From Parafrankia irregularis (lineage in GTDB: Bacteria; Actinomycetota; Actinomycetes; Frankiales; Frankiaceae): a stretch of DNA of 64,000 bases. The stretch's first letter is position 1. Every line of letters begins with the position of its first letter. Positions 1-64,000 of this stretch are shown in pieces. The stretch covers positions 199,360 through 263,359 of the forward strand of contig NZ_FAOZ01000007.1 of the NCBI RefSeq assembly GCF_001536285.1, given 5' to 3'. Under the pieces are notes generated by a model. The model searched no databases. It saw only the letters and a list, made by a program, of their open reading frames with translations, and was not told the DNA's origin. The position numbers and the translations under genes are program-made.

Positions 1-255
1 GTCGCGGCGCCCGACGCCCGGCTCGGTGAGCACGCCGCCGCGGTGCTGCGCCTGCAGGACGGGGCCGCGCTGCCGACCCTGGACGCGGTGCGCGCGCACT
101 TCCAGCAGGCGGGGCTGGCCCGGCAGAAGTGGCCCGAGGAGCTGGTCGAGATCGAGGACTTCCCGCGCACCCCCAGCGGTAAGATCCAAAAGGCCGTGCT
201 GCGGGCAGTCATCGCACGTCGGGAAGACATTGCGGCACAGCGGGGAAGAGAATAG
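1..255 (+). CDS. acyl-CoA synthetase (AMP-binding), C-terminal fragment cut by window edge
   Basis: Only the last ~84 codons are inside the window; the frame is open from base 1. The visible part is the small C-terminal lid domain of the ANL (acyl-CoA ligase) superfamily: a DARLGEHAAAV stretch and the A10 motif PRTPSGKIQK, whose final lysines include the residue that contacts the adenylate in this family. The enzyme would activate a carboxylic acid to its CoA thioester with ATP. It ends 29 bp before the amidohydrolase on the same strand, so it is probably the first visible gene of the operon running to 7167. The substrate cannot be told from this fragment. Confidence 0.85.
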   Translation, partial: VAAPDARLGEHAAAVLRLQDGAALPTLDAVRAHFQQAGLARQKWPEELVEIEDFPRTPSGKIQKAVLRAVIARREDIAAQRGRE

Positions 256-284
256 GGTTCTCCATATCAGTAAGGGAGGATCTC

Positions 285-1463
285 ATGCCTACGCGAGTGT
301 CGCCGTACCCCGTCTTCGACGCGGACAACCACCTGTACGAGACCGAGGACGCCTTCACCAAGTTCCTGCCGGAGGCATACAGGGGCGCGATCCGGTACGT
401 CCAGGTGGACGGCCGCACGAAGATCGCGATCCGGGGCCAGATCAGCGACTACATCCCCAACCCGACCTTCGAGGTCGTCGCCCGGCCGGGCGCCCAGGAG
501 GAGTTCTTCAAGATCGGGAACCCCGAGGGCAAGTCCTACCGTGAGATCATCGGCAAGCCGATACGGTCGATCCCGGCCTTCCGCGAGCCGAAGTCCCGCA
601 TCGAGCTGATGAACGAGCAGGGCCTCGAGCGGACGCTGATGTTCCCGACGCTGGCGAGCCTCATCGAGGAGCGCATGCGGGACGACCCGGAACTGACGCA
701 TGTCGTCATCCACGCCCTCAACGAGTGGCTGTACGAGACCTGGCAGTTCAACTACGAGAACCGCATCTTCACCACGCCGGTCATCACCCTGCCGATCGTC
801 GAGAAGGCGATCGAGGAGCTGGAGTGGGTCGTGGCGCGCGGGGCGAAGGCCGTCCTGATCCGGCCGGCGCCGGTGCCCGGTTTCAACGGCTCACGGTCCT
901 TCGGCCTGCCGGAGTTCGACCCGTTCTGGGAGCGGGTCGTGCACCACAACATCCTGGTCGGCCTGCACTCCTCGGACAGCGGCTACAACCGCTACACCCA
1001 GGACTGGGAGGGCAAGGTCCGCGAGTACCTGCCGTTCCAGCCGGACGCCTTCCGCATGTTCGGCCAGTGGCGCCCCATCCAGGACACGGTGGCCGCGCTG
1101 GTCTGCCACGGTGCGCTGTCCAGGTTCCCGACGCTGAAGATCGCGGTCATCGAGAACGGCGCGTCCTGGGTCGCCCCACTGCTCTCCGAGCTGAAGGACA
1201 TCTACAAGAAGTACCCGCAGCAGTTCCTGGAGAACCCGATCGAGGTGGTCCGGCGCAACGTCCACGTCAGCCCCTTCTGGGAGGAGGACATGGGCAAGCT
1301 CTCCGAGCTGATCGGGGTCGAGCGGGTGCTCTTCGGCTCCGACTACCCGCACCCCGAGGGCCTCGGCGACCCGGTGAGCTATGTCGAGGTGCTCAAGGAC
1401 CTCAGCGCGGAGGACCAGGCCAAGATCATGGGCGGCAACCTGGCCAGGCTGATCGACGCATGA
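285..1463 (+). CDS. amidohydrolase-2 family metal-dependent hydrolase/decarboxylase
   Basis: This 392-residue protein is of the length and type of the amidohydrolase_2 TIM-barrel family, which contains ACMSD-like decarboxylases as well as hydrolases. Near the N-terminus is DADNHLYE, the variant metal-binding segment used by actinobacterial members, and near the C-terminus is FGSDYPHPEG, whose Asp is the conserved barrel-end residue. ATG 285 follows a good ribosome site (AGGGAGGA, 273-280). The stop overlaps the next ligase start by four bases (ATGA), so the two are translationally coupled. In CoA-catabolic clusters such proteins often cleave or decarboxylate ring or keto acids; the actual reaction here is unknown. 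Confidence 0.85.
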   Translation: MPTRVSPYPVFDADNHLYETEDAFTKFLPEAYRGAIRYVQVDGRTKIAIRGQISDYIPNPTFEVVARPGAQEEFFKIGNPEGKSYREIIGKPIRSIPAFREPKSRIELMNEQGLERTLMFPTLASLIEERMRDDPELTHVVIHALNEWLYETWQFNYENRIFTTPVITLPIVEKAIEELEWVVARGAKAVLIRPAPVPGFNGSRSFGLPEFDPFWERVVHHNILVGLHSSDSGYNRYTQDWEGKVREYLPFQPDAFRMFGQWRPIQDTVAALVCHGALSRFPTLKIAVIENGASWVAPLLSELKDIYKKYPQQFLENPIEVVRRNVHVSPFWEEDMGKLSELIGVERVLFGSDYPHPEGLGDPVSYVEVLKDLSAEDQAKIMGGNLARLIDA

Positions 1464-2893
1464 AGTGGGAGACCATCCCGGAGATGGTGCTCAGCACCGC
1501 CGACCGCTTCGGTGACGCCGAAGCGGTCGTCGACGGGGCACTGCGCCTCACCTACACCGAGCTGGTGGGCCGGGTCCGCACCGCCGCGGGTTCCTTCGTG
1601 GCGGCGGGCGTCGGCAAGGGCGACCGGGTGGCGATCTGGGCGCCGAACTCCGCCGAGTGGATCATCGCGGCCTTCGGGCTGCTGACCGCCGGCGGGGTGC
1701 TGGTGCCCGTGAACACCCGCTACAAGGCCGAGGAGGCGAACGACATCCTCACCCGCAGCGGGGCGAGGATGGTCCTGGTCCAGGAGGGCTTCCTCGGGCA
1801 GGCGTACGCCGGTATCACCGCCGTGCCCGCCGTCGACATCAAGTCGGGCTTCCTGACCTCCGGGGCGCCGCTGGACGCACCGGTGGTCACCGATGGTGAC
1901 GACATCGCCGACATCCTGTTCACGTCCGGGACGACCGGGCGGCCCAAGGGCGTCATGATGAACCACCACCAGACGCTGCGGCTGTACGCGGAGTGGTGCT
2001 ACCAGGCGGATCTGCGGGAGGGCGACCGGTACCTGATCGTCAACCCGTTCTTCCACAACTTCGGCTACAAGGCCGGGCTCGTCGCCGCCCTGATCCGGGG
2101 CGCGACCATCGTGCCGATGGCCGTCCTGGAGATGGACCGGCTGCTCGAGCTGATCGAGCGGGAGCGGATCACGATGCTCCCCGGCCCGCCCACGCTGTAC
2201 CACTCGCTGCTGGCGGCGCGGGGCAGCGCGGACGTCTCCTCGTTACGCTGTGCCGTCACCGGTTCGGCCGACATCCCGGTCGAGCTGATCCGGCGGATGA
2301 AGCAGGAGCTGCCCTTCCAGTCGATCATGACCGGGTACGGCCTCACCGAGGCGGGCACCGCCACCGCGTCGCGGCCGGGCGACTCCTTCGAGGACATCGC
2401 CACCACCGTCGGCAAGGCCTGCGACGGCGTGGAGATCTCCATCGCCGACGACGGCGAGGTGCTGATCCGCGGCTACACGGTGATGCAGGGCTACCTGGAC
2501 GACCCCGCCGCCACCGCCGAGACGATCGACCCCGACGGCTGGCTGCACACCGGTGACCTGGGCACCCTCGACGACCGCGGGTACCTGCGGATCATCGGCC
2601 GCAAGAAGGACATGTTCATCGTCGGTGGCTTCAACGCCTACCCGGCCGAGATCGAGGGCTACCTGCTGGGGCATCCCGCGGTCGCGCAGGCCGCGGTCAT
2701 CGGCGTGCCCGACGACCGCCTCGGCGAGGTCGGCAAGGCGTTCGTGGTCCGGCGCGGCCCGGTCACCGCCGACGAGCTGATCGCGTGGAGCCGGGAGAAG
2801 ATGGCCGGCTTCAAGGTGCCCAGGCACGTCGAGTTCCTGGAGAGCCTGCCGCTGAACGCGTCCGGAAAAGTGATGAAGGACCAGCTGCGCTAG
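1460..2893 (+). CDS. fatty-acid/acyl-CoA ligase (FadD-like)
   Basis: A complete 477-residue ANL-superfamily ligase. The motifs are in order: the P-loop-like LFTSGTTGRPKGVM, GYGLTEAG (A5), GWLHTGDLG (A7), IGRKKDMFIVGGFNAYPAEIE (A8 hinge) and NASGKVMKDQLR (A10, catalytic Lys). It should convert a free acid, ATP and CoA to acyl-CoA, AMP and PPi. ATG 1460 overlaps the upstream amidohydrolase stop. An in-frame extension upstream lies entirely within the amidohydrolase gene and was rejected. The gene ends 98 bp before the mutase large subunit. It is shorter than ligases for long-chain substrates, so a short, branched or ring acid is plausible but unproven. Confidence 0.9.
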   Translation: MKWETIPEMVLSTADRFGDAEAVVDGALRLTYTELVGRVRTAAGSFVAAGVGKGDRVAIWAPNSAEWIIAAFGLLTAGGVLVPVNTRYKAEEANDILTRSGARMVLVQEGFLGQAYAGITAVPAVDIKSGFLTSGAPLDAPVVTDGDDIADILFTSGTTGRPKGVMMNHHQTLRLYAEWCYQADLREGDRYLIVNPFFHNFGYKAGLVAALIRGATIVPMAVLEMDRLLELIERERITMLPGPPTLYHSLLAARGSADVSSLRCAVTGSADIPVELIRRMKQELPFQSIMTGYGLTEAGTATASRPGDSFEDIATTVGKACDGVEISIADDGEVLIRGYTVMQGYLDDPAATAETIDPDGWLHTGDLGTLDDRGYLRIIGRKKDMFIVGGFNAYPAEIEGYLLGHPAVAQAAVIGVPDDRLGEVGKAFVVRRGPVTADELIAWSREKMAGFKVPRHVEFLESLPLNASGKVMKDQLR

Positions 2894-2917
2894 CACCACT
2901 CGACTGCGCTAGCACCA
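2885..2917. repeat. 14-bp direct repeat duplicating the ligase stop region
   Basis: CTGCGCTAGCACCA occurs at 2885-2898 and again at 2904-2917 (period 19). The first copy contains the TAG stop of the ligase gene. A second short duplication, CGCCTCCAGAAA, follows at 2950-2961 and 2967-2978, just before the mutase start. These look like local slippage duplications in the spacer. Confidence 0.8.
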
Positions 2918-2991
2918 TGTGAACAGGGCAAGCCGAGGTGTCTGGTTCCCGCCTCCAGAAAACTCCGCCTCCAGAAAGCAACGAAGCGACG

Positions 2992-4569
2992 ATGAGCGAT
3001 TCTGTCCAGACCAATTCCGGCCTGCCGGTCAGTCCGGTGTACGGCCCCGCCGACCGCGGGGCCGAGCCACCGGAGCCGGGCCGCTTCCCCTTCACCCGCG
3101 GCAACTACGCCAAGGGGTACCGGGGGCGCACGTGGACCTTCCGCCAGTACTCCGGCTTCGGCACCGCTGAGGAGTCCAACAGCCGGTACCGCTACCTGCT
3201 CGACCAGGGCGGGACGGGCCTGTCGGTGGCGCTCGACCTGCCCACCCAGTGCGGGTACGACTCCGACGACCCGGAGGTGACCGAGGAGGTCGGCCGGGTC
3301 GGCGTCGCCGTCGACACGCTCGCCGACGCCGAGGTGCTCTTCGACGGCATCCCGCTGGACAAGATCAGCACCAGCTTCACCATCAACGGCACCGCCGCGA
3401 TCCTGCTGGCCTTCTACGTGGCCGCCGCGGAACGTTCCGGGGTGCCCCGGTCGAAGCTGACCGGCACGATCCAGAACGACATCCTCAAGGAGTACGCCTC
3501 CCGCGGGACGTGGATCTGGCCGCCGACGCCGTCGCTGCGCCTCATCGCCGACACCATCGAGTTCTGCGCCGCCGAGGTGCCGCGCTTCAACGCCATCTCG
3601 GTGGCCGGCGCGCATTTCCGCGACGCCGGCGCCAACGCGGTGCAGGAGATGGCCTTCACCCTCGCTGACGGAGTCACCTACTGCGACACCGTGATCGAGC
3701 GCGGGCGCCTGACGATCGAGCAGTTCGCCCCGCAGGTCTCCTTCTTCTTCTACACCCACGGCGACTTCTTCGAGGAGATCGCCAAGTACCGGGCCGGCCG
3801 CCGGCGCTGGGCGACCATCGTGCGCGAGCGGTACGGCGCGACCGCCGACAAGGCGTCGATGTTCCGCTTCGGCTGCGTCGCCGGCGGTGCCTCGCTGTAC
3901 GCGCCGCAGGCGCAGAACAACATCGTGCGGGTGGCCTACGAGGCGATGGCCTCGGTGCTCGGCGGCGTCCAGTCGATGTTCACCGCCGCCTGGGACGAGC
4001 CGTTCGCGCTGCCCAGCGAGGAGTCGGCGACCCTCGCCCTGCGCACCCAGCAGATCCTCGCCCTGGAGACCGGCGTCACCCGCACCGCGGACCCGCTCGG
4101 CGGCTCCTACTTCGTCGAGGCGCTCACCGACGCCACCGAGGCCCGCATCGTCGAGATCATGGACGACCTCGAGGCGCACGGCGGCATGGTCCGCTGCATC
4201 GAGGACGGCTACCTGCAGGGCCTGATCGCCGACGAGGCCTACCAGCTGCACAAGGACATCGAGGACGGCACGGTGCCCATCGTCGGGGTGAACCGGTTCG
4301 TCGCCGACGAGCCGGCACCCGACCTGGCCACCTACGAGCTGGACGCCGACGGGCGTGAACGACAGCTGAAGCGGCTGGCGAAGGTGAAGGCCGAGCGGGA
4401 CGGCGCCGCCGTGCGGGCCAGCCTCGACGCGCTCGCCCGCGCCGCCGAGGGAGACGGGAACCTGATGCACAACCTGATCGACTGCGCCAACGCCTACTGC
4501 ACGGTCGGCGAGATGGTCGCCGCCCTCAAGGCGGTCTGGGGCGAGTTCCAGCAGCCGGTGGTGTTCTGA
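2992..4569 (+). CDS. B12-dependent acyl-CoA mutase large subunit, divergent (methylmalonyl-CoA mutase family)
   Basis: A 525-residue catalytic subunit of the methylmalonyl/isobutyryl-CoA mutase family. It lacks the B12 domain, which is encoded next. The family core is clear: RTWTFRQYSGFGTAEESN, TGTIQNDILKEY, ISVAGAHFRDAGA and QAQNNIVR. Aligned by eye to Propionibacterium MutB it keeps Tyr89 (here Y53), Gln197 (Q161), Arg207 (R171) and His244 (H208), the pattern for carboxyl-bearing substrates. It has Ala207 for Tyr243, Gly294 for His328, Val296 for Gln330 and Ala300 for Trp334. The pocket therefore looks enlarged and differs from MCM, ICM and 2-hydroxyisobutyryl-CoA mutase. ATG 2992 was chosen; a GTG at 2938 would add 18 low-complexity residues. 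The substrate is unknown; an alkyl- or aryl-substituted succinyl/malonyl-CoA is a hypothesis. Confidence 0.9.
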   Translation: MSDSVQTNSGLPVSPVYGPADRGAEPPEPGRFPFTRGNYAKGYRGRTWTFRQYSGFGTAEESNSRYRYLLDQGGTGLSVALDLPTQCGYDSDDPEVTEEVGRVGVAVDTLADAEVLFDGIPLDKISTSFTINGTAAILLAFYVAAAERSGVPRSKLTGTIQNDILKEYASRGTWIWPPTPSLRLIADTIEFCAAEVPRFNAISVAGAHFRDAGANAVQEMAFTLADGVTYCDTVIERGRLTIEQFAPQVSFFFYTHGDFFEEIAKYRAGRRRWATIVRERYGATADKASMFRFGCVAGGASLYAPQAQNNIVRVAYEAMASVLGGVQSMFTAAWDEPFALPSEESATLALRTQQILALETGVTRTADPLGGSYFVEALTDATEARIVEIMDDLEAHGGMVRCIEDGYLQGLIADEAYQLHKDIEDGTVPIVGVNRFVADEPAPDLATYELDADGRERQLKRLAKVKAERDGAAVRASLDALARAAEGDGNLMHNLIDCANAYCTVGEMVAALKAVWGEFQQPVVF

Positions 4570-4970
4570 TGCCGGCCCGGGTTCTCGTCGCCAAGCCCGG
4601 CCTGGACGGGCACGACCGCGGCGCGAAGATCATCGCGCGTACGCTGCGGGACGCCGGTTTCGAGGTCGTGTTCACCGGCATCCGCCAGCGCATCGAGGAC
4701 ATCGTCACGATCGCGCTGCAGGAGGACGTGGCGCTGGTCGGCCTGAGCATCCTCTCCGGCGCGCACATCGCGCTGACGACCCGCACCATCGAGGCGCTGC
4801 GGGCGGCCGACGCGGGCGACATCGCGGTCGTGGTCGGCGGCACCATCCCGCCGGCGGACGTCCCGAAGCTGCTGGAGGTCGGCGCCGCCGCGGTGTTCCC
4901 GACCGGCACCTCGCTCGACGAGGTGGTCACCCGGGTCCGGGAGCTGACGGCGGCGGCCACCACGCCCTGA
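4569..4970 (+). CDS. cobalamin-binding small subunit of acyl-CoA mutase
   Basis: A 133-residue stand-alone B12-binding domain. It has the DxHxxG signature (GLDGHDRG, residues ~14-21) whose His is the lower axial cobalt ligand, the SxL segment (LSILSGAH) and the VVGGTIP glycine loop that holds the nucleotide tail. The length matches the small subunits of archaeal-type two-subunit mutases. Its ATG shares one base with the stop of the large subunit (TGATG), which fits 1:1 synthesis. It should form the adenosylcobalamin-bearing half of the mutase. The MeaB-type chaperone that would load or protect the cofactor lies 18 kb downstream at 23166. Confidence 0.93.
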   Translation: MPARVLVAKPGLDGHDRGAKIIARTLRDAGFEVVFTGIRQRIEDIVTIALQEDVALVGLSILSGAHIALTTRTIEALRAADAGDIAVVVGGTIPPADVPKLLEVGAAAVFPTGTSLDEVVTRVRELTAAATTP

Positions 4971-4980
4971 CGCCGGCCCC

Positions 4981-5016
4981 GCCCCCGGCATCGGCGCGCG
5001 CCGCCGCGCCGGGGGC
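4981..5016 (+). terminator. possible GC-rich hairpin after mutase genes
   Basis: GCCCCCGGC (4981-4989) pairs with GCCGGGGGC (5008-5016) across an 18-base GC-rich loop, ten bases after the small-subunit stop. No T-tract follows. It may be a partial terminator or an mRNA-stabilising hairpin before the oxidoreductase gene. Confidence 0.4.
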
Positions 5017-5125
5017 GGCCGCGCCGCCGCGGGCCGTAACGCGGTCAGGCCGCGTGGCCGCACGGCAGCGCGCGAGCGCGACATCGACGTAACCAGATCG
5101 GACGTAACGAGAACCGGAGGGTCCA

Positions 5126-6082
5126 GTGCGGGTCGGCGTGATGATCGGACCGGAGCGGGGTGACTCCGCGCGCAAGGTCGGGCGGATGATCGACGACGTC
5201 CTGTGGGCCGAGGGCGCGGGGATGGACACAGCCTGGATCCCCCAGGTGCCCTCCGACTTCGACGCGCTCATCGCGGTCGCCCTGATGGGTGCCCGCACCG
5301 AGCGGATCGAGCTCGGCACGGCGGTCGTCCCGCTGCAGCCGCAGCACCCGATCGCGCTCGCGCGCCAGACCCTGTCGGCGCAGGCGGCCACCGGTGGGCG
5401 GCTCGCCCTCGGTGTCGGGCCGTCGCATCACTGGATCGTCCGCGACATGCTCGGCCTGCCCTACGACAGGCCGGCCGGGTTCACCCGCGACTACCTCGAG
5501 GTCCTCAGGGCCGCGCTGAGCGGGCCGGGGCCGGTGGACGTCGAGAACGGCACGTTCACCGTCCACAACCCGATGGAGATCGGGCCGGTCGCCCCGCTGC
5601 CGGTGTTCCTCGCCGCGCTCGGGCCGGTGATGCTGCGCATCGCCGGTGAGCAGGCCGACGGCACCGTGCTGTGGCTCGCCGACGAGCGTGCCGTCGGCGA
5701 GCACGTGGTGCCCCGGATCACCAAGGCGGCGGCCGAGGCCGGCCGCCCGGCGCCGCGGATCGTCGCCGGCATCCCGGTGTGCCTGTGCGCGCCGGGGGAG
5801 GAGGACACCGCGCGGGAGCGGGCGAACCGCATCCTCGGCGAGGCCGAGGTCTCCCCGAACTACCAGCGGCTGCTCGACCAGGGCGACGCGACCAACGTCG
5901 GGGACATCGCCGCGGTCGGCGACGAGGCGGCCATCCTGGCGGCCTTCCGGCGGTTCGCCGACGCCGGCTGCACCGACCTGTCGGTGCGGCTGCTGCCCAT
6001 CGGTGACAACCGCGACGAGCTGATCGCCTCCAAGCGGCGGACCCGGGAAGTGATCGCGGCCCTCGCGGCGGAAGTCAGATGA
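5126..6082 (+). CDS. LLM-class (luciferase-like) F420- or flavin-dependent oxidoreductase
   Basis: A 318-residue single-domain TIM-barrel protein of the bacterial luciferase-like monooxygenase fold, of the type that in actinobacteria usually uses coenzyme F420. Family marks are the N-terminal MRVGVMIGPERG, the SDFDALIAVALMGARTERIELGT block, the HPIALARQTLSAQ helix, GGRLALGVG and PVFLAALGPVMLRIAGE. GTG 5126 has an excellent ribosome site (GGAGG, 5116-5120). The stop overlaps the CoA-transferase start (ATGA). F420 enzymes of this class reduce or oxidise C=C, alcohols or imines; a redox step on the CoA pathway intermediate is inferred from context only. Confidence 0.88.
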   Translation: MRVGVMIGPERGDSARKVGRMIDDVLWAEGAGMDTAWIPQVPSDFDALIAVALMGARTERIELGTAVVPLQPQHPIALARQTLSAQAATGGRLALGVGPSHHWIVRDMLGLPYDRPAGFTRDYLEVLRAALSGPGPVDVENGTFTVHNPMEIGPVAPLPVFLAALGPVMLRIAGEQADGTVLWLADERAVGEHVVPRITKAAAEAGRPAPRIVAGIPVCLCAPGEEDTARERANRILGEAEVSPNYQRLLDQGDATNVGDIAAVGDEAAILAAFRRFADAGCTDLSVRLLPIGDNRDELIASKRRTREVIAALAAEVR

Positions 6083-7167
6083 GCTCGGAACCTCAGGCGA
6101 GCCCGGGACCTCAGGCGAGCCCGGGACCGCTCGCCGGCATCCGCATCCTGGAGGTCGGCCACATCCTCGCGGGCCCGTACGCGACGATGATGCTCGCCGA
6201 TCTCGGCGCCGAGGTGACGAAGCTCGAACCGCCCGGCGGGGACCTCTCGCGGCAGGTCAGCGACGCCTACTTCGCCAGCATCAACCGCGGGAAGCGCAGC
6301 ATCCGCCTCGACCTGACCGGTGCGGCGGGCCAGGCCCGCCTGCACGAGCTGGTGGCCGACGCGCATGCGCTCGTGGTCAACCTCAAGCCGTCGGCGATCC
6401 GGAACTTCGGTCTGACCTACGAGGCGCTGCGCCCGTACAACGAGAAGATCGTCTGCGTGGCGCTGACGGGCTTCGGGCTGTCCGCCGGCGACGACCCGGC
6501 GTTCGACTACGTCATCCAGGCGGCCACCGGGGTCGCCGCGCTCACCGGCGATCCGGACGGCCCGCCGACGCTGCCCGGCTACTCCTCGGCCGACAACTCC
6601 GCCGGCCTCACCGCGGCACTGGCACTGCTCGCACAGATCGTCTCCGGTCGCGGCGGGCAGCTGGAGGTCTCGCTGCGCGACGTCATGCTCTCCCAGCTCA
6701 ACTACCGGGCCTCGGCCTACCTCAACGAGGGCACCGAGCCGCGGCGGATGGCGTTCGGCGCGCACTCGTACTACGTGCCGGCGCAGCTGTTCCCCACCGC
6801 CGAGGGCTACCTGGCGCTGTTCGTCACCCACGACGGCTTCTGGAAGAAGTTCTCCACCGAGGCCGGCGTGACGGGCTTCGAGACGATGGCCGAACGCGCG
6901 GCCCGGCGCGAGGAGGTGCTCGCCGTGGTCACCGCGGCGCTCGCCGCCGACACCGCGCAGGGCTGGGAGACGCGGCTGAAGCGCCTCGGTGTCCCGGCGG
7001 CGAAGGTGCGGTCGCTGCCCGAGGCGCTGGACGCGACACCGGAGATGGTCGTGCGCGCCGGTGACTTCCGGCTGGTCGGCAGCCCGATCCTCGTCCACGG
7101 CTACGAGCCCGCCTACGGGCCGCCGCCGCGCCTGGGCGAGCACGGCGGCGAGCTGGACCAGCCGTAG
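6079..7167 (+). CDS. CaiB/BaiF family (class III) CoA-transferase
   Basis: A 362-residue class III CoA-transferase. The N-terminal core reads LAGIRILEVGHILAGPYATMMLADLGAEVTKLE across two segments, followed by INRGKRSIRLDL, and an Asp in the SSADNSAG segment sits where the catalytic aspartate of formyl-CoA transferase is found. It moves CoA from one acyl donor to an acid by a glutamyl/aspartyl anhydride mechanism. ATG 6079 overlaps the oxidoreductase stop. The first codons contain an 18-bp tandem duplication (6091-6126) encoding PQASPG twice, outside the catalytic fold. Placement as the last gene suggests it recycles CoA onto the starting acid, as transferases do for alkyl- or benzylsuccinate; this is inference. 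Confidence 0.9.
   Translation: MSSEPQASPGPQASPGPLAGIRILEVGHILAGPYATMMLADLGAEVTKLEPPGGDLSRQVSDAYFASINRGKRSIRLDLTGAAGQARLHELVADAHALVVNLKPSAIRNFGLTYEALRPYNEKIVCVALTGFGLSAGDDPAFDYVIQAATGVAALTGDPDGPPTLPGYSSADNSAGLTAALALLAQIVSGRGGQLEVSLRDVMLSQLNYRASAYLNEGTEPRRMAFGAHSYYVPAQLFPTAEGYLALFVTHDGFWKKFSTEAGVTGFETMAERAARREEVLAVVTAALAADTAQGWETRLKRLGVPAAKVRSLPEALDATPEMVVRAGDFRLVGSPILVHGYEPAYGPPPRLGEHGGELDQP
6091..6126. repeat. 18-bp tandem duplication in CoA-transferase start
   Basis: CCTCAGGCGAGCCCGGGA is present twice in tandem, adding one extra PQASPG unit to the disordered N-terminus. Confidence 0.85.
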
Positions 7168-7171
7168 TCCG

Positions 7172-7200
7172 CCGGTCCGGCGCGGCCGGCAACGGACCGG
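7172..7200. terminator. hairpin between convergent genes
   Basis: CCGGTCCG (7172-7179) and CGGACCGG (7193-7200) form an 8-bp perfect stem, five bases after the CoA-transferase stop and before the 3' end of the convergent phosphatase gene. No T-run is present. Confidence 0.5.
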
Positions 7201-7238
7201 GCTCGTGACGGGCGGAACGTTCTGATGCTCGCCCCCCG

Positions 7239-8354
7239 CTACGACACCTGGACGGCGAGGAGACAGAGGTCGTCCTCCCGGCAGGCCGGCCCGGCGACGT
7301 CGGTGAGGACGCCGTCGCAGAGGTCGGCGAGACCGCCCAGCCCGCCGGCGCTGTGGCAGGCCGCGGCGCGGGTGAGTGTGTCGAGCCTGTCGGTGAGGGA
7401 GACCCCCCGTCTTTCCACGAGCCCGTCGGTGTAGAGCAGGAGCCGGGCGCCCGGCGGCAGGCTCAGGTCGGTCTGCCCGTAGGTGAGCGTCGGGGCGGCG
7501 CCGAGGATCGGGCCGTGGACGTCGTCGAGGTACTCGGGGCCGGCGCCGGTGAGCATCAGGGGAGGTGGGTGGCCGGCGCATGACCAGGTGAGCTGGTGAG
7601 TGGCCGGGTCGAGACGGGTCACGACGGCGGTGGCCGTGGTGCCGTCCGGCTCGGGAGCGAGGTTCCCCGACAGCTGGGTGGTGATGTCCGCCGGCGAATA
7701 GCCGGCGAGGGCGTAGGCACGGGTCGCGTGGCGCAGCTCGGCCATCGCGGCCACGGCGGGCAGCCCGTGGCCGGCGACGTCGCCGACGACCAGCAGGACC
7801 GCGCCGTCGGCGAGCAGGCACGCGTCGTACCAGTCACCGCCGACACGGGCACCTCGGGCGGCCGGCAGGTAGCGGGCGACGAGGGCCACGCCGGGCAGGC
7901 GCGGAAGACTCTGCGGAAGGATGGAACGCTGCAGCATGTCGACCATCGCGTGCCGCCACGTGACGTCGACGACGAGCCCGATCACCCGGGTCGCCTCGCC
8001 TGCGGAGCTGGCCACGATCCGGCCGAGTCCCTGTATCCACACCTGGGAGCCGTCCCGCCGCACCACGCGATACTCGGCCAGGTAGGAGCCACAGGCCGCT
8101 ATCGCGTTGTCTACGGCCTCCTGCACCCCGGGGAGGTCGTCGGGATGGATGGTCGCGTAGAAGTCCGCCATCGTCTCACCGAACTCGTCGAGGCGCAGAC
8201 CGTGCAGCTCGGCGGTGCGTCGGTCCCAGGTCAGCCTCCCGCTGACGATGTCCCGATCCCAGATGCCGACCTCGGCGTCGGCATGCGCGATGTCATCCGC
8301 CTGAGCCAGCGCCCAGCCGGCACCTGGCTCGATCGCCTCGATCCGGTCCACCAC
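7239..8354 (-). CDS. PAS domain / SpoIIE-type PP2C serine phosphatase
   Basis: About 371 residues. Residues ~20-125 are a PAS domain of PAS_3 type (IWDRDIVSGRLTWD, then IHPDDLPGV, ending RVIGLVVDVT). Residues ~145-371 are a SpoIIE phosphatase domain with its metal-binding motifs GGDWYDA, GDVAGHG, AGHPPPLML and LLLYTDGLVERRG. Such proteins dephosphorylate anti-sigma-factor antagonists in response to a sensed signal; no transmembrane segment is seen. The start is uncertain: GTG 8354 is just before the PAS fold, another GTG lies at 8384, and the longer open frame upstream has no family resemblance. It is convergent with the CoA-transferase. Confidence 0.85.
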   Translation of the reverse strand: MVDRIEAIEPGAGWALAQADDIAHADAEVGIWDRDIVSGRLTWDRRTAELHGLRLDEFGETMADFYATIHPDDLPGVQEAVDNAIAACGSYLAEYRVVRRDGSQVWIQGLGRIVASSAGEATRVIGLVVDVTWRHAMVDMLQRSILPQSLPRLPGVALVARYLPAARGARVGGDWYDACLLADGAVLLVVGDVAGHGLPAVAAMAELRHATRAYALAGYSPADITTQLSGNLAPEPDGTTATAVVTRLDPATHQLTWSCAGHPPPLMLTGAGPEYLDDVHGPILGAAPTLTYGQTDLSLPPGARLLLYTDGLVERRGVSLTDRLDTLTRAAACHSAGGLGGLADLCDGVLTDVAGPACREDDLCLLAVQVS

Positions 8355-8520
8355 TGCACGGGCCCTACCCCAGCCCCCGCCCACACATGCCGACGTCAGC
8401 CGGCTGGAGCAGCACCCGGCGCGACATCCTCGGCGTCGACCCCACCCGACCCCCCATGACCCGATAGCAAGATCACAGAGGCTGGGTGGCGCCGCGGAAT
8501 CCGCTGTGCGGAACACGGGA

Positions 8521-9339
8521 CTAGCCGCGCATGGCGAGATTCCGGCTGATACTCGCCGCTGCGCGTCGCACCTGGTCGATGTGTCGTATCGAGACCCGCC
8601 CGGCGGCCGTGATGACGGCGACCGATGCGACGGCCTGCCCGTTCGGCCGGCGAATGGCGGCAGCGACGCAGCAGATTCCGCGGACAAGCATCTGGCTGTC
8701 CATGGCAACCCCGCGGTCGCGGATATCGGCGCGTGCCCGGCGCCACTCGGCCTCCGAGAACTGCGGAGGCCCGTCGAGGTCAGGCCGCTCCGCGAGAAGG
8801 ACCTGCCCGGAGGCGGTCGCGGGCGGAGCGGAGCTGGTCGGGCTGAGGACCACACCATGGGCCGGGGCCAGCACACTGACTGCGTCGACCACGACAACGT
8901 CCGGGTCGTCACGGAGAACGGCGATGATGACCGTGGCGTCGGAGTCCCGAACCAGGTCGCGAACGGGTGTGTGGGACGCGCGAAGCAGCGGTGTGTGTGA
9001 CGGCCGGACATTCCTCATCCGATGCACGGCCGGCCCGACGCGGTATGCCGAGTGCACCCGCTCGACCGCGCCGACCGCGACCAGCTGATCGAGCAGGCGA
9101 TACGTGGTCGCCTTGGGCAGATCCGCCAGCCTCGCCAGCCGGGACAGCCCGGCCGTTCCCTCACCGGAGACGGCCTCCAGCAGCTGGAACGCGCGCTCAA
9201 GGACCCCTTGGCCGGATTTTCCCGCTGGCTCCTGGTCGCCATCGTCGCAACCCGCCGCCGGGGGCGCCGGGCTGGCCGGGTGACTGCCTGCGGGAGCTCT
9301 ATCGGCGGTGACCGTGTCCTCACCCGTGATCGCCGTCAT
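8521..9339 (-). CDS. IclR-family transcriptional regulator
   Basis: 272 residues. After a ~40-residue disordered N-terminus, residues ~45-105 form the IclR winged helix (GVLERAFQLLEAVSG, LARLADLPKATTYRLLDQLVAVGAVER). The rest is the IclR effector-binding domain, ending in MLVRGICCVAAAIRRPNG and the usual VAVITAAGR segment. ATG 9339 was chosen because it precedes the HTH; the longer open frame reads through the promoter region. It is divergent from the lipoprotein/TIR-STAND operon, and a perfect 21-bp palindrome lies between them, so it may control itself and that operon. The effector is unknown. Confidence 0.88.
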   Translation of the reverse strand: MTAITGEDTVTADRAPAGSHPASPAPPAAGCDDGDQEPAGKSGQGVLERAFQLLEAVSGEGTAGLSRLARLADLPKATTYRLLDQLVAVGAVERVHSAYRVGPAVHRMRNVRPSHTPLLRASHTPVRDLVRDSDATVIIAVLRDDPDVVVVDAVSVLAPAHGVVLSPTSSAPPATASGQVLLAERPDLDGPPQFSEAEWRRARADIRDRGVAMDSQMLVRGICCVAAAIRRPNGQAVASVAVITAAGRVSIRHIDQVRRAAASISRNLAMRG

Positions 9340-9646
9340 GTGCCCTCCGAACCAACTGGCTTCTGGTCGCCGCCGAACCGGCTCGCTCGGGCGGGCTGCC
9401 GCGCGGAGAAGACCACCGGCTGCGCCTCCCGGCATCCGCAGCTTTTCGGGCAAGGCGTCCGCGGTACGCCGCGGCGGAATCATATCCTCGCAATGACCGG
9501 TCCATTGAATGGACCGGGAACTGTTCTCCGCTGCCTTCTCCGTCCAGTCTCGGACTGTCAGGGCGGCCGGTCGCAGTGATTTCTTCGGGATCACTGTTTC
9601 TGCACGGTCGCGATGCGGAAGTCCGCTGATGCCGAGTGGAGGAACC
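9340..9646. other. divergent intergenic region iclR / lipoprotein
   Basis: This 307-bp region contains no convincing gene. It holds the 21-bp palindrome at 9497-9517 and presumably the back-to-back promoters of the IclR gene and of the lipoprotein-TIR operon. Confidence 0.8.
9497..9517. promoter_or_regulatory. 21-bp perfect palindrome, candidate IclR operator
   Basis: CCGGTCCATT (9497-9506), a single G, then AATGGACCGG (9508-9517) form a perfect inverted repeat. It sits 158 bp upstream of the IclR gene start and 130 bp upstream of the lipoprotein start. IclR proteins bind palindromes of this size, so control by the adjacent regulator is the simplest reading. Confidence 0.65.
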
Positions 9647-10228
9647 ATGCGGGGCCGAATGCGCGCAGGCCTGACCGCGGTCCTGGCCGCGGTGGCGCTC
9701 CTCATGCTGGTCGCGTGTGGCTCCTCGGACGAAAGCGGCAGCGGCGACGGCTCGTTTCTCGATCCCGGCTCGGACGGCGGTGTCTCGACCGATCCGGGAG
9801 CTGGCTCCGGCGACGGATCCACCTCCGCCTCGGGCGACGACGGCAGGACCTACACGCTCTCGGTCAGCACCGAGGGAGGCGAGGTCCTCGTCGAATCCTC
9901 CCGAGGGACGGTCCGGTGCCCGCCGAACTGCACGTTCCAGGTGGCGTCCGGGCGGCAGATAACACTTGTCGCGACGGAGCCCACCTCCGAGGTCTTCGGC
10001 CGGTGGGAGGTCACCGGCGCGGGGCGGGGCAGGGACACCTGTGCGGGCACACGATCCCTCTCGTGCACGATCACGATCACCGGTGATGTGACCGCGCTGG
10101 CCCGCTACGGCGCGCAGCCGGACCCGGTCACGGAGCCGGAGGACACCACGGGCCCGGACCAGGCGTCGACGTCCGGTTCCGATGCGAGCCAGGAGCCGGG
10201 GGCGTCAACGACGTCGCAGCATGGCTGA
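9647..10228 (+). CDS. secreted lipoprotein with InlB/Listeria-Bacteroides-like repeat domain
   Basis: 193 residues. The N-terminus is a lipoprotein signal: MRGRMRAGL, a hydrophobic core, then LMLVAC, where the Cys (~residue 25) would be lipidated. A Ser/Gly/Asp-rich linker follows. Residues ~65-150 resemble the divergent InlB B-repeat (bacterial_repeat) fold: LSVSTEGGEVL, then GTVRCPPNCTFQVASG, ITLVATEP and a closing ITGDVTALARYG, with two Cys pairs (CPPNC, CAGT...SC) that could form disulfides. The tail is Thr/Ser/Asp-rich. ATG 9647 has a strong ribosome site (GGAGGAA). The stop overlaps the TIR-STAND start by eight bases. Function unknown; it would be the extracytoplasmic component of the three-gene unit. 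Confidence 0.82.
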   Translation: MRGRMRAGLTAVLAAVALLMLVACGSSDESGSGDGSFLDPGSDGGVSTDPGAGSGDGSTSASGDDGRTYTLSVSTEGGEVLVESSRGTVRCPPNCTFQVASGRQITLVATEPTSEVFGRWEVTGAGRGRDTCAGTRSLSCTITITGDVTALARYGAQPDPVTEPEDTTGPDQASTSGSDASQEPGASTTSQHG

Positions 10229-13200
10229 CGGGAACCGGATCTTTCTCAGCTATGCGGAGGCCGACCGCGAGTGGGTGGCCGGCTACCTGACGCCCGCTCT
10301 CGGGCTGCGCGCCGACCAGGTGCTCACCGCCGACCAGTTTCCACCGGGCGAGCCGGTTGTCACCGCGTTCGAACAGGCGGTTCTCAGCAGCCGCGCCACC
10401 GTGGTGGTGCTGACTCCGGCGTACCTGACCGACAGATGGGCTCTGCTCGCGGAGCTGCTGGCTTCCTACCAGGACATCGCCGCCGCCGACAGTGCCGGTC
10501 CCAGTGCCCGGGTCGTCCCGGTGCTGCGGGAGCCGTGCGACATCCCGCTGCGCGTCGGCTTCCGGGTCCGGCTCGACTTCACCGATCGCGGCCGCTGGGA
10601 GGCACAGGCCGCCCGGCTGCGGGCGTTCCTCGCCCAGCCGGAGCCACCGGCGGCCGAGGAGATCCGCTGCCCCTACCCGGGCCTGGCTCCGTTCGGCCGA
10701 ACGCACACCCGGTTCTTCCACGGTCGTGATCGCGAGATCTCCGACCTGCGTCGGCGCGTGCGGTCGCAACCGTTCACCCTGGTGGTCGGTCCGTCCGGCT
10801 CGGGTAAGTCATCGCTGGTCCTCGCCGGTCTGGTGCCCCGGCTCGGCGCAGACCCGGACCGGTGGCTGGTGCGGACGCTGCGGCCAGGCGCGGCGCCGAT
10901 GTCAGCCCTCGCCGCGGCGCTGGAGCTCACGCGGCGGGGGCCAGCCGCGCAGCTGTCGGTACCGGCCGCCTCGGCGGTGGCAGGTCTGCTTGCCGGCCGG
11001 TTGCCCTCCGACGGTGAGGTGCTCTCCGACGGTGAGGTGCCCTCCGACGGCGAGGTGCCCTCCGACGGCGAGGTGCGGCCGGCGGGCCGGCTGCTGCTCG
11101 TCGTCGACCAGTTGGAGGAGGTGTTCGCCCAGGCACCGGCGGACGCCCGGGCCGCCTTCCTGGCCACGCTCGTCGAGCTGCGCGGCGTCGAGTCCTGCCG
11201 GGTGGTCGCGACGGTGCGGGCGGACTTCTACCCGGAGCTGATGACCAGCCCACTGTGGCCGCTCGACCTGGGCGAACGAGTCGAGATCGCGCCGCTGCGA
11301 GGGGCGCCGCTGCGTGAGGCGATCGTTCGGCCGGCCGGCGACGTCGGCGTCCACGTGGACCGGGGCCTGGTCGAACGCCTGATCGCCGACGCGGCGGACG
11401 AGCCGGGCTCGCTGCCGCTGGTGCAGGAGACGATGGCCACCCTGTGGGACGAGCGGGACCGCCGGCTGCTCACCCTCGCCGCCTACGATCAGCTGGGCAC
11501 CGACGGGCGCGGGGGCCTCGCCGCCGTGCTCGCCATCCGCGCGGACGGGGTGCTGGCCGGGCTGACCCCGGCGCAGCGTGCCGTCGTCCGCCGGGTTCTG
11601 CTGCGCCTGGTCCAACCGGGCGACGGCCGTGGCGACACGCGCCGTCAGCAGCCGGTGTCCGCGCTGCGGGCTGTTGACGAGGATCCGGCGGTGTTCGATG
11701 TCGTCCTCGCCCGACTGCTCGATGCCCGGCTGCTGACGCCGAGTGGTGACAACAGCGGAGCGGAGCGGTGCGTCGACCTCGCGCACGAGGCCCTCATCGC
11801 GGGCTGGCCGATGCTGCGCCAGTGGATCGACACGGCCCGCCAGGACCTGCTCGTCGCGCGGGCGCTGGCCCGCGACGCCGAGCAGTGGTCGACCGGTGGC
11901 CGCGACGACAGCGACCTCTACCGGGGGGCTCGGCTCGCCGTCGCCGCGGACTGGGCCACGGCGAACAGCACGGAGCTCAACCGGCTCGAACGGGACTTCC
12001 TCCACGCCGGTCAGGCCCGCCAGGCCGGTGAGCTCGCGGCAGCGCGGCGCACCAACCGGCGGCTGCGCTGGTTCGCGCGGGGACTTGCCGCGTTCCTGAC
12101 GCTGGCGATCGCCGCGTCGGGGCTGGCGGTCGCGCAGTCGGTGCGGGCTGGCAGGCAGGCCGATCTGGCCGCCGTGCAGAGCCGCGCGGCGCTGTCGCGC
12201 CAGCTCGCCGCCCAGGCGGTCGCGGCCCAGAGCAGCCAGGTCTCCCGAGCGCTCCTGCTCGCGGCCCAGGCCTCCCGCGTGGACGACACGGCCGAGGCGT
12301 ACAGCGCGCTGCTGTCCACGCTGCAGAACAGTGACCCACGCCTGGTCAGCGTCCTCGCCGGCAGCGGCGCCGGCGGATCGGCCGGCGTCACCGGACCCGT
12401 CGGTGCCGGTGTGCCAGTCCGCGCGGTCGCGGTCAGCCCGGACGGGCGAACGGTGGCGACCGGCTCCGAGACGGGCACGGTGACCTGGTGGGACGCCGAC
12501 CGTCAGCGCCCCGCGGGTGCCACGGCGAGCGACCAGCGAGACGCGATCCAGGCCCTGGCCTTCAGCCCGGACGGCCGGACTCTCGCCTCGGGCAGCCTCG
12601 ACGGCACGACCCAGCTGTGGGACGTGGCCGGTGGGCGCCCGCTCGGACCGCCGCTGCGTGCCGCGCAGGACTCGGTGTGGGCCGTCGCGTTCGGCCCGGG
12701 CGGCGCCGTCCTGGCGGTCGGCGGCGGAGCCCGCGACGGCCAGAGCGCGGGTGGCCAGAGCGCGGGCGGGGTGGTCACGGTCTGGGATGTGGCCCGGCGC
12801 GCGCCGGTCGACTCCTTCGAGATGGCCGGCGGCAGGCCGGTGGCCGCCGTCGCGTTCAGTCGCGACGGCGCCGCGCTCAGCGCGGCCGGCCTGGACGGGG
12901 CGGCGAGCATCCGGGACCTGGCCTCGCACCGCACCCGGGTCGCCCAGCCCCCCGTGGGAAGCTTCACCGCGGCCGCGCTGGGGGCCGACGGACGGATGCT
13001 CGCGCTTGGCACCGGCACAGGCCTGGTCGAGATGTGGGACATCACGGCGGAGCGGCAGCTGCTGCCCCTGCGTGCCGACCATCTGGACCTGGTGGAGGAC
13101 GTCGCGGTCAGCTCCGACGGCCGGCTCGTCGCCGCCGGCGGCGTGAACCACACGGTCGTCGTCTGGGACACCACCACCGGCAGCATGGTCGGCGACCCGC

Positions 13201-14327
13201 TGCGCGGGCACGCGGCAGGCCTGGAGTCGGTCGCCTTCGGCCCGGACGGGCGCACCGTCGTCTCGGGGGACGGGGGCGGCAGCGCGATCCACTGGGACCT
13301 CACCGGCCGGCCGGGCGGGCGGGCACCGCTGACCGGCCACCGGGCAGCGGTGTGGGGCCTGTCCGCGAGCCCGGACGGGCGCCTGCTCGCCACCTCCTCC
13401 GACGACGGCACCGTCATGCTCTGGGACGTCCGCGGTGGACGTGGGCGCGCCGTGTTCCACGGCAGCGGGCAGACGCAGGCGCTGGCGTTCACGCCGGACG
13501 GCCGCTGGCTGGCTGTCGGCCAGGGCGGAGCCGTCGCCCTGTGGGAGGTGGCGGGCGACCACACGGTCCGAGCGCTGCCGACGGGGACGACGGCGGGCAC
13601 GACGGCCCTCGCCGTCGGCCCGGACGGCCGCTGGCTCGCGGCGGGCACCAGCGACCGCGCCGTACTGCTGTGGGATCTGTCCGAGGCCCACCCCGTCGGC
13701 CGGCGCCTGCCCCCGCACACCGGCATGGTCACCGGGCTGGCGTTCAGCCCCGACGGGCGCATGGTGGCCTCCACCGGTCTGGACGGCATCGTCGCGCTGT
13801 GGGACGTCGGCGCCGGCCGGTCCGCCGGCACGTTGGGCGGTGTGGGTGATGCCAGCCTGCAGAGCCTCGCCTTCGACCCGGCCGGTCGGATCCTCGTGAC
13901 CGGCGACGAGCACGGCACCATCAGCAGCTGGGACGTGGCCCGCCGGCAGCCCCGGCAGAGCGCGCTCGCGGCGCACTCGGGGCCGGTGTACGGCGTCGCC
14001 ATCAGCTCTGACGGGCGCACCGCCGCGACCGGCGGTGGGGACGGTCTGATCGTGCTGTGGCGGCGCGACGACGCGGGCCGATGGTCCCGCCTCGACGAGC
14101 CGCTGCGGGGGCACACCGGCGCGGTCACCAACGTCGTGTTCGGTCCCGACGGCCGCACCCTCGTCTCGGCGAGCTTCGACGGCACGGCCCGCCAGTGGGA
14201 CGTCGATCCCGAGTCGTGGCGGCGGCGCGCCTGCGCGATCGCCAACCGCGACCTGACCCGCACAGAATGGAGCCAGTTCGTGGGCGAGAACCTCAGCTAC
14301 GAGTCGACCTGCGGGTTCACCCGGTGA
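10221..14327 (+). CDS. TIR - nSTAND NTPase - transmembrane - WD40 (14 repeats) protein
   Basis: 1368 residues. Residues 1-140 form a TIR domain (NRIFLSYAEADREWV, VVVLTPAYLTDRW, with candidate catalytic Glu in ALLAEL). Residues ~155-600 form an nSTAND1-type NTPase: FHGRDREISDL, Walker A GPSGSGKSSL (~190) and Walker B LLLVVDQLEEVF (~290). Four tandem SDGEV-type repeats precede Walker B. One transmembrane helix lies near 615-635 (LAAFLTLAIAASGLAVAQ), followed by an Ala/Gln-rich helical stalk. Residues ~725-1340 contain 14 WD40 units, enough for two seven-bladed propellers. TIR-STAND proteins are associated with NAD-cleaving defence or signalling. ATG 10221 overlaps the lipoprotein stop, and the stop overlaps the next TIR gene, so the three are coupled. 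The cytoplasm/membrane arrangement is inferred. Confidence 0.9.
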   Translation: MADGNRIFLSYAEADREWVAGYLTPALGLRADQVLTADQFPPGEPVVTAFEQAVLSSRATVVVLTPAYLTDRWALLAELLASYQDIAAADSAGPSARVVPVLREPCDIPLRVGFRVRLDFTDRGRWEAQAARLRAFLAQPEPPAAEEIRCPYPGLAPFGRTHTRFFHGRDREISDLRRRVRSQPFTLVVGPSGSGKSSLVLAGLVPRLGADPDRWLVRTLRPGAAPMSALAAALELTRRGPAAQLSVPAASAVAGLLAGRLPSDGEVLSDGEVPSDGEVPSDGEVRPAGRLLLVVDQLEEVFAQAPADARAAFLATLVELRGVESCRVVATVRADFYPELMTSPLWPLDLGERVEIAPLRGAPLREAIVRPAGDVGVHVDRGLVERLIADAADEPGSLPLVQETMATLWDERDRRLLTLAAYDQLGTDGRGGLAAVLAIRADGVLAGLTPAQRAVVRRVLLRLVQPGDGRGDTRRQQPVSALRAVDEDPAVFDVVLARLLDARLLTPSGDNSGAERCVDLAHEALIAGWPMLRQWIDTARQDLLVARALARDAEQWSTGGRDDSDLYRGARLAVAADWATANSTELNRLERDFLHAGQARQAGELAAARRTNRRLRWFARGLAAFLTLAIAASGLAVAQSVRAGRQADLAAVQSRAALSRQLAAQAVAAQSSQVSRALLLAAQASRVDDTAEAYSALLSTLQNSDPRLVSVLAGSGAGGSAGVTGPVGAGVPVRAVAVSPDGRTVATGSETGTVTWWDADRQRPAGATASDQRDAIQALAFSPDGRTLASGSLDGTTQLWDVAGGRPLGPPLRAAQDSVWAVAFGPGGAVLAVGGGARDGQSAGGQSAGGVVTVWDVARRAPVDSFEMAGGRPVAAVAFSRDGAALSAAGLDGAASIRDLASHRTRVAQPPVGSFTAAALGADGRMLALGTGTGLVEMWDITAERQLLPLRADHLDLVEDVAVSSDGRLVAAGGVNHTVVVWDTTTGSMVGDPLRGHAAGLESVAFGPDGRTVVSGDGGGSAIHWDLTGRPGGRAPLTGHRAAVWGLSASPDGRLLATSSDDGTVMLWDVRGGRGRAVFHGSGQTQALAFTPDGRWLAVGQGGAVALWEVAGDHTVRALPTGTTAGTTALAVGPDGRWLAAGTSDRAVLLWDLSEAHPVGRRLPPHTGMVTGLAFSPDGRMVASTGLDGIVALWDVGAGRSAGTLGGVGDASLQSLAFDPAGRILVTGDEHGTISSWDVARRQPRQSALAAHSGPVYGVAISSDGRTAATGGGDGLIVLWRRDDAGRWSRLDEPLRGHTGAVTNVVFGPDGRTLVSASFDGTARQWDVDPESWRRRACAIANRDLTRTEWSQFVGENLSYESTCGFTR
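11004..11075. repeat. four 18-bp tandem repeats in the STAND domain gene
   Basis: Four near-identical 18-bp units (consensus CCCTCCGACGGYGAGGTG) run in frame and encode PSDGEV/LSDGEV four times just before the Walker B strand. Variation in copy number between strains would change a loop of the NTPase. Confidence 0.95.
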
Positions 14328-14818
14328 CCCGGCCGACCTCGGAGGGCACAGGGAGCGCGGGGAGCGTCCAGGGTGCGGCCGGTGCGCCGGACCTCCCGTA
14401 CGACGTGTTCGTCAGCTACCGGCACCGGGAGCCGGCGCTGTCCTGGGTTCGCCACCGGCTGGTTCCCGGCCTGCGGCAGCGGGGCCTGCGGGTCTGCCTC
14501 GACGTGGACTCGTTCCGCCTCGGCGCACCGCTGGTCCTGGAGATGGAGCGCGCGGTGGTCGAAAGCCGGTGCACCCTGGCCGTCCTCACGCCCGCCTACC
14601 TGGACGGCACCTTCACCGAGCTGGAGAACGTGCTCGCCGAGCATCTGGGCCTGGAGACGGCGCAGCGGAGGCTGATCATGGTTCTGCGTGAGCCCTGCGA
14701 GCCGAAGCTGCGGCTGCGGGCCCGGATGTGGCTCGACCTCACCGCCGACGACGAGCTCGAGGCAGGCTGCGACCGCCTGGCGGGTGAGATTCGCTCCCTG
14801 CAGCCGCCACCGCGGTAG
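14324..14818 (+). CDS. stand-alone TIR domain protein
   Basis: 164 residues, almost all a single TIR domain: YDVFVSYRHREPALSWV (strand A), GLRVCLDVDSFRLG (box 2-like), SRCTLAVLTPAYLDGTFTELENV with the Glu that lies where the catalytic residue of TIR NADases is found, then LIMVLREPCEPKLRLRARMWLDLT. The VLREPC...LR...LD(F/L)T ending is shared with the TIR domain of the preceding protein, so the two are probably related by duplication and may assemble together. GTG 14324 overlaps the upstream stop (GTGA). A proline-rich end (QPPPR) closes the protein. NADase activity is possible but not shown by sequence alone. Confidence 0.87.
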   Translation: MTRPTSEGTGSAGSVQGAAGAPDLPYDVFVSYRHREPALSWVRHRLVPGLRQRGLRVCLDVDSFRLGAPLVLEMERAVVESRCTLAVLTPAYLDGTFTELENVLAEHLGLETAQRRLIMVLREPCEPKLRLRARMWLDLTADDELEAGCDRLAGEIRSLQPPPR

Positions 14819-14829
14819 GTCCTGGCCGT

Positions 14830-14872
14830 GGCCGCGCGGTTCCGGGCGAGTACGACGGGCCGGGGCGCGGCC
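14830..14872. terminator. possible hairpin between convergent TIR and ABC permease genes
   Basis: GGCCGCGC (14830-14837) pairs with GCGCGGCC (14865-14872) over a 27-base loop in the 63-bp gap between two convergent genes. Confidence 0.35.
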
Positions 14873-14881
14873 GGCCGGCGC

Positions 14882-15634
14882 TCAGGCGCTCTGGCGCTGG
14901 AAGACCCGGGTTCCCCACAGCGCCAGCAGACCTGTCAGGGCAACGGCGACCAGCGTGCCCACCCACACGTGCTGGTCGCCGAAGTCGCCGCGGAACAGCG
15001 CGCGGCTGGCGTCGACGATGTAGCTCAGTGGGTTGGCCTGGGAGGTGTGCCGCAGCCACGCCGGCGCCAGCGACATCGGCAGCAGCACCCCGGACAGCAG
15101 CAGCAGCGGCAGCGAGACGCCCTGCACGAACGGGGCGAACGCGTCCTCGTCCTTCAGGATCAGGCCCATCGCGTAGGACGCGGCCGAGATACCCAGGCCC
15201 AGCAGGCAGACGAGGACGAGCGTCGACGCGACGCCGCTCCACGAGGCGCGCAGCCCGAACGGCAGGGCGACGACGACCAGCAGCAGGGCCTGGACGGCCG
15301 TCACGACCATGTTGCTCAGGGTCCGGCCGAGGATGAGGGAGGCGCGGCTGGCGGGGGTGACCCGCTGGCGTTCGATCACGCCTTCGCGCAGCTCCTGGAT
15401 GATGCCGAAACCGGCGAAACCCGCACCGAAGATCGTCAGCTGGAGCAGCAGGCCCGGGACGAACACCCGCCAGGCGTCGTCGCCGCCGAGGCCGCCGCCG
15501 GTGACGTTCTTCAGCAGCGGGCCGAACAACACCAGGTAGATGATCGGCTGGGTCAGGCCGAAGAACACCCACACCGGATTGCGCAGCAGGACGCGCATCT
15601 GCCGCTGGAAGACGACCCAGATCTCGGTTCGCAT
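14882..15634 (-). CDS. ABC-2 type transporter permease (DrrB-like)
   Basis: 250 residues with about six transmembrane helices, of the ABC-2 (daunorubicin resistance DrrB) family: a cytoplasmic N-terminal segment FQRQMRVLLRNPVWVFFGLTQPIIYLVLF, and the family's amphipathic region near IQELREGVIERQRVTPASR. It is the membrane half of an efflux pump for drugs or lipids. Its ATG shares one base with the stop of the ATPase gene. The exporter probably belongs to the PadR regulon of this operon; the substrate is unknown. Confidence 0.92.
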   Translation of the reverse strand: MRTEIWVVFQRQMRVLLRNPVWVFFGLTQPIIYLVLFGPLLKNVTGGGLGGDDAWRVFVPGLLLQLTIFGAGFAGFGIIQELREGVIERQRVTPASRASLILGRTLSNMVVTAVQALLLVVVALPFGLRASWSGVASTLVLVCLLGLGISAASYAMGLILKDEDAFAPFVQGVSLPLLLLSGVLLPMSLAPAWLRHTSQANPLSYIVDASRALFRGDFGDQHVWVGTLVAVALTGLLALWGTRVFQRQSA

Positions 15635-16611
15635 CAGGCCGCCGCCTCATCGCGCAGGGTCCGGCCGGTCAGGGTCAGGAAGACGTCGTCGAGCGTGGGC
15701 CGCTCGACGCTGATCGAGGTCGGGCTCAGGCCGGCGGCGTCCAGACCGCGCAGGATCGGCGCGACGGCGACCGTGCCGTCGTCGACCGTCACGTGCAGCC
15801 CGGCATCGGTGGCGACCAGGTCGCGGATCGGATGCGCCTCCTTCACCACCGCCTCGGCGCGGTCGCGGGCCTGCAGGTCGGGCAGGCCGAGCCGGACGAC
15901 GTCACCGGCGACCCGGGACTTGAGCGCGGCCGGCGTGTCGTTCGCGACGATGAGGCCGCCGTCCATGACCAGGATGCGGTCGGCGAGCGCGTCGGCCTCG
16001 TCGAGGTAGTGGGTGGTCAGAACGACTGTCACTCCGGCGTCGTCGCGCAGGGAGCGGATATGCGTCCACAGGTTCGCTCGGCTCTGTGGGTCGAGCCCCG
16101 CGGTCGGCTCGTCGAGGAACACCAGCCGCGGCCGGTGCATCAGGCCGATCGCCACGTCGAAGCGGCGCCGCTGACCACCGGACAGCTCCAGCAGCGCGCG
16201 GCCCTCCAGACCGGCGAGGTCGAGCCGCGGGGCGAGCTCCGCGACACGGTCCCGCGCATCCGCCGCGGACATGCCCTGCAGCCGGGCCTGGGTGACGAGC
16301 TCCTCGCCGACCCGCAGCCCCGCGCTGGGCGCGGCGCCCACCTGCGCGACGTAGCCGATGCGGCGCCGCACCTCCCGGGCCTGGCGGACCAGATCCAGGC
16401 CGGCGACCGTCGCTGTGCCCGAGCTCGGGAGAAGCAACGTGGTGAGCATGCGCAGGGTGGTGGTCTTGCCGGCGCCGTTGGGACCGAGCAGACCGACGAT
16501 CTCGCCTGCGCGGACGTCGAGGTCGATGCCGCGGACGGCGTCGAGGGGACCGGTCTTCGTCTTGAAGGTGCGGGTGAGGCTCCGCGCCTGAATCAGATCA
16601 TCCGCTGCCAC
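15634..16611 (-). CDS. ABC transporter ATP-binding protein (DrrA-like)
   Basis: About 325 residues. The nucleotide-binding domain shows Walker A LLGPNGAGKTTTLRML, the signature LSGGQRRRFDVAIG, Walker B LVFLDEPTAGLD and the switch His in VVLTTHYLDEADALADRI. The C-terminal ~90 residues are the DrrA/CcmA-type extension. It powers the DrrB-like permease encoded next. GTG 16611 was chosen; a TTG at 16647 would place the start inside the operator and the tail of the PadR gene. A near-palindrome AGTCAA-AC-TTGAGT ends 31 bp upstream of GTG 16611. Confidence 0.9.
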   Translation of the reverse strand: MAADDLIQARSLTRTFKTKTGPLDAVRGIDLDVRAGEIVGLLGPNGAGKTTTLRMLTTLLLPSSGTATVAGLDLVRQAREVRRRIGYVAQVGAAPSAGLRVGEELVTQARLQGMSAADARDRVAELAPRLDLAGLEGRALLELSGGQRRRFDVAIGLMHRPRLVFLDEPTAGLDPQSRANLWTHIRSLRDDAGVTVVLTTHYLDEADALADRILVMDGGLIVANDTPAALKSRVAGDVVRLGLPDLQARDRAEAVVKEAHPIRDLVATDAGLHVTVDDGTVAVAPILRGLDAAGLSPTSISVERPTLDDVFLTLTGRTLRDEAAA

Positions 16612-16641
16612 GGGCGCAGCATCACACAGGGGCCGACGATT

Positions 16642-16655
16642 AGTCAAACTTGAGT
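16642..16655. promoter_or_regulatory. PadR-type operator copy in front of the ABC exporter genes
   Basis: AGTCAA-AC-TTGAGT is a one-mismatch version of the perfect palindrome found before the PadR gene itself. It overlaps the last codon of the PadR gene and lies just upstream of the ATPase gene. Confidence 0.65.
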
Positions 16656-17324
16656 AAATGGAGCCTCGTCATTGCCGGAGGTGGCCGGACTGTCGGGGAG
16701 CGGGCCCGGACCGGTGGCGCGGTCGGGCCCGGGGGCGGAGAAGCCGGGATCGCCGACGAAGCAGTACGCGCCGGCGCGGATCCTGCGGATGAACTGGCGG
16801 GCCCAGGTGATCTCGGCGCGGATCCGGCCGGTGGTGAAGTCGAAGATCTCGCGGACGTGCTCGGGGATCCCGCCGTCGGCACCGGTGGCCCCGTCGGCGA
16901 TGGAGCCGCGGGTGAACGCGGCCTCGGCCAGCTCCGACTCCAGGGCGGTGACGCGCGACTGCAACGCCCGGACGAGCTCGTCGCGTGGCATGAAGAGCAT
17001 CAGGCACAGGGCGGGGATCAGCGGTTCCGCCGGGCGGCGCACCGTCCACCACGCCTCCCGCAACAGCAGGGTGAACTCCTTCTCGCCCTCCGGGGTGAGG
17101 ACGTAGGCCGTCCGCTCCGGCCGGTTGCTCTCGCTGTCCCGCGCGTGCACCGCGATGCACCCGTCCCGTTCCAGGGTTCGGATCGCGCCGTAGACCGAGC
17201 CGGGACGGACGTTGGCCACCTCCTCGAGCCGCCAGGTCACCAGTTCGCGGCGCACGTGGTAGCCGTGCACGGGCTGCATGATCCGGATCGCACCGAGAAC
17301 GAGCAGGCGGGTCGCTGAGGACAT
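16644..17324 (-). CDS. PadR-family transcriptional regulator
   Basis: 226 residues. Residues 1-90 are the PadR winged helix: ATRLLVLGAIRIMQPVHGYHVRREL, NVRPGSVYGAIRTLERDGCIA and the wing AYVLTPEGEKEF. Residues ~95-190 are a Vir_C-type helical dimerisation region, and the last ~25 residues are Pro/Gly-rich. PadR proteins repress nearby efflux or stress genes and release on ligand binding. It is the first gene of a run with the DrrAB-like exporter, and a perfect palindrome lies 12 bp before its ATG, so autoregulation is likely. Confidence 0.92.
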   Translation of the reverse strand: MSSATRLLVLGAIRIMQPVHGYHVRRELVTWRLEEVANVRPGSVYGAIRTLERDGCIAVHARDSESNRPERTAYVLTPEGEKEFTLLLREAWWTVRRPAEPLIPALCLMLFMPRDELVRALQSRVTALESELAEAAFTRGSIADGATGADGGIPEHVREIFDFTTGRIRAEITWARQFIRRIRAGAYCFVGDPGFSAPGPDRATGPGPLPDSPATSGNDEAPFTQV

Positions 17325-17335
17325 CAGCCCATGCT

Positions 17336-17349
17336 AGTCAATCTTGACT
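17336..17349. promoter_or_regulatory. PadR autoregulatory operator
   Basis: AGTCAA-TC-TTGACT is a perfect 14-bp palindrome immediately upstream of the PadR start. TTGACT within it also resembles a -35 element, so binding could block the promoter directly. Confidence 0.7.
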
Positions 17350-17447
17350 GAGTCACGGACCGCGTTCCGGCCGGTGCGCCCGACGCGCCGCCCGCCGCCG
17401 TGCGCGGCGCGTCGGTGGAGACCTCCGCGCCTGCGCCGGGCGGGACG

Positions 17448-18473
17448 TCACTCGTACCGGACGACCGCCGAGGCCGAGTCCGGGACGCCCTGGCAGGTGA
17501 GAACGTAGCCCTCCTCGATCTCCTCCTCGGTGAGGGCCTCGTTGACGCGCATGGTCGCCGTGCCCTCCACCAGCTTGGCGATACAGGTGGCGCAGGTGCC
17601 GGACTCGCAGGAGAACGGCGGGGTGAGCCCGCCGCGCCGGGCGCTCTCCAGGAAGGTCTCACCGGGCCGCCGGGGCACCGAGATCTTCTTGTTGCGCAGG
17701 ATGATGGTGACGGTGCCCTCGATCTCCACCTCGGCGCTCGCCGCCCCGTCGCCCTCGGCGTCGTCGCCTTCGGGGGCGATCACCGCGGCGGCGCCGAAGC
17801 GCTCGGTGAAGACCTTGCCCGGGCCGGGAAAGGCGTTCTCGACGAGGTCCATGAACGGCTCGGGGCCGCACACGTAGACGTCGGCGTCGGTGTCGGTGCC
17901 GACGAAGGCCAGCACGGCGGCGGCGTCGAGATAGCCGCTGTCGCTGTCGAGGTGACGCACCACGGTGAGCCGGTCGGGATACCGCGCGACCAGGTCGGCC
18001 AGGGCGGCCTCGAAAATCATCGAGGGCGCGTCCCGGTCGGCGCACAGCAGCCGGACCTCACGCTTCGTGCTGGCGAGAGCGCTTTTCGCCAGCGAGATGA
18101 CCGGCGTGATGCCGCTGCCGCCGCAGAATCCCAGCAGCGGGGCGTCGTTGTCCTGCAGGCAGAACACGCCGAACGGCCGGGTGATCTCGACTTCGTCACC
18201 CGCGGCGACATTGTCGATGAGCCAGTTGGAGACCCGCCCGCCGGCCACCCGCTTGACGGTCGTCATCAGCTCGGTGTCGGTCTCGGGCGCGCTGGACATC
18301 GAATAGGAGCGCAGCAGTTCCTCGCCGTCGATCTCGACCCGGAACGTGCAGAACTGGCCGGCACGGTAGGTGAACGGACCACTGCTCGGAGCGAGGACGA
18401 AGGTGCGGGTGTCGGCGGTCTCGCGGATGATCCGGGTGACGGTCGCCCTCTGGAACAGAGGGGGTCTCGGCAT
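17448..18473 (-). CDS. oxygenase reductase component, ferredoxin-NAD(P)H reductase with C-terminal 2Fe-2S (KshB/PaaE-like)
   Basis: 341 residues. Order: FAD domain (RAGQFCTFRVEIDG, then LRSYSMSSAP), NAD domain (GFCGGSGITPVISLAK and DVYVCGPEPFMDLVE), and a plant-type [2Fe-2S] ferredoxin at the C-terminus with CESGTCATC plus a distant Cys in YVLTCQG. This is the layout of the reductases that feed electrons to Rieske oxygenases such as 3-ketosteroid 9-alpha-hydroxylase or to ring epoxidases. It is divergent from the CoA ligase at 18628, sharing a promoter region with a degenerate copy of the GAGAAT motif. Possible oxygenase partners are at 31769 and 56755. Confidence 0.92.
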   Translation of the reverse strand: MPRPPLFQRATVTRIIRETADTRTFVLAPSSGPFTYRAGQFCTFRVEIDGEELLRSYSMSSAPETDTELMTTVKRVAGGRVSNWLIDNVAAGDEVEITRPFGVFCLQDNDAPLLGFCGGSGITPVISLAKSALASTKREVRLLCADRDAPSMIFEAALADLVARYPDRLTVVRHLDSDSGYLDAAAVLAFVGTDTDADVYVCGPEPFMDLVENAFPGPGKVFTERFGAAAVIAPEGDDAEGDGAASAEVEIEGTVTIILRNKKISVPRRPGETFLESARRGGLTPPFSCESGTCATCIAKLVEGTATMRVNEALTEEEIEEGYVLTCQGVPDSASAVVRYE

Positions 18474-18510
18474 CTACGGCCTCCTTCTGGTATGAAGATT
18501 CTACTGAGGT

Positions 18511-18525
18511 GAGAATATAATTTCC
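18511..18525. promoter_or_regulatory. candidate operator, degenerate copy of the GAGAAY-N3-RTTCTC motif
   Basis: GAGAAT-ATA-ATTTCC lies in the divergent promoter region between the reductase (start 18473, -) and the CoA ligase (start 18628, +). The left half is identical to the other copies and the right half has two changes. Confidence 0.45.
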
Positions 18526-18627
18526 GGGAGTGGGAGGGGAGCCTTCCACCGGCGTCTCGGACGTGCTGCTGGCAGCGTGGTGACCATTCGTTTCGATCCG
18601 CGTGATGACCGTTCGAAAGGAGCGGCG

Positions 18628-20061
18628 ATGAGTGATCAAGCCGCGCTCGTCTTCGAGGAACGGCAGTACAGCCTGGCACATCTTGAGGCGCTGACCGACG
18701 GGATGGCGGGAGCACTGGCGAAGCACGGGGTCCGGGCCGGTGAGCGGGTGGCGCTCATGGCCTCGAACCGACCCGAGTTCGTGCTCGCCGTCCGGGCGGC
18801 CTGGCGTCTGGGAGCCGCCATCGTAGCGCTGAGCCCCTCCTGGAAGCAGGCCGAGATCGAGCACGCGCTGGCCATCACCGGTGCCCGCCTGGCCGTCGGT
18901 GACCAGGAGCTGCTCGGGAACCTGCTGCCGATGTGGCACCTGGACGAGCCGATCCCCACCGGCGGCGGGCCGTTCCCGGCCACCGACCCGGACGCGGACG
19001 CGCTGCTGGTCTTCAGCTCGGGCACCACCGGCCTGCCCAAGGCGGTCCGGCACACGGCGAGATCCTTCGCCACCGCCGTCGGGCAGTGGCGCGACGTGCT
19101 GGGCCTGACCGGCGCCGACCGCATCCAGGTGACCACCCCGCCGTCACACATCCTGGGCATCCTCAACATCGTCACCGCGCTGGAGACCGGCGCCTGGTTA
19201 CGCCTGCACCGCCGCTTCGACCTGGACCTGGTGCTGCGCTCGATCGAGCACGACCGGATCACCGTGGAGATGGCTGTCGCGCCGATCGCGCTGGCGATGG
19301 CCTCGCACCCGGCGCTGGAGTCCTACGACCTGTCGTCGCTGCGCTACATCATGTGGGGCGCCACCCCGGTCACCGCCAGCGTCGCCGAGACGGTCACCCG
19401 CCGCACCGGCGTCGGCTGGGTGCCCGCCTACGGGGCCAGCGAGCTGCCCGTCATCGCCTGCAACCCGCTGGCCGGCGCCCGGCTCGACAGCGTCGGGAAG
19501 GCCGCCCCCGGGGTGACCCTGCGCGTGGTCTCCCTGGAGACCGGCGCCGTGCTCGGCCCCGGCGAGACCGGCGAGATCCAGGCCCGCTCCGACTCGCTGA
19601 TGGCCGGCTACCTGCCCGCCGAGGCCACCGAGGACGCCTTCGCCGACGGCTGGTACCGCACCGGTGACGTCGGTGAGATCGACGCCGACGGGTGGCTGCG
19701 GCTGACCGACCGGGTCCGGGAGATGGTCAAGGTCCGCGGGTTCCAGGTCGCCCCCGCCGAGGTCGAGGGCGTCCTGCACGGCCACCCGGCGGTGGCCGAC
19801 TGCGCGGTGTTCGGCATCCCCGACCCCGCCGACGGCGAGGCCCTGATCGCGGCGGTGACGGTCGCGGCCGGGACAGCTGCGGCCGGGACGACGAGTGCCC
19901 CGGTGGACGCCGACGCGCTCGTCGCCTGGGTGGGCGAGCGGCTCGCCTCCTACAAGCGGCCACGCACGGTCGTGTTCGTCGACGACATCCCCCGCCTGCC
20001 GTCCGGCAAGGTACTGCGGCGAGTTCTCAAGGAGCGCTATGGACGTACGTCTGACCACTGA
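18628..20061 (+). CDS. acyl-CoA synthetase (AMP-binding)
   Basis: 477 residues with the ANL motifs LVFSSGTTGLPKAVRHT, PAYGASELPVIACNP, GWYRTGDVGEIDADGWL, RVREMVKVRGFQVAPAEVEG and the A10 lysine in RLPSGKVLRRVLKERYG. It forms acyl-CoA from an acid, ATP and CoA. ATG 18628 follows AAAGGAG (18617-18623); the open frame begins earlier at 18577 but without a ribosome site. It overlaps the next dehydrogenase gene by 23 bp, starting a four-gene unit (ligase, two ACADs) probably devoted to one substrate. The promoter region carries the shared GAGAAT-type site. Confidence 0.92.
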   Translation: MSDQAALVFEERQYSLAHLEALTDGMAGALAKHGVRAGERVALMASNRPEFVLAVRAAWRLGAAIVALSPSWKQAEIEHALAITGARLAVGDQELLGNLLPMWHLDEPIPTGGGPFPATDPDADALLVFSSGTTGLPKAVRHTARSFATAVGQWRDVLGLTGADRIQVTTPPSHILGILNIVTALETGAWLRLHRRFDLDLVLRSIEHDRITVEMAVAPIALAMASHPALESYDLSSLRYIMWGATPVTASVAETVTRRTGVGWVPAYGASELPVIACNPLAGARLDSVGKAAPGVTLRVVSLETGAVLGPGETGEIQARSDSLMAGYLPAEATEDAFADGWYRTGDVGEIDADGWLRLTDRVREMVKVRGFQVAPAEVEGVLHGHPAVADCAVFGIPDPADGEALIAAVTVAAGTAAAGTTSAPVDADALVAWVGERLASYKRPRTVVFVDDIPRLPSGKVLRRVLKERYGRTSDH

Positions 20062-20992
20062 GCAACGCGACCTGCGGGACGCGGCCGCGCGGCTCGCCGA
20101 CGACCTCGGCCCCGGATCCGTGCTGGATCTCGACGACGGCGAGCGCGTCGAGCGGCTGGAGAAGGCGGTCGCTGCCACCGGCTGGCGGTCGCTGCGCTCC
20201 GACGGCGCCTCCGGGGTGGAGGTCGCCCTCGTCGTCGAGGAGTTCGCCCGCGGGCTGGTCGACGTCCCGCTGCTCGGGCCGCTGCTCGCCGACGACCTGC
20301 GCGCGCGGCTCGGGGACGAGGCCGAGGCGGCCGAGCCGGTGGCGCTCGCTGTAGGCGACGAGGCGGTCGACGCCCGCGGTCTGCGTGGCGCGCTCGGCCT
20401 GCGCGCGGCCGGCGACGGCGGCACGGTCGGTGTCGGCGGTGCCGGCGGCACGGTCGGCACGGTCGGTGTCGGCGAGCCCGTGTTCGGGATCGACCTGACC
20501 CGGACCAACGCCGCGGCCAGCGGGCCCTTCGAGCCGGTCGGCGAGGTCTCCGCGGATGCCGCGCTGCGCTGGCACGCGCTGGCGCTCACCGTGACGACCG
20601 CCGACATCCTGGGCGCGGCCCGCGGCGCGTACGCGCTGGCGTGCGACTACGCCAAGGTGCGCTCGCAGTACGGCCGCACCATCGGCTCGTTCCAGGCCAT
20701 CGCCCACCTGCTCGCCGAGAGCCTCGCGCTGATCGAGGGCTCGGTGAGCGTGCTGCGCTACGCGGCGTGGGCCGTCGACGAGCTGGAGCCCGCCGAGGCG
20801 GTTCGCGCCGGCCAGGTCGCCAAGGTCTACACCGCCCGGGCGGCGCAGACCATCTGCGAGACGTCCGTGCAGGTCCACGGCGGTATCGGCAACACCTGGG
20901 AGTGCCTGGCCCACGTCTTCCTGCGGCGCGTGCTGACATCCGGCGCGCTGTTCCCGGTTTCTCTGGAGGAGATCGACCTTGGACTTTCGTGA
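20039..20992 (+). CDS. acyl-CoA dehydrogenase, small subunit of a heteromeric pair
   Basis: 317 residues, shorter than a normal ~380-residue ACAD and with a reduced N-terminal helical domain. The C-terminal FAD-binding half is good: KVRSQYGRTIGSFQAIAHLLAE and VQVHGGIGNTWECLAHVFLRR. A Gly/Val/Thr low-complexity segment (GGTVGVGGAGGTVGTVGVG) replaces part of the middle beta domain. ATG 20039 lies inside the ligase gene and the stop overlaps the next ACAD by 14 bp. Such tandem half-ACADs in actinobacteria form alpha2-beta2 enzymes for bulky (steroid or terpenoid) CoA substrates. Confidence 0.88.
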   Translation: MDVRLTTEQRDLRDAAARLADDLGPGSVLDLDDGERVERLEKAVAATGWRSLRSDGASGVEVALVVEEFARGLVDVPLLGPLLADDLRARLGDEAEAAEPVALAVGDEAVDARGLRGALGLRAAGDGGTVGVGGAGGTVGTVGVGEPVFGIDLTRTNAAASGPFEPVGEVSADAALRWHALALTVTTADILGAARGAYALACDYAKVRSQYGRTIGSFQAIAHLLAESLALIEGSVSVLRYAAWAVDELEPAEAVRAGQVAKVYTARAAQTICETSVQVHGGIGNTWECLAHVFLRRVLTSGALFPVSLEEIDLGLS

Positions 20993-22067
20993 TTCGCCGG
21001 AGGAGGCCGCGTTCCGCGCGCGGCTGCAGGCGTGGCTGGCCGAGAACGCGAAGAAGTTCCCCACCTCGGGCGACGAGTACTGGGCGAAGGCGGGGGAGTG
21101 GCATCAGGCCCTGCACGCCGCCGGGTTCTTCGGGAGCACCTGGCCGAAGGCGTACGGGGGGCAGGAGCTGCCGGCCGTCTACGACGTGATCGTCGACGAG
21201 GAGCTGGCCCGCGCCGGCGCCCCGGCCCGGCCGAGCCTGGGCTACCTGGTGATCGGCCTGGGCCGGCACGGCAGCGAGGCGCTGCGCCAGCGGTTCCTGC
21301 CCGGGATGATCAACGGCACCGAGCGCTGGTGCCAGGGCTTCAGCGAGCCCGGCGCGGGCTCCGACCTGGCCTCGCTGACCACCACGGCCACCCTGGAGGG
21401 CGACCACTACGTCCTGCACGGCCACAAGATCTGGACGAGCTACTCCGACGAGGCCGACTGGTGCCTGGTGCTCGCCCGCACCGACCCGGCCGCGCCGCGG
21501 CACAAGGGCATCTCCGGGTTCATCGTGTCGATGCACCAGCCCGGCATCGAGCAGCGCCCGCTGCCGATGATGAACGGGGTGACCAAGGAGTTCGGCCAGG
21601 TCCTGTTCGACGGGGCGACGGTGCCGGTCGACCAGATGGTCGGCGCGCCCGGCGAGGGCTGGAAGCTGGCGATGACCGTCGTCGGGCACGAGCGGGAGCC
21701 CTCGACGCTCGGCTTCACCGCGCGGTACGGCAAGACCGTCCGCAACCTGGCGGCGACCCTCGACGGGCCGCCGTCGGACGAGCTGCGCTGGGCCGCGGTG
21801 CAGACCGAGATGCTCCGGCTGCACGTGCGCCGGCGGCTGTCCGAGCAGCTCGACGAGGTCAGCCACGGTCCGGACGGATCCCTGGACAAGCTGCTGATGA
21901 CCTGGGTCGAGCAGTCGGTCGGGCACGCCTGCCTCGCCTCGGGCGGCACCCGTGACCCCGAGCTGCTGAGCACCTATCTGTACAGCCGCGCGCAGAGCGT
22001 CATGGGCGGCACGTCGCAGATCCAGAAGAACATCATCGCGGGACGGATCATCGGCCTCGAGGTCTGA
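20979..22067 (+). CDS. acyl-CoA dehydrogenase, large subunit of a heteromeric pair
   Basis: 362 residues. ACAD motifs: WCQGFSEPGAGSDLASL (flavin/substrate loop), HGHKIWTSYSDEADW and the C-terminal YLYSRAQSVMGGTSQIQKNIIAGRI. At the position of the MCAD catalytic Glu (YEGT) it reads MGGT, as in the paired dehydrogenases where the base is elsewhere. The start is a TTG at 20979 preceded by CTGGAGGAG; it overlaps the small-subunit gene, so production is coupled. It should oxidise an acyl-CoA to the 2-enoyl-CoA. It resembles the protein at 29724, its likely paralogue. Confidence 0.9.
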   Translation: MDFRDSPEEAAFRARLQAWLAENAKKFPTSGDEYWAKAGEWHQALHAAGFFGSTWPKAYGGQELPAVYDVIVDEELARAGAPARPSLGYLVIGLGRHGSEALRQRFLPGMINGTERWCQGFSEPGAGSDLASLTTTATLEGDHYVLHGHKIWTSYSDEADWCLVLARTDPAAPRHKGISGFIVSMHQPGIEQRPLPMMNGVTKEFGQVLFDGATVPVDQMVGAPGEGWKLAMTVVGHEREPSTLGFTARYGKTVRNLAATLDGPPSDELRWAAVQTEMLRLHVRRRLSEQLDEVSHGPDGSLDKLLMTWVEQSVGHACLASGGTRDPELLSTYLYSRAQSVMGGTSQIQKNIIAGRIIGLEV

Positions 22068-22131
22068 GCCCGGGCCGGGCGAGTCCCGGCCTGGCCTGGC
22101 CTGGCCCGGGCCGGGACCTGCGTGGAACCGG

Positions 22132-22185
22132 CGAGGCCGGTCATCCCGATGCGGCGGCGACCGCCGGGTGGGATGACCGGCCTCG
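22132..22185. terminator. strong bidirectional hairpin terminator
   Basis: CGAGGCCGGTCATCCC (22132-22147) and its exact complement GGGATGACCGGCCTCG (22170-22185) form a 16-bp stem with a smaller CGGCGG/CCGCCG hairpin inside the loop. It lies between the convergent ACAD and SDR genes. Confidence 0.8.
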
Positions 22186-22197
22186 GCCGGGTGCCTG

Positions 22198-22962
22198 CTA
22201 CTTGGGCGGGAAGCGCAGCGCGCCGTCGAGGCGGATGACCTCGCCGTTGAGGTAGTCGTTGGTGATGAGCTGCTCGGCGAGCGAGCCGTACTCGACCGAC
22301 TGGCCCATCCGCTTCGGGAACGGGACCTGCGGGCCCCAGTAGGCCTCCAGCTTGTCGGCGGCCTTGCCGTAGGCCGGGGTGTTGATTGTGCCCGGCGCGA
22401 TCGCGTTCACCCGGATGCCCAGCGGCGACAGGTCACGCGCGGCGACCAGCGTCATGGAGATGACGCCGCCCTTGGCGGCGGCGTACGCGATCTGGCCGAT
22501 CTGGCCCTCGAAGCCGGCGATCGAGGCGGTGTTGACGATGGCGCCCCGGGCGCCGCCTTCCAGCGGCTCCTCCTGTGCGATGGCCGCGGCCACCAGCCGG
22601 GTCACGTTGAACACCGAGGTGAGGTAGTACGTGATGGTCGTGGTGAAGGCGTCCAGGGCGTGCGGCGTGCCGTCCTTGCCGACGAGGCGCCCACCGGCGG
22701 CCGGGCCGCCGTGGGTGTCGACCGAGATCCGCAGCGGGCCGAGCGCCTTGGCCTCGGCGATCGCGGCGAGGATGTCCTCCTCCGAGGTGGCGTCGGTGCG
22801 GACGTAGCGAATGCCCAGCTCGGACTCGAGGGCCTTGCCCTTCTCGTCCGCGACGTCGGCCACCACGACCTTCGCGCCCGCGGCGTGCAGGCGGCGGACG
22901 GTGGCCTCGCCCAGGCCGCCGGTCCCACCGACGACGAGCGCGGAGTTTCCGCTGATCTCCAT
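22198..22962 (-). CDS. short-chain dehydrogenase (3-hydroxyacyl-CoA dehydrogenase type II-like)
   Basis: 254 residues of the classical SDR fold: cofactor loop VVGGTGGLGEATVRRL, catalytic Ser in VNTASIAGFEGQIGQ, YAAAKGG (Tyr/Lys pair) and VNAIAPGTINTPAYG. The usual NNAG turn is replaced by DTHGGPAAGG, as in relatives of HSD10/3-hydroxyacyl-CoA dehydrogenase II. It would oxidise a 3-hydroxyacyl-CoA with NAD+. The ATG has a purine-rich ribosome site (AGAGAGGGAAAG). It is divergent from meaB; the shared promoter holds a GAGAATGTT site at 23001-23016. Confidence 0.9.
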   Translation of the reverse strand: MEISGNSALVVGGTGGLGEATVRRLHAAGAKVVVADVADEKGKALESELGIRYVRTDATSEEDILAAIAEAKALGPLRISVDTHGGPAAGGRLVGKDGTPHALDAFTTTITYYLTSVFNVTRLVAAAIAQEEPLEGGARGAIVNTASIAGFEGQIGQIAYAAAKGGVISMTLVAARDLSPLGIRVNAIAPGTINTPAYGKAADKLEAYWGPQVPFPKRMGQSVEYGSLAEQLITNDYLNGEVIRLDGALRFPPK

Positions 22963-23000
22963 TAAGCTTTCCCTCTCTTGCTAGTCAAGCTCTCGCTCTG

Positions 23001-23016
23001 GAAGACTAACATTCTC
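23001..23016 (-). promoter_or_regulatory. candidate operator, GAGAATGTT motif copy
   Basis: On the minus strand GAGAATGTTAGTCTTC differs at only three positions from the symmetric site at 24888-24903 (GAGAATGTTATTCTCG). It lies in the divergent promoter between the SDR and meaB genes. Confidence 0.55.
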
Positions 23017-23165
23017 ATGAATGCGATCCCGATCAGAAATATCGCGTCTTCCGCTGGCTGCCGACCCCGGTTCACGCGGGTTGGCGATCAGACCCGGGGT
23101 GCCGGAACAGCCGGCCACGGCACGTGTGCCAGGCGGCGGGCCGATGGATCCCCCGGCGGTCCCCG

Positions 23166-24098
23166 ATGAACATTCTGGAGAATGTCGCCGCCGCGCGCGC
23201 TGGTTCACTGCGCGCTGTCGGGCGGTTGCTCAGCATGGCCGAGGGCGCCGGCCGCGGCGAGCTGCTGGCGGTGCTCGAACCGGCCCCGATCCGGGTGCTG
23301 GGAGTGACCGGTCCGCCCGGCGCCGGCAAGTCGACCACCATCGGCGCGCTGGTCGGCGCCTACCGGGAACGCGGGCTGCGGGTGGCGGTGCTCGCGGTCG
23401 ACCCGTCCTCGCCGTACAGCGGCGGCGCGCTGCTGGGCGACCGCATCCGGATGGCGGCGCACACGACCGACCCGGGGGTGCTGATCCGTTCGCTGGCGGC
23501 CCGGGGCCACCTGGGCGGGCTGTCCGCGGCCGTGCCGGCGGCGGTCCGGGTGCTCGCCGCGCTCGGCTATGACCTGGTGCTGCTGGAGACCGTGGGCGTG
23601 GGCCAGTCCGAGATCGAGATCGCCGCGGTCGCGGACCCGACCCTCGTCGTGCTGACACCGGGCGCGGGGGACGCCGTCCAGGCCGCCAAGGCCGGCCTGC
23701 TGGAGGTCGCCGACCTGCTCGTGGTCAACAAGGCGGACCGCGACGGTGCCGAGCAGACCGTGCGCGAGCTGCGCCAGGAGACGGATGTGCCGGTGCTGAC
23801 GCTGGTCGCCTCGCGGGGGGAGGGGCTGCCCGCCCTCCTCGACGCGATCGACGCCCACCACCGGGCGGACACGGTGGCCCGCCGGACGGCCCGGGCGCAC
23901 GCCCAGATCCTGTCCCTGGCGCAGAGCCGCCTGCGTGAGCATCCCGACCTGGCGGCCCTGGCCGCCGACGTCGCGCAGGGCCGGCGCGACCCCTACACCG
24001 CCGCCGAGCTGCTGCTGGGCGGCACCGAGGACGCGCGCACCGAGGACGCGCGCACCGAGGACGCGCGCGCTGCGGGTGTGCTCAGGCCTGGCTCGTAG
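23166..24098 (+). CDS. meaB: MeaB/ArgK-family GTPase, chaperone of B12-dependent mutases
   Basis: 310 residues. G-protein motifs: P-loop GVTGPPGAGKSTTIG, DPSSPYSGGALLGDRIRM (family signature), VLLETVGVGQSEIEIA (switch) and NKAD base-recognition. MeaB-type GTPases gate loading of adenosylcobalamin onto acyl-CoA mutases and protect them. The cognate mutase is probably the one at 2992-4970. ATG 23166 was chosen; a perfect palindrome ACATTCT-GG-AGAATGT covers codons 2-7. The C-terminus carries three TEDAR repeats and overlaps the tail of the convergent TetR gene by 17 bp. Confidence 0.93.
   Translation: MNILENVAAARAGSLRAVGRLLSMAEGAGRGELLAVLEPAPIRVLGVTGPPGAGKSTTIGALVGAYRERGLRVAVLAVDPSSPYSGGALLGDRIRMAAHTTDPGVLIRSLAARGHLGGLSAAVPAAVRVLAALGYDLVLLETVGVGQSEIEIAAVADPTLVVLTPGAGDAVQAAKAGLLEVADLLVVNKADRDGAEQTVRELRQETDVPVLTLVASRGEGLPALLDAIDAHHRADTVARRTARAHAQILSLAQSRLREHPDLAALAADVAQGRRDPYTAAELLLGGTEDARTEDARTEDARAAGVLRPGS
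23170..23185. promoter_or_regulatory. perfect palindrome over the meaB start codon region
   Basis: ACATTCT-GG-AGAATGT is an exact inverted repeat within codons 2-7 of meaB. It contains the GAGAATGT core seen in the nearby operators and could also form an mRNA hairpin at the ribosome site. Confidence 0.45.
24024..24068. repeat. three 15-bp tandem repeats at the meaB 3' end
   Basis: ACCGAGGACGCGCGC is repeated three times exactly and encodes TEDAR three times, beyond the conserved GTPase fold. Confidence 0.95.
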
Positions 24099-24795
24099 CC
24101 GAGCCCGTCACCGCGCCCGGCCCGGCGAAGCCGGAGAAGCAGAACTCCCAGGCCTCGTCGACGGTGATGGGATGAGCGTTCTCACTCGCGGCGACGCCGT
24201 TGGACTGGGAGAGGAACATGGCGGTCTGCATCACCATCGCGGCCGCCCGGCGGGGCCGTAGGCCGGTACGCAGCTGACCGGCTTCCGCCGCCCGGGTCAT
24301 CATCTCGGTGATGAGGGTGAGCAGCGGCGCGTGCGCCACCCGGACCTCGGCCGGATGCGACACCAGCAGCTGGGGGGCGAAGTCCGTGAACAGCGGCCGG
24401 CGCTGCCGGGCCTGGTCGGTGTGGCTCTGCTCGAACAGCAGCCGGACGGCGATCTGCAGCTGGCCGACGGGGTCGGGCTCGGTCTCGGTGGCGGCGCGGA
24501 TCTCCTCGGCCGACTCGCTCAGCGCGTTCTCGAACAGGGCGAGCAGCAGTTCGTGCTTGCCGCTGAAGTGCTGGTAGAAGCTGCGCAGCGACTGGCGGGA
24601 CCGGTCGACGACCTCCTGGACGGTGAGGTCGAGGGAGCCCTTCTCGGCGATGATCGCCTGGGCGGCGTCCAGGAACTGGACCACCCGCTGCTCGGCCCGG
24701 ATCTTGGCGGCCCGGGTCGAGCGTTCGACGGCACGCTGCTTCCAGGCAGGCTCTTCCTTCGTCGTGCTCACGGGCAGCTCCGTCTTCTGGGCCAT
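24082..24795 (-). CDS. TetR-family transcriptional regulator
   Basis: 237 residues. After a charged 35-residue tail, residues ~40-90 form the TetR helix-turn-helix: LDAAQAIIAEKGSLDLTVQEVV, DRSRQSLRSFYQHFSGKHELL. The ligand domain ends LRPRRAAAMVMQTAMFLSQ and a segment common to actinobacterial regulators of acyl-CoA pathways (DEAWEFCFSGF). It is divergent from the crotonase gene; the 372-bp spacer holds a perfect 17-bp palindrome. It may be the repressor recognising the GAGAAY-N3-RTTCTC sites across this region (inference). Confidence 0.9.
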   Translation of the reverse strand: MAQKTELPVSTTKEEPAWKQRAVERSTRAAKIRAEQRVVQFLDAAQAIIAEKGSLDLTVQEVVDRSRQSLRSFYQHFSGKHELLLALFENALSESAEEIRAATETEPDPVGQLQIAVRLLFEQSHTDQARQRRPLFTDFAPQLLVSHPAEVRVAHAPLLTLITEMMTRAAEAGQLRTGLRPRRAAAMVMQTAMFLSQSNGVAASENAHPITVDEAWEFCFSGFAGPGAVTGSATSQA

Positions 24796-25167
24796 GTATC
24801 AGAACGTACTGCACTGGCGCTACAACATTCGGCCAACCGCGGCTGGTAGCCGCACCACAGAGGTGGGAGATGCTGGTTTCGGATGTCGAGAATGTTATTC
24901 TCGCACCGGGACGGCCGGGCTGGCTACCGGCGGGCCGGCGTTGGGTGGAACCTGCGACCCGACTCTGGGATGTTGGGAGATCCGAGGCGGTCCAGCGGGC
25001 GTCGGAGTGGGTGACGGAGCGGATGACGGGGGCGGCCGAGGCTGGCCGTACCTGGTACATCCGGGTTCGGGCGGGTCGTACGCTCACCTGAACCTCGAAG
25101 TCGTCTTGATGGTTCGAGCGCTGCCTGAACTGCGTGCTCGGGCTGCCCCGGAACTGAGGAGCCTGGT
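24796..25167. other. divergent regulatory region tetR / crotonase
   Basis: This 372-bp stretch has no credible gene. It contains the palindrome at 24887-24903, and the TetR promoter presumably lies near 24800-24840, where AT content rises. Confidence 0.75.
24887..24903. promoter_or_regulatory. 17-bp perfect palindrome, best copy of the shared operator
   Basis: CGAGAAT-GTT-ATTCTCG is exactly symmetric. It sits 92 bp upstream of the TetR start and 265 bp upstream of the crotonase start. Confidence 0.7.
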
Positions 25168-25959
25168 GTGTACATCAACTACGAAGTCGCCGACCGGATC
25201 GCGACGATTAGCCTCAACCGGCCCGATGTCGCGAACGCACAGAACATGGAGCTCCTGGAGGAGCTCGACGCGGCCTGGACGAAGGCCGCGTCGGACAACG
25301 ACGTCGCGGTGATCGTGCTGCGCGGGGAAGGCAGGCACTTCTCCGCGGGGCACGACCTGAAGTCCAGCTCACCCGGCCCGGACAAGATCACCCTGGAGTG
25401 GATCTACCAGGTGGAGGCGCGGCGGTACCTGGAGTTCTCGCTGCGGTGGCGCAACGTCCCGAAGCCGTCGATCGCCGCGGTGCAGGGCCGGTGCATCGCC
25501 GGCGGCCTGCTGCTGGCCTGGCCCTGTGACCTCATCGTGGCCGCCGAGGACGCGCTGTTCTCGGACCCCGTGGTGGCCATGGGCATCGGCGGCGTCGAGT
25601 ACCACGGGCACACCTGGGAGCTGGGGCCCCGCAAGGCCAAGGAGATCCTGTTCACCGGGCGCGCGGTCACCGCCACCGAGGCGGAGCAGATCGGCATGGT
25701 GAACAAGGTGGTGCCCCGCGAGGAGCTCGACGCGCAGACCCGGGCGCTCGCCGCGCACATCGCCACGATGCCGAGCTTCGGGCTGCGCCAGGCCAAGCGG
25801 GCGGTCAACCAGACCCTCGACGTGCAGGGCTTCTACGCGGCGATCCAGTCCGTGTTCGACATCCACCAGACCGGGCACGGCAACGCGCTGAGCGTCAGCG
25901 GCTGGCCGGTCCTGGTCAACCTTGACCAGATGAAGTCCGCGATCAAGCAGGCGAACTAG
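25168..25959 (+). CDS. crotonase-fold (enoyl-CoA hydratase/isomerase family) protein without the catalytic glutamates
   Basis: 263 residues of crotonase fold: LRGEGRHFSAGHDLKS (CoA/oxyanion loop), IAAVQGRCIAGGLLLAWPCDL and ILFTGRAVTATEAEQIGMVNKVV. Aligned by eye to mitochondrial crotonase, Glu144 (GGGCE) is Leu115 and Glu164 (QPE) is Val135, so a normal hydratase mechanism is not available. It may catalyse another crotonase reaction, such as isomerisation, thioester hydrolysis or C-C cleavage. GTG 25168 follows GAGGA at 25156-25160. It is followed 123 bp later by a CoA-transferase. Confidence 0.88.
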   Translation: MYINYEVADRIATISLNRPDVANAQNMELLEELDAAWTKAASDNDVAVIVLRGEGRHFSAGHDLKSSSPGPDKITLEWIYQVEARRYLEFSLRWRNVPKPSIAAVQGRCIAGGLLLAWPCDLIVAAEDALFSDPVVAMGIGGVEYHGHTWELGPRKAKEILFTGRAVTATEAEQIGMVNKVVPREELDAQTRALAAHIATMPSFGLRQAKRAVNQTLDVQGFYAAIQSVFDIHQTGHGNALSVSGWPVLVNLDQMKSAIKQAN

Positions 25960-26082
25960 GGTCCTGCCCGGGCCTGGATCCTGCCCGGTCCGTCCGGCTC
26001 GATCCCGCCTGTCCTGCTCCATCCCGCACCGCACCAGTGCGACGCGTCATCCGACGGCGTCGGCCGAGTTGGAGGAGGCGCC

Positions 26083-27309
26083 ATGACCGCAACGGACGAG
26101 CGGGAGCTGCCCGGGCCCGCGGCGGGCGGCCGGCGCCCCCTCGAAGGGCTCGTCGTCGTCGGACTGGAGCAGGCCGTCGCGGCCCCGATCGCGACCCGGC
26201 ACCTGGCCGACATGGGCGCGCGGGTGGTGAAGGTCGAGAACCCGCGCGGCGGCGACTTCGCGCGCCACTACGACGACGCGCTGAACGGCATGGCGGCGCA
26301 CTTCGTGTGGTGCAACCGGGGCAAGGAGTCGGTGAGCCTCAACTGGACGGACCCACGCGGAGCCGAGGTGCTGGAACGGCTGCTGAGCCGCGCCGACATC
26401 CTCATCCAGAACCTCGGCCCGGGTGCGGCGAGCCGCCGGGGCGTCGCCGCCGAGCAGGCGTGCGCCCGCCACCCGCGGCTGATCGCGGTCGACATCTCCG
26501 GCTACGGCGAGGGCGGCCCGCTGTCCCACAAGCGGGCCTACGACCTGCTGGTCCAGTCCGAGGGCGGCTCCTGCGCGGTGACCGGTGAGCCGGGCCGGCC
26601 GGCCAAGGCGGGCATCCCGCTGGTCGACCTCGCGACCGGCATGTACGCGTTGAGCTCCGTGCTGGCGGCCCTGCACGCCCGGGCGGCGACCGGGCGCGGC
26701 TCCGCGATCGCGATCAGCCTGTTCGACGTCGTCGCCGAGTGGATGGGGTACCCGCTCAACTACACCCAGGGGAGCGGCGTGGAGCAGGAGCCGGCCGGGG
26801 TCGGCTCGCCGGCTGTCGCGCCGTACGGCGCCTACCTGACGGCGGACGGTCAGACCGTCGTGCTGGGAACCACGAACGACCGTGAGTGGCAGCGGCTGGC
26901 CCGCCAGGTCCTCGACCGCCCCGACCTGGCCGACGACCCGGCCTTCGCCGGCAACGCCGACCGGGTCCGGGAGCGGGCCCAGCTGGACGAGGTGATCGCG
27001 GCCTGGGCGAAGGGCGTCACCCTGGACCGCGCGCAGCAGATCCTGGACGACGCGGAGCTCGGCAACGCCCGGCTCAACGGGGTGCAGGACGTCCTCGACC
27101 ACCCGCACCTGGCCGCGCGGGACCGCTGGCGCGAGATCGACACCCCCACCGGCCCCACCCGCGCGCTGCTGCCGCCCCCGATCGCGGCCGAGTGGGCCCC
27201 GCCGATGGGCGCCGTGCCCGCGCTCGGCGCGCACACCGACTCCGTCCTGGCCGAGCTCGGGTACGCCCCGGAGGAGATCACCGCGCTGCGCCAGGACCGA
27301 GTGGTCTGA
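26083..27309 (+). CDS. CaiB/BaiF family CoA-transferase
   Basis: 408 residues of class III CoA-transferase: LEGLVVVGLEQAVAAPIATRHLADMGARVVKVE over two segments, NRGKESVSLNWTDPRG, DISGYGEGGP and GIPLVDLATGMYAL, whose Asp matches the catalytic position. It differs clearly from the copy at 6079 and is closer to the transferases of the YfdE/frc-like group. ATG 26083 has a textbook ribosome site (GGAGGAGG, 26071-26078). It probably forms a unit with the crotonase-fold gene. Confidence 0.9.
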   Translation: MTATDERELPGPAAGGRRPLEGLVVVGLEQAVAAPIATRHLADMGARVVKVENPRGGDFARHYDDALNGMAAHFVWCNRGKESVSLNWTDPRGAEVLERLLSRADILIQNLGPGAASRRGVAAEQACARHPRLIAVDISGYGEGGPLSHKRAYDLLVQSEGGSCAVTGEPGRPAKAGIPLVDLATGMYALSSVLAALHARAATGRGSAIAISLFDVVAEWMGYPLNYTQGSGVEQEPAGVGSPAVAPYGAYLTADGQTVVLGTTNDREWQRLARQVLDRPDLADDPAFAGNADRVRERAQLDEVIAAWAKGVTLDRAQQILDDAELGNARLNGVQDVLDHPHLAARDRWREIDTPTGPTRALLPPPIAAEWAPPMGAVPALGAHTDSVLAELGYAPEEITALRQDRVV

Positions 27310-27599
27310 CGCCGGGCCCGGCGGGCGCTCGGGACGACCGCGCCGGGGGACTTCCACACGGCGGACTTCTGCGGGAGACTTCGGCAGGGACCGCCGAGTT
27401 CGGAAGATCGTATACGGACGGGTGTGCGGTCAGGAATGCGGTCGACTTAATAGAAACCACCTTGTGCGACTGCCCCATAATGTGGCTAACATCATGCTCC
27501 GTCATGTGGGTATGAAGATCCGCGTATGTGGGGAGTGTCGGAGCCGTGCTTTTTGGCATCGCTGGGCGCCCCCTCTCGCTCGTCCAGCCTGGGGGAAAG

Positions 27600-28814
27600 A
27601 TGCGCACGGGTGGTTTACGGTGCCTGTTATGCGCGGCGGTGGCGGTTCTGCTCGCGGGCGTGTCGGGCTGTGCCGCGCAGTCGGGGTCGCCGGAGGCCAC
27701 CGCCGCCGCCTGTGACAGCCCCGGCGTCACGGCCGACCAGGTCCGGCTCGGCCTCGTGGTCTCCGACTCCGGCACCGGCTCCCTCGCGTTCTCCTCCGCA
27801 CGCGCCGGCGTGGACGCCCGTCTCGGCCTCGCCAACGCCGAGGGCGGCGTGCACGGGCGCAAGGTCGTCTACGACTGGGAGGACGACAAGGCCTCCCAGA
27901 GCGACAACGCCCAGGTCGTCCGGGACCTCGTGGCCGGAGACTCCGTGTTCGGCATCCTGTCCGTCAGCATCGCGCTCGGCGGTTCGCTGGACGAGACGGA
28001 GAAGCAGGGCGTTCCCGTCGTCGGGCTCGCGGTGGAAAGCTGGGCCCGCTACCAGAACCTCTTCGCCTACGCCTACCAGACCTCCCCCCTGACCGTGGGC
28101 CGCTACATCCAGGCCGCGGGTGGCAAGAAGGTCGGCATCCTGGTCACCGGCTCGCAGGACTCCGTCCTGTCGACCACCAACCTCTACCGGGACGCGTTCC
28201 GCCAGATCGGCCTCGACAGCACGGACGTCGTGTCCTTCGCCAGCGCCAGCACGAGCCCGCTGCGGGCCGCCCAACAGCTGGCCGCGGCCGGCGCCGACTC
28301 CCTGCTGGGCTTCACCTCCGCCGAGGACATGGCCGCCGTGATCGGCGCCGCCCGCCAGGCGAACCTCAACCTCGCCGCGAGCGTCTCGCTCAGCGGCTAC
28401 GCCCGTTCCACCCTGTCGTCGCTGGGGCGCGGGCTGGCCGGGGTCTCCATTCCCGTGTACTTCCGGCCCTTCGAGGCCGGTGGCGCCGACCTCGATCGTT
28501 ACGTCGCCGCCATGATCAAGTACTCGCCCGAGACCACGCAGCCCCAGCAGGAGTTCGCCATGTACGGCTACCTGTGGGCCGACATGTTCCTGCGCGGTCT
28601 TGAGGTGGCCGGTGACTGCCCGACCCGGAACACGTTCATGACCGGCCTGCGCCAGCAGCGCAGCTACGACGCCGACGGCCTGCTCGCACCGATCAACCTG
28701 GGCACCAACGCGCAGAACCCGCTCGGCTGCTACGCCTTCGTGAAGGTCAACCCCGCCGGCACCGCGTTCGACGTGGCCCGCGAACGTCTCTGCGAGGACG
28801 GCACCAGCGGCTGA
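27600..28814 (+). CDS. ABC transporter substrate-binding lipoprotein (branched-chain amino acid/acyl type)
   Basis: 404 residues. The signal peptide ends in LAGVSGC, a lipobox with the lipidated Cys near residue 24. The rest is a type I periplasmic-binding (LivJ-like) fold: DQVRLGLVVSDSG, then ARAGVDARLGLANAEGGVHGRKV, and PQQEFAMYGYLWADMFLRGLE. ATG 27600 follows GGGGGAAAG. No permease or ATPase genes adjoin it, so it is an orphan receptor or works with a transporter elsewhere. Orphan LivJ-like lipoproteins are common next to acyl-CoA catabolic genes in actinobacteria and may sense or deliver an aromatic or fatty acid. Confidence 0.9.
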   Translation: MRTGGLRCLLCAAVAVLLAGVSGCAAQSGSPEATAAACDSPGVTADQVRLGLVVSDSGTGSLAFSSARAGVDARLGLANAEGGVHGRKVVYDWEDDKASQSDNAQVVRDLVAGDSVFGILSVSIALGGSLDETEKQGVPVVGLAVESWARYQNLFAYAYQTSPLTVGRYIQAAGGKKVGILVTGSQDSVLSTTNLYRDAFRQIGLDSTDVVSFASASTSPLRAAQQLAAAGADSLLGFTSAEDMAAVIGAARQANLNLAASVSLSGYARSTLSSLGRGLAGVSIPVYFRPFEAGGADLDRYVAAMIKYSPETTQPQQEFAMYGYLWADMFLRGLEVAGDCPTRNTFMTGLRQQRSYDADGLLAPINLGTNAQNPLGCYAFVKVNPAGTAFDVARERLCEDGTSG

Positions 28815-28825
28815 CCCGCGTCCGC

Positions 28826-28857
28826 GGCACCGTCGGCGCATCACCGCCGGCGGTGCC
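28826..28857. terminator. hairpin between convergent genes
   Basis: GGCACCG (28826-28832) pairs with CGGTGCC (28851-28857), with an inner GGCG/CGCC pair, between the substrate-binding gene and the convergent ACAD. The spacer also holds a 17-bp direct repeat, GGCGGTGCCGTCAGCGC, at 28849-28865 and 28871-28887. Confidence 0.5.
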
Positions 28858-28891
28858 GTCAGCGCTGTCAGGCGGTGCCGTCAGCGCGCTG

Positions 28892-29713
28892 TCAGAGGTT
28901 GATCAGGCGCGGGGCCTGGCCCTGCTCGCGGAGGTGCGCGCCGGCCTGGCGGGTGAGGTCGCGCGCACTGCCGAGCAGCCCGTCGAGGGTGAGCGCGCGC
29001 CGCAGGTGATGGTGGAAGTCGTGCTCGGCGGTGAAGCCGATGCCGGCCAGGACCTGCTGGCAGTTGCGGGCGGCGTCCAGGGCGGCCCGGCCGGCCGCGG
29101 CCTTGGCGAGCAGGCAGGTGAACGGCTCCGGCGACGCGGTGGCGGCGTTCAGGGTGGCCTCGGCGCCTTCGAGCGCGACGAGGGTCTCGGCGAGCCGGTG
29201 GCGGACCGCCTGGAACGACGCGATGGGCCGACCGAACTGGGCGCGGGCCAACGCGTGCTCACGGGCGAGGGCGAGCATCGTCCGGCCGGTGCCCAGCAGC
29301 CACCAGCCCAGCGCACGATGGGCCGCGGCGAGGGGGAGCCCCGGGTCGCCGGGCGCAGCCAGACGCAGCGGCAGCGTCGGGTCGAGGAGATCGCCGGCGC
29401 CTTCGGAGGACGGCTGCGCCGCGGGGGCGTCGGCGCGTTCCCAGCGGACCCAGCGGCCACCGGTGAACGGCAGCGTCACGGTGGTCCCGAGCGGCTCACC
29501 GCCGGCCTGGGCCACGACGTCGTTGAGGACGGAGGCGTGGCTGCCGGTCTCGCCCAGCAGGGCGAACACCACCGGGATGGCGGTGTCCGGCTCCTCGGTG
29601 AGCAGGTCGGCCCAGCCGAGTTCGTCCAGAGCGGCATCCAGGGCGGCCCCACTGCTGCCGGTCATGGCCTTGCGGAAGGTCTCGACGACCAGGTCGTGTT
29701 CGGCGGCGTCCAC
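28892..29713 (-). CDS. acyl-CoA dehydrogenase, small subunit of a heteromeric pair
   Basis: 273 residues, with a shortened N-terminal region and an intact C-terminal half: ALARAQFGRPIASFQAVRHRLAE and QQVLAGIGFTAEHDFHHHLRRA, the FAD-contacting segments of the FadE27-type subunit. GTG 29713 has AAGGAG at the end of the upstream gene. Ten bases separate it from the partner at 29724-30881. Together they would make an alpha2-beta2 ACAD, parallel to the pair at 20039-22067. Confidence 0.88.
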   Translation of the reverse strand: MDAAEHDLVVETFRKAMTGSSGAALDAALDELGWADLLTEEPDTAIPVVFALLGETGSHASVLNDVVAQAGGEPLGTTVTLPFTGGRWVRWERADAPAAQPSSEGAGDLLDPTLPLRLAAPGDPGLPLAAAHRALGWWLLGTGRTMLALAREHALARAQFGRPIASFQAVRHRLAETLVALEGAEATLNAATASPEPFTCLLAKAAAGRAALDAARNCQQVLAGIGFTAEHDFHHHLRRALTLDGLLGSARDLTRQAGAHLREQGQAPRLINL

Positions 29714-29723
29714 GGTTACCCCT

Positions 29724-30881
29724 TTACTCCTTGCCGAGGTCGAGCAGCCGGCGCGCGATGATGTTCCGCTGGATCTCGGCGGTGCCGCCGTAGATGGTCG
29801 CGGCACGGGAGTAGAGGTACTCGGAGCGCCACCGGGGGTCGGTGAGCTCGACGGCGCCGGGAAGCAGGTCGCGTGCGGTGTCGAACAGGCGCTGTTCGGC
29901 GGTGGCGAGCAGCACCTTGTCGATGGATGTCTCCGGGCCCAGGCGGGCGCCGTCGGCGAGGCGGCGCTGGGTCGCGTGGGAACGGCACCTGATCGTGTGC
30001 AACGCCAGGTACGCCGCGCCCAGATCAGCGTCGTCGGCCCCGGCCCCAGCCCCGGCCGCGCCTGAGGCCGCGGCCGCCGTCGTGGTCACGGTCTCGCCGA
30101 TGAGCCGCTCCAGCCGCTCGTAGAGGAACGCGACCCGATGCCAGAAGCAGGTGGACCGCTCGTGGGGGAGCAGGTCCATCGCGAGCTGCCAGCCGTCACC
30201 GGGCCGGCCGAGCATCCGATCGCCCGGTACGACGACGTCGTCGAAGAACACCTCGGCGAACTCGTCGATGCCGTGCATGGTGCGCAGCGGACGGACCGTG
30301 ATCCCCGGCGTGTCCATGTCGACGAAGAACGCGGTGATCCCGCCGTGGCCCGGCGCGGTGCGGGTGAGCAGCACGCAGCGCTGGGAGTACTGCGCCAGGC
30401 TCGTCCACACCTTCTGCCCGTTGACCACCCAGTCGTCGCCGCGGGGCTCGGCGCGGGTCGACAGCGAGGCCAGGTCACTGCCCGATCCGGGCTCGGAGAA
30501 GCCCTGGCACCACTGCTCGGCGCCGGACAGCAGCAGCGGCACCATCTCGGCGGCCAGCGCCGGCGGCGCGTAGGAGATCATGGTGGGGGCGAGGACCTCG
30601 ATCATCGAGTAGATCCCCGGCTCCGCCAGGTCGCGGCTGGCGACCTCCTCACCGAGCACCGCGCGCAGCGCCGCGGGCCCGCCCAGGCCCCCCACCTCGG
30701 CCGGCCAGCCGTATCGCATCCAGCCGGCGTCGTACAGGGCGCGACGCACCCGGGCCAGCTGCGCGACCTGACCGTCGAGGGAGTGGTCGGGGCCGGCGGA
30801 GAGGTCGTTGTGCGTGAACCACTCCCGGACGGCCGCCCGGAACTCCTCGATCGTCGCGGGCTTGGTCACGGGGCTGGTCAC
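29724..30881 (-). CDS. acyl-CoA dehydrogenase, large subunit of a heteromeric pair
   Basis: 385 residues with ACAD motifs WCQGFSEPGSGSDLASL, NGQKVWTSLAQYSQ, HGIDEFAEVFFDDVVVP and EYLYSRAATIYGGTAEIQRN. The YEGT catalytic-Glu position reads YGGT. An Ala/Gly-rich loop (residues ~275-290) is inserted before the C-terminal helices. GTG 30881 overlaps the SnoaL-like stop (GTGA). It is the second gene of a three-gene unit (SnoaL-like, large ACAD, small ACAD). Confidence 0.9.
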   Translation of the reverse strand: MTSPVTKPATIEEFRAAVREWFTHNDLSAGPDHSLDGQVAQLARVRRALYDAGWMRYGWPAEVGGLGGPAALRAVLGEEVASRDLAEPGIYSMIEVLAPTMISYAPPALAAEMVPLLLSGAEQWCQGFSEPGSGSDLASLSTRAEPRGDDWVVNGQKVWTSLAQYSQRCVLLTRTAPGHGGITAFFVDMDTPGITVRPLRTMHGIDEFAEVFFDDVVVPGDRMLGRPGDGWQLAMDLLPHERSTCFWHRVAFLYERLERLIGETVTTTAAAASGAAGAGAGADDADLGAAYLALHTIRCRSHATQRRLADGARLGPETSIDKVLLATAEQRLFDTARDLLPGAVELTDPRWRSEYLYSRAATIYGGTAEIQRNIIARRLLDLGKE

Positions 30882-31300
30882 GGGGTCGGCTCGTACGCGT
30901 GCGGACGTCCCGAGTCGTGGTCACCGCTGCGGCGGATGAAGGTCATCTTCCGGGTGCGCAGGCGCCAGCCGTCCGCCGTGCGCTGGTAGGTGTCCGAGTA
31001 GTAGCCGATCCGCATGTCGTGCTTGGAGTGTTCGATGAAGCAGAGCGGCTGGGTGCCGGTACCGGTGTCACCGTCGAGGTCGACCAGCACGGTCCCGGTC
31101 AGGAACAGCCCCTTGGGCGCGGCCGCGACCATCTTGGGAAACAGGTCGAGGGTGAAAACGTCACCGAAGGCGCTGTAGGTGCCGTCCGGGGTGAAGACCG
31201 AAAGCAGCCCGTCGATGTCGCCCTTGGTGATGGTCACCGCGTACTTGGCGAGCAGCTGCTGGATCTCGACGACATCGTCAGTGGACAAAGCCCTTGCCAC
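30878..31300 (-). CDS. SnoaL-like / NTF2-fold protein
   Basis: 140 residues of the SnoaL_4 (NTF2-like) type: VVEIQQLLAKYAVTITKGDIDGLLSVFTPDGTYSAF, then GTGTQPLCFIEHSKHD and GWRLRTRKMTFIRRS at the end. Family members are small hydrolases, isomerases, ketosteroid-isomerase relatives or dioxygenase beta-like subunits. GTG 31300 is preceded by AAGG too close to be a normal ribosome site, so the exact start is unsure. Upstream lie the 14-bp repeats at 31319-31366. Confidence 0.85.
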   Translation of the reverse strand: MARALSTDDVVEIQQLLAKYAVTITKGDIDGLLSVFTPDGTYSAFGDVFTLDLFPKMVAAAPKGLFLTGTVLVDLDGDTGTGTQPLCFIEHSKHDMRIGYYSDTYQRTADGWRLRTRKMTFIRRSGDHDSGRPHAYEPTP

Positions 31301-31318
31301 CCTTCATCGCGAACATCG

Positions 31319-31366
31319 CGTTCTACCGCACGCGTTCTACCGCATATGTTCTATCGCACACGTTCC
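31319..31366. repeat. 14-bp tandem repeat array upstream of the SnoaL-ACAD operon
   Basis: Units CGTTCTACCGCACG, CGTTCTACCGCATA, TGTTCTATCGCACA and a partial CGTTCCAT follow in exact 14-bp register. On the minus strand each contains TAGAAC-like half-sites, and GAAC-atcgc-GTTC forms an inverted pair at the gene-proximal end. It is a candidate multi-site operator or activator array. Confidence 0.75.
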
Positions 31367-31372
31367 ATGGAT

Positions 31373-31413
31373 ACCGGGTCTGTCGACCTCGCCGGGGGGT
31401 CGACAGACCCGGT
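31373..31413. terminator. strong hairpin terminator of the Rieske operon
   Basis: ACCGGGTCTGTCGACC (31373-31388) and GGTCGACAGACCCGGT (31398-31413) make a perfect 16-bp stem with a 9-base loop, downstream of the 107-residue gene on the minus strand. Confidence 0.8.
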
Positions 31414-31461
31414 GCCTGGTCCCGGGTACCCGTGGAGCAGCACCCGCGAACGTCGTTCCCG

Positions 31462-31785
31462 TCAGACGACGGGTTCGACGATCACATCCAGGTAGGCGGC
31501 ACCGCTGTCGGGCACCCGCGGCTGCTTCCACACCTCGACCGGGAACGACACCATGACCAGGGACTGCATCAGGTGCATGACGGTGCGGGCCTCCTCGGAC
31601 AGGTCGTCGAGGGGGAACTTGTCGCAGAAGGTGATCGCGTCCTCGAGAAGCGGGAAGGCCGCGTCGTAGAACTCCTGCATCTCGTCCATCGTGGAGGCGA
31701 GCCGCTTGGCGTAGCGCTCCGGCTCGGTCGCCAGATCCCACGCCAGGTACGGCTCCAGGGCCGAGAACTCAGACGGCAGAGGCAT
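31462..31785 (-). CDS. small protein co-encoded with Rieske oxygenase, function unknown
   Basis: 107 residues, soluble, acidic and helical, with no recognised catalytic motif. Visible segments: EFSALEPYLAWDLATEPERYAKRL, TMDEMQEFYDAAFPLLEDAITFCDKFPLDDLSEEA and a hydrophobic HLMQSLVMVSFPVEVW. The gene overlaps the 3' end of the Rieske gene by 17 bp, which implies coupled translation and a physical or functional link to the oxygenase. It does not resemble the SnoaL-type beta subunits of aromatic dioxygenases by eye. Confidence 0.85.
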   Translation of the reverse strand: MPLPSEFSALEPYLAWDLATEPERYAKRLASTMDEMQEFYDAAFPLLEDAITFCDKFPLDDLSEEARTVMHLMQSLVMVSFPVEVWKQPRVPDSGAAYLDVIVEPVV

Positions 31786-33034
31786 CGCTGTACTCCTTCA
31801 CGCGGTCGCCGACTTCCTTGTGCAGGGCCCGGAGGAGAATCTCCTGGTCGCACAGCGGGAACTCGCTGACGGTACGGGTGGCCAGCATGGTCTGCGTGGC
31901 CTCGAGGGTGTTGGCGTCCTGGAGCGCGTACTCCTTGAAGGTCACCGCGGCCAGCTCCTGCGCGAGGCGCTCCCGGGCGTTCTTCGGCGGGACGAAGTAG
32001 AGGTTCGCCTCGAAGATGTGCTTGTCGACCGCGGTCGGCCAGTACAGGTAGGTCAGGTACCAGCCCGGCGCCCAGATCAGCAGCGTCATGTTGGGGAAGA
32101 ACTCGAACGAGTCCTGGCCCCAGGCGCGGTGCCCGGCCGGGTTGAGGGCGGCCGGCAGCGGGTCGAGCCCGTCGATGGCGGGGCGGTCCCACGGGCCGAA
32201 CAGGCCGCTGCGCAGCACCCGCTCGATCGGCTTGACCATGTTCAGGTCCTTGGGCGGGGACATGCCGCCCCACGAGGAGACCATCGAGTGCGGGCTCTTG
32301 AGCTCGTAGTGCAGCGCCTCGAAGCCGAAGCCGATGAGCTTCTCGGCCTCGGCCTTGACCGCCTGCTTCTGGTGCAGGATCGGCGCGTGGTAGAACTCGG
32401 CGAAGGCGTCGATGAACAGCTTCCAGTTGGCGCCGATCTCGGCCTTGTACGAGTAGACCTCGGTCATCTCGCCGAACGGGTAGCCCTCCAGGCCCCTGGC
32501 GAAGTCGCCGAGGTACTCGGCGAGCGTCTGCTGCGGGTTGAGGTTGATGAAGATGAACCCCTCCCACACGTCGCAGGGGACCTCCTTGAGGCCGTAGTCG
32601 GCCTTGTCGAGGTCGAAGAACTCACCCTCCTGCTGGACGAAGGTGAGCTTGCCGGTGAGGTCGTAGCGCCAGGCGTGGTACTTGCAGATGAACTGCCGGC
32701 AGCTGCCCTCGGTCTCCTCGCCCGGGAAGTCGTTCCAGACCAGCTTGTTGCCGCGGTGGCGGCACACGTTGTGGAACGCGCGGATCTTGCCGTCGCCGCT
32801 GTTGACGATGATCAGCGACGTGTTCAGGACGGGCAGCTCCTTGGTGAAGTAGCTGCCGGTGCGGGGGAGGCGCTCGACCCGGCCGACGTGCAGCCAGCTG
32901 CGCTTGAAGACCGCCTCGCGCTCCTTCTCGTAGTACGCGGGGTCGATCGAGTCGGTGTAGTCGACGGGCGCGGTGCCGAGCTCGGGATAGTGCTGGGTCC
33001 AGCTGCCCGCGTCGGGCTTCTTGTAGTGGGGCAC
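31769..33034 (-). CDS. Rieske non-heme iron oxygenase, alpha subunit
   Basis: 421 residues. The N-terminal Rieske domain shows VCRHRG and FICKYHAW, giving the CxH...CxxH ligands of a [2Fe-2S] cluster. The C-terminal catalytic domain has NWKLFIDAFAEFYHAPILH with the two His ligands of the mononuclear iron. It would hydroxylate a ring or alkyl substrate with electrons from a reductase, possibly the one at 17448. It leads a two-gene unit with the 107-residue protein. The upstream region carries a perfect GAGAAC-TCC-GTTCTC palindrome. Confidence 0.93.
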   Translation of the reverse strand: MPHYKKPDAGSWTQHYPELGTAPVDYTDSIDPAYYEKEREAVFKRSWLHVGRVERLPRTGSYFTKELPVLNTSLIIVNSGDGKIRAFHNVCRHRGNKLVWNDFPGEETEGSCRQFICKYHAWRYDLTGKLTFVQQEGEFFDLDKADYGLKEVPCDVWEGFIFINLNPQQTLAEYLGDFARGLEGYPFGEMTEVYSYKAEIGANWKLFIDAFAEFYHAPILHQKQAVKAEAEKLIGFGFEALHYELKSPHSMVSSWGGMSPPKDLNMVKPIERVLRSGLFGPWDRPAIDGLDPLPAALNPAGHRAWGQDSFEFFPNMTLLIWAPGWYLTYLYWPTAVDKHIFEANLYFVPPKNARERLAQELAAVTFKEYALQDANTLEATQTMLATRTVSEFPLCDQEILLRALHKEVGDRVKEYSDASAV

Positions 33035-33570
33035 AGGTCTACCTCTCGTGTTCGAGCTCTATGCCGACAGTGCTGCGGGCCGTGGCGAGCAGGTGAGCGG
33101 CCCCGTTGGCGCAGGACGGATCCCGTCTCCTGGCGGCCGTCGACGTGGTCCACGGGTCAGCCGACGACGAAGCTGAGCAGAACGACACACCCATCGTCGT
33201 CCGGCCTCCCCTCGTCTCGGTGAGAACTCCGTTCTCGCGGTCGATAATTAGGTTTCCACGTGAGGGGTGTCAGAGTCAACGTCAAGCCCCGTGGTGGCGC
33301 GGTGTCTCACTACTTGGAGTTTGGCGGTCGCGCGGTGTCACCGCTGGTGGGTCCTGGCTCCCAGGCGGACGCCGGCCCGCGGCTGCGCCCCGGCCCCGGT
33401 CGGCCGGAAGTTCTCTCCAGTCGAGAAGAATCCTCCCTCTTGTGGAGAGGAGGATGCCATATCGGGCTCGGCCCGTGTACCGCGCAGTGGACTCCGCGCC
33501 CGGCGAGGCTGCCGGGGCGGCCCGACCTGCTTTCTCGGACGGCCCCGGAACAACCTCTTTCAGTGGTGGC
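33035..33570. other. regulatory spacer upstream of the Rieske gene
   Basis: The 536 bp contain no convincing gene. The operator at 33222-33236 lies 188 bp from the Rieske start, with an AT-rich TAATTA element 8 bp upstream of it on the minus strand that could be a -10 box. Confidence 0.7.
33222..33236. promoter_or_regulatory. 15-bp perfect palindrome, copy of the shared operator
   Basis: GAGAAC-TCC-GTTCTC is exactly symmetric and matches the GAGAAY-N3-RTTCTC pattern of the site at 24887-24903. Confidence 0.65.
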
Positions 33571-34431
33571 TCAGTCGCCCCGGACGTACGGATAGATACG
33601 GGTGAAGTCGACACCCGGCTCCGCGTCGGCGAATGCCTCCCACAACGATGACGTGACCGTGCCCATCGACAGCGGCCCGTCCAGCTCGCGCACCTCGCCG
33701 AGATACAGGCGCAGGTCCTTCGCCATCAGCGAGTTCGTGAATCCGGCGGCGTAGTTCCCGGTCAGGACCTGACGCGGGAACTTCTCCGCGGTCGCGTTGT
33801 TCTGCCCGCTCGCGGAATTGAGCACGTCCAGCATCGTGGCCATATCCAGGCCGGCGGCCGTCCCGAACGCCACCGCCTCGCTGGTGGCGGCGAGCGCCAC
33901 CGCGGCGAGGAAGTTGTTCGCCAGTTTGAGGGCCTGGGCGAGCCCGGGGCGCTCGCCCACCCGGCGCCGGCGGTCGGTGAGCGCGGCCAGGACCGGTTCC
34001 GCCCGGGCGCACGCCTCGTCCGTGCCGGCGTACATCACCGTCAGCGTCCGCGCCCGGGCACCGGCAACACCGCCGGACACCGGCGCGTCGACATGGCCGA
34101 TGCCGCGGGCGGCGAGCAGATCGGTGATGCGCCCGGCGGCGCTCACCCCGATCGTCGACGTGTCGATGACCAGCGTGACCCGCCGGTCGGTGGCGTCGGC
34201 GAGCTGGGCGGTGACCTTCTCGGAGACGGTGCCGTCGGGCAGGCTCAGCACGACGACCTCGGCGGCCCGGGCCACGGAGGCGACGTCCTCGACGAAGGTG
34301 GTGCCCTGCGGTGCGCGCGCCGGACCGGCGGCGTCGTGCACCACCAGGTCGACACCGGTCGCCGCCACGTTCGCGGCGAGCGCGCCGCCCATGTTCCCGA
34401 GCCCGACGAACCCGACGCTCGGCCCGGTCAC
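33571..34431 (-). CDS. NAD(P)-dependent beta-hydroxyacid dehydrogenase (3-hydroxyisobutyrate dehydrogenase family)
   Basis: 286 residues. The Rossmann start VGFVGLGNMGGALAANVAA, the substrate-loop DAPVSGGVAGARARTLT and the catalytic Lys in LKLANNFLAAVALAATSEA are typical of the 6-PGDH-like 3-hydroxyisobutyrate / tartronate-semialdehyde reductase family. It oxidises a 3-hydroxy acid to the semialdehyde or the reverse. GTG 34431 overlaps the CMD gene stop. Together with the ALDH and ACAD upstream it is compatible with a branched short-chain acid route. Confidence 0.9.
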   Translation of the reverse strand: MTGPSVGFVGLGNMGGALAANVAATGVDLVVHDAAGPARAPQGTTFVEDVASVARAAEVVVLSLPDGTVSEKVTAQLADATDRRVTLVIDTSTIGVSAAGRITDLLAARGIGHVDAPVSGGVAGARARTLTVMYAGTDEACARAEPVLAALTDRRRRVGERPGLAQALKLANNFLAAVALAATSEAVAFGTAAGLDMATMLDVLNSASGQNNATAEKFPRQVLTGNYAAGFTNSLMAKDLRLYLGEVRELDGPLSMGTVTSSLWEAFADAEPGVDFTRIYPYVRGD

Positions 34432-34811
34432 TGCCCGGCGCGTTCTGCCCGCAGGGCCCTGACCGCGCGGCGGGCCGAGATCGCCGCCGGCGCGCCGCAG
34501 TAGGCCGCGACCTGGAACAGCAGTTCGTCGATCTCCGCGTCGCTCACGCCGGTGCGGCTCGACGAGCTCGCGTGCAGGCGGAACTCCTCCATCCGGCCCA
34601 GCGCCGCGGTCATCGCCATCACCAGCAGGCTGCGGTCCCGGGTGGACAACACCCCCTCCCGGGTCCACACCCCCCAGGCCTGCGCGGTGATGTGGTCCTG
34701 GAACTGCTGGCTGATCTCATCGGTGTCACCGGTGGCGCTGTCCACGTAGGCGTCGCCCAGCATGGCCCGGCGCATGGCGTAGGCGGCACGAAGCTGCTCG
34801 CTGCGTTCCAT
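34428..34811 (-). CDS. carboxymuconolactone decarboxylase family protein
   Basis: 127 residues of the CMD/AhpD all-helical fold: LSTRDRSLLVMAMTAALGRMEEFRLH and VSDAEIDELLFQVAAYCGAPAAISA. It lacks the CxxC of AhpD, having a single Cys in AYCGAP, so it is of the PcaC-like decarboxylase or unknown CMD group. ATG 34811 was preferred to the GTG/ATG of the longer frame, whose extra 18 residues are low-complexity. It is the third gene of the ACAD-ALDH-CMD-dehydrogenase operon. Confidence 0.87.
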   Translation of the reverse strand: MERSEQLRAAYAMRRAMLGDAYVDSATGDTDEISQQFQDHITAQAWGVWTREGVLSTRDRSLLVMAMTAALGRMEEFRLHASSSSRTGVSDAEIDELLFQVAAYCGAPAAISARRAVRALRAERAGQ

Positions 34812-34891
34812 GGTCGATTCAGATCCTTCCCTGGTGCCGGTGGTGCTATCAGGACGTGCTCTCAACAGGTGCCCTCAGTAGACAGGTGCCC

Positions 34892-36313
34892 TCAGTAGAG
34901 GGACAGGCTGACGGTCTTCACCCGGGCGTACTCGGCCAGGGCCTCCAGCCCCTTCTCCCGCCCGTACCCGCTGGCCTTGTAGCCCCCGAACGGTGTCTCG
35001 ATCGTCATCGGCCCGCCGTTCACCGCGACCTGCCCGGCGTCGATGCGCTCGGCGAGACGCAGCCCGCGCGCGACGTCGCCGCTCCACACACTGCCGACCA
35101 GGCCGTACTCGGAGTCGTTCGCCAGCGTGAGCGCCTCGCTCTCGTCGTCGAACGGCATCGTGACCAGCACCGGGCCGAAGATCTCCTCCCGGGCGACCGG
35201 CAGGTCCGGCGTCACCCCGGCGTAGACCGTGGGACGCAGGTAGAAGCCCCGGGCTCCCGGTCCGTCCAGGTACGGCCCGCCGCCGGTCACCGGCTCCAGC
35301 CCGGACGCCCTCGTCGCCGCGAAGAAGTCCAGGACCTTCGTGTACTGCGCCTCGGTGATGATCGGGCCGAAGTCGACGCCCGGGATGAGGCGCTCCACGC
35401 CGGCGACCACCCGCTCCACGAACGCGTCGTGCACGGACGCCTCGACGAGCAGGCGGGTGGTCGCGGAACAGACCTGCCCCGCGTTGGTCGCCGCCGACGC
35501 GACCGCCGCGGCGGCGGCCCGCTCCAGATCGGCGTCGGCGAACACCAGCAGCGGGGACTTGCCGCCGAGCTCAAGGGTCACCGGAACCAGCCGGTCGGCG
35601 GCAATCCGTGCCAGGTACCGGCCGGTGGGCACCGATCCGGTGAAAGTGATCCGCCCGACCCGCGGATCCGTCGCCAGCGGCGTGCCGACCTCCGGACCCG
35701 TCCCCGTCACCACGTTCAGCACCCCGTCCGGCAGACCGGCCTCGCTGGCGAGCCTGGCCAGGCACACCGTGGAGGCCGAGGTCAGCTCCGAGGGCTTGGC
35801 GACCACGGCGTTGCCCGCCGCCAGCGCCGGGGCCAGCGCCCGGCAGGCCTGGTTCAACGGCAGGTTCCACGGGGTGATCACCGCGATGATTCCGTACGGT
35901 TCGAGCCGGGTGTAGGTGTGGCTCGCGCCGCCCTGGTCGATCACGCGGCCGTGGTGGGCCCGCAACACCCCCGCGTAGTACCGGAAATAGGCGGCCGACA
36001 TCTCGATCTCGGTCTTGAGCTGGCGCGGAACCTTGCCGGTGGCGGCCCCCTCCAGCTCCGTCAGCTCGGGCGCGTGCGCGTCCATGGCGTCGGCGACACG
36101 CAGCAGGATCTCGCCCCGGTCCGCTCCGGAGCGCCGCGCCCAGTCCGGCTGCGCCGCCGCTGCCGCCGTGACGGCATGCTCGACGTCCGCGCCGGAACCC
36201 GCGGCGATCTCGTCGCCGGGCTCGCGGGTCGCCGGCTCCAGCGTGGGCAGGTAGCCCCCGCCGGCCGGCACCACCGCCTTGCCGTCGATCCAGTGATCAT
36301 GGCGAACGGGCAC
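34892..36313 (-). CDS. aldehyde dehydrogenase (NAD(P)+)
   Basis: 473 residues. Typical ALDH motifs: VITPWNLPLNQACRALAPALAAGN, ITFTGSVPTGRY (cofactor), ELGGKSPL (general-base Glu), NAGQVCSATTRLLV (catalytic Cys) and EEIFGPVL. The C-terminus ETPFGGYKASGYGREKGLEAL is standard. It oxidises an aldehyde or semialdehyde to the acid. It starts at GTG 36313, 42 bp after the ACAD stop, and is followed by the CMD gene after 80 bp. Confidence 0.93.
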   Translation of the reverse strand: MPVRHDHWIDGKAVVPAGGGYLPTLEPATREPGDEIAAGSGADVEHAVTAAAAAQPDWARRSGADRGEILLRVADAMDAHAPELTELEGAATGKVPRQLKTEIEMSAAYFRYYAGVLRAHHGRVIDQGGASHTYTRLEPYGIIAVITPWNLPLNQACRALAPALAAGNAVVAKPSELTSASTVCLARLASEAGLPDGVLNVVTGTGPEVGTPLATDPRVGRITFTGSVPTGRYLARIAADRLVPVTLELGGKSPLLVFADADLERAAAAAVASAATNAGQVCSATTRLLVEASVHDAFVERVVAGVERLIPGVDFGPIITEAQYTKVLDFFAATRASGLEPVTGGGPYLDGPGARGFYLRPTVYAGVTPDLPVAREEIFGPVLVTMPFDDESEALTLANDSEYGLVGSVWSGDVARGLRLAERIDAGQVAVNGGPMTIETPFGGYKASGYGREKGLEALAEYARVKTVSLSLY

Positions 36314-36355
36314 GTCAGGTCACCTCCGGGAGCGTCGCGGTCGGATCAGGAGACG

Positions 36356-37495
36356 TCACAGCCCGAGCGACTTCGCGATGATCGTCTTCATCACCTCGCT
36401 GGAACCGCCGTAGATCCGACCGACGCGCGCATCGGCCCACGCCCGCGCCACCGGGTACTCGTTGATGTAGCCGTAGCCGCCGAACAACTGCAGGCAGGCG
36501 TCGATCACGCGGCCCTGCATCTCCGTGCAGTAGAGCTTGACCTTCGCCGCGTCCGCCGGCGTCGCCTCGCCGGCCACATGAGCGAGCAGGACCTGGTCCA
36601 GCAGCGCCTGCCCCGCGTCGACCTCCGTCGCGGCGCCGGCGAGCACGAACTTGGTGTTCTGGAAGGTGTTGAGGGTCTTGCCGAACAGCTTGCGGCCGTT
36701 GACGTACTCGACGGTCTGCTCGACGATCGACGCCGCCGCGCCCTGGGCGTTGATCGCGATCGAGAGCCGCTCCTGGACGAGGTGCGAGGTCAGGTAGGTG
36801 AACCCCTGGCCCTCCTCGCCGAGCAGGTTCTCCGCCGGCACCCGCACGTCGTCGAAGAAGATCTCCACCGCTTCCTGGATGTGCAGCCCGATCTTGTGCA
36901 GCGGCGCCCCGCGGCTGACTCCCGGAAGGTCGCCGGGGATGACCAGCAGCGACAGGCCGGCGTGGCGCTGCGTCGGGTCCGTCTTCACCGCGGTGAGGAA
37001 CAGATCGGCGTTCAGGCCACCGGTGATGAACGTCTTGGACCCGTTCACCACGTAGTGGTCGCCGTCGCGGCGCGCGGAGGTGGACATACCGGCGAGATCC
37101 GACCCCGCGCCCGGCTCCGTCAGCGCCAGCGCCGCGACCAGTTCACCGCTCGCCAGTCCCGGCAGCCAGCGCTGCTTCTGCTCGGCGTTGCCGTGGTCGA
37201 CGAAATACGGCACGGAGATGTCGGCGTGGATGCGCAGCGGGCCCAGCGCATAGCCGGCCCGGGCGGCCTCCTCGGTGACGACGGCGTTGAACAGGAAATC
37301 GGCGCCGCCGCCGCCGTACTCCTCCGGAATGCAAAGCCCCAGAATTCCGAGGTCGCCGGCCTTGTTGTAGAAGTCGCGTGGTGGAAGGCCGGCCTCCTCC
37401 CATTCGTTGTAATGGGCCCCGATCTCCTTTTCGAAAAAGGACCTGACTGCGGCCCGGAAAGCGTCGTGTTCGGGGCCGTAGACCGTGCGTCGCAT
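36356..37495 (-). CDS. acyl-CoA dehydrogenase
   Basis: 379 residues, a normal-length ACAD: ALALTEPGAGSDLAGM, NGSKTFITGGLNADLFL, QRKAFG-like GRKLFGKTLNTFQNTKF and LQLFGGYGYINEYPVARAWADARVGRIYGGSSEV. The YEGT position reads YGGS, but a Glu in the helix-G segment IVEQTVEYV matches the alternative catalytic base of long-chain and isovaleryl dehydrogenases. ATG 37495 was chosen because it starts the family's N-terminus; the longer frame is a Pro/Arg-rich read-through. It is the promoter-proximal gene of a four-gene minus-strand operon. Confidence 0.92.
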   Translation of the reverse strand: MRRTVYGPEHDAFRAAVRSFFEKEIGAHYNEWEEAGLPPRDFYNKAGDLGILGLCIPEEYGGGGADFLFNAVVTEEAARAGYALGPLRIHADISVPYFVDHGNAEQKQRWLPGLASGELVAALALTEPGAGSDLAGMSTSARRDGDHYVVNGSKTFITGGLNADLFLTAVKTDPTQRHAGLSLLVIPGDLPGVSRGAPLHKIGLHIQEAVEIFFDDVRVPAENLLGEEGQGFTYLTSHLVQERLSIAINAQGAAASIVEQTVEYVNGRKLFGKTLNTFQNTKFVLAGAATEVDAGQALLDQVLLAHVAGEATPADAAKVKLYCTEMQGRVIDACLQLFGGYGYINEYPVARAWADARVGRIYGGSSEVMKTIIAKSLGL

Positions 37496-38420
37496 CCGGT
37501 CACCCTCTCGCGGTCGGGGCGGATACCATCCGCCGTGGAGTTGAAGGGAACTGAAAGGAGTTGAAAGGCGGGAAAAGGAGGCCTGGCAGGCAGGGCGCCG
37601 AGGCGGACTCGGCGGATCACGCTGCCCTCGCGGGGCTGCTACCAGCTGTTGGGCCACCGCCGCCTCCCCGAACGCAGGTCAGGGTGGTGGGCCGCCTACG
37701 GTGTTCGCGCCGACCATGAAATCCCGCGCAGGCGTTCCGTTTCGCCGCCGACGCGCGTGGACACTAATCCGGGCTCGGTGGTCTGGCGGCCCGGTGAGAA
37801 TCCGTCGGTGACGATCCGGGTGACCTTCGGCGCTGACCTCGCCGTCGACAGCATCGGTCGGATGCCTCCAGGTCGCCTCGGGCGGGTTCGCCGCGGACGG
37901 TTCGCGGCAGGAATTGCGCGGTCGCGCGCCGGTGGATCGCTGCTTAACGTACCGTCGTGCCCCGGACGCAGTCCAGCGCAGAGTTCGTTGATCCGTGGGC
38001 GGTCGCCGCACTAATTGCCGCGATGACGGAAGGTGCCGGCACGCGCCGCCGGGGGTTACGGCAGTCGTGGCGGGCGCGGCGACGGGCGCCGCGCCGCTGT
38101 GCCGCCGGCTCGTGCCGCCGGGTGGCGGGGGCGTGCTGGGCGGCTCCCTAGGGGCGGAACCTGTTCGGGTGAGGTTCACCAACACGGATGTGAGTCTCTG
38201 CTAACGTAAGCCGTCGCCTGAAAGGTGGCATGCGTGCCGCATCCCCCGGAGCACTGTTCGCCACCAGCCGCTCCCCGGGCGTCGTGTCCTGTCCGGCACG
38301 AGGGCCCGTGAGGTCGCCGAGCGGCGGCGCGGAGATCCGGCGGCGCCCAGCGACTGTTGTTGCCTGCTTGCAGTGGACGGATGAGAACCGGCACCGATGC
38401 GCGAGTGAGGGGTGGACAGG
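37496..38420. other. divergent intergenic region, no gene seen
   Basis: This 925-bp region between the ACAD operon (-) and the CoA-transferase operon (+) shows no frame with convincing codon use. A purine-rich direct-repeat tract, with GTTGAAGGGAACTGAAAGG and similar units, lies at about 37536-37582, directly upstream of the ACAD gene. The rest shows nothing recognisable. Confidence 0.7.
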
Positions 38421-39164
38421 TTGGACAAGGTGGTTCCGAGCGCGGCGCTCGCCGTGGCGGACGTCCCTGACGGGGCGTCGCTGGCCGTGGGCGGGTTCGG
38501 GCTCTGCGGCATCCCGAGCGGCCTCATCCGCGCGCTTCTTGACGCGGGCCCCAAGGACCTTGAGACGGTGAGCAACAACTGCGGCGTGGACGACTGGGGC
38601 CTCGGCCTGCTGCTGCGGGCGGGCCGGATCCGTCGCACCACCGGCTCGTACGTGGGGGAGAACAAGGAGTTCGAGCGCCAGTTCCTCGCCGGTGAGCTCG
38701 AGGTCGAGCTCGTCCCGCAGGGCACGCTCGCCGAGAGGCTCCGGGCCGGCGGTGCGGGGATCCCCGCCTTCTACACCCCGGCCGGCGTCGGCACCCAGGT
38801 CGCGGACGGCGGTCTGCCCTGGCTCTACGACGGCTCCGGTGGTGTCGCGGTCGCCTCGCCGCCCAAGGAGACCCGCGAGTTCGACGGCAGGAGCTACGTG
38901 CTCGAGCGCGGGATCGTCTGCGACTTCGCGTTCGTCCACGCCTGGAAGGGCGACCGGCACGGCAACCTCGTCTACCGGGCCAGCGCCGCGAACTTCAACC
39001 CGCTGTGCGCGACCGCCGGCCGGGTGACCATCGCCGAGGTCGAGGAACTGGTGGAGCCCGGCGAGCTCGACCCCGCCCAGGTGCACACCCCGGGCATCTT
39101 CGTGCAGCGTGTCGTGCACGTGCCCGACACCCAGAAGCGGATCGAGAAGCGGACGGTGAGCTGA
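38421..39164 (+). CDS. 3-oxoacid CoA-transferase subunit A
   Basis: 247 residues of family I CoA-transferase alpha subunit: [52 protein letters not shown] and [19 protein letters not shown]. With subunit B it moves CoA between succinyl-CoA and a 3-oxo acid such as acetoacetate or 3-oxoadipate. TTG 38421 gives the family's usual MDKVV start and has AGGGG upstream; GTG 38412 is the alternative. One base separates it from subunit B. Confidence 0.92.
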
Positions 39165-39165
39165 C

Positions 39166-39813
39166 ATGGCCCTGACTCGTACCGAGCTCGCGGCCCGCGT
39201 CGCCAGGGAGCTGGAAAGCGGGCAGTACGTGAACCTGGGCATCGGCCTGCCGACCCTGGTTCCGAACTATCTGCCCGCCGGCGTGACCGTGGTGCTGCAC
39301 AGCGAGAACGGAATCCTCGGCGTCGGCCCCTACCCGGTGGAGAGCGCCGTCGACCCGGATCTGATCAACGCCGGCAAGGAGACGGTCACCGTACTGCCCG
39401 GCGCGTCCTTCTTCGACTCGGCCACATCGTTCGGGATGATCCGCGGCGGTCACGTCGACGTCGCCGTCCTCGGGGCGATGCAGGTCTCCCGCGCCGGAGA
39501 CCTGGCGAACTGGATGATCCCCGGCAAGATGGTCAAGGGCATGGGCGGCGCGATGGACCTCGTGCACGGCGCCCGGCACGTGATCGTCATGATGGAGCAC
39601 GTCGCCCGCGACGGCAGCCACAAGATCGTCGACGAGTGCACCCTGCCGCTGACCGGCCGTGCCTGCGCGCACCAGATCATCACCGACCTGGCCGTCATCG
39701 ACGTCGTGGTCGGCGGCGGTCTCGTGCTCCGGGAGACCGCTCCCGGCGTGACAGTCGACGACGTGCGCGCTGCCACCGGCACCGAACTCACCGTCGACCT
39801 GATCTCCGTCTGA
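39166..39813 (+). CDS. 3-oxoacid CoA-transferase subunit B
   Basis: 215 residues. The catalytic Glu is in [13 protein letters not shown] near residue 46, and the [29 protein letters not shown] and [17 protein letters not shown] blocks are characteristic. It completes the heteromeric succinyl-CoA:3-oxoacid CoA-transferase with the preceding gene. A perfect hairpin terminator follows at 39869. Confidence 0.94.
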
Positions 39814-40272
39814 CCGGCGGCCGGCCGCAGCGAGATCCGCCAGGATCCGCGCCCCCCGCGACCTGGGAGCGTGGGGCGGTTCCGCTGAACCGCCCCACGC
39901 GTCGCGGGCGGCCTGGCCCGCAGGGGTGCGCACCGCCTGTTTCAGATCCCCGGTTCGTGGTGGATCTTCAAGGCCGACCAGACCGCCAGCCGTACGGTCG
40001 CGCGCCGAAGGGCTGGCCGCCTCCGCTGTTTCGAGGTGACCAGCCCCGGGCGCTGCCGAGGGTTCAGCTCACGTACCTCCCTCGCCTCCGCGGGCCGGAT
40101 TCCCGTCACAAGCAGACATGTTTCCTCCGCGTCCGTAGTCGGTGACCGCCAGGGCTCGCCCCGTACGCCGAGCCCTGGCCGCCGCTTCCGCCGGCAGGCG
40201 GCTCACGGCGAACGGAACTCTGGCTCGATGTGCGAGGCGAGCCCTGACGGCCACCGCCCCACCGGCCGCCAT
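39814..40272. other. convergent spacer with terminator
   Basis: Apart from the hairpin at 39869-39900, this 459-bp spacer shows no gene or repeat that can be supported. Confidence 0.7.
39869..39900 (+). terminator. hairpin terminator of the CoA-transferase operon
   Basis: GCGTGGGGCGGTTC (39869-39882), loop CGCT, GAACCGCCCCACGC (39887-39900): a perfect 14-bp stem 55 bp after the stop. Confidence 0.85.
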
Positions 40273-41001
40273 TCAGAGGGCCCTGCGGGTGATCGTCCAC
40301 TCGTAGCGACGGCCCTGTGGGCTGGGGTCTCGCCACTCCACGACCCACTCGCCGGTTTCTGAGCGGTCGGGGCCTTTGACGGTCCCGTATCCGTTGCGTT
40401 CGGTGACACCTGGCTTGAAGCCCGGGTCGGCGAAGACGAACGTGATCGTGAAGTCGGTCAGCGGCGATCTGCCGTTGGACGGCATGATGTCGTTCCAGAC
40501 AAGGCGGTCGCGGTCCTTCTCGCGTAGTTCGTTCCAGAGACCGCGCGGCCGGTACCAGAAACGCCAGACCGTGGGTTTGGTCAGGGTCGGGGTGAAGATG
40601 AGCCAGATCTGCAGGTACTCCTGGTGGAGCATCGGCCGGGCCCGTACGAGCACCTGCCCGTCGTCGCTCTCGTCCACCGAGCAGTCGAACTCGATGTCAC
40701 GCAGGCGGTCGGGCCGGCGCCAGTGGTACGGCATGATCGGCCTGATCAGCCGGTTCACAACCTGCGAGTTCGGCGTGACATGAACCTCCTCCTCCACCCG
40801 GTCGTCGTCCTTGGTCCGCCCGATCGTGATCCTGACGTGGACGACCTCGTCGTGGGGCGCGGCCTGGCGGGTGACCACGTCCTCGATATCGCAGATAACG
40901 TCCTCCGTGGACGTCGAATCTTTCACCCGGGAAATCCGGTAGTAGTTCGAGAAGGTGTAGACGAGATATAGTGTCAAGAGCGCTGTAATTGCGCGCAGCA
41001 C
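40273..41001 (-). CDS. membrane-anchored protein of unknown function
   Basis: 242 residues from GTG 41001. One transmembrane helix near the N-terminus (ITALLTLYLVYTFSNYY) is followed by a soluble, charged beta-rich domain (DEVVHVRITIGRTKDDD, WLIFTPTLTKPTVWRFWYRP, WTITRRAL). No family is recognised. The same frame stays open to 41118 and reads as another hydrophobic segment (DAAAFLFTVGGGVSSLAGLT) without any ATG, GTG or TTG, so the true N-terminus may be longer by up to 39 codons via a rare start or a frameshift. It is convergent with the CoA-transferase operon and otherwise isolated. Confidence 0.75.
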   Translation of the reverse strand: MLRAITALLTLYLVYTFSNYYRISRVKDSTSTEDVICDIEDVVTRQAAPHDEVVHVRITIGRTKDDDRVEEEVHVTPNSQVVNRLIRPIMPYHWRRPDRLRDIEFDCSVDESDDGQVLVRARPMLHQEYLQIWLIFTPTLTKPTVWRFWYRPRGLWNELREKDRDRLVWNDIMPSNGRSPLTDFTITFVFADPGFKPGVTERNGYGTVKGPDRSETGEWVVEWRDPSPQGRRYEWTITRRAL

Positions 41002-41118
41002 GATCTGTGCGGTTCCCGCCGTCAGGCCGGCGAGCGAGCTGACGCCGCCGCCGACGGTGAACAGGAAGGCCGCTGCGTCGCGGAGGCCAGCCCACGGACG
41101 GACGCTGACGGTTGGTGC

Positions 41119-42441
41119 TCACCGGGGGTGCCTCACGCCTTCGTTCAGGGGCGCCACCGCCACCGCCACCGCCATCTTCGGCGAGAGCGCCTGGTGGGCA
41201 CGTATCTGGGCGAGATCCTGCGGCGGATTCTCGTGGCGCCCACCGTGTGTAGGCGTCGAATGGTTGAGCCTGGGCGGCCTGAAGTGCATCAGGGCTGTTC
41301 GCGCACCTGAATCTTGCTTGTCAGAAAAACCCTCACCCCAAAGGGTTGTTACGTTGAGTAATTCTTCTTGCACTGTGGGGGTTTCACGGTGCAGAATCAA
41401 GATGCGTCGGGCTGAAGAAATGCCTGGCTGCATGGGCACATGCCTGTCGGGGGGAAGCGAAATGGTCGAAGCGGTGCGGGTGACGGCGTGTTCAGGCGGC
41501 GAATCGCCACCGAACGGCCCGGGCCAAGGTGGCGAGGGTGGTCAGGCCCCGTCCGTGGCAGGGCCCAGGCCGGCGATGCAGGTCCTCGAAGGGCTCCGCG
41601 GTCGTGATGACGCGGTACGGCTACCGTTCGGTGGGCGGCTACCGGCCGGTTTCTTCCTGGCGGCTTCTCTTCTTGCCGGGGCTTTCCTGTTGCTTCTCGT
41701 GGTGGTGCCGATCAACAGGTAAGCGATGGCCGGCTCCGGCCGGGAACCTTTCTGGTGATCCGGCTCACCGGGGGTGCGGCTCCGCCTGGGTCGGTACTGC
41801 CGGCCTGAACCACGACAGATGTCCGCGTGTGCCTGCGGGTGCAGCAAAGACGCGCATCGCTCCTCTTCCTGACGGAGTGCGAGATGCCGGCCGCACGGGA
41901 TTCAGGTGCCGTCGAATCCCGTGCCGTCGAAGTCATCATGCGGATGTGATCTTGGTGCGGTGAGGGGCCGGAAGGCTCTTCGCCGCGCACTGACCGGCTC
42001 AGAATACCCAGGCGCCGCTGGATGGCAAGTAGATGCCGGAGATGTGACTTGACCCGGCGTGCCGGCTGTCGGTGTTTAGTGGCGCACTCGAGGGTGTCTG
42101 CCTGCGCATTCGGCCGCGCCAATACCGGTCGTGACCAGAGAACTCCGAACTGTTCCCGGCCAATTGGCTGCAAGAAAGTTTTTCGGAGTGAGATCGCGCA
42201 TGCGAGAATTTCGCTTCGATTCCGCGGGATCAATGTTCTCCGCGGCGCGCAGTGAGCCTGCCGTTCGCGGTTCCGCGGGCATCGCCTCGGTCCGGAAACC
42301 CACGGCGGCTACTGTCTCGTCAGATCCGGTCACGGCCGGTGGGCAGCCCGGCTGAGGGCAACCCACCGGCGGCGTACCGGCCCGGTGTGGTGCGCTGTGC
42401 GGATCCCGCGGGATGGCTGCGGCGCGCCGGCCGGTTCCCCG
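41119..42441. other. 1.3-kb region without a convincing gene
   Basis: Composition is irregular and somewhat AT-richer than the neighbours. Seen here: a GCCACC simple repeat near 41151-41175, an AACCCT...AGGGTT hairpin near 41335, and a possible 48-residue single-helix membrane peptide at 41576-41722 that lacks a clear ribosome site. No frame shows normal codon bias over its length. It may contain remnants of lost genes. Confidence 0.6.
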
Positions 42442-43092
42442 TTACAGGGAGGCGACGGCCTCGGGATCGCCCTGGATCTCCACCTGGGCAGCCGAGCGCC
42501 GCCCGAACGCGTGCAGCAGAATTTCCTCCGGCACCCCGGAGATGATCACTGTCGGGGTGCCGCGGCGCAGGACCCGCCGGGCGCCGGTGTCGGTGCGCTC
42601 GGCGATCACCTCCGCGCTGGTGCCGCGGTACCCGGTGCGCCCGAGCAGCCGCAGCGCCGACCAGACGCGCTCCCGCGACACGGGGTCGAGCGCCCGCGGG
42701 GTGAAGCCCGGGACGGCGCGGTCCACATCGGCGTAGTGGACGTAGAACTCGTTGACATTGGTCGCGTCGTCGAAGCGGCGCAGCCGGGACGGGTTCCACC
42801 GCGCGGGCCCGCTTCGGAACAGTCCCACCAGCTCCGCGAAGCTGTGCGCCTGCCCCGTCGAGCGCTCGGCACGCTCGGTGACGCCGTGCAGGGCGGGGAT
42901 CACCAGGCCAGGCCCGGCGCGGGGGACGCGCTCGCGGGTCACGAGGTGGGCGACGAGGTCGTGGGTCGTCCAGCCGGTGCACAGCGTCGGCCGCTCCGGC
43001 CCGACCTCGGTGAGCAGATCGGCCAGCAGGGCCCGCTCGACCCGCGCCCGGCCGGTTCCGCCGGCGGAACCGGCCGCTTCCTCAGACGACAT
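42442..43092 (-). CDS. TIGR03085-like metal-binding protein (maleylpyruvate isomerase/DinB fold)
   Basis: 216 residues. The N-terminal half matches the DinB/MDMPI-like actinobacterial family: RVERALLADLLTEVGPERPTLCTGWTTHDLVAHLV, with His in the metal-binding helices. The C-terminal half (TVIISGVPEEILLHAFGRR, VEIQGDPEAVASL) fits the family's second domain. These proteins are related to mycothiol-dependent enzymes. The ATG lies 11 bp inside the ohr gene, so it is likely co-transcribed with ohr and may serve thiol or peroxide metabolism. Confidence 0.85.
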   Translation of the reverse strand: MSSEEAAGSAGGTGRARVERALLADLLTEVGPERPTLCTGWTTHDLVAHLVTRERVPRAGPGLVIPALHGVTERAERSTGQAHSFAELVGLFRSGPARWNPSRLRRFDDATNVNEFYVHYADVDRAVPGFTPRALDPVSRERVWSALRLLGRTGYRGTSAEVIAERTDTGARRVLRRGTPTVIISGVPEEILLHAFGRRSAAQVEIQGDPEAVASL

Positions 43093-43498
43093 TGAGGTCG
43101 ACCTCCACGTTGCCGCTGATGGCGTTCGAGTACGGGCAGACTCCATGCGCCTGCTGGACGAGCGTCTCGGCCGTCGCGCGGTCGAGATTGGGGATGTGGA
43201 CGTCGAGCTCGACCGCGAGACCGAACCCGCCGGTGGGCAGGGTTCCGAGGGACACGCTGGCGGAGACCTGCGACCCCTCCAGGTCGGCGGAAGCGGACTG
43301 GCCGACGAGCTTGAGCGCGGAGTGGAAGCAGGCGGCGTAGCCGGCGGCGAACAGCTGCTCGGGATTGGTGGCGCCGCCGGGGCCGCCCATCTCCTTGGGG
43401 ATCCGGACGTCGACGTTGAGCAGGCCGTCCTCGCTCTCGGTGTGGCCGTTGCGGCCGTCCCCGGAGGCGGTTGCGATCGCCGTGTAGAGAGCATCCAT
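43082..43498 (-). CDS. ohr: organic hydroperoxide resistance protein Ohr
   Basis: 138 residues of the OsmC/Ohr fold with the two reactive cysteines in AAGYAACFHSAL and HGVCPYSNAI. N-terminal TAIATASGDGRNGHTES and NPEQLFAAGYAACF are Ohr-type. It reduces organic and lipid hydroperoxides with a dithiol donor. ATG 43498 has GGGAGGAG upstream. It is divergent from a MarR/OhrR gene, with a 35-bp operator-like palindrome between. Confidence 0.95.
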   Translation of the reverse strand: MDALYTAIATASGDGRNGHTESEDGLLNVDVRIPKEMGGPGGATNPEQLFAAGYAACFHSALKLVGQSASADLEGSQVSASVSLGTLPTGGFGLAVELDVHIPNLDRATAETLVQQAHGVCPYSNAISGNVEVDLNVV

Positions 43499-43518
43499 GA
43501 TCTTTCGGCTCCTCCCGG

Positions 43519-43553
43519 TTAGATTGTGGCCAACAGTATTGCGCACAATCTAA
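43519..43553. promoter_or_regulatory. OhrR operator
   Basis: TTAGATTGTG (43519-43528) and CACAATCTAA (43544-43553) are exact 10-bp inverted arms separated by 15 bases. The element fills the gap between ohr and ohrR and ends on the first base of the ohrR ATG. Confidence 0.8.
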
Positions 43554-44032
43554 TGACGCAAGAGGTGTCTGCTACTGTCGATCGTGTGGCGGACCGCGTA
43601 CCCCAGCTGGAGCTGGGCAACCAGCTCTGCTTCGCGCTGTACGCCGCGAGCCGGGCCACGACCCGCGCCTACGGGCCGGAGCTGGCCGAGCTCGGCCTCA
43701 CCTACCCGCAGTACCTGACCATGCTCGTGCTGTGGGAGGCGTCCGAGCCGCTCGCGGTCGGTGACATCGGCGCCCGGCTGCACCTCGACAGCGGCACTCT
43801 CACCCCGCTGCTCAAACGCCTCGAGGACCTCGGCCTGGCCACCCGCAGCCGCGACCGGGCGGACGAGCGCCGCGTCCTCATCGCCCTGACCGGGCCCGGG
43901 CGGGAGCTGCGGGCGCGGGCGGCGGAGGTTCCGCTGCGCCTCTTCCAGCGCTACGGCATCGACATCGACACCGCCCAGAAGCTCATCCGAGACCTCACGG
44001 CGCTCACAGAGTCACTCCAGGCCTCGACCTGA
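43553..44032 (+). CDS. ohrR: MarR-family regulator OhrR
   Basis: 159 residues. The conserved peroxide-sensing Cys is in NQLCFALYAASRA near the N-terminus, followed by the MarR winged helix: LTYPQYLTMLVLWEASEPLAVGDIGARLHLDSGTLTPLLKRLEDLGL and the wing RSRDRADERRVLIALT. Oxidation of the Cys releases the repressor from the ohr promoter. ATG 43553 is the first start after the operator; GTGs at 43526, 43565 and 43586 are alternatives. Confidence 0.92.
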   Translation: MTQEVSATVDRVADRVPQLELGNQLCFALYAASRATTRAYGPELAELGLTYPQYLTMLVLWEASEPLAVGDIGARLHLDSGTLTPLLKRLEDLGLATRSRDRADERRVLIALTGPGRELRARAAEVPLRLFQRYGIDIDTAQKLIRDLTALTESLQAST

Positions 44033-44555
44033 GCCGCCGGCCGCACTGTCACGCGGACCGCTCGGGCGTTGCGAAAGCGGCATCGTCGAGCCCGGAGGAC
44101 GGTCCGCATCGGCGTGCTACTGATGCTGGTGGCGATACCGGTCGGCCAGATCGGTGATGCGGTCGAGTCGTCCGGACTCTGCCATCCACCGACATCTGAG
44201 CGGGCCGGGGGGCGTGCCACTGCGGAATCGCGCTTACCCCGCCGGCCGGGGTATCCCAGGCCGCCGGGTCGGAGCGGCCTGCCCGGCATGCCTCCCCCCA
44301 TCCTGATGGACTGGGAATGCTGCATGCAGAACATCTTCCGGCGACCAGGACAACGGTCGGTCGACCCGGTGCGGGGACTGCGGCCTTCGGTATGCCCAGA
44401 CGAGGCTGTCGAGCACCATATCCGTATGCTTCCGGAACCGAGAAGGTCAGACGGCGGCGGCGGCGACCGGGAACACGGTGAATCTGTAGGTGCCCCGTAT
44501 AGAGGTCCGGGTAACCCTGACCTGCGCTGTCGGCTGACCGTCGCCTTGAGGAGTG
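44033..44555. other. 523-bp gap at the left side of a lower-GC patch
   Basis: No convincing gene. Composition shifts toward AT relative to flanks, and continues so through the nuclease gene. No repeats or att-like sequences could be recognised at its edges. Confidence 0.6.
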
Positions 44556-46142
44556 ATGAGTGGAGCTGGCGTGAGCAGGCCACACGAGGATGCGATAAGG
44601 GACGCCCTGGCGCTCCGCCTCGATCTTGTCGAGAAAGGCCTGAGATGCCTGGCAACCGAGTATCGGATCCAGAGCGGGGTCGGGGCGGGTGGCCGTATAG
44701 ATATTCTCGCGAGGGACTCTACCGGCTGTTATGTGATCATCGAACTGAAGCGCACCGACTCTGCGGCGCGAACTGCCCTGCACGAGCTGCATAAATACGT
44801 GGAACTCTTCCGGCGGGAGAGGGGGCTGGGTGATGCCGACCTGCGTGTGGTTGTGGTGGCGGTCGAGTGGCACGAACTCCATCTGGCCTTCAGCCAGGCG
44901 GCTCGTGAATGGGATGCGGACCTTCGAGGATACCGCCTCGTGCTGGAGGGTGACGGTGTGACGCCAGTCGCTGTCGAGCAAATTAAGCCGTTGTCGGAAA
45001 CGACCGTGCGTAGTCTGACGCCGGTGCAACTTCTCGTTCAATCCAGAACCGGTGACCTCGATGCTGTCTGGCGGTGGATGGTCGAGAACCTTCGGGTGTT
45101 CGGCGCCCACAGTTTCGTCGGATTCGACGTCGCTCACCCCGTCTACGACAATGGAATATACCTCGTTCTGGGCCGCATGAATTCGGTTCTGACGGGTCGG
45201 ACGAACCGGGTAGTGGGCGGCGGAGGGATCTTCGATGGTGAGTTCCCGTACGACGAGGCTGTGGTTGGCGCCTCGGATGCCCCGCCGGGCTACGAGATCG
45301 AGTACGAGGCGCTGGTGCGGCTGTGCTCCTCCCCGGTTCCATTCGTTCTGGAAAGCGGCCACCCCCACGCTCTGTCGCAGCTCGTCAGTGATCCCGACTG
45401 GTCGGTCGGAGCCCCACGCCGTGCCGGTGTATACGAGGACGAACTACTCTTCCCGAAGGAAGATCTCGTTCTCGAATCCACGGCGGGAGGGCTTTCTGAC
45501 GTCAAGTTCACCGGTGTGGCGTGCGCGGATCACGCCGCGCGATGGACGCGCTGTCTCGAACGCATCGACTTCGCCCTCTCGGCAAACCCGACATGGGCTC
45601 CGATCGTTGCGGCGTGGTGCCAGGAGTTGGCGGATCGCAGCCCGCGCACCAATCTGATCGCGCGTGTCTACAATCCCTGTGACTTTCCGGCGACGGTGGC
45701 GTTTGGGTGGCCGGGGCGCATCAACGACTTCATGCCGATGCTGCGATGCGTCGCCGCCGCGCCGGGCCAGCCGCGCCGGTCTCTGTACGGCGGTCTCATG
45801 GCCTACGACAGGGGCATGGATCCGCCCAGCGCCTTCGAACTGTCCTTCGGTACTGTAGAAAAGTGGGTCATCGCTCGCAACGCCGGCCTGGCCTGGCAGT
45901 TGGACGAGCACTTTTTGCGCCTACTCGGCCTGAGGTATGCGGTCTTCGAGGTGATCGGCCGTGAGACATCGCGCCGTTTTCTCGACATGGACGACGGTGC
46001 GCTGGTCCGGCGGCAATCAGCGGCAGTCAACGGCAGACCCGGAAGCGGAACCTTCGGCGAGTGGCTCGACCGGCATCAACGCACCTTGTCGCTGCTCGCA
46101 ACCAGAATTCGATATGACCTGGGAATTCCCGAGCCAGACTGA
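44556..46142 (+). CDS. NucS/DUF91-like PD-(D/E)XK nuclease-domain protein
   Basis: About 528 residues. Residues ~5-140 resemble the C-terminal nuclease domain of NucS/EndoMS: the N-terminal helix EDAIRDALALRLDLVEKGL, then GGRIDILARDSTGCYVIIELKR with the Asp and ExK catalytic triad, and YVELFRRERGLGDADLRVVVVAV. The remaining ~380 residues contain no recognised domain. A DNA-cleaving role in repair or defence is plausible. The start is not certain: ATG 44556 is very close to GAGGAG, and GTG 44571 has a better spaced GGAG. Codon use is less GC-biased than neighbours, suggesting horizontal acquisition. Confidence 0.83.
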   Translation: MSGAGVSRPHEDAIRDALALRLDLVEKGLRCLATEYRIQSGVGAGGRIDILARDSTGCYVIIELKRTDSAARTALHELHKYVELFRRERGLGDADLRVVVVAVEWHELHLAFSQAAREWDADLRGYRLVLEGDGVTPVAVEQIKPLSETTVRSLTPVQLLVQSRTGDLDAVWRWMVENLRVFGAHSFVGFDVAHPVYDNGIYLVLGRMNSVLTGRTNRVVGGGGIFDGEFPYDEAVVGASDAPPGYEIEYEALVRLCSSPVPFVLESGHPHALSQLVSDPDWSVGAPRRAGVYEDELLFPKEDLVLESTAGGLSDVKFTGVACADHAARWTRCLERIDFALSANPTWAPIVAAWCQELADRSPRTNLIARVYNPCDFPATVAFGWPGRINDFMPMLRCVAAAPGQPRRSLYGGLMAYDRGMDPPSAFELSFGTVEKWVIARNAGLAWQLDEHFLRLLGLRYAVFEVIGRETSRRFLDMDDGALVRRQSAAVNGRPGSGTFGEWLDRHQRTLSLLATRIRYDLGIPEPD

Positions 46143-46693
46143 GTCCGGTCCTGCCCCTGCGTGATGCCGCGTGATAGCACGTTCACCCGAGACCGGACGC
46201 GTTGCCCACCCGAACGGCGAGATATGGCCGGCCCCGCGGCCGGGTAGATCGTCATGTACAGCGAGGGCAGCCTGGCGGCGTGGTATCCGGATGCCGCTGG
46301 GTCTGGTGGCCGGGCGCACGTCCGACAAGTTTCCGAGGTTCGGGGCCGCTGCGGACGATCTTGGTGATGATCGTCACCTCTTGGTCCGACGCCAGGGGCA
46401 GATTCGTCTCCGGTCCGGGCCGGCGCGACGGCTACTTCCTGACCTTCCCCGCCCGCTCTGGACAGTCCGGGAAAGTGCCGCTGTGCCCATGACCGGGCCG
46501 TCTTCAGGGGGTCGCGGGCGTCACCCGGTGGCGATCACGAGAGCTGGCCTCCAGACCGGGCCCGGTTGATGCCCGAACCACGGTGGGTCCGGCGACGGTG
46601 AAAAAGGTCCTTGCAATGGCCGGCATCCAGTCCGGTGCATCATCGGGATGAACCGGAAGGGTCTCTGCGCAGCAGTATCCGAAAGGCGGCGGC
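46143..46693. other. 551-bp gap, nothing recognised
   Basis: No frame with convincing codon use and no repeat or hairpin that I can support. It continues the less GC-biased patch begun near 44 kb. Confidence 0.6.
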
Positions 46694-47602
46694 ATGGCGG
46701 ATGACATGGACGCGACTCGCGCGCGCGACGGAGACCGAGGCCACCGGGCAGGAGGTGCCGGCCGCGGCGGGGCTGGAAAACGTGAGGCCGGAATCGGCGG
46801 TCGGCGGCTCGAGGTACGCGTCCAGCCGGACGTCACCTATGTGACCTGGTGGTTGGTGCCGCAGGGGGACGGACTTCGGCAGGCCATGACGGACGATTCC
46901 GCCTCCGGCCCCGCTGGTGGCATCCGGCCCGTCGGGTACGTCGCCGATGACAGCATGACGGCGAGCACCTGGTGGGCCTGGCCGATCCATCCCGACCGCC
47001 CCTACGACGGCGCTGCCGTCGGGCGCCTCCTGCTGGCAGCGTCCGACACCGTCGCAGCGTCGTTTCACGCAGGCCAGCTGATTCACGTTCGTGCACGCCA
47101 TCCGCGGCCCGGTGCGCGGCCCACGCCGGCCGGTGTCCTGGACGCACCGGCGGCGACCCCGGGCTGGCTGCCGGAGGCCGTGCGGGCATACCACCGCTGG
47201 CGGGCGGAGGGGCCGGTGATCGAGGCGCGGCACCGATGGCAGAGCGCGGTGGGGGCCTGTTCGGTCACCGCCGACGGCCGCGAACTGTGGTGCACGGGCA
47301 GCGGCTACCGGGACGAGATGCTGGCCGGTTTCGACGTCGAGCAGACCCCGGAACGGGTCACCGTCCGGGCCTGGCTCGCCTTCGGCCCGGACGGGCCGAC
47401 GTCCTTCGGCACGGGGCCGGTGCGGACCCTGCCGGACGGGCGCCGCCTGCGCGCGATGTGCCGCCAGGCCGCCAGCCGCCGGTGGAGCACCGTCGTGTAC
47501 CTCGACCAGCCGCTCGGTGGACGTCCAGTGGTCGATGTCGGCATCCCCGAACCTGACGGTGCCGGCCGGGCCCGCAGAGCCTGGCTCGCCGCGCGGGAAT
47601 GA
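46694..47602 (+). CDS. hypothetical protein
   Basis: 302 residues, no recognised family. The N-terminal ~40 residues are Arg/Gly-rich and disordered; the body has several Trp-rich strands (VTYVTWWLVPQG, STWWAWPIHPDRPYDG, RRWSTVVYLDQPLGG) and ends in an Arg/Ala-rich helix. ATG 46694 follows GAAAGG at a normal distance. No signal peptide or transmembrane helix is visible. It lies between the NucS-like gene and an SDR, all on the plus strand, and may belong to the same insertion as the nuclease. Confidence 0.75.
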   Translation: MADDMDATRARDGDRGHRAGGAGRGGAGKREAGIGGRRLEVRVQPDVTYVTWWLVPQGDGLRQAMTDDSASGPAGGIRPVGYVADDSMTASTWWAWPIHPDRPYDGAAVGRLLLAASDTVAASFHAGQLIHVRARHPRPGARPTPAGVLDAPAATPGWLPEAVRAYHRWRAEGPVIEARHRWQSAVGACSVTADGRELWCTGSGYRDEMLAGFDVEQTPERVTVRAWLAFGPDGPTSFGTGPVRTLPDGRRLRAMCRQAASRRWSTVVYLDQPLGGRPVVDVGIPEPDGAGRARRAWLAARE

Positions 47603-47660
47603 CCGCGCGGCGACAGGGGCGACAGGGGTGTCCGCTGCGTTCTCCTCGAAAGGAACTGTT

Positions 47661-48497
47661 ATGGCTCGCAAGGTCGCCCTGGTCACCGGCGCCTCCTCGG
47701 GTATCGGTGAACACACCGCCCGCCGCCTCCACCAGGCCGGCTTCGTCGTGTACGGCGCCGCTCGGCGCGTCGACCGGATGGCGGAGCTCGCCGCCACGGG
47801 CGTACACACCATCGCCCTCGACGTCACCGACGAGGCCTCCGCCAAGAATGCCGTCACCGAGATCCTCGCGGCCGAGGGCCGCATCGACGTCCTCGTCAAC
47901 AACGCCGGTTACGGCTCGTACGGCGCGGTCGAGGACGTCCCGATCTCCGAGGCCCGTGCCCAGTTCGACGTCAACCTCTTCGGGCTCGCACACCTCACCC
48001 GGATGGTGCTGCCGGCCATGCGCGCCCAGGGCGGCGGCACCATCATCAACATCAGCTCGATGGGTGGGCGGTTCGCCACTCCCCTGGGGGCCTGGTACCA
48101 CGCCAGCAAGTACGCCGTCGAAGGCCTCAGCGACACGATGCGCCTGGAACTGAAGCGGTTCGGCATCGATGTCGTTCTCATCGAGCCCGGCCTGATCCGC
48201 ACCGAGTGGGGCGCCATCGCCGCCGACAGGCTCCGCGCCACCTCCGCGGACGGACCCTACGCGGAGCAGGCCGCCGCCGTCGCCGCATCGCTGGAACGGA
48301 GCTCGCGGCCCGACGCGCGGAGAACCTCACCGCCCGCCGTCATCGCCGACGCCGTGACCAAGGCCGCCACCGCCCGAAGCCCCCGCACCCGGTATGTCGT
48401 CGGCTTCGGGGCCCGACCGCTCATCCTGCTCAGCAGAATTCTGCCGAACCGGGCCTTCGACATCCTTATCAGGCGCACCGTCGGCATGCCGGCCTGA
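47661..48497 (+). CDS. short-chain dehydrogenase/reductase
   Basis: 278 residues of classical SDR type: VALVTGASSGIGEHTARRL (NADP-binding loop, with AARRVDRM after strand 2), VLVNNAGYGSYG, INISSMGGRFATPLGAWYHASKYA with Ser/Tyr/Lys and IEPGLIRTEWG. The C-terminal extension with PLILLSRILPNRAFDILIRR is amphipathic and could touch membrane. It belongs to the group often annotated as oxidoreductases acting on retinol/steroid-like substrates. ATG 47661 has GAAAGGA upstream. It is convergent with the AAA-nuclease gene. Confidence 0.9.
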   Translation: MARKVALVTGASSGIGEHTARRLHQAGFVVYGAARRVDRMAELAATGVHTIALDVTDEASAKNAVTEILAAEGRIDVLVNNAGYGSYGAVEDVPISEARAQFDVNLFGLAHLTRMVLPAMRAQGGGTIINISSMGGRFATPLGAWYHASKYAVEGLSDTMRLELKRFGIDVVLIEPGLIRTEWGAIAADRLRATSADGPYAEQAAAVAASLERSSRPDARRTSPPAVIADAVTKAATARSPRTRYVVGFGARPLILLSRILPNRAFDILIRRTVGMPA

Positions 48498-48569
48498 CGG
48501 TCGCCTGTCTCGGCCCTGCTGGCCTGTCGGCGCTCGCGTCACGCAGCGCTCGCGTCGCGCGGGGATCGG

Positions 48570-50144
48570 TCAGGCGCGCAGCAGGGTGACGGGGCGGCCG
48601 GCGGGGCTGGTGACGGTGGTGATGGCCGTGCGCTCGGCGATGGGCGCGGCGTCGGGGCGGGTGTCGAAGATGACGAGTGTGCCGCGGTCGAGGCCGAGCC
48701 GTTCCAGGTAGCCGTCGAGTTGGAGCAGGCCCCGGGGGAGTGGATCGGTCTCCCGTTCCCGGCGGACCTTGAGCTCCAAGGCCTCCCGTTGCACCTCCCG
48801 CCGGCCGTCGGCCGCGGTGTGGGCCCAGCGGATGAGCAGGTCGATACGGCCACGGCCGATGCCGTACTCGCGTTCGACATAGCCGCCGCCATTGACGACC
48901 CGCTGCAGGAAGCCCATGAGTACCAGCTGGCAGGCTGCTTCGGGATAGCGGCGACCGGAGGCGAGGATCTCCCCGTTCTCGACCCAGAACCGGGCGAACT
49001 CGTCGAGCATCGTCGCCAGGTCGAACCGTCCGTCGGGCAGGACGAAGGCGCGGGGGTCGGCGAGGACGACCGCCTCGACGCCGTCGGTCAGGACCCGGGC
49101 GATGACCTCCTGGTAGATCGGGTTGGCGATCCGGACCGGGTTGGTGGGGGCGATGAGGCCCAGATCGCGGACGTAGGAGAGGTCGTCGTCGTAGGCGTCG
49201 AGGTTGACCACGGTGCCGGCGAGCACTGGTTCCAGCACCCGTCGGACGCGTGGCTGGGCGAGGGTGGCGGCGAGGGAGTCCAGGTGGGTGGCCCGGGCCA
49301 GGACGAGTCGTTCCTTCGCCTGCTCCACATGATCCAGGGCGATCGTCTCGATGGGGGGAACGGCGATCTCCTCGACGATCTCGCGGGCGAGCGCGTTGAC
49401 GAGCCACGGCTGGCCGCCAGTCAGCTCGAACGCCCGCGCGAGAGCGTCCTCGGTGAAGGCCTGCCCGGTCTCGTCCGTGTGCTGCTGGTAGAGGTCGTCG
49501 ACCTCGTCCGCCGTGAAGTCGCCGAGCCGCAGCGACTTCACCTTCACGTTGAACGGGCTCGCCGACCCGAGCCGATCCGGGCCGCCGCCCGAAGCGACCC
49601 GGTAGTCGCGGACGTCGCGCAGGCCGCACAGGACGACCGACGCTGGGAACACCTCCGGACGGTCGCCGAATCCGGCCCGCAGCTGTCGCAGAACACTGAT
49701 CAGGCTCGGTCCACGCAGCGCGTCGATCTCGTCGAAGAACAGCACGAGGGGGCGCGGGGACGCCCGCGCCCACGCGGACAGGGCCCGCCGGAGCGCGTTC
49801 TCCGCAGCCGGCTCCGGCCACGCCGGCGGACGAAGCTCCTCGGGCAGCGCCACCTCGGCCCGGTCGCGGATCTCCTGCAGAACACTCCGATCGGCAGCCC
49901 GGTAGTCGTCGCCCGCTGCCTCTCCGACCTCGCCGGAGAAATGCAGCGCGGTGTACTGCCCGGACGCGGTCAGCTCGGTGGCCAACGCGCGCAGGGCCGT
50001 CGTCTTCCCCGTCTGCGGTGGGGCGTGCACGACGAAGTAGGCGTCTTGCGCGACCAGCCTGGACGCCTCGGGCAGCCGCGACAGCGCCGGCACCATGTAG
50101 TGAAGATCAGGACGGCACGGACCGGCCGTGTTGAAACGCCGCAC
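48570..50144 (-). CDS. AAA-like ATPase fused to a PD-(D/E)XK nuclease domain
   Basis: About 524 residues. N-terminal RRFNTAGPCRPDLHYMVP is the hallmark start of the AAA-like ATPase group; Walker A APPQTGKTTALRAL (~41) and Walker B PLVLFFDEIDALRG (~135) follow. A helical middle region contains the winged-helix-like FELTGGQPWLVNALAREI. The C-terminus (~440-524) carries YGIGRGRIDLLIRW and REALELKVRRE, the D...ExK core of a PD-(D/E)XK nuclease. Such fusions are suspected mobile or defence NTPases. GTG 50144 was chosen from the family start and a GGAAGGGG ribosome site; GTG 50177 is the longer option. Confidence 0.87.
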   Translation of the reverse strand: MRRFNTAGPCRPDLHYMVPALSRLPEASRLVAQDAYFVVHAPPQTGKTTALRALATELTASGQYTALHFSGEVGEAAGDDYRAADRSVLQEIRDRAEVALPEELRPPAWPEPAAENALRRALSAWARASPRPLVLFFDEIDALRGPSLISVLRQLRAGFGDRPEVFPASVVLCGLRDVRDYRVASGGGPDRLGSASPFNVKVKSLRLGDFTADEVDDLYQQHTDETGQAFTEDALARAFELTGGQPWLVNALAREIVEEIAVPPIETIALDHVEQAKERLVLARATHLDSLAATLAQPRVRRVLEPVLAGTVVNLDAYDDDLSYVRDLGLIAPTNPVRIANPIYQEVIARVLTDGVEAVVLADPRAFVLPDGRFDLATMLDEFARFWVENGEILASGRRYPEAACQLVLMGFLQRVVNGGGYVEREYGIGRGRIDLLIRWAHTAADGRREVQREALELKVRRERETDPLPRGLLQLDGYLERLGLDRGTLVIFDTRPDAAPIAERTAITTVTSPAGRPVTLLRA

Positions 50145-50409
50145 CGGCCGCCCCTTCCGCCCAGCTCCTCCGATCACACTCCCGCCACTCTATGCAACCG
50201 TGTGGTGGGTGACGTAGATAGTCAACGCTGTTGACGCCCCCGGCTCACCTTTTTGATCTTGAAGGTCGGCAGGTGCGGGCACCGGGGTGGACGTGGCGCG
50301 CGGCGTGAGTCGCTGGGCGGGGGCAGGCCCATGACACTGGAAGGGTTCCTGCCGGGTAGGGCTCATGGCGCCGGCGACCGGCGCCGGCGACGAGAACCTG
50401 GGAGTGCCG

Positions 50410-56612
<6,203 letters not shown>

Positions 56613-56672
56613 CAGCCGGCAGCCGAGCAACACCGCCTGGATCGGCTGGACCGGCCGGATCCGCGTACTGCC

Positions 56673-56711
56673 CGGAACGGGCCCTCAACCACCGGTTGAG
56701 GGCCCGTTCCG
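56673..56711. terminator. 18-bp perfect stem, 3-base loop terminator
   Basis: CGGAACGGGCCCTCAACC (56673-56690), loop ACC, then its exact complement (56694-56711). It separates the convergent icd and Rieske genes and can work in both directions. Confidence 0.88.
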
Positions 56712-56754
56712 CTGCCGCGGGGGCACCACGAGCCGGTGGTTGAGCAACCGCCGT

Positions 56755-57831
56755 TCAGCGGGCGCCGGCGAGGGCGTCCGCGAGGACGTCGTGGCGGTGG
56801 TGCAGCCCGGGCTCGTTACGGCCGAACACCAGGTTCGCCCGCGCCCCGGCGGCCAGGTTCGCCTGCACCCGGGCGGCCAGTGCGTAGTCCTCGTCGCGTA
56901 CGACATCGTGGGCGTACTCGAAGATGCTCCGGGCGGCCTCGGCCATTCCCGGCTCGCTCACGTCCATCGACGACGCGTTCTGGTGGACGGTCACCGAATG
57001 ACCCGGGCGCTCCCCCGGATACACCCGGAAGATCTCCCCGTTGGCGACGGTGACCGACAGAACGATGTTGGGGAACAGGGCATAGATCAACACGAGGTTG
57101 TTCAACGGCACCCACTCCTGCTCCGGCTGGTTCGCCAGGTCGGTGATGTGCCTCATCGGGAAGATCAGCCGGTGGTGGCGACCGAAGGAATCGAACAGGG
57201 CGCAGTTGCTCTTCGTGATCTGGGCGAAGGTGTCCCGATGCACCGTGGCGAAATGGTAGCTCTCGGCGAAGGTGTCGAGCGCCAGTTTCCAGTTGACCGG
57301 AGCGTCGAGAACCTTTTCGCCGACCGGTGCCCAGTTCCCGATTCCCCAGGAGGCGAGTTCCGGGCCCAGCGGGCCCAGATGCGCGTCGATGTCCAGCGGG
57401 CCGGCCTGGGGATCCAGCCCGACCCACAGGAAGCCGGAGTGCTCGGTCGCGGGCAGCTCGGTGAGCTGGGCCTTTCCGCCGAGCGTGGCCGGGAAGCCCT
57501 CCCGCCCCGGACCGCCGACGAACGCGCCGTGGGCGTCATACGTCCAGGCGTGCCAGGGGCAGACGAAACGTTCGGCCGTGCCACAGCCGGTGGCGAGCGG
57601 GGCCTGACGATGCAGGCAGATGTTCTCGAAGGCGCGAATCGCGCCGTCCGTGCCGCGGGTCAGCAGCACCGGGACGTCCATCACCGTCTTTGTGCAGTAA
57701 CTGCCGGCCGCGGGCAGCTCGGAACTGTAGCCGACAAGCTGCGGTGACCGCCGGACGAGCTCGCGTTCTTTTTCGAACTGCTCCGAGCAGGTATATGCCT
57801 GGGCGGCCACGCCACCTTCTTCAGGTGTCAT
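56755..57831 (-). CDS. Rieske 2Fe-2S oxygenase alpha subunit (true start probably near 57900)
   Basis: 358 residues from ATG 57831, but the same frame continues upstream as a family-like helix (RDELVDLTRRALKTAIDKTTD) to about 57900, with no ATG/GTG/TTG. A GGGGAGG ribosome site sits six bases before an ATC codon at 57900-57898, so the protein may start there with a rare codon. Rieske ligands: ENICLHRQAP and FVCPWHAWTYD. Iron site: NWKLALDTFAESYHFATVHRD. It would hydroxylate an aromatic or alicyclic compound with electrons from a separate reductase, possibly that at 17448. No neighbours of the same operon. Confidence 0.9.
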   Translation of the reverse strand: MTPEEGGVAAQAYTCSEQFEKERELVRRSPQLVGYSSELPAAGSYCTKTVMDVPVLLTRGTDGAIRAFENICLHRQAPLATGCGTAERFVCPWHAWTYDAHGAFVGGPGREGFPATLGGKAQLTELPATEHSGFLWVGLDPQAGPLDIDAHLGPLGPELASWGIGNWAPVGEKVLDAPVNWKLALDTFAESYHFATVHRDTFAQITKSNCALFDSFGRHHRLIFPMRHITDLANQPEQEWVPLNNLVLIYALFPNIVLSVTVANGEIFRVYPGERPGHSVTVHQNASSMDVSEPGMAEAARSIFEYAHDVVRDEDYALAARVQANLAAGARANLVFGRNEPGLHHRHDVLADALAGAR

Positions 57832-57918
57832 GTCGGTGGTTTTGTCGATTGCTGTCTTCAGCGCCCGTCGGGTGAGATCGACGAGTTCGTCGCGGTCGAT
57901 GTGAGGCCTCCCCAGAAT

Positions 57919-58607
57919 CGATGACGTCGCCAGCCCGCAGGCCCGGGCGGTCCCGACGCGATCAGTAGCCTGAATTGTATGTGCCTACCACGAACGGTTC
58001 TTGACCGGCCTAAGTTCCCAGCCGGACAGGAAGGATGGCACTCCCGTGCGTCACGGATCTGTGGGGCGACTGGGGCGAACGGGGTGGATCCGCCGTCACC
58101 GTCGGGCGCGCGGGCGGCCTGCCGGGCCCTGGATGGCTCTGTCGTGCTGTGACCAGTGGCGACTGGTGGGGATCCGCGTCGGCGGTCGCGCGATGTGCTC
58201 CCCGGTGCGGTGGCGGCGGAACCGTGTGGCCCCGATCACGGTGTGGGCTCCTGGTGCGTTTGCCGCCGGCGAAAAGGCGCCCGGTCAGATGGGTCGCTCG
58301 GCCCAGCCGCGCCTGCACTAACCGCGGTGGCCGTCCACGGTTCACGCGGACGAGGTTTCCGCCGACCGTGACGCCGGTCACGGAAATAGTCGGCAGGTGA
58401 TCGTCGTCACGCATTCCTGTCGCGTCCGGGACTCATTTTTGCGCAATGTGGCCCACGACATAGACGTGGCTAACACCGGACCTCGGTCGACCCCCGTGAG
58501 TGCGTCGGACGTCACGTTCGCGATCAGGATTCTTTCGGGATTGTGAGTCATTATGGATATGGCGGTGGAAATGGCGCCGCCGCTGGACAAGTCGCAAGGA
58601 GGCAGCC
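57919..58607. other. intergenic region before the 62-residue gene
   Basis: No supported gene. Part of 57919-57990 may still be 5' leader of the Rieske gene. The region before 58608 includes an AT-rich TCATTTTTGCGCAATG stretch, perhaps a promoter for the small gene. Confidence 0.6.
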
Positions 58608-58796
58608 ATGAACCTCTTCTTCTCCGACCACTCCGGCCTGTACCGGAAGCTCGCCGCCCGGCGTGCCGTTCGCCGCGTCCGTCACCAGTTCGAGGAGATC
58701 CTCGAGTCGGCGGACACCTCGCCGGGCCTGCGGCAGGACATCCAGGCCCTCTACGCCCGTCAGGACTGGGGCACCCCGGCGAAGTCGCCGCGGTAA
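58608..58796 (+). CDS. small basic helical protein, function unknown
   Basis: 62 residues with an excellent ribosome site (AAGGAGG, 58596-58602). The sequence is basic at the start (LYRKLAARRAVRRVRHQF) and acidic in the middle (EEILESADTSPG), and ends WGTPAKSPR. It looks like a soluble, two-helix protein. No family is recognised. A perfect 10-bp hairpin follows at 58892. The strong translation signal and own terminator support it as a real gene. Confidence 0.7.
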   Translation: MNLFFSDHSGLYRKLAARRAVRRVRHQFEEILESADTSPGLRQDIQALYARQDWGTPAKSPR

Positions 58797-59383
58797 GCGC
58801 CTCGGCAGTGGCAGCTGGAGCAGTAAACGGACTCGGACCTGGACCCTCGGCTTCGCAGCGGCAGCCGGCCGTCTCGGTCTCGGCCGCGGTGATGCGGCCG
58901 CGGTGGTGCGGCCGCATTGACGGAGTCCTGACGGCGCGGTCGTGGCGGAATCGGTGCCGCCGCGGCCGCGCCGCGACTGTGAGCCGTGGTTGACCACGAG
59001 CTCCCCGAGAACCAGCTCGTGAACTGGTGCAGCGCCCCAGTGGGTCTTCGTCGCCGGCCGTTTCTGTTGGTCACTGCTTCTGGCAGCCGGTGAGGTGGAC
59101 GAGGGCGACGGTGTCGTACGCCTCGGTGGGTGTTGCGTCTCTCACCCGCCCCGCGGGGCCCCGGACACCCCTCCCACCAAACCCGGGGGCCGATGCAGCC
59201 CCATTGGCGAAAGCCTGAGAAGCGGCGGGCCTGGGCCACCGACATCGGCCTGGCAGTCCGTGGTCGCCCATCAGCGGCGACCTCAGCCGTCGCCACCCGG
59301 CTCCGCGGCGACCAGAATTCTCGTCTGATCGCCCTTCGCCTCTTCGGATACCGGAGTGGGCGGGCAGGGACGCGGGCGGAACG
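58797..59383. other. 587-bp gap
   Basis: Contains the hairpin at 58892-58917; otherwise no gene, repeat or RNA that can be supported. Confidence 0.65.
58892..58917 (+). terminator. hairpin after the 62-residue gene
   Basis: ATGCGGCCGC (58892-58901), loop GGTGGT, GCGGCCGCAT (58908-58917): a perfect 10-bp stem. Confidence 0.65.
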
Positions 59384-60493
59384 CTAGAACCGCATACCGA
59401 AGGCCGCGCGCAGCGCGGTGATCTTGTCGTCGCGCTCCCGGCCCGCCCTCGGGGTGCCGTGGGTGGTGCCGGTGGTGCCGGTGTTGACGGTGGCGCTGTG
59501 AACCGGGACCGATCCCCGGTGCCGGCGCCGAGCAGCCTGGCCGGAGGTGCAACGTCCGGCAGCCGCCGCGAGAGAGCCTCCGGCCGTGGCCGCCGTGGCC
59601 GCCGTGGCGGTGGCCGAGGTCGGCATCGAGGCCGGGCCTGAGGTCGTGGTGGCGGCGGCCGGATGGTGGCGCAGGCGGACGGGCACCCCGGCCGCGCGGA
59701 GCGCCGCGGCGTAGGCGACGCCGTCGTCCCGGCGCCGATCCCCCTCCAGGACGGACACGTAGGCCGGGGGCAGCCCCCGCAGGTCGGTGGCCCGGGCTGG
59801 AGCCGCGTAGGCCGGCACGTCGGCGGTCCCGGCGAGGTCCGCACCCAGATAGGCGTCCCAACGGGCACTCGGGGCCTGGCCTGTGACATCGACGGGGGCC
59901 GGTGCGGCGCCGGCACGTCGGTCGTCCAGCTCGGGCCGGCAGAGGCACTGGAAGCACAGGGCCGGGCCGTTGCGGTCCCGGGTGAGCAGCGTCAGCGCCG
60001 CGGCCAGGCCGGCGCCGGAGTTCACCCCGTGCACGGCGATCCGCCTGGGATCGACACCGAGGCGTTCGGCGCGGTCGACGGTCCACAGCAGGGCCGCGTA
60101 ACAGTCCTCGATCGCGGCCGGGTACGGGTTCTCGGGGGCGAGGCGGTAGTCGACCGAGACCACGACGGCGCCGAGCGCCCGGCTCAGCTCGATGTTGGCC
60201 CGGTGGTCCGTGCCCAGCGCACCCGCGACGAATCCGCCGCCACGAAGATGCAGGACCGCCGGGGTCGGCCGGGTGCCGATCAGCGGTGTGTAGATGCGCA
60301 CCGCCACGTCCGGTGCGTCCGGCGGGCCGGGAACGCTCGTGTCGGTGATGTTCACGCCGGTCAGGTCGATCTCGCGGGTCGCGGAGAGGATCAGCTCCAT
60401 GGCCCGGGCTCGACTCGCGGTGATGTCGTCGAGGACGGCGAACGGCGTGATCTCGACCAGCGCCGCGCGCTCGGAATCGAACCGGTAGGGCAT
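59384..60493 (-). CDS. degenerate alpha/beta hydrolase (HSL/esterase-like fold), probably inactive
   Basis: About 369 residues. The N-terminal two thirds match the HSL-type esterase fold: AVLHLRGGGFVAG, VVSVDYRLAPENPYPAAIEDCYAAL, RIAVHGVNSGAGLAAA and GLPPAYVSVLEGDRRRDDG. Key residues are changed: HGGG is RGGG, the GDSAGG nucleophile position holds Asn158, and the C-terminal HGF catalytic His is missing. The last ~90 residues are a low-complexity Ala/Thr/Ser tail. ATG 60493 follows GGAGG. It is either a pseudoenzyme or a decaying gene. A frameshift near 59650 is possible but not shown. Confidence 0.7.
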   Translation of the reverse strand: MPYRFDSERAALVEITPFAVLDDITASRARAMELILSATREIDLTGVNITDTSVPGPPDAPDVAVRIYTPLIGTRPTPAVLHLRGGGFVAGALGTDHRANIELSRALGAVVVSVDYRLAPENPYPAAIEDCYAALLWTVDRAERLGVDPRRIAVHGVNSGAGLAAALTLLTRDRNGPALCFQCLCRPELDDRRAGAAPAPVDVTGQAPSARWDAYLGADLAGTADVPAYAAPARATDLRGLPPAYVSVLEGDRRRDDGVAYAAALRAAGVPVRLRHHPAAATTTSGPASMPTSATATAATAATAGGSLAAAAGRCTSGQAARRRHRGSVPVHSATVNTGTTGTTHGTPRAGRERDDKITALRAAFGMRF

Positions 60494-60726
60494 CGCGTCC
60501 TCCAGCACCAGTGTCGGGCATCCGCAGCCTGAATCCGCCCCCTTGCGCCCAGACCATGCCCATCGTGACCCCGGAAGCGGGCGACGAGGCCCCGAAACCC
60601 GGCTATCTGCCGGATCGGCATTCCGGGTGTCCTCGGGAGAGGATTCTGCGCGGTGTCACCGCCTGTGCCGCGCGTAACGGCGCGCGGCCAGGGCTGCCGG
60701 GAGTCCGGGCCGGCGACGGGGACGTC

Positions 60727-61524
60727 TCACTGGTTGGTCAGCCTGTCGGCGATCTGGTCGACGAAGCCCTGCTCGATGTCCGGCGGCGGCACGTTCTGGA
60801 CGTTGATGACCTCGAGCTGGACGGCCACCTCGCCGACGTAGAAGTAGAGCGTGTCGCGGACGTAGCCGTAGGTGCCGTACTGGTCCGTGACACCCAGTGA
60901 GGTCCGGATGAGCGCGGTGGCCCCGGGCGGCGGGGGCGGGGTCTCGACCGCGACGAGCTCGTAGGTGTATCCGTTCGCGTCCGGGCCGGTGAACTGCTCT
61001 TCCAGCGCCGCGCGGTAGCAGTCACCGAACAGGGGGCTGGTGACAATTTCGGCGTTCTGGCGGATCTGGCTCGCGGGCAGGATCTTCGCGCGGCTGACCG
61101 CCTGGAAATCTGATTCCTCGGTGCTGGTGAACAGATCCCCCGTGGTCTCGTCCGACGGTTCCGGCGGGTCATATTCCGGGAAACCGGCGCAGGTGGCGAC
61201 AGTGGTTTCTATCGCGCTGTCGCCGTCGCTGTCCGGATCGTCCGCGCCACCCGAGCTCTCGAAGCCCGCGGTTTCCGGGCCCGCTGCGAGCACGTAGTCC
61301 GCCGCGCTCAGCTGGCTCGTCGGTGTGGCGGTGACCTGCGTTGACGGGGTTTCCGGTCCGGCCGGGGCAGGCTTCGTCGCGGGGCCCGCGGTCGGAGACG
61401 TCGTCGGCGTGCTGAGCGTGAGGGAGCCTTCCTGGCATCCCGTGAGCACAGCTGCCAACGCTGACGCGGCGATTGCGCCGAGCACGGGTCGGCGCCCGCC
61501 CCAACCCTGCCGAATGCTGCCCAT
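60727..61524 (-). CDS. secreted lipoprotein, function unknown
   Basis: 265 residues. Signal peptide with lipobox VLTGC (Cys ~29), followed by a Thr/Pro/Ala-rich linker (~30-75). The folded part (~80-265) has SAADYVLAAGPE, CAGFPEYDPPEP and DCYRAALEE, suggesting one disulfide, and a beta-rich end (VAVQLEVINVQNVPPPD). ATG 61524 follows GGAGG at the right distance. It is exported and lipid-anchored at the cell surface. No family recognised. It lies between the hydrolase remnant and the polyketide synthase end, all on the minus strand. Confidence 0.82.
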   Translation of the reverse strand: MGSIRQGWGGRRPVLGAIAASALAAVLTGCQEGSLTLSTPTTSPTAGPATKPAPAGPETPSTQVTATPTSQLSAADYVLAAGPETAGFESSGGADDPDSDGDSAIETTVATCAGFPEYDPPEPSDETTGDLFTSTEESDFQAVSRAKILPASQIRQNAEIVTSPLFGDCYRAALEEQFTGPDANGYTYELVAVETPPPPPGATALIRTSLGVTDQYGTYGYVRDTLYFYVGEVAVQLEVINVQNVPPPDIEQGFVDQIADRLTNQ

Positions 61525-61652
61525 CTCCGACCTCCATGAGGTTCGCGCAGCTGTCACGCGAACTGCGTGAATACCTTGTTGACAAGGAACACCATGCCGG
61601 AGAAAAGCGGGTGGGAGTGCATGTGTCGGATGTCTTTCGTGGGACATGAGAT

Positions 61653-61701
61653 GGGCCCGGAACACCCGCCGGGATAATTCCTCGGGGTGGCTTCCGGGCC
61701 C
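61653..61701. terminator. hairpin downstream of the polyketide synthase gene
   Basis: GGGCCCGGAA (61653-61662) and TTCCGGGCCC (61692-61701) pair exactly, with an inner CACCC/GGGTG pairing, 56 bp after the PKS stop on the minus strand. Confidence 0.65.
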
Positions 61702-61757
61702 TTCTCGTGGTGCCGCCCTTGACAGGAGGACAGCAGACAGCTCGCCGGTTCGGTGTG

Positions 61758-64000
61758 TTACGGGGAGTGAGCGACCGGGACGGATCCGGGGCGTGCGGCC
61801 GCGGCCACGGGAGATCCGCCGAGGAGGTCCAGCCAGGCGTGGACGGTGTCGGCGGTGGATCTGGCGTGCTCGTTGAGCATCGACTGGTGGCTGCCCGCGG
61901 CGTGCACGAGGTCGAAGTCGAGATCCCAGGCGTCGGCTCCGGCCGCCGACACCGCACCCGGCGACACCGCACCCGGCGGCGCCGGCCTTGGTTCGGTTCC
62001 AGCGGGGGCGGCGCCGGGCGGTGTGGGTGTGGTCGGCGCCGCGTTGCGGCGGGGGAGGCCCTCGGTGGCGCGGACCAGGACGATCGGCGTGCGCACCGGG
62101 GTCGGTCGCCAGCCCTCGAACAGGTCCAGGTAGGCGCCCTGCGCGGTCACCTGCGCCTCGGTCATGAGCGCGAACGCCTGATCGTTGACGGCGATGCCGC
62201 GCAGTTCCTCAGCGACGTCCGCGTCGGGGATGGCGTCGCCGGGCAGCCAGGTGTCGAGCAGGACGACGGCCGCCAGCGCCATCCCCCGTGCCTCCAGCCG
62301 GGCCGCGACCGCGTGGGCGAGCCATCCACCGGACGAATAGCCGGCGAGCGCGACCGGGGCATCCGCGAAATGCCGGGCCATCGTGTCGGCGTGCAGGTCG
62401 ACGACGAGCTCGGCGGTCGCCGGCAGCAGCTCGCCGTCACCGAAACCGGGGTGGGCGAGGGCATGGACGTCCCGTCGGCCGTGCAGGTGCAGGGCGAGGC
62501 GGGCGAAGGTGTGTGGTCCTGACGGGGCCACCATCGACGGGAGGCAGACCAGCGCGGGGCCGGCCGGACCGGAGGCGAGCGTGACCGGGGATGGCCGGTG
62601 GGGGAGTGCGTCCGGGCTGGTGAAGGTGGGTCGCAGCCGCGCGGCGGCACGCAGCACACCGATGCCCGCCGCGAACTTGCCGTCGGCACACGCCTGGCGG
62701 TAGAGCTCCCGCACACCTCCGGGCGCGGAGCCGGCCGCGGTGGTGATGCCGCCGCGGTCGCCCGGCGCGCCCCACCCGCTTTCCGGTCCAGGCCTGCGGC
62801 CCGTTTCCGGCCCCGGGCCGATGCCCGCCGCGCGATCCGGGTCGCCGGCAGTGCCTCCGTTCGTGGGCGGGTCCGTGCTGGCAGCCCGGGCGGCGAGCAG
62901 TGCCGCGAGGTGGGCCGCCAGATCGGCGACGGTGGGGTGTTCGAAGACGACGGTCGTACTCAGCCGAAGGCCGGTCAGCTCGGCGAGTCGGCGGCCCAGC
63001 CGCACGGAGGCGACGGAGTCGAAGCCGATCTCCAGGAAGCGTCGCGCGGTGTCCACGTCCGCCGGGTCGGCATGCCCGAGAATCTCGGCCACCGCGGCCC
63101 GGACGAGGTCGTGCAGGACGCGCCGGCGCTGCGCGGCCGGCAGCGCGCCGAGGCTGACGGAGGTGGGCCGGGCCGGGGCGGGGTGATCCGCCGCCCGTGC
63201 GGTGCCTCCGGCCGCTCCGCCCTGCCGGGTCGGCCAGGCCTGCAGGGCCTGCCCCGGCGCCCCGCCCGCGGTGGCCGTCGAGCCGGCGGCGGTAGCGGGT
63301 CCGGCGGCGCCGGGCTGGGCGGTGCCGGGCCGGGAGGGACCTGTGCTCGCGGTGATCTCGTCGAACAGCCGGGACGGCCGCGCGGCGGTGAAGACCGGCA
63401 GAAACAGCTCCCAGTCGACGTCGGCGAACGTGACAACGCCTCCGGTCGGGTCCGTTGTCTGGCCCACCAGCGCGGCGACCGCGTCGTCGGCGGGCAGCGG
63501 ACGCAGACCGCGACGCTGCAGGTACGCCTGTCGGGACGGCTCGGCGGCCATGCCCGACCCGGCCCACGGGCCGTAGGCGACGCAGGCGGTGGGCAGGCCG
63601 GCGGCCACTCGGAACGCGGCCAGCGCGTCGAGATAGGCGTTCGCCGCGCTGTAGGCGCTCTGCCCGGAGCTGCCCCACGTCGCCGCGATCGAGGACAGCA
63701 GCAGGAGAGGGACGTCGCCGGCGATCCGGTGCGTCAGCTCGGCGGCGGTGACCTTCGGCGCGAGGACGCCCGCGATCTGGTCGAGATCGAGCTCGTGCAG
63801 CGCCGCGGTGGGCCCGAAGACGCCCGCGGCGTGGACGACCGCCCGAAGCGGCGCCTCCTGGTCGGCGACGAGGCCGGTCAGGAGCGTGGCCAGCTGGTCG
63901 TGGTCGGCGGTGTCGCAACGACGCACCACGACGTCGGTTCCGTGCCCGGCCAGCTCGGCGCGCAGGGCGGCCGCGCCCGGCGCGTCCGGGCCCCGGCGGC
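61758..64000 (-). CDS. type I polyketide synthase, C-terminal KR-ACP-TE portion (partial at right edge)
   Basis: The open frame runs off the right edge. In coding order: a ketoreductase (VVHAAGVFG; catalytic SS, then Trp eight residues before the Tyr in WGSSGQSAYSAANAY), a Pro/Ala/Gly linker, an acyl carrier protein with its phosphopantetheine Ser in FLEIGFDSVASVRL, a second linker, and a thioesterase (GYSSGGWLAHAVAARLEARG nucleophile, catalytic His in HAAGSHQSMLNEHARS). The Trp and absence of an LDD motif suggest an A-type ketoreductase. The thioesterase would release the finished chain. This is therefore the last module of an assembly line lying mostly outside the window. Confidence 0.93.
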   Translation of the reverse strand, partial: RRGPDAPGAAALRAELAGHGTDVVVRRCDTADHDQLATLLTGLVADQEAPLRAVVHAAGVFGPTAALHELDLDQIAGVLAPKVTAAELTHRIAGDVPLLLLSSIAATWGSSGQSAYSAANAYLDALAAFRVAAGLPTACVAYGPWAGSGMAAEPSRQAYLQRRGLRPLPADDAVAALVGQTTDPTGGVVTFADVDWELFLPVFTAARPSRLFDEITASTGPSRPGTAQPGAAGPATAAGSTATAGGAPGQALQAWPTRQGGAAGGTARAADHPAPARPTSVSLGALPAAQRRRVLHDLVRAAVAEILGHADPADVDTARRFLEIGFDSVASVRLGRRLAELTGLRLSTTVVFEHPTVADLAAHLAALLAARAASTDPPTNGGTAGDPDRAAGIGPGPETGRRPGPESGWGAPGDRGGITTAAGSAPGGVRELYRQACADGKFAAGIGVLRAAARLRPTFTSPDALPHRPSPVTLASGPAGPALVCLPSMVAPSGPHTFARLALHLHGRRDVHALAHPGFGDGELLPATAELVVDLHADTMARHFADAPVALAGYSSGGWLAHAVAARLEARGMALAAVVLLDTWLPGDAIPDADVAEELRGIAVNDQAFALMTEAQVTAQGAYLDLFEGWRPTPVRTPIVLVRATEGLPRRNAAPTTPTPPGAAPAGTEPRPAPPGAVSPGAVSAAGADAWDLDFDLVHAAGSHQSMLNEHARSTADTVHAWLDLLGGSPVAAAARPGSVPVAHSP

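Follow-up and report, generated by a model that had tools for sequence, protein, structure and literature searches.

A NucS-type nuclease with a large C-terminal domain in Parafrankia irregularis, a candidate accessory defence enzyme

A stretch of 64,000 nucleotides (hereafter the window) from the 9.5 Mb genome of Parafrankia irregularis contains a gene for a two-part protein, in which a nuclease domain of the EndoMS/NucS type is followed by a large C-terminal part (Table 1). We lean towards the view that its product is an accessory nuclease for defence, made of a single chain, in which the C-terminal domain would sense or select invading DNA. This view draws on the nuclease domain with its D, E and K residues, the sporadic distribution of the gene, the constraint on its sequence, its low GC and GC3, the defence genes found beside its relatives, and the mobile-element neighbours of the proteobacterial plasmid copies.

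Table 1. Features of the nuclease locus, in window coordinates.
Feature	Position	Strand	Evidence and remarks
OhrR-like MarR regulator	43526..44032	+	Left border of the variable site
Upstream gap, 523 nt	44033..44555	.	First 143 nt replaced by ~620 nt of other DNA in G004
Shine-Dalgarno-like GAGGAG	44548..44553	+	Sequence; 2 nt before ATG 44556 (close spacing)
NucS-type nuclease with large C-terminal domain	44556..46142	+	528 aa; ORF call, profile match, alignment, dN/dS
PD-(D/E)XK nuclease domain (NucS_C, residues 10-102)	44583..44861	+	Invariant D49, E63, K65, K80, Y81; aligns with EndoMS 5gke
C-terminal domain (~residues 141-528)	44976..46139	+	Conserved across two phyla; no fold assigned; G291, W347, G413, G458 invariant 11/11
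Downstream gap, 551 nt	46143..46693	.	Homology to G001 resumes at 46600
302-aa ORF, no function assigned	46694..47602	+	Right border of the variable site

The open reading frame spans 44553-46142 (+), with ATG 44556 as its most likely start; since the Shine-Dalgarno-like motif ends so close to this ATG, the true start may lie a few residues away. A chance reading frame is ruled out by the profile match, the cross-phylum homology and the dN/dS value. The first-pass annotation had placed the nuclease domain at the N-terminus, which agrees with the Pfam match to NucS_C (PF01939, E=1e-12, 48.6 bits against a cut-off of 24), and NucS_C was found in all eight members of a first alignment of relatives with both parts (A1; E up to 1). 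EndoMS and NucS were the only solved structures matched by the window protein in PDB sequence searches, at E up to 1 in one and up to 0.1 in another, the nuclease stretch aligning with the nuclease domain of EndoMS 5gke. Alignment A1 likewise matched EndoMS/NucS on its nuclease part, its three other matches to solved structures having E=0.11 or worse. In a later alignment of 11 sequences, R72 is invariant in all 11, as are the five nuclease residues listed in Table 1. We take D49, E63 and K65 to be the catalytic residues, in line with the PD-(D/E)XK fold and the 5gke alignment. The L004 row of A1 carries a non-homologous tail past a deletion junction, which was trimmed in alignments A3 and A5; A5 also excludes L005 and L050, whose copies are broken, L007, which represents the L009 type a second time, L012, whose gene does not differ from that of L010, and the plasmid records CP090109 and NZ_CP064935.

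The fusion to a large C-terminus, put earlier at about 380 residues, holds as well: some 390 residues follow the nuclease domain, and they match nothing in Pfam, NCBIfam, PHROGs or PADLOC at the thresholds used. A profile of four actinobacterial C-termini detects four of four proteobacterial ones above 1000 shuffles, the weakest of them at E=0.017 and 9.8 bits, where the best shuffle reached 2.5 bits. When one pair of C-terminus profiles, actinobacterial and proteobacterial, was compared with hhalign, the probability was 98.7 and E=4.5e-16. Taken with the two-part alignment, this cross-phylum match indicates that the two-part protein is one old family. Judged from its sequence, the C-terminus is a genuine, previously undescribed domain. 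Since both AlphaFold models are of low confidence (pLDDT 34.6 for the whole protein and 48.8 for the nuclease part), the role that we propose for this domain is inferred.

In NucS, a DNA-binding domain is followed by a C-terminal nuclease, according to the excerpted text of two papers (PMC5290159, PMC8228993). The window protein shares the nuclease domain family with EndoMS/NucS, but differs in the order of its parts. The opposite order of the housekeeping enzyme, asserted in the first-pass annotation, is borne out by the ordinary NucS of the same genome, which has its nuclease last (frame read by eye); the presence of this separate NucS also rules out a misread housekeeping gene. All six genomes of the genus have an ordinary NucS, whereas the nuclease gene described here is accessory, not core. 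The window protein falls short of the NCBIfam NucS equivalog cut-offs, with 51.5 bits against 216 and 24.1 bits against 252, and from this and the domain order we conclude that it is not NucS. A second, specialised DNA-repair nuclease could still be built in this way, its C-terminal domain reading a lesion or structure in host DNA, and the restriction genes nearby would then reflect the repair of restriction breaks. The closest characterised proteins by sequence are indeed EndoMS/NucS, and the gene is under constraint, but an ordinary NucS is already in place throughout the genus, the distribution of the gene is sporadic and the larger equivalog cut-off is far off; we therefore regard a repair function as rather unlikely. 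PMC5290159 already reports further domain architectures that contain the C-terminal region of NucS, so that fusions of this sort have appeared in print before. Among the matches listed from a mostly open literature, without supplementary files, there was no paper on the present architecture. The NCBI label 'endonuclease NucS domain-containing protein', carried by four of the nine plasmid records that match the window protein, names the domain and assigns no function.

Two other comparisons bear on a defence role. Shedu (SduA) is described, in the part of PMC12137116 that cites Gu et al. 2025, as one nuclease core combined with diverse regulatory domains, and DUF4263 as its signature domain, C-terminal in VcSduA. 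The likeness to the window protein is one of proposed working principle only. SduA_C (DUF4263) was not matched in the window protein by Pfam, and among eight relatives only one gave a match, at E=0.019; by this test the protein falls outside Shedu. Its nuclease stretch also matches the PADLOC models PDC-S11 and PDC-S18 weakly, with 5e-06 as the best value that the window protein reached, and PDC-S11 matches eight of eight family members at E up to 1. These matches cover at most residues 14-77 and 25-57 positions of models that are 347-379 long and leave the C-terminus unmatched, and PADLOC-DB 2.0.0 gave no full-length match for the family; that the models match weakly, and only part of the nuclease stretch, counts against the defence reading. 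By analogy, the best reading is that the protein would work like Shedu or a type IV restriction enzyme while standing outside both.

The gene is present in two of the six Parafrankia genomes and in three of 35 genomes of the family, the third copy being a frameshifted remnant (G227). In even draws from the class and the phylum, it was found in 3/393 and 1/396 genomes, the latter being the source genome itself (each of these four sets includes that genome). In the order of G383, 5/345 genomes have it. Relatives with both parts come from Streptosporangiales-type actinobacteria, Rhizobium, Acetobacter and Pseudoalteromonas. Six of the nine matching plasmid records are predicted to be conjugative or mobilizable, which raises the question of whether the nuclease serves mobile elements rather than the host, through plasmid competition, element maintenance or a homing-like activity. 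Neighbouring genes give this some substance, according to the deposited annotation of the proteobacterial loci: an integrase adjoins the gene in L010 and L012, L011 has transposases, and L008 is a 28-kb mobilizable plasmid with a RelE/ParE toxin gene, while a phage-type integrase is also present in the actinobacterial locus L087. On the other side, 50,697 phage records searched with two family members as queries gave no match, and neither did IMG/VR, in scans that start from short peptide patterns and detect close relatives only. The copies in G383 and G879 sit in contigs of more than 7 Mb and are therefore chromosomal. Altogether, service to mobile elements appears to us unlikely. In the same deposited annotation, a cytosine methyltransferase lies nearby in L012, and no clear mobile or restriction gene adjoins the nuclease gene in the L007/L009 loci. 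One neighbour protein in L010, the sole proteobacterial one scanned against PADLOC, gave no match.

The neighbourhoods of the actinobacterial relatives point towards defence. Six loci were found outside the window's family, all six were examined, and every one has a known or candidate defence gene no more than about 9 kb away. Three of them have type I restriction-modification, two a GmrSD-type gene and one PDC-M54A. In Micromonospora sp. CP22 (L005), HsdM, HsdS, HsdR and a YgjP-like gene stand in a row before the nuclease copy. In L086 (G810), HsdM, HsdS and HsdR directly follow the nuclease gene in the same direction, and in L077 (G383) it is followed by an N6 methylase, HsdM and a restriction subunit and preceded by an integrase-core transposase. 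The sole HsdM_N of G383 lies 2.2 kb from the nuclease gene and that of G810 0.4 kb. L088 (G1012) has two GmrSD_N proteins and matches to NsnA, PDC-M55B and PDC-M55C, and in L087 (G853), besides the integrase, there is a PDC-M28C match, with a GmrSD_N gene 3.4 kb away in the whole-genome count. L085 (G879), within which L006 (Nonomuraea gerenzanensis) lies entirely, encodes a 1663-aa PDC-M54A protein (941-5929, +; E=1.6e-174) some 3 kb ahead of the related nuclease gene; this protein also has a weak nSTAND3 match (E=0.00078). If positions were random, the chance of HsdM_N or GmrSD_N lying within 5 kb in at least four of the five genomes with G numbers would be 2.1e-9, and that of HsdM_N alone in at least two of five 2.1e-5; both values are rough, as some loci were already in view when the families were picked, and defence genes generally lie in clusters with accessory genes of other kinds.

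The window locus is different in this respect. None of ten near genes matches PADLOC at E<=0.001, and 40273-41001 has no PADLOC match, so that the window copy is without the defence context that its relatives have; this, together with the lack of HsdM_N in its own genome, counts against the defence reading. The first-pass annotation had spoken of a small acquired defence or anti-invader island. Acquisition is in keeping with an accessory gene of odd composition at a variable site, between ohrR and the 302-aa ORF, but no integrase, transposase or PADLOC-matching neighbour was found at the locus, so the 'island' amounts to one gene, and the defence role leans on the neighbours of relatives rather than on those in the window. 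Two further AAA/TIR-type observations belong to the wider window. An AAA ATPase (48570-50177, -; PF13191, E=8e-09) gave only mad8 at 0.0053 in PADLOC, and its C-terminal GRIDLLI...ELK stretch resembles PD-(D/E)XK when read by eye; copies occur elsewhere in the genome (C29, C11, C30, C12) and in G001, G004 and G005, at 66-74% DNA identity. A large ORF at 10203-14324 (+) matches PADLOC HEAT-ARM_XIII (E=3e-35, best stretch residues 882-1099) and has a TIR-like start.

The deviating base composition reported earlier is confirmed. The GC content of the nuclease gene is 62.9%, compared with 71.2% for the window, and only 0.06% of window positions begin a stretch of 1584 bp as low or lower; its GC3 is 0.72, compared with 0.83-0.92 in eight neighbouring genes. 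The gene does not stand alone in this, as 40.5-42.2 kb is also GC-poor (63-68%). With this composition, and with the gene in two of six genus genomes, the locus is neither syntenic in all relatives nor of core composition, the finding that would have spoken against acquisition. The gaps of about 0.5 kb noted on both sides of the gene are present (Table 1). They contain mechanical ORFs from the program-made list, of which six were scanned and gave no Pfam match at E<=0.01, and the upstream gap matched no plasmid record. No Rfam family was matched in the window, and flanking repeats, promoter and terminator patterns around the nuclease gene were nothing beyond chance. ARAGORN calls a tRNA-Val(gac) at 52938-53022 (+) inside a 1231-aa ORF (50365-54060), probably falsely; read by eye, this ORF is proline dehydrogenase/aldehyde dehydrogenase-like.

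To the left of the nuclease gene lies ohr-ohrR (43082-44032), and homologues of the 302-aa ORF on the right, some of them partial, occur in 10 of 35 family genomes, the source genome included. In G004, a genome of the same genus whose sequence agrees with that of Parafrankia sp. EUN1f where compared, the DNA matches the window at 94% up to the ohrR stop, beyond which 143 nt are swapped for about 620 nt. The match continues at 89% over 44176-46085, at 92% over 47185-47614 and at 95% from 50202 onward. From these blocks, the nuclease copy in G004 ends in a deletion, at a junction where the two flanking matches overlap by 13 nt; the SDR and AAA genes of the window are absent from G004 at this site. 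The replacing segment (L046 6786-7408) resembles part of a decayed regulator gene when read by eye. G001 lacks the nuclease gene, and there 17.5 kb occupied by other genes separate the ohrR block from the 302-aa-ORF block, compared with 2.6 kb in the window. By eye, the genes of this G001 interval (L043, C47:168500-186500) include one for a repeat protein of 1239 aa whose end is CHAT-like and one for a receptor-like protein of 1046 aa. No empty site is visible in G005, because its contig stops just past ohrR, or in G002 and G003, where ohrR matches extend over about 120 nt at most; ohrR joined directly to the 302-aa ORF was seen in none of the relatives compared.

Between the window copy and that of EUN1f (89-90% identity), dN/dS is 0.20 over 497 codons, with 0.09 in the nuclease domain and 0.24 in the C-domain, and the faster evolution of the latter fits a recognition module. 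The dS of the gene is 0.265, compared with 0.063-0.208 in seven flanking genes, and the nuclease gene has thus diverged more than its surroundings. These values bear on the idea that in Parafrankia the gene is a relic doing little, its low GC and decay being left over from an old transfer. The other Frankiaceae copies do look that way, one being truncated (EUN1f, which lacks the last codons) and one decayed (G227), and the copy in Micromonospora has a frameshift and is incomplete, with no match past query residue 289. The window copy, by contrast, has an unbroken frame up to a C-terminus that can be aligned with those of intact relatives, and its dN/dS indicates constraint, so a relic strikes us as quite unlikely.

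For the defence nuclease that we favour, the following course of events can be proposed. The C-terminal domain would recognise modified DNA, a particular DNA structure or a protein encoded by a phage or plasmid; this recognition would position or release the nuclease, which would then cut the invading DNA. The N-terminal recognition domain of housekeeping NucS would thus have been replaced by a different module at the opposite end. The GC-poor gene may have been transferred horizontally to the variable site downstream of ohrR before the split of the window strain and Parafrankia EUN1f, the latter later losing the 3' end of the gene. It is tempting to go further, although we hold this wider proposal to be possible rather than probable: the C-terminal domain may be a new invader-recognition module, extending from actinobacteria to proteobacteria, that makes a mismatch-repair-type nuclease into a stand-alone, restriction-like immune enzyme, a second layer beside type I restriction-modification and GmrSD against escaping phages. 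If the defence reading is right, one nuclease domain would serve either mismatch repair or immunity, depending on which recognition domain is joined to it, at opposite ends. A new specificity module would then have been found in the C-terminal domain, and the family would be a compact defence candidate of one gene, without a full-length match in PADLOC-DB 2.0.0.
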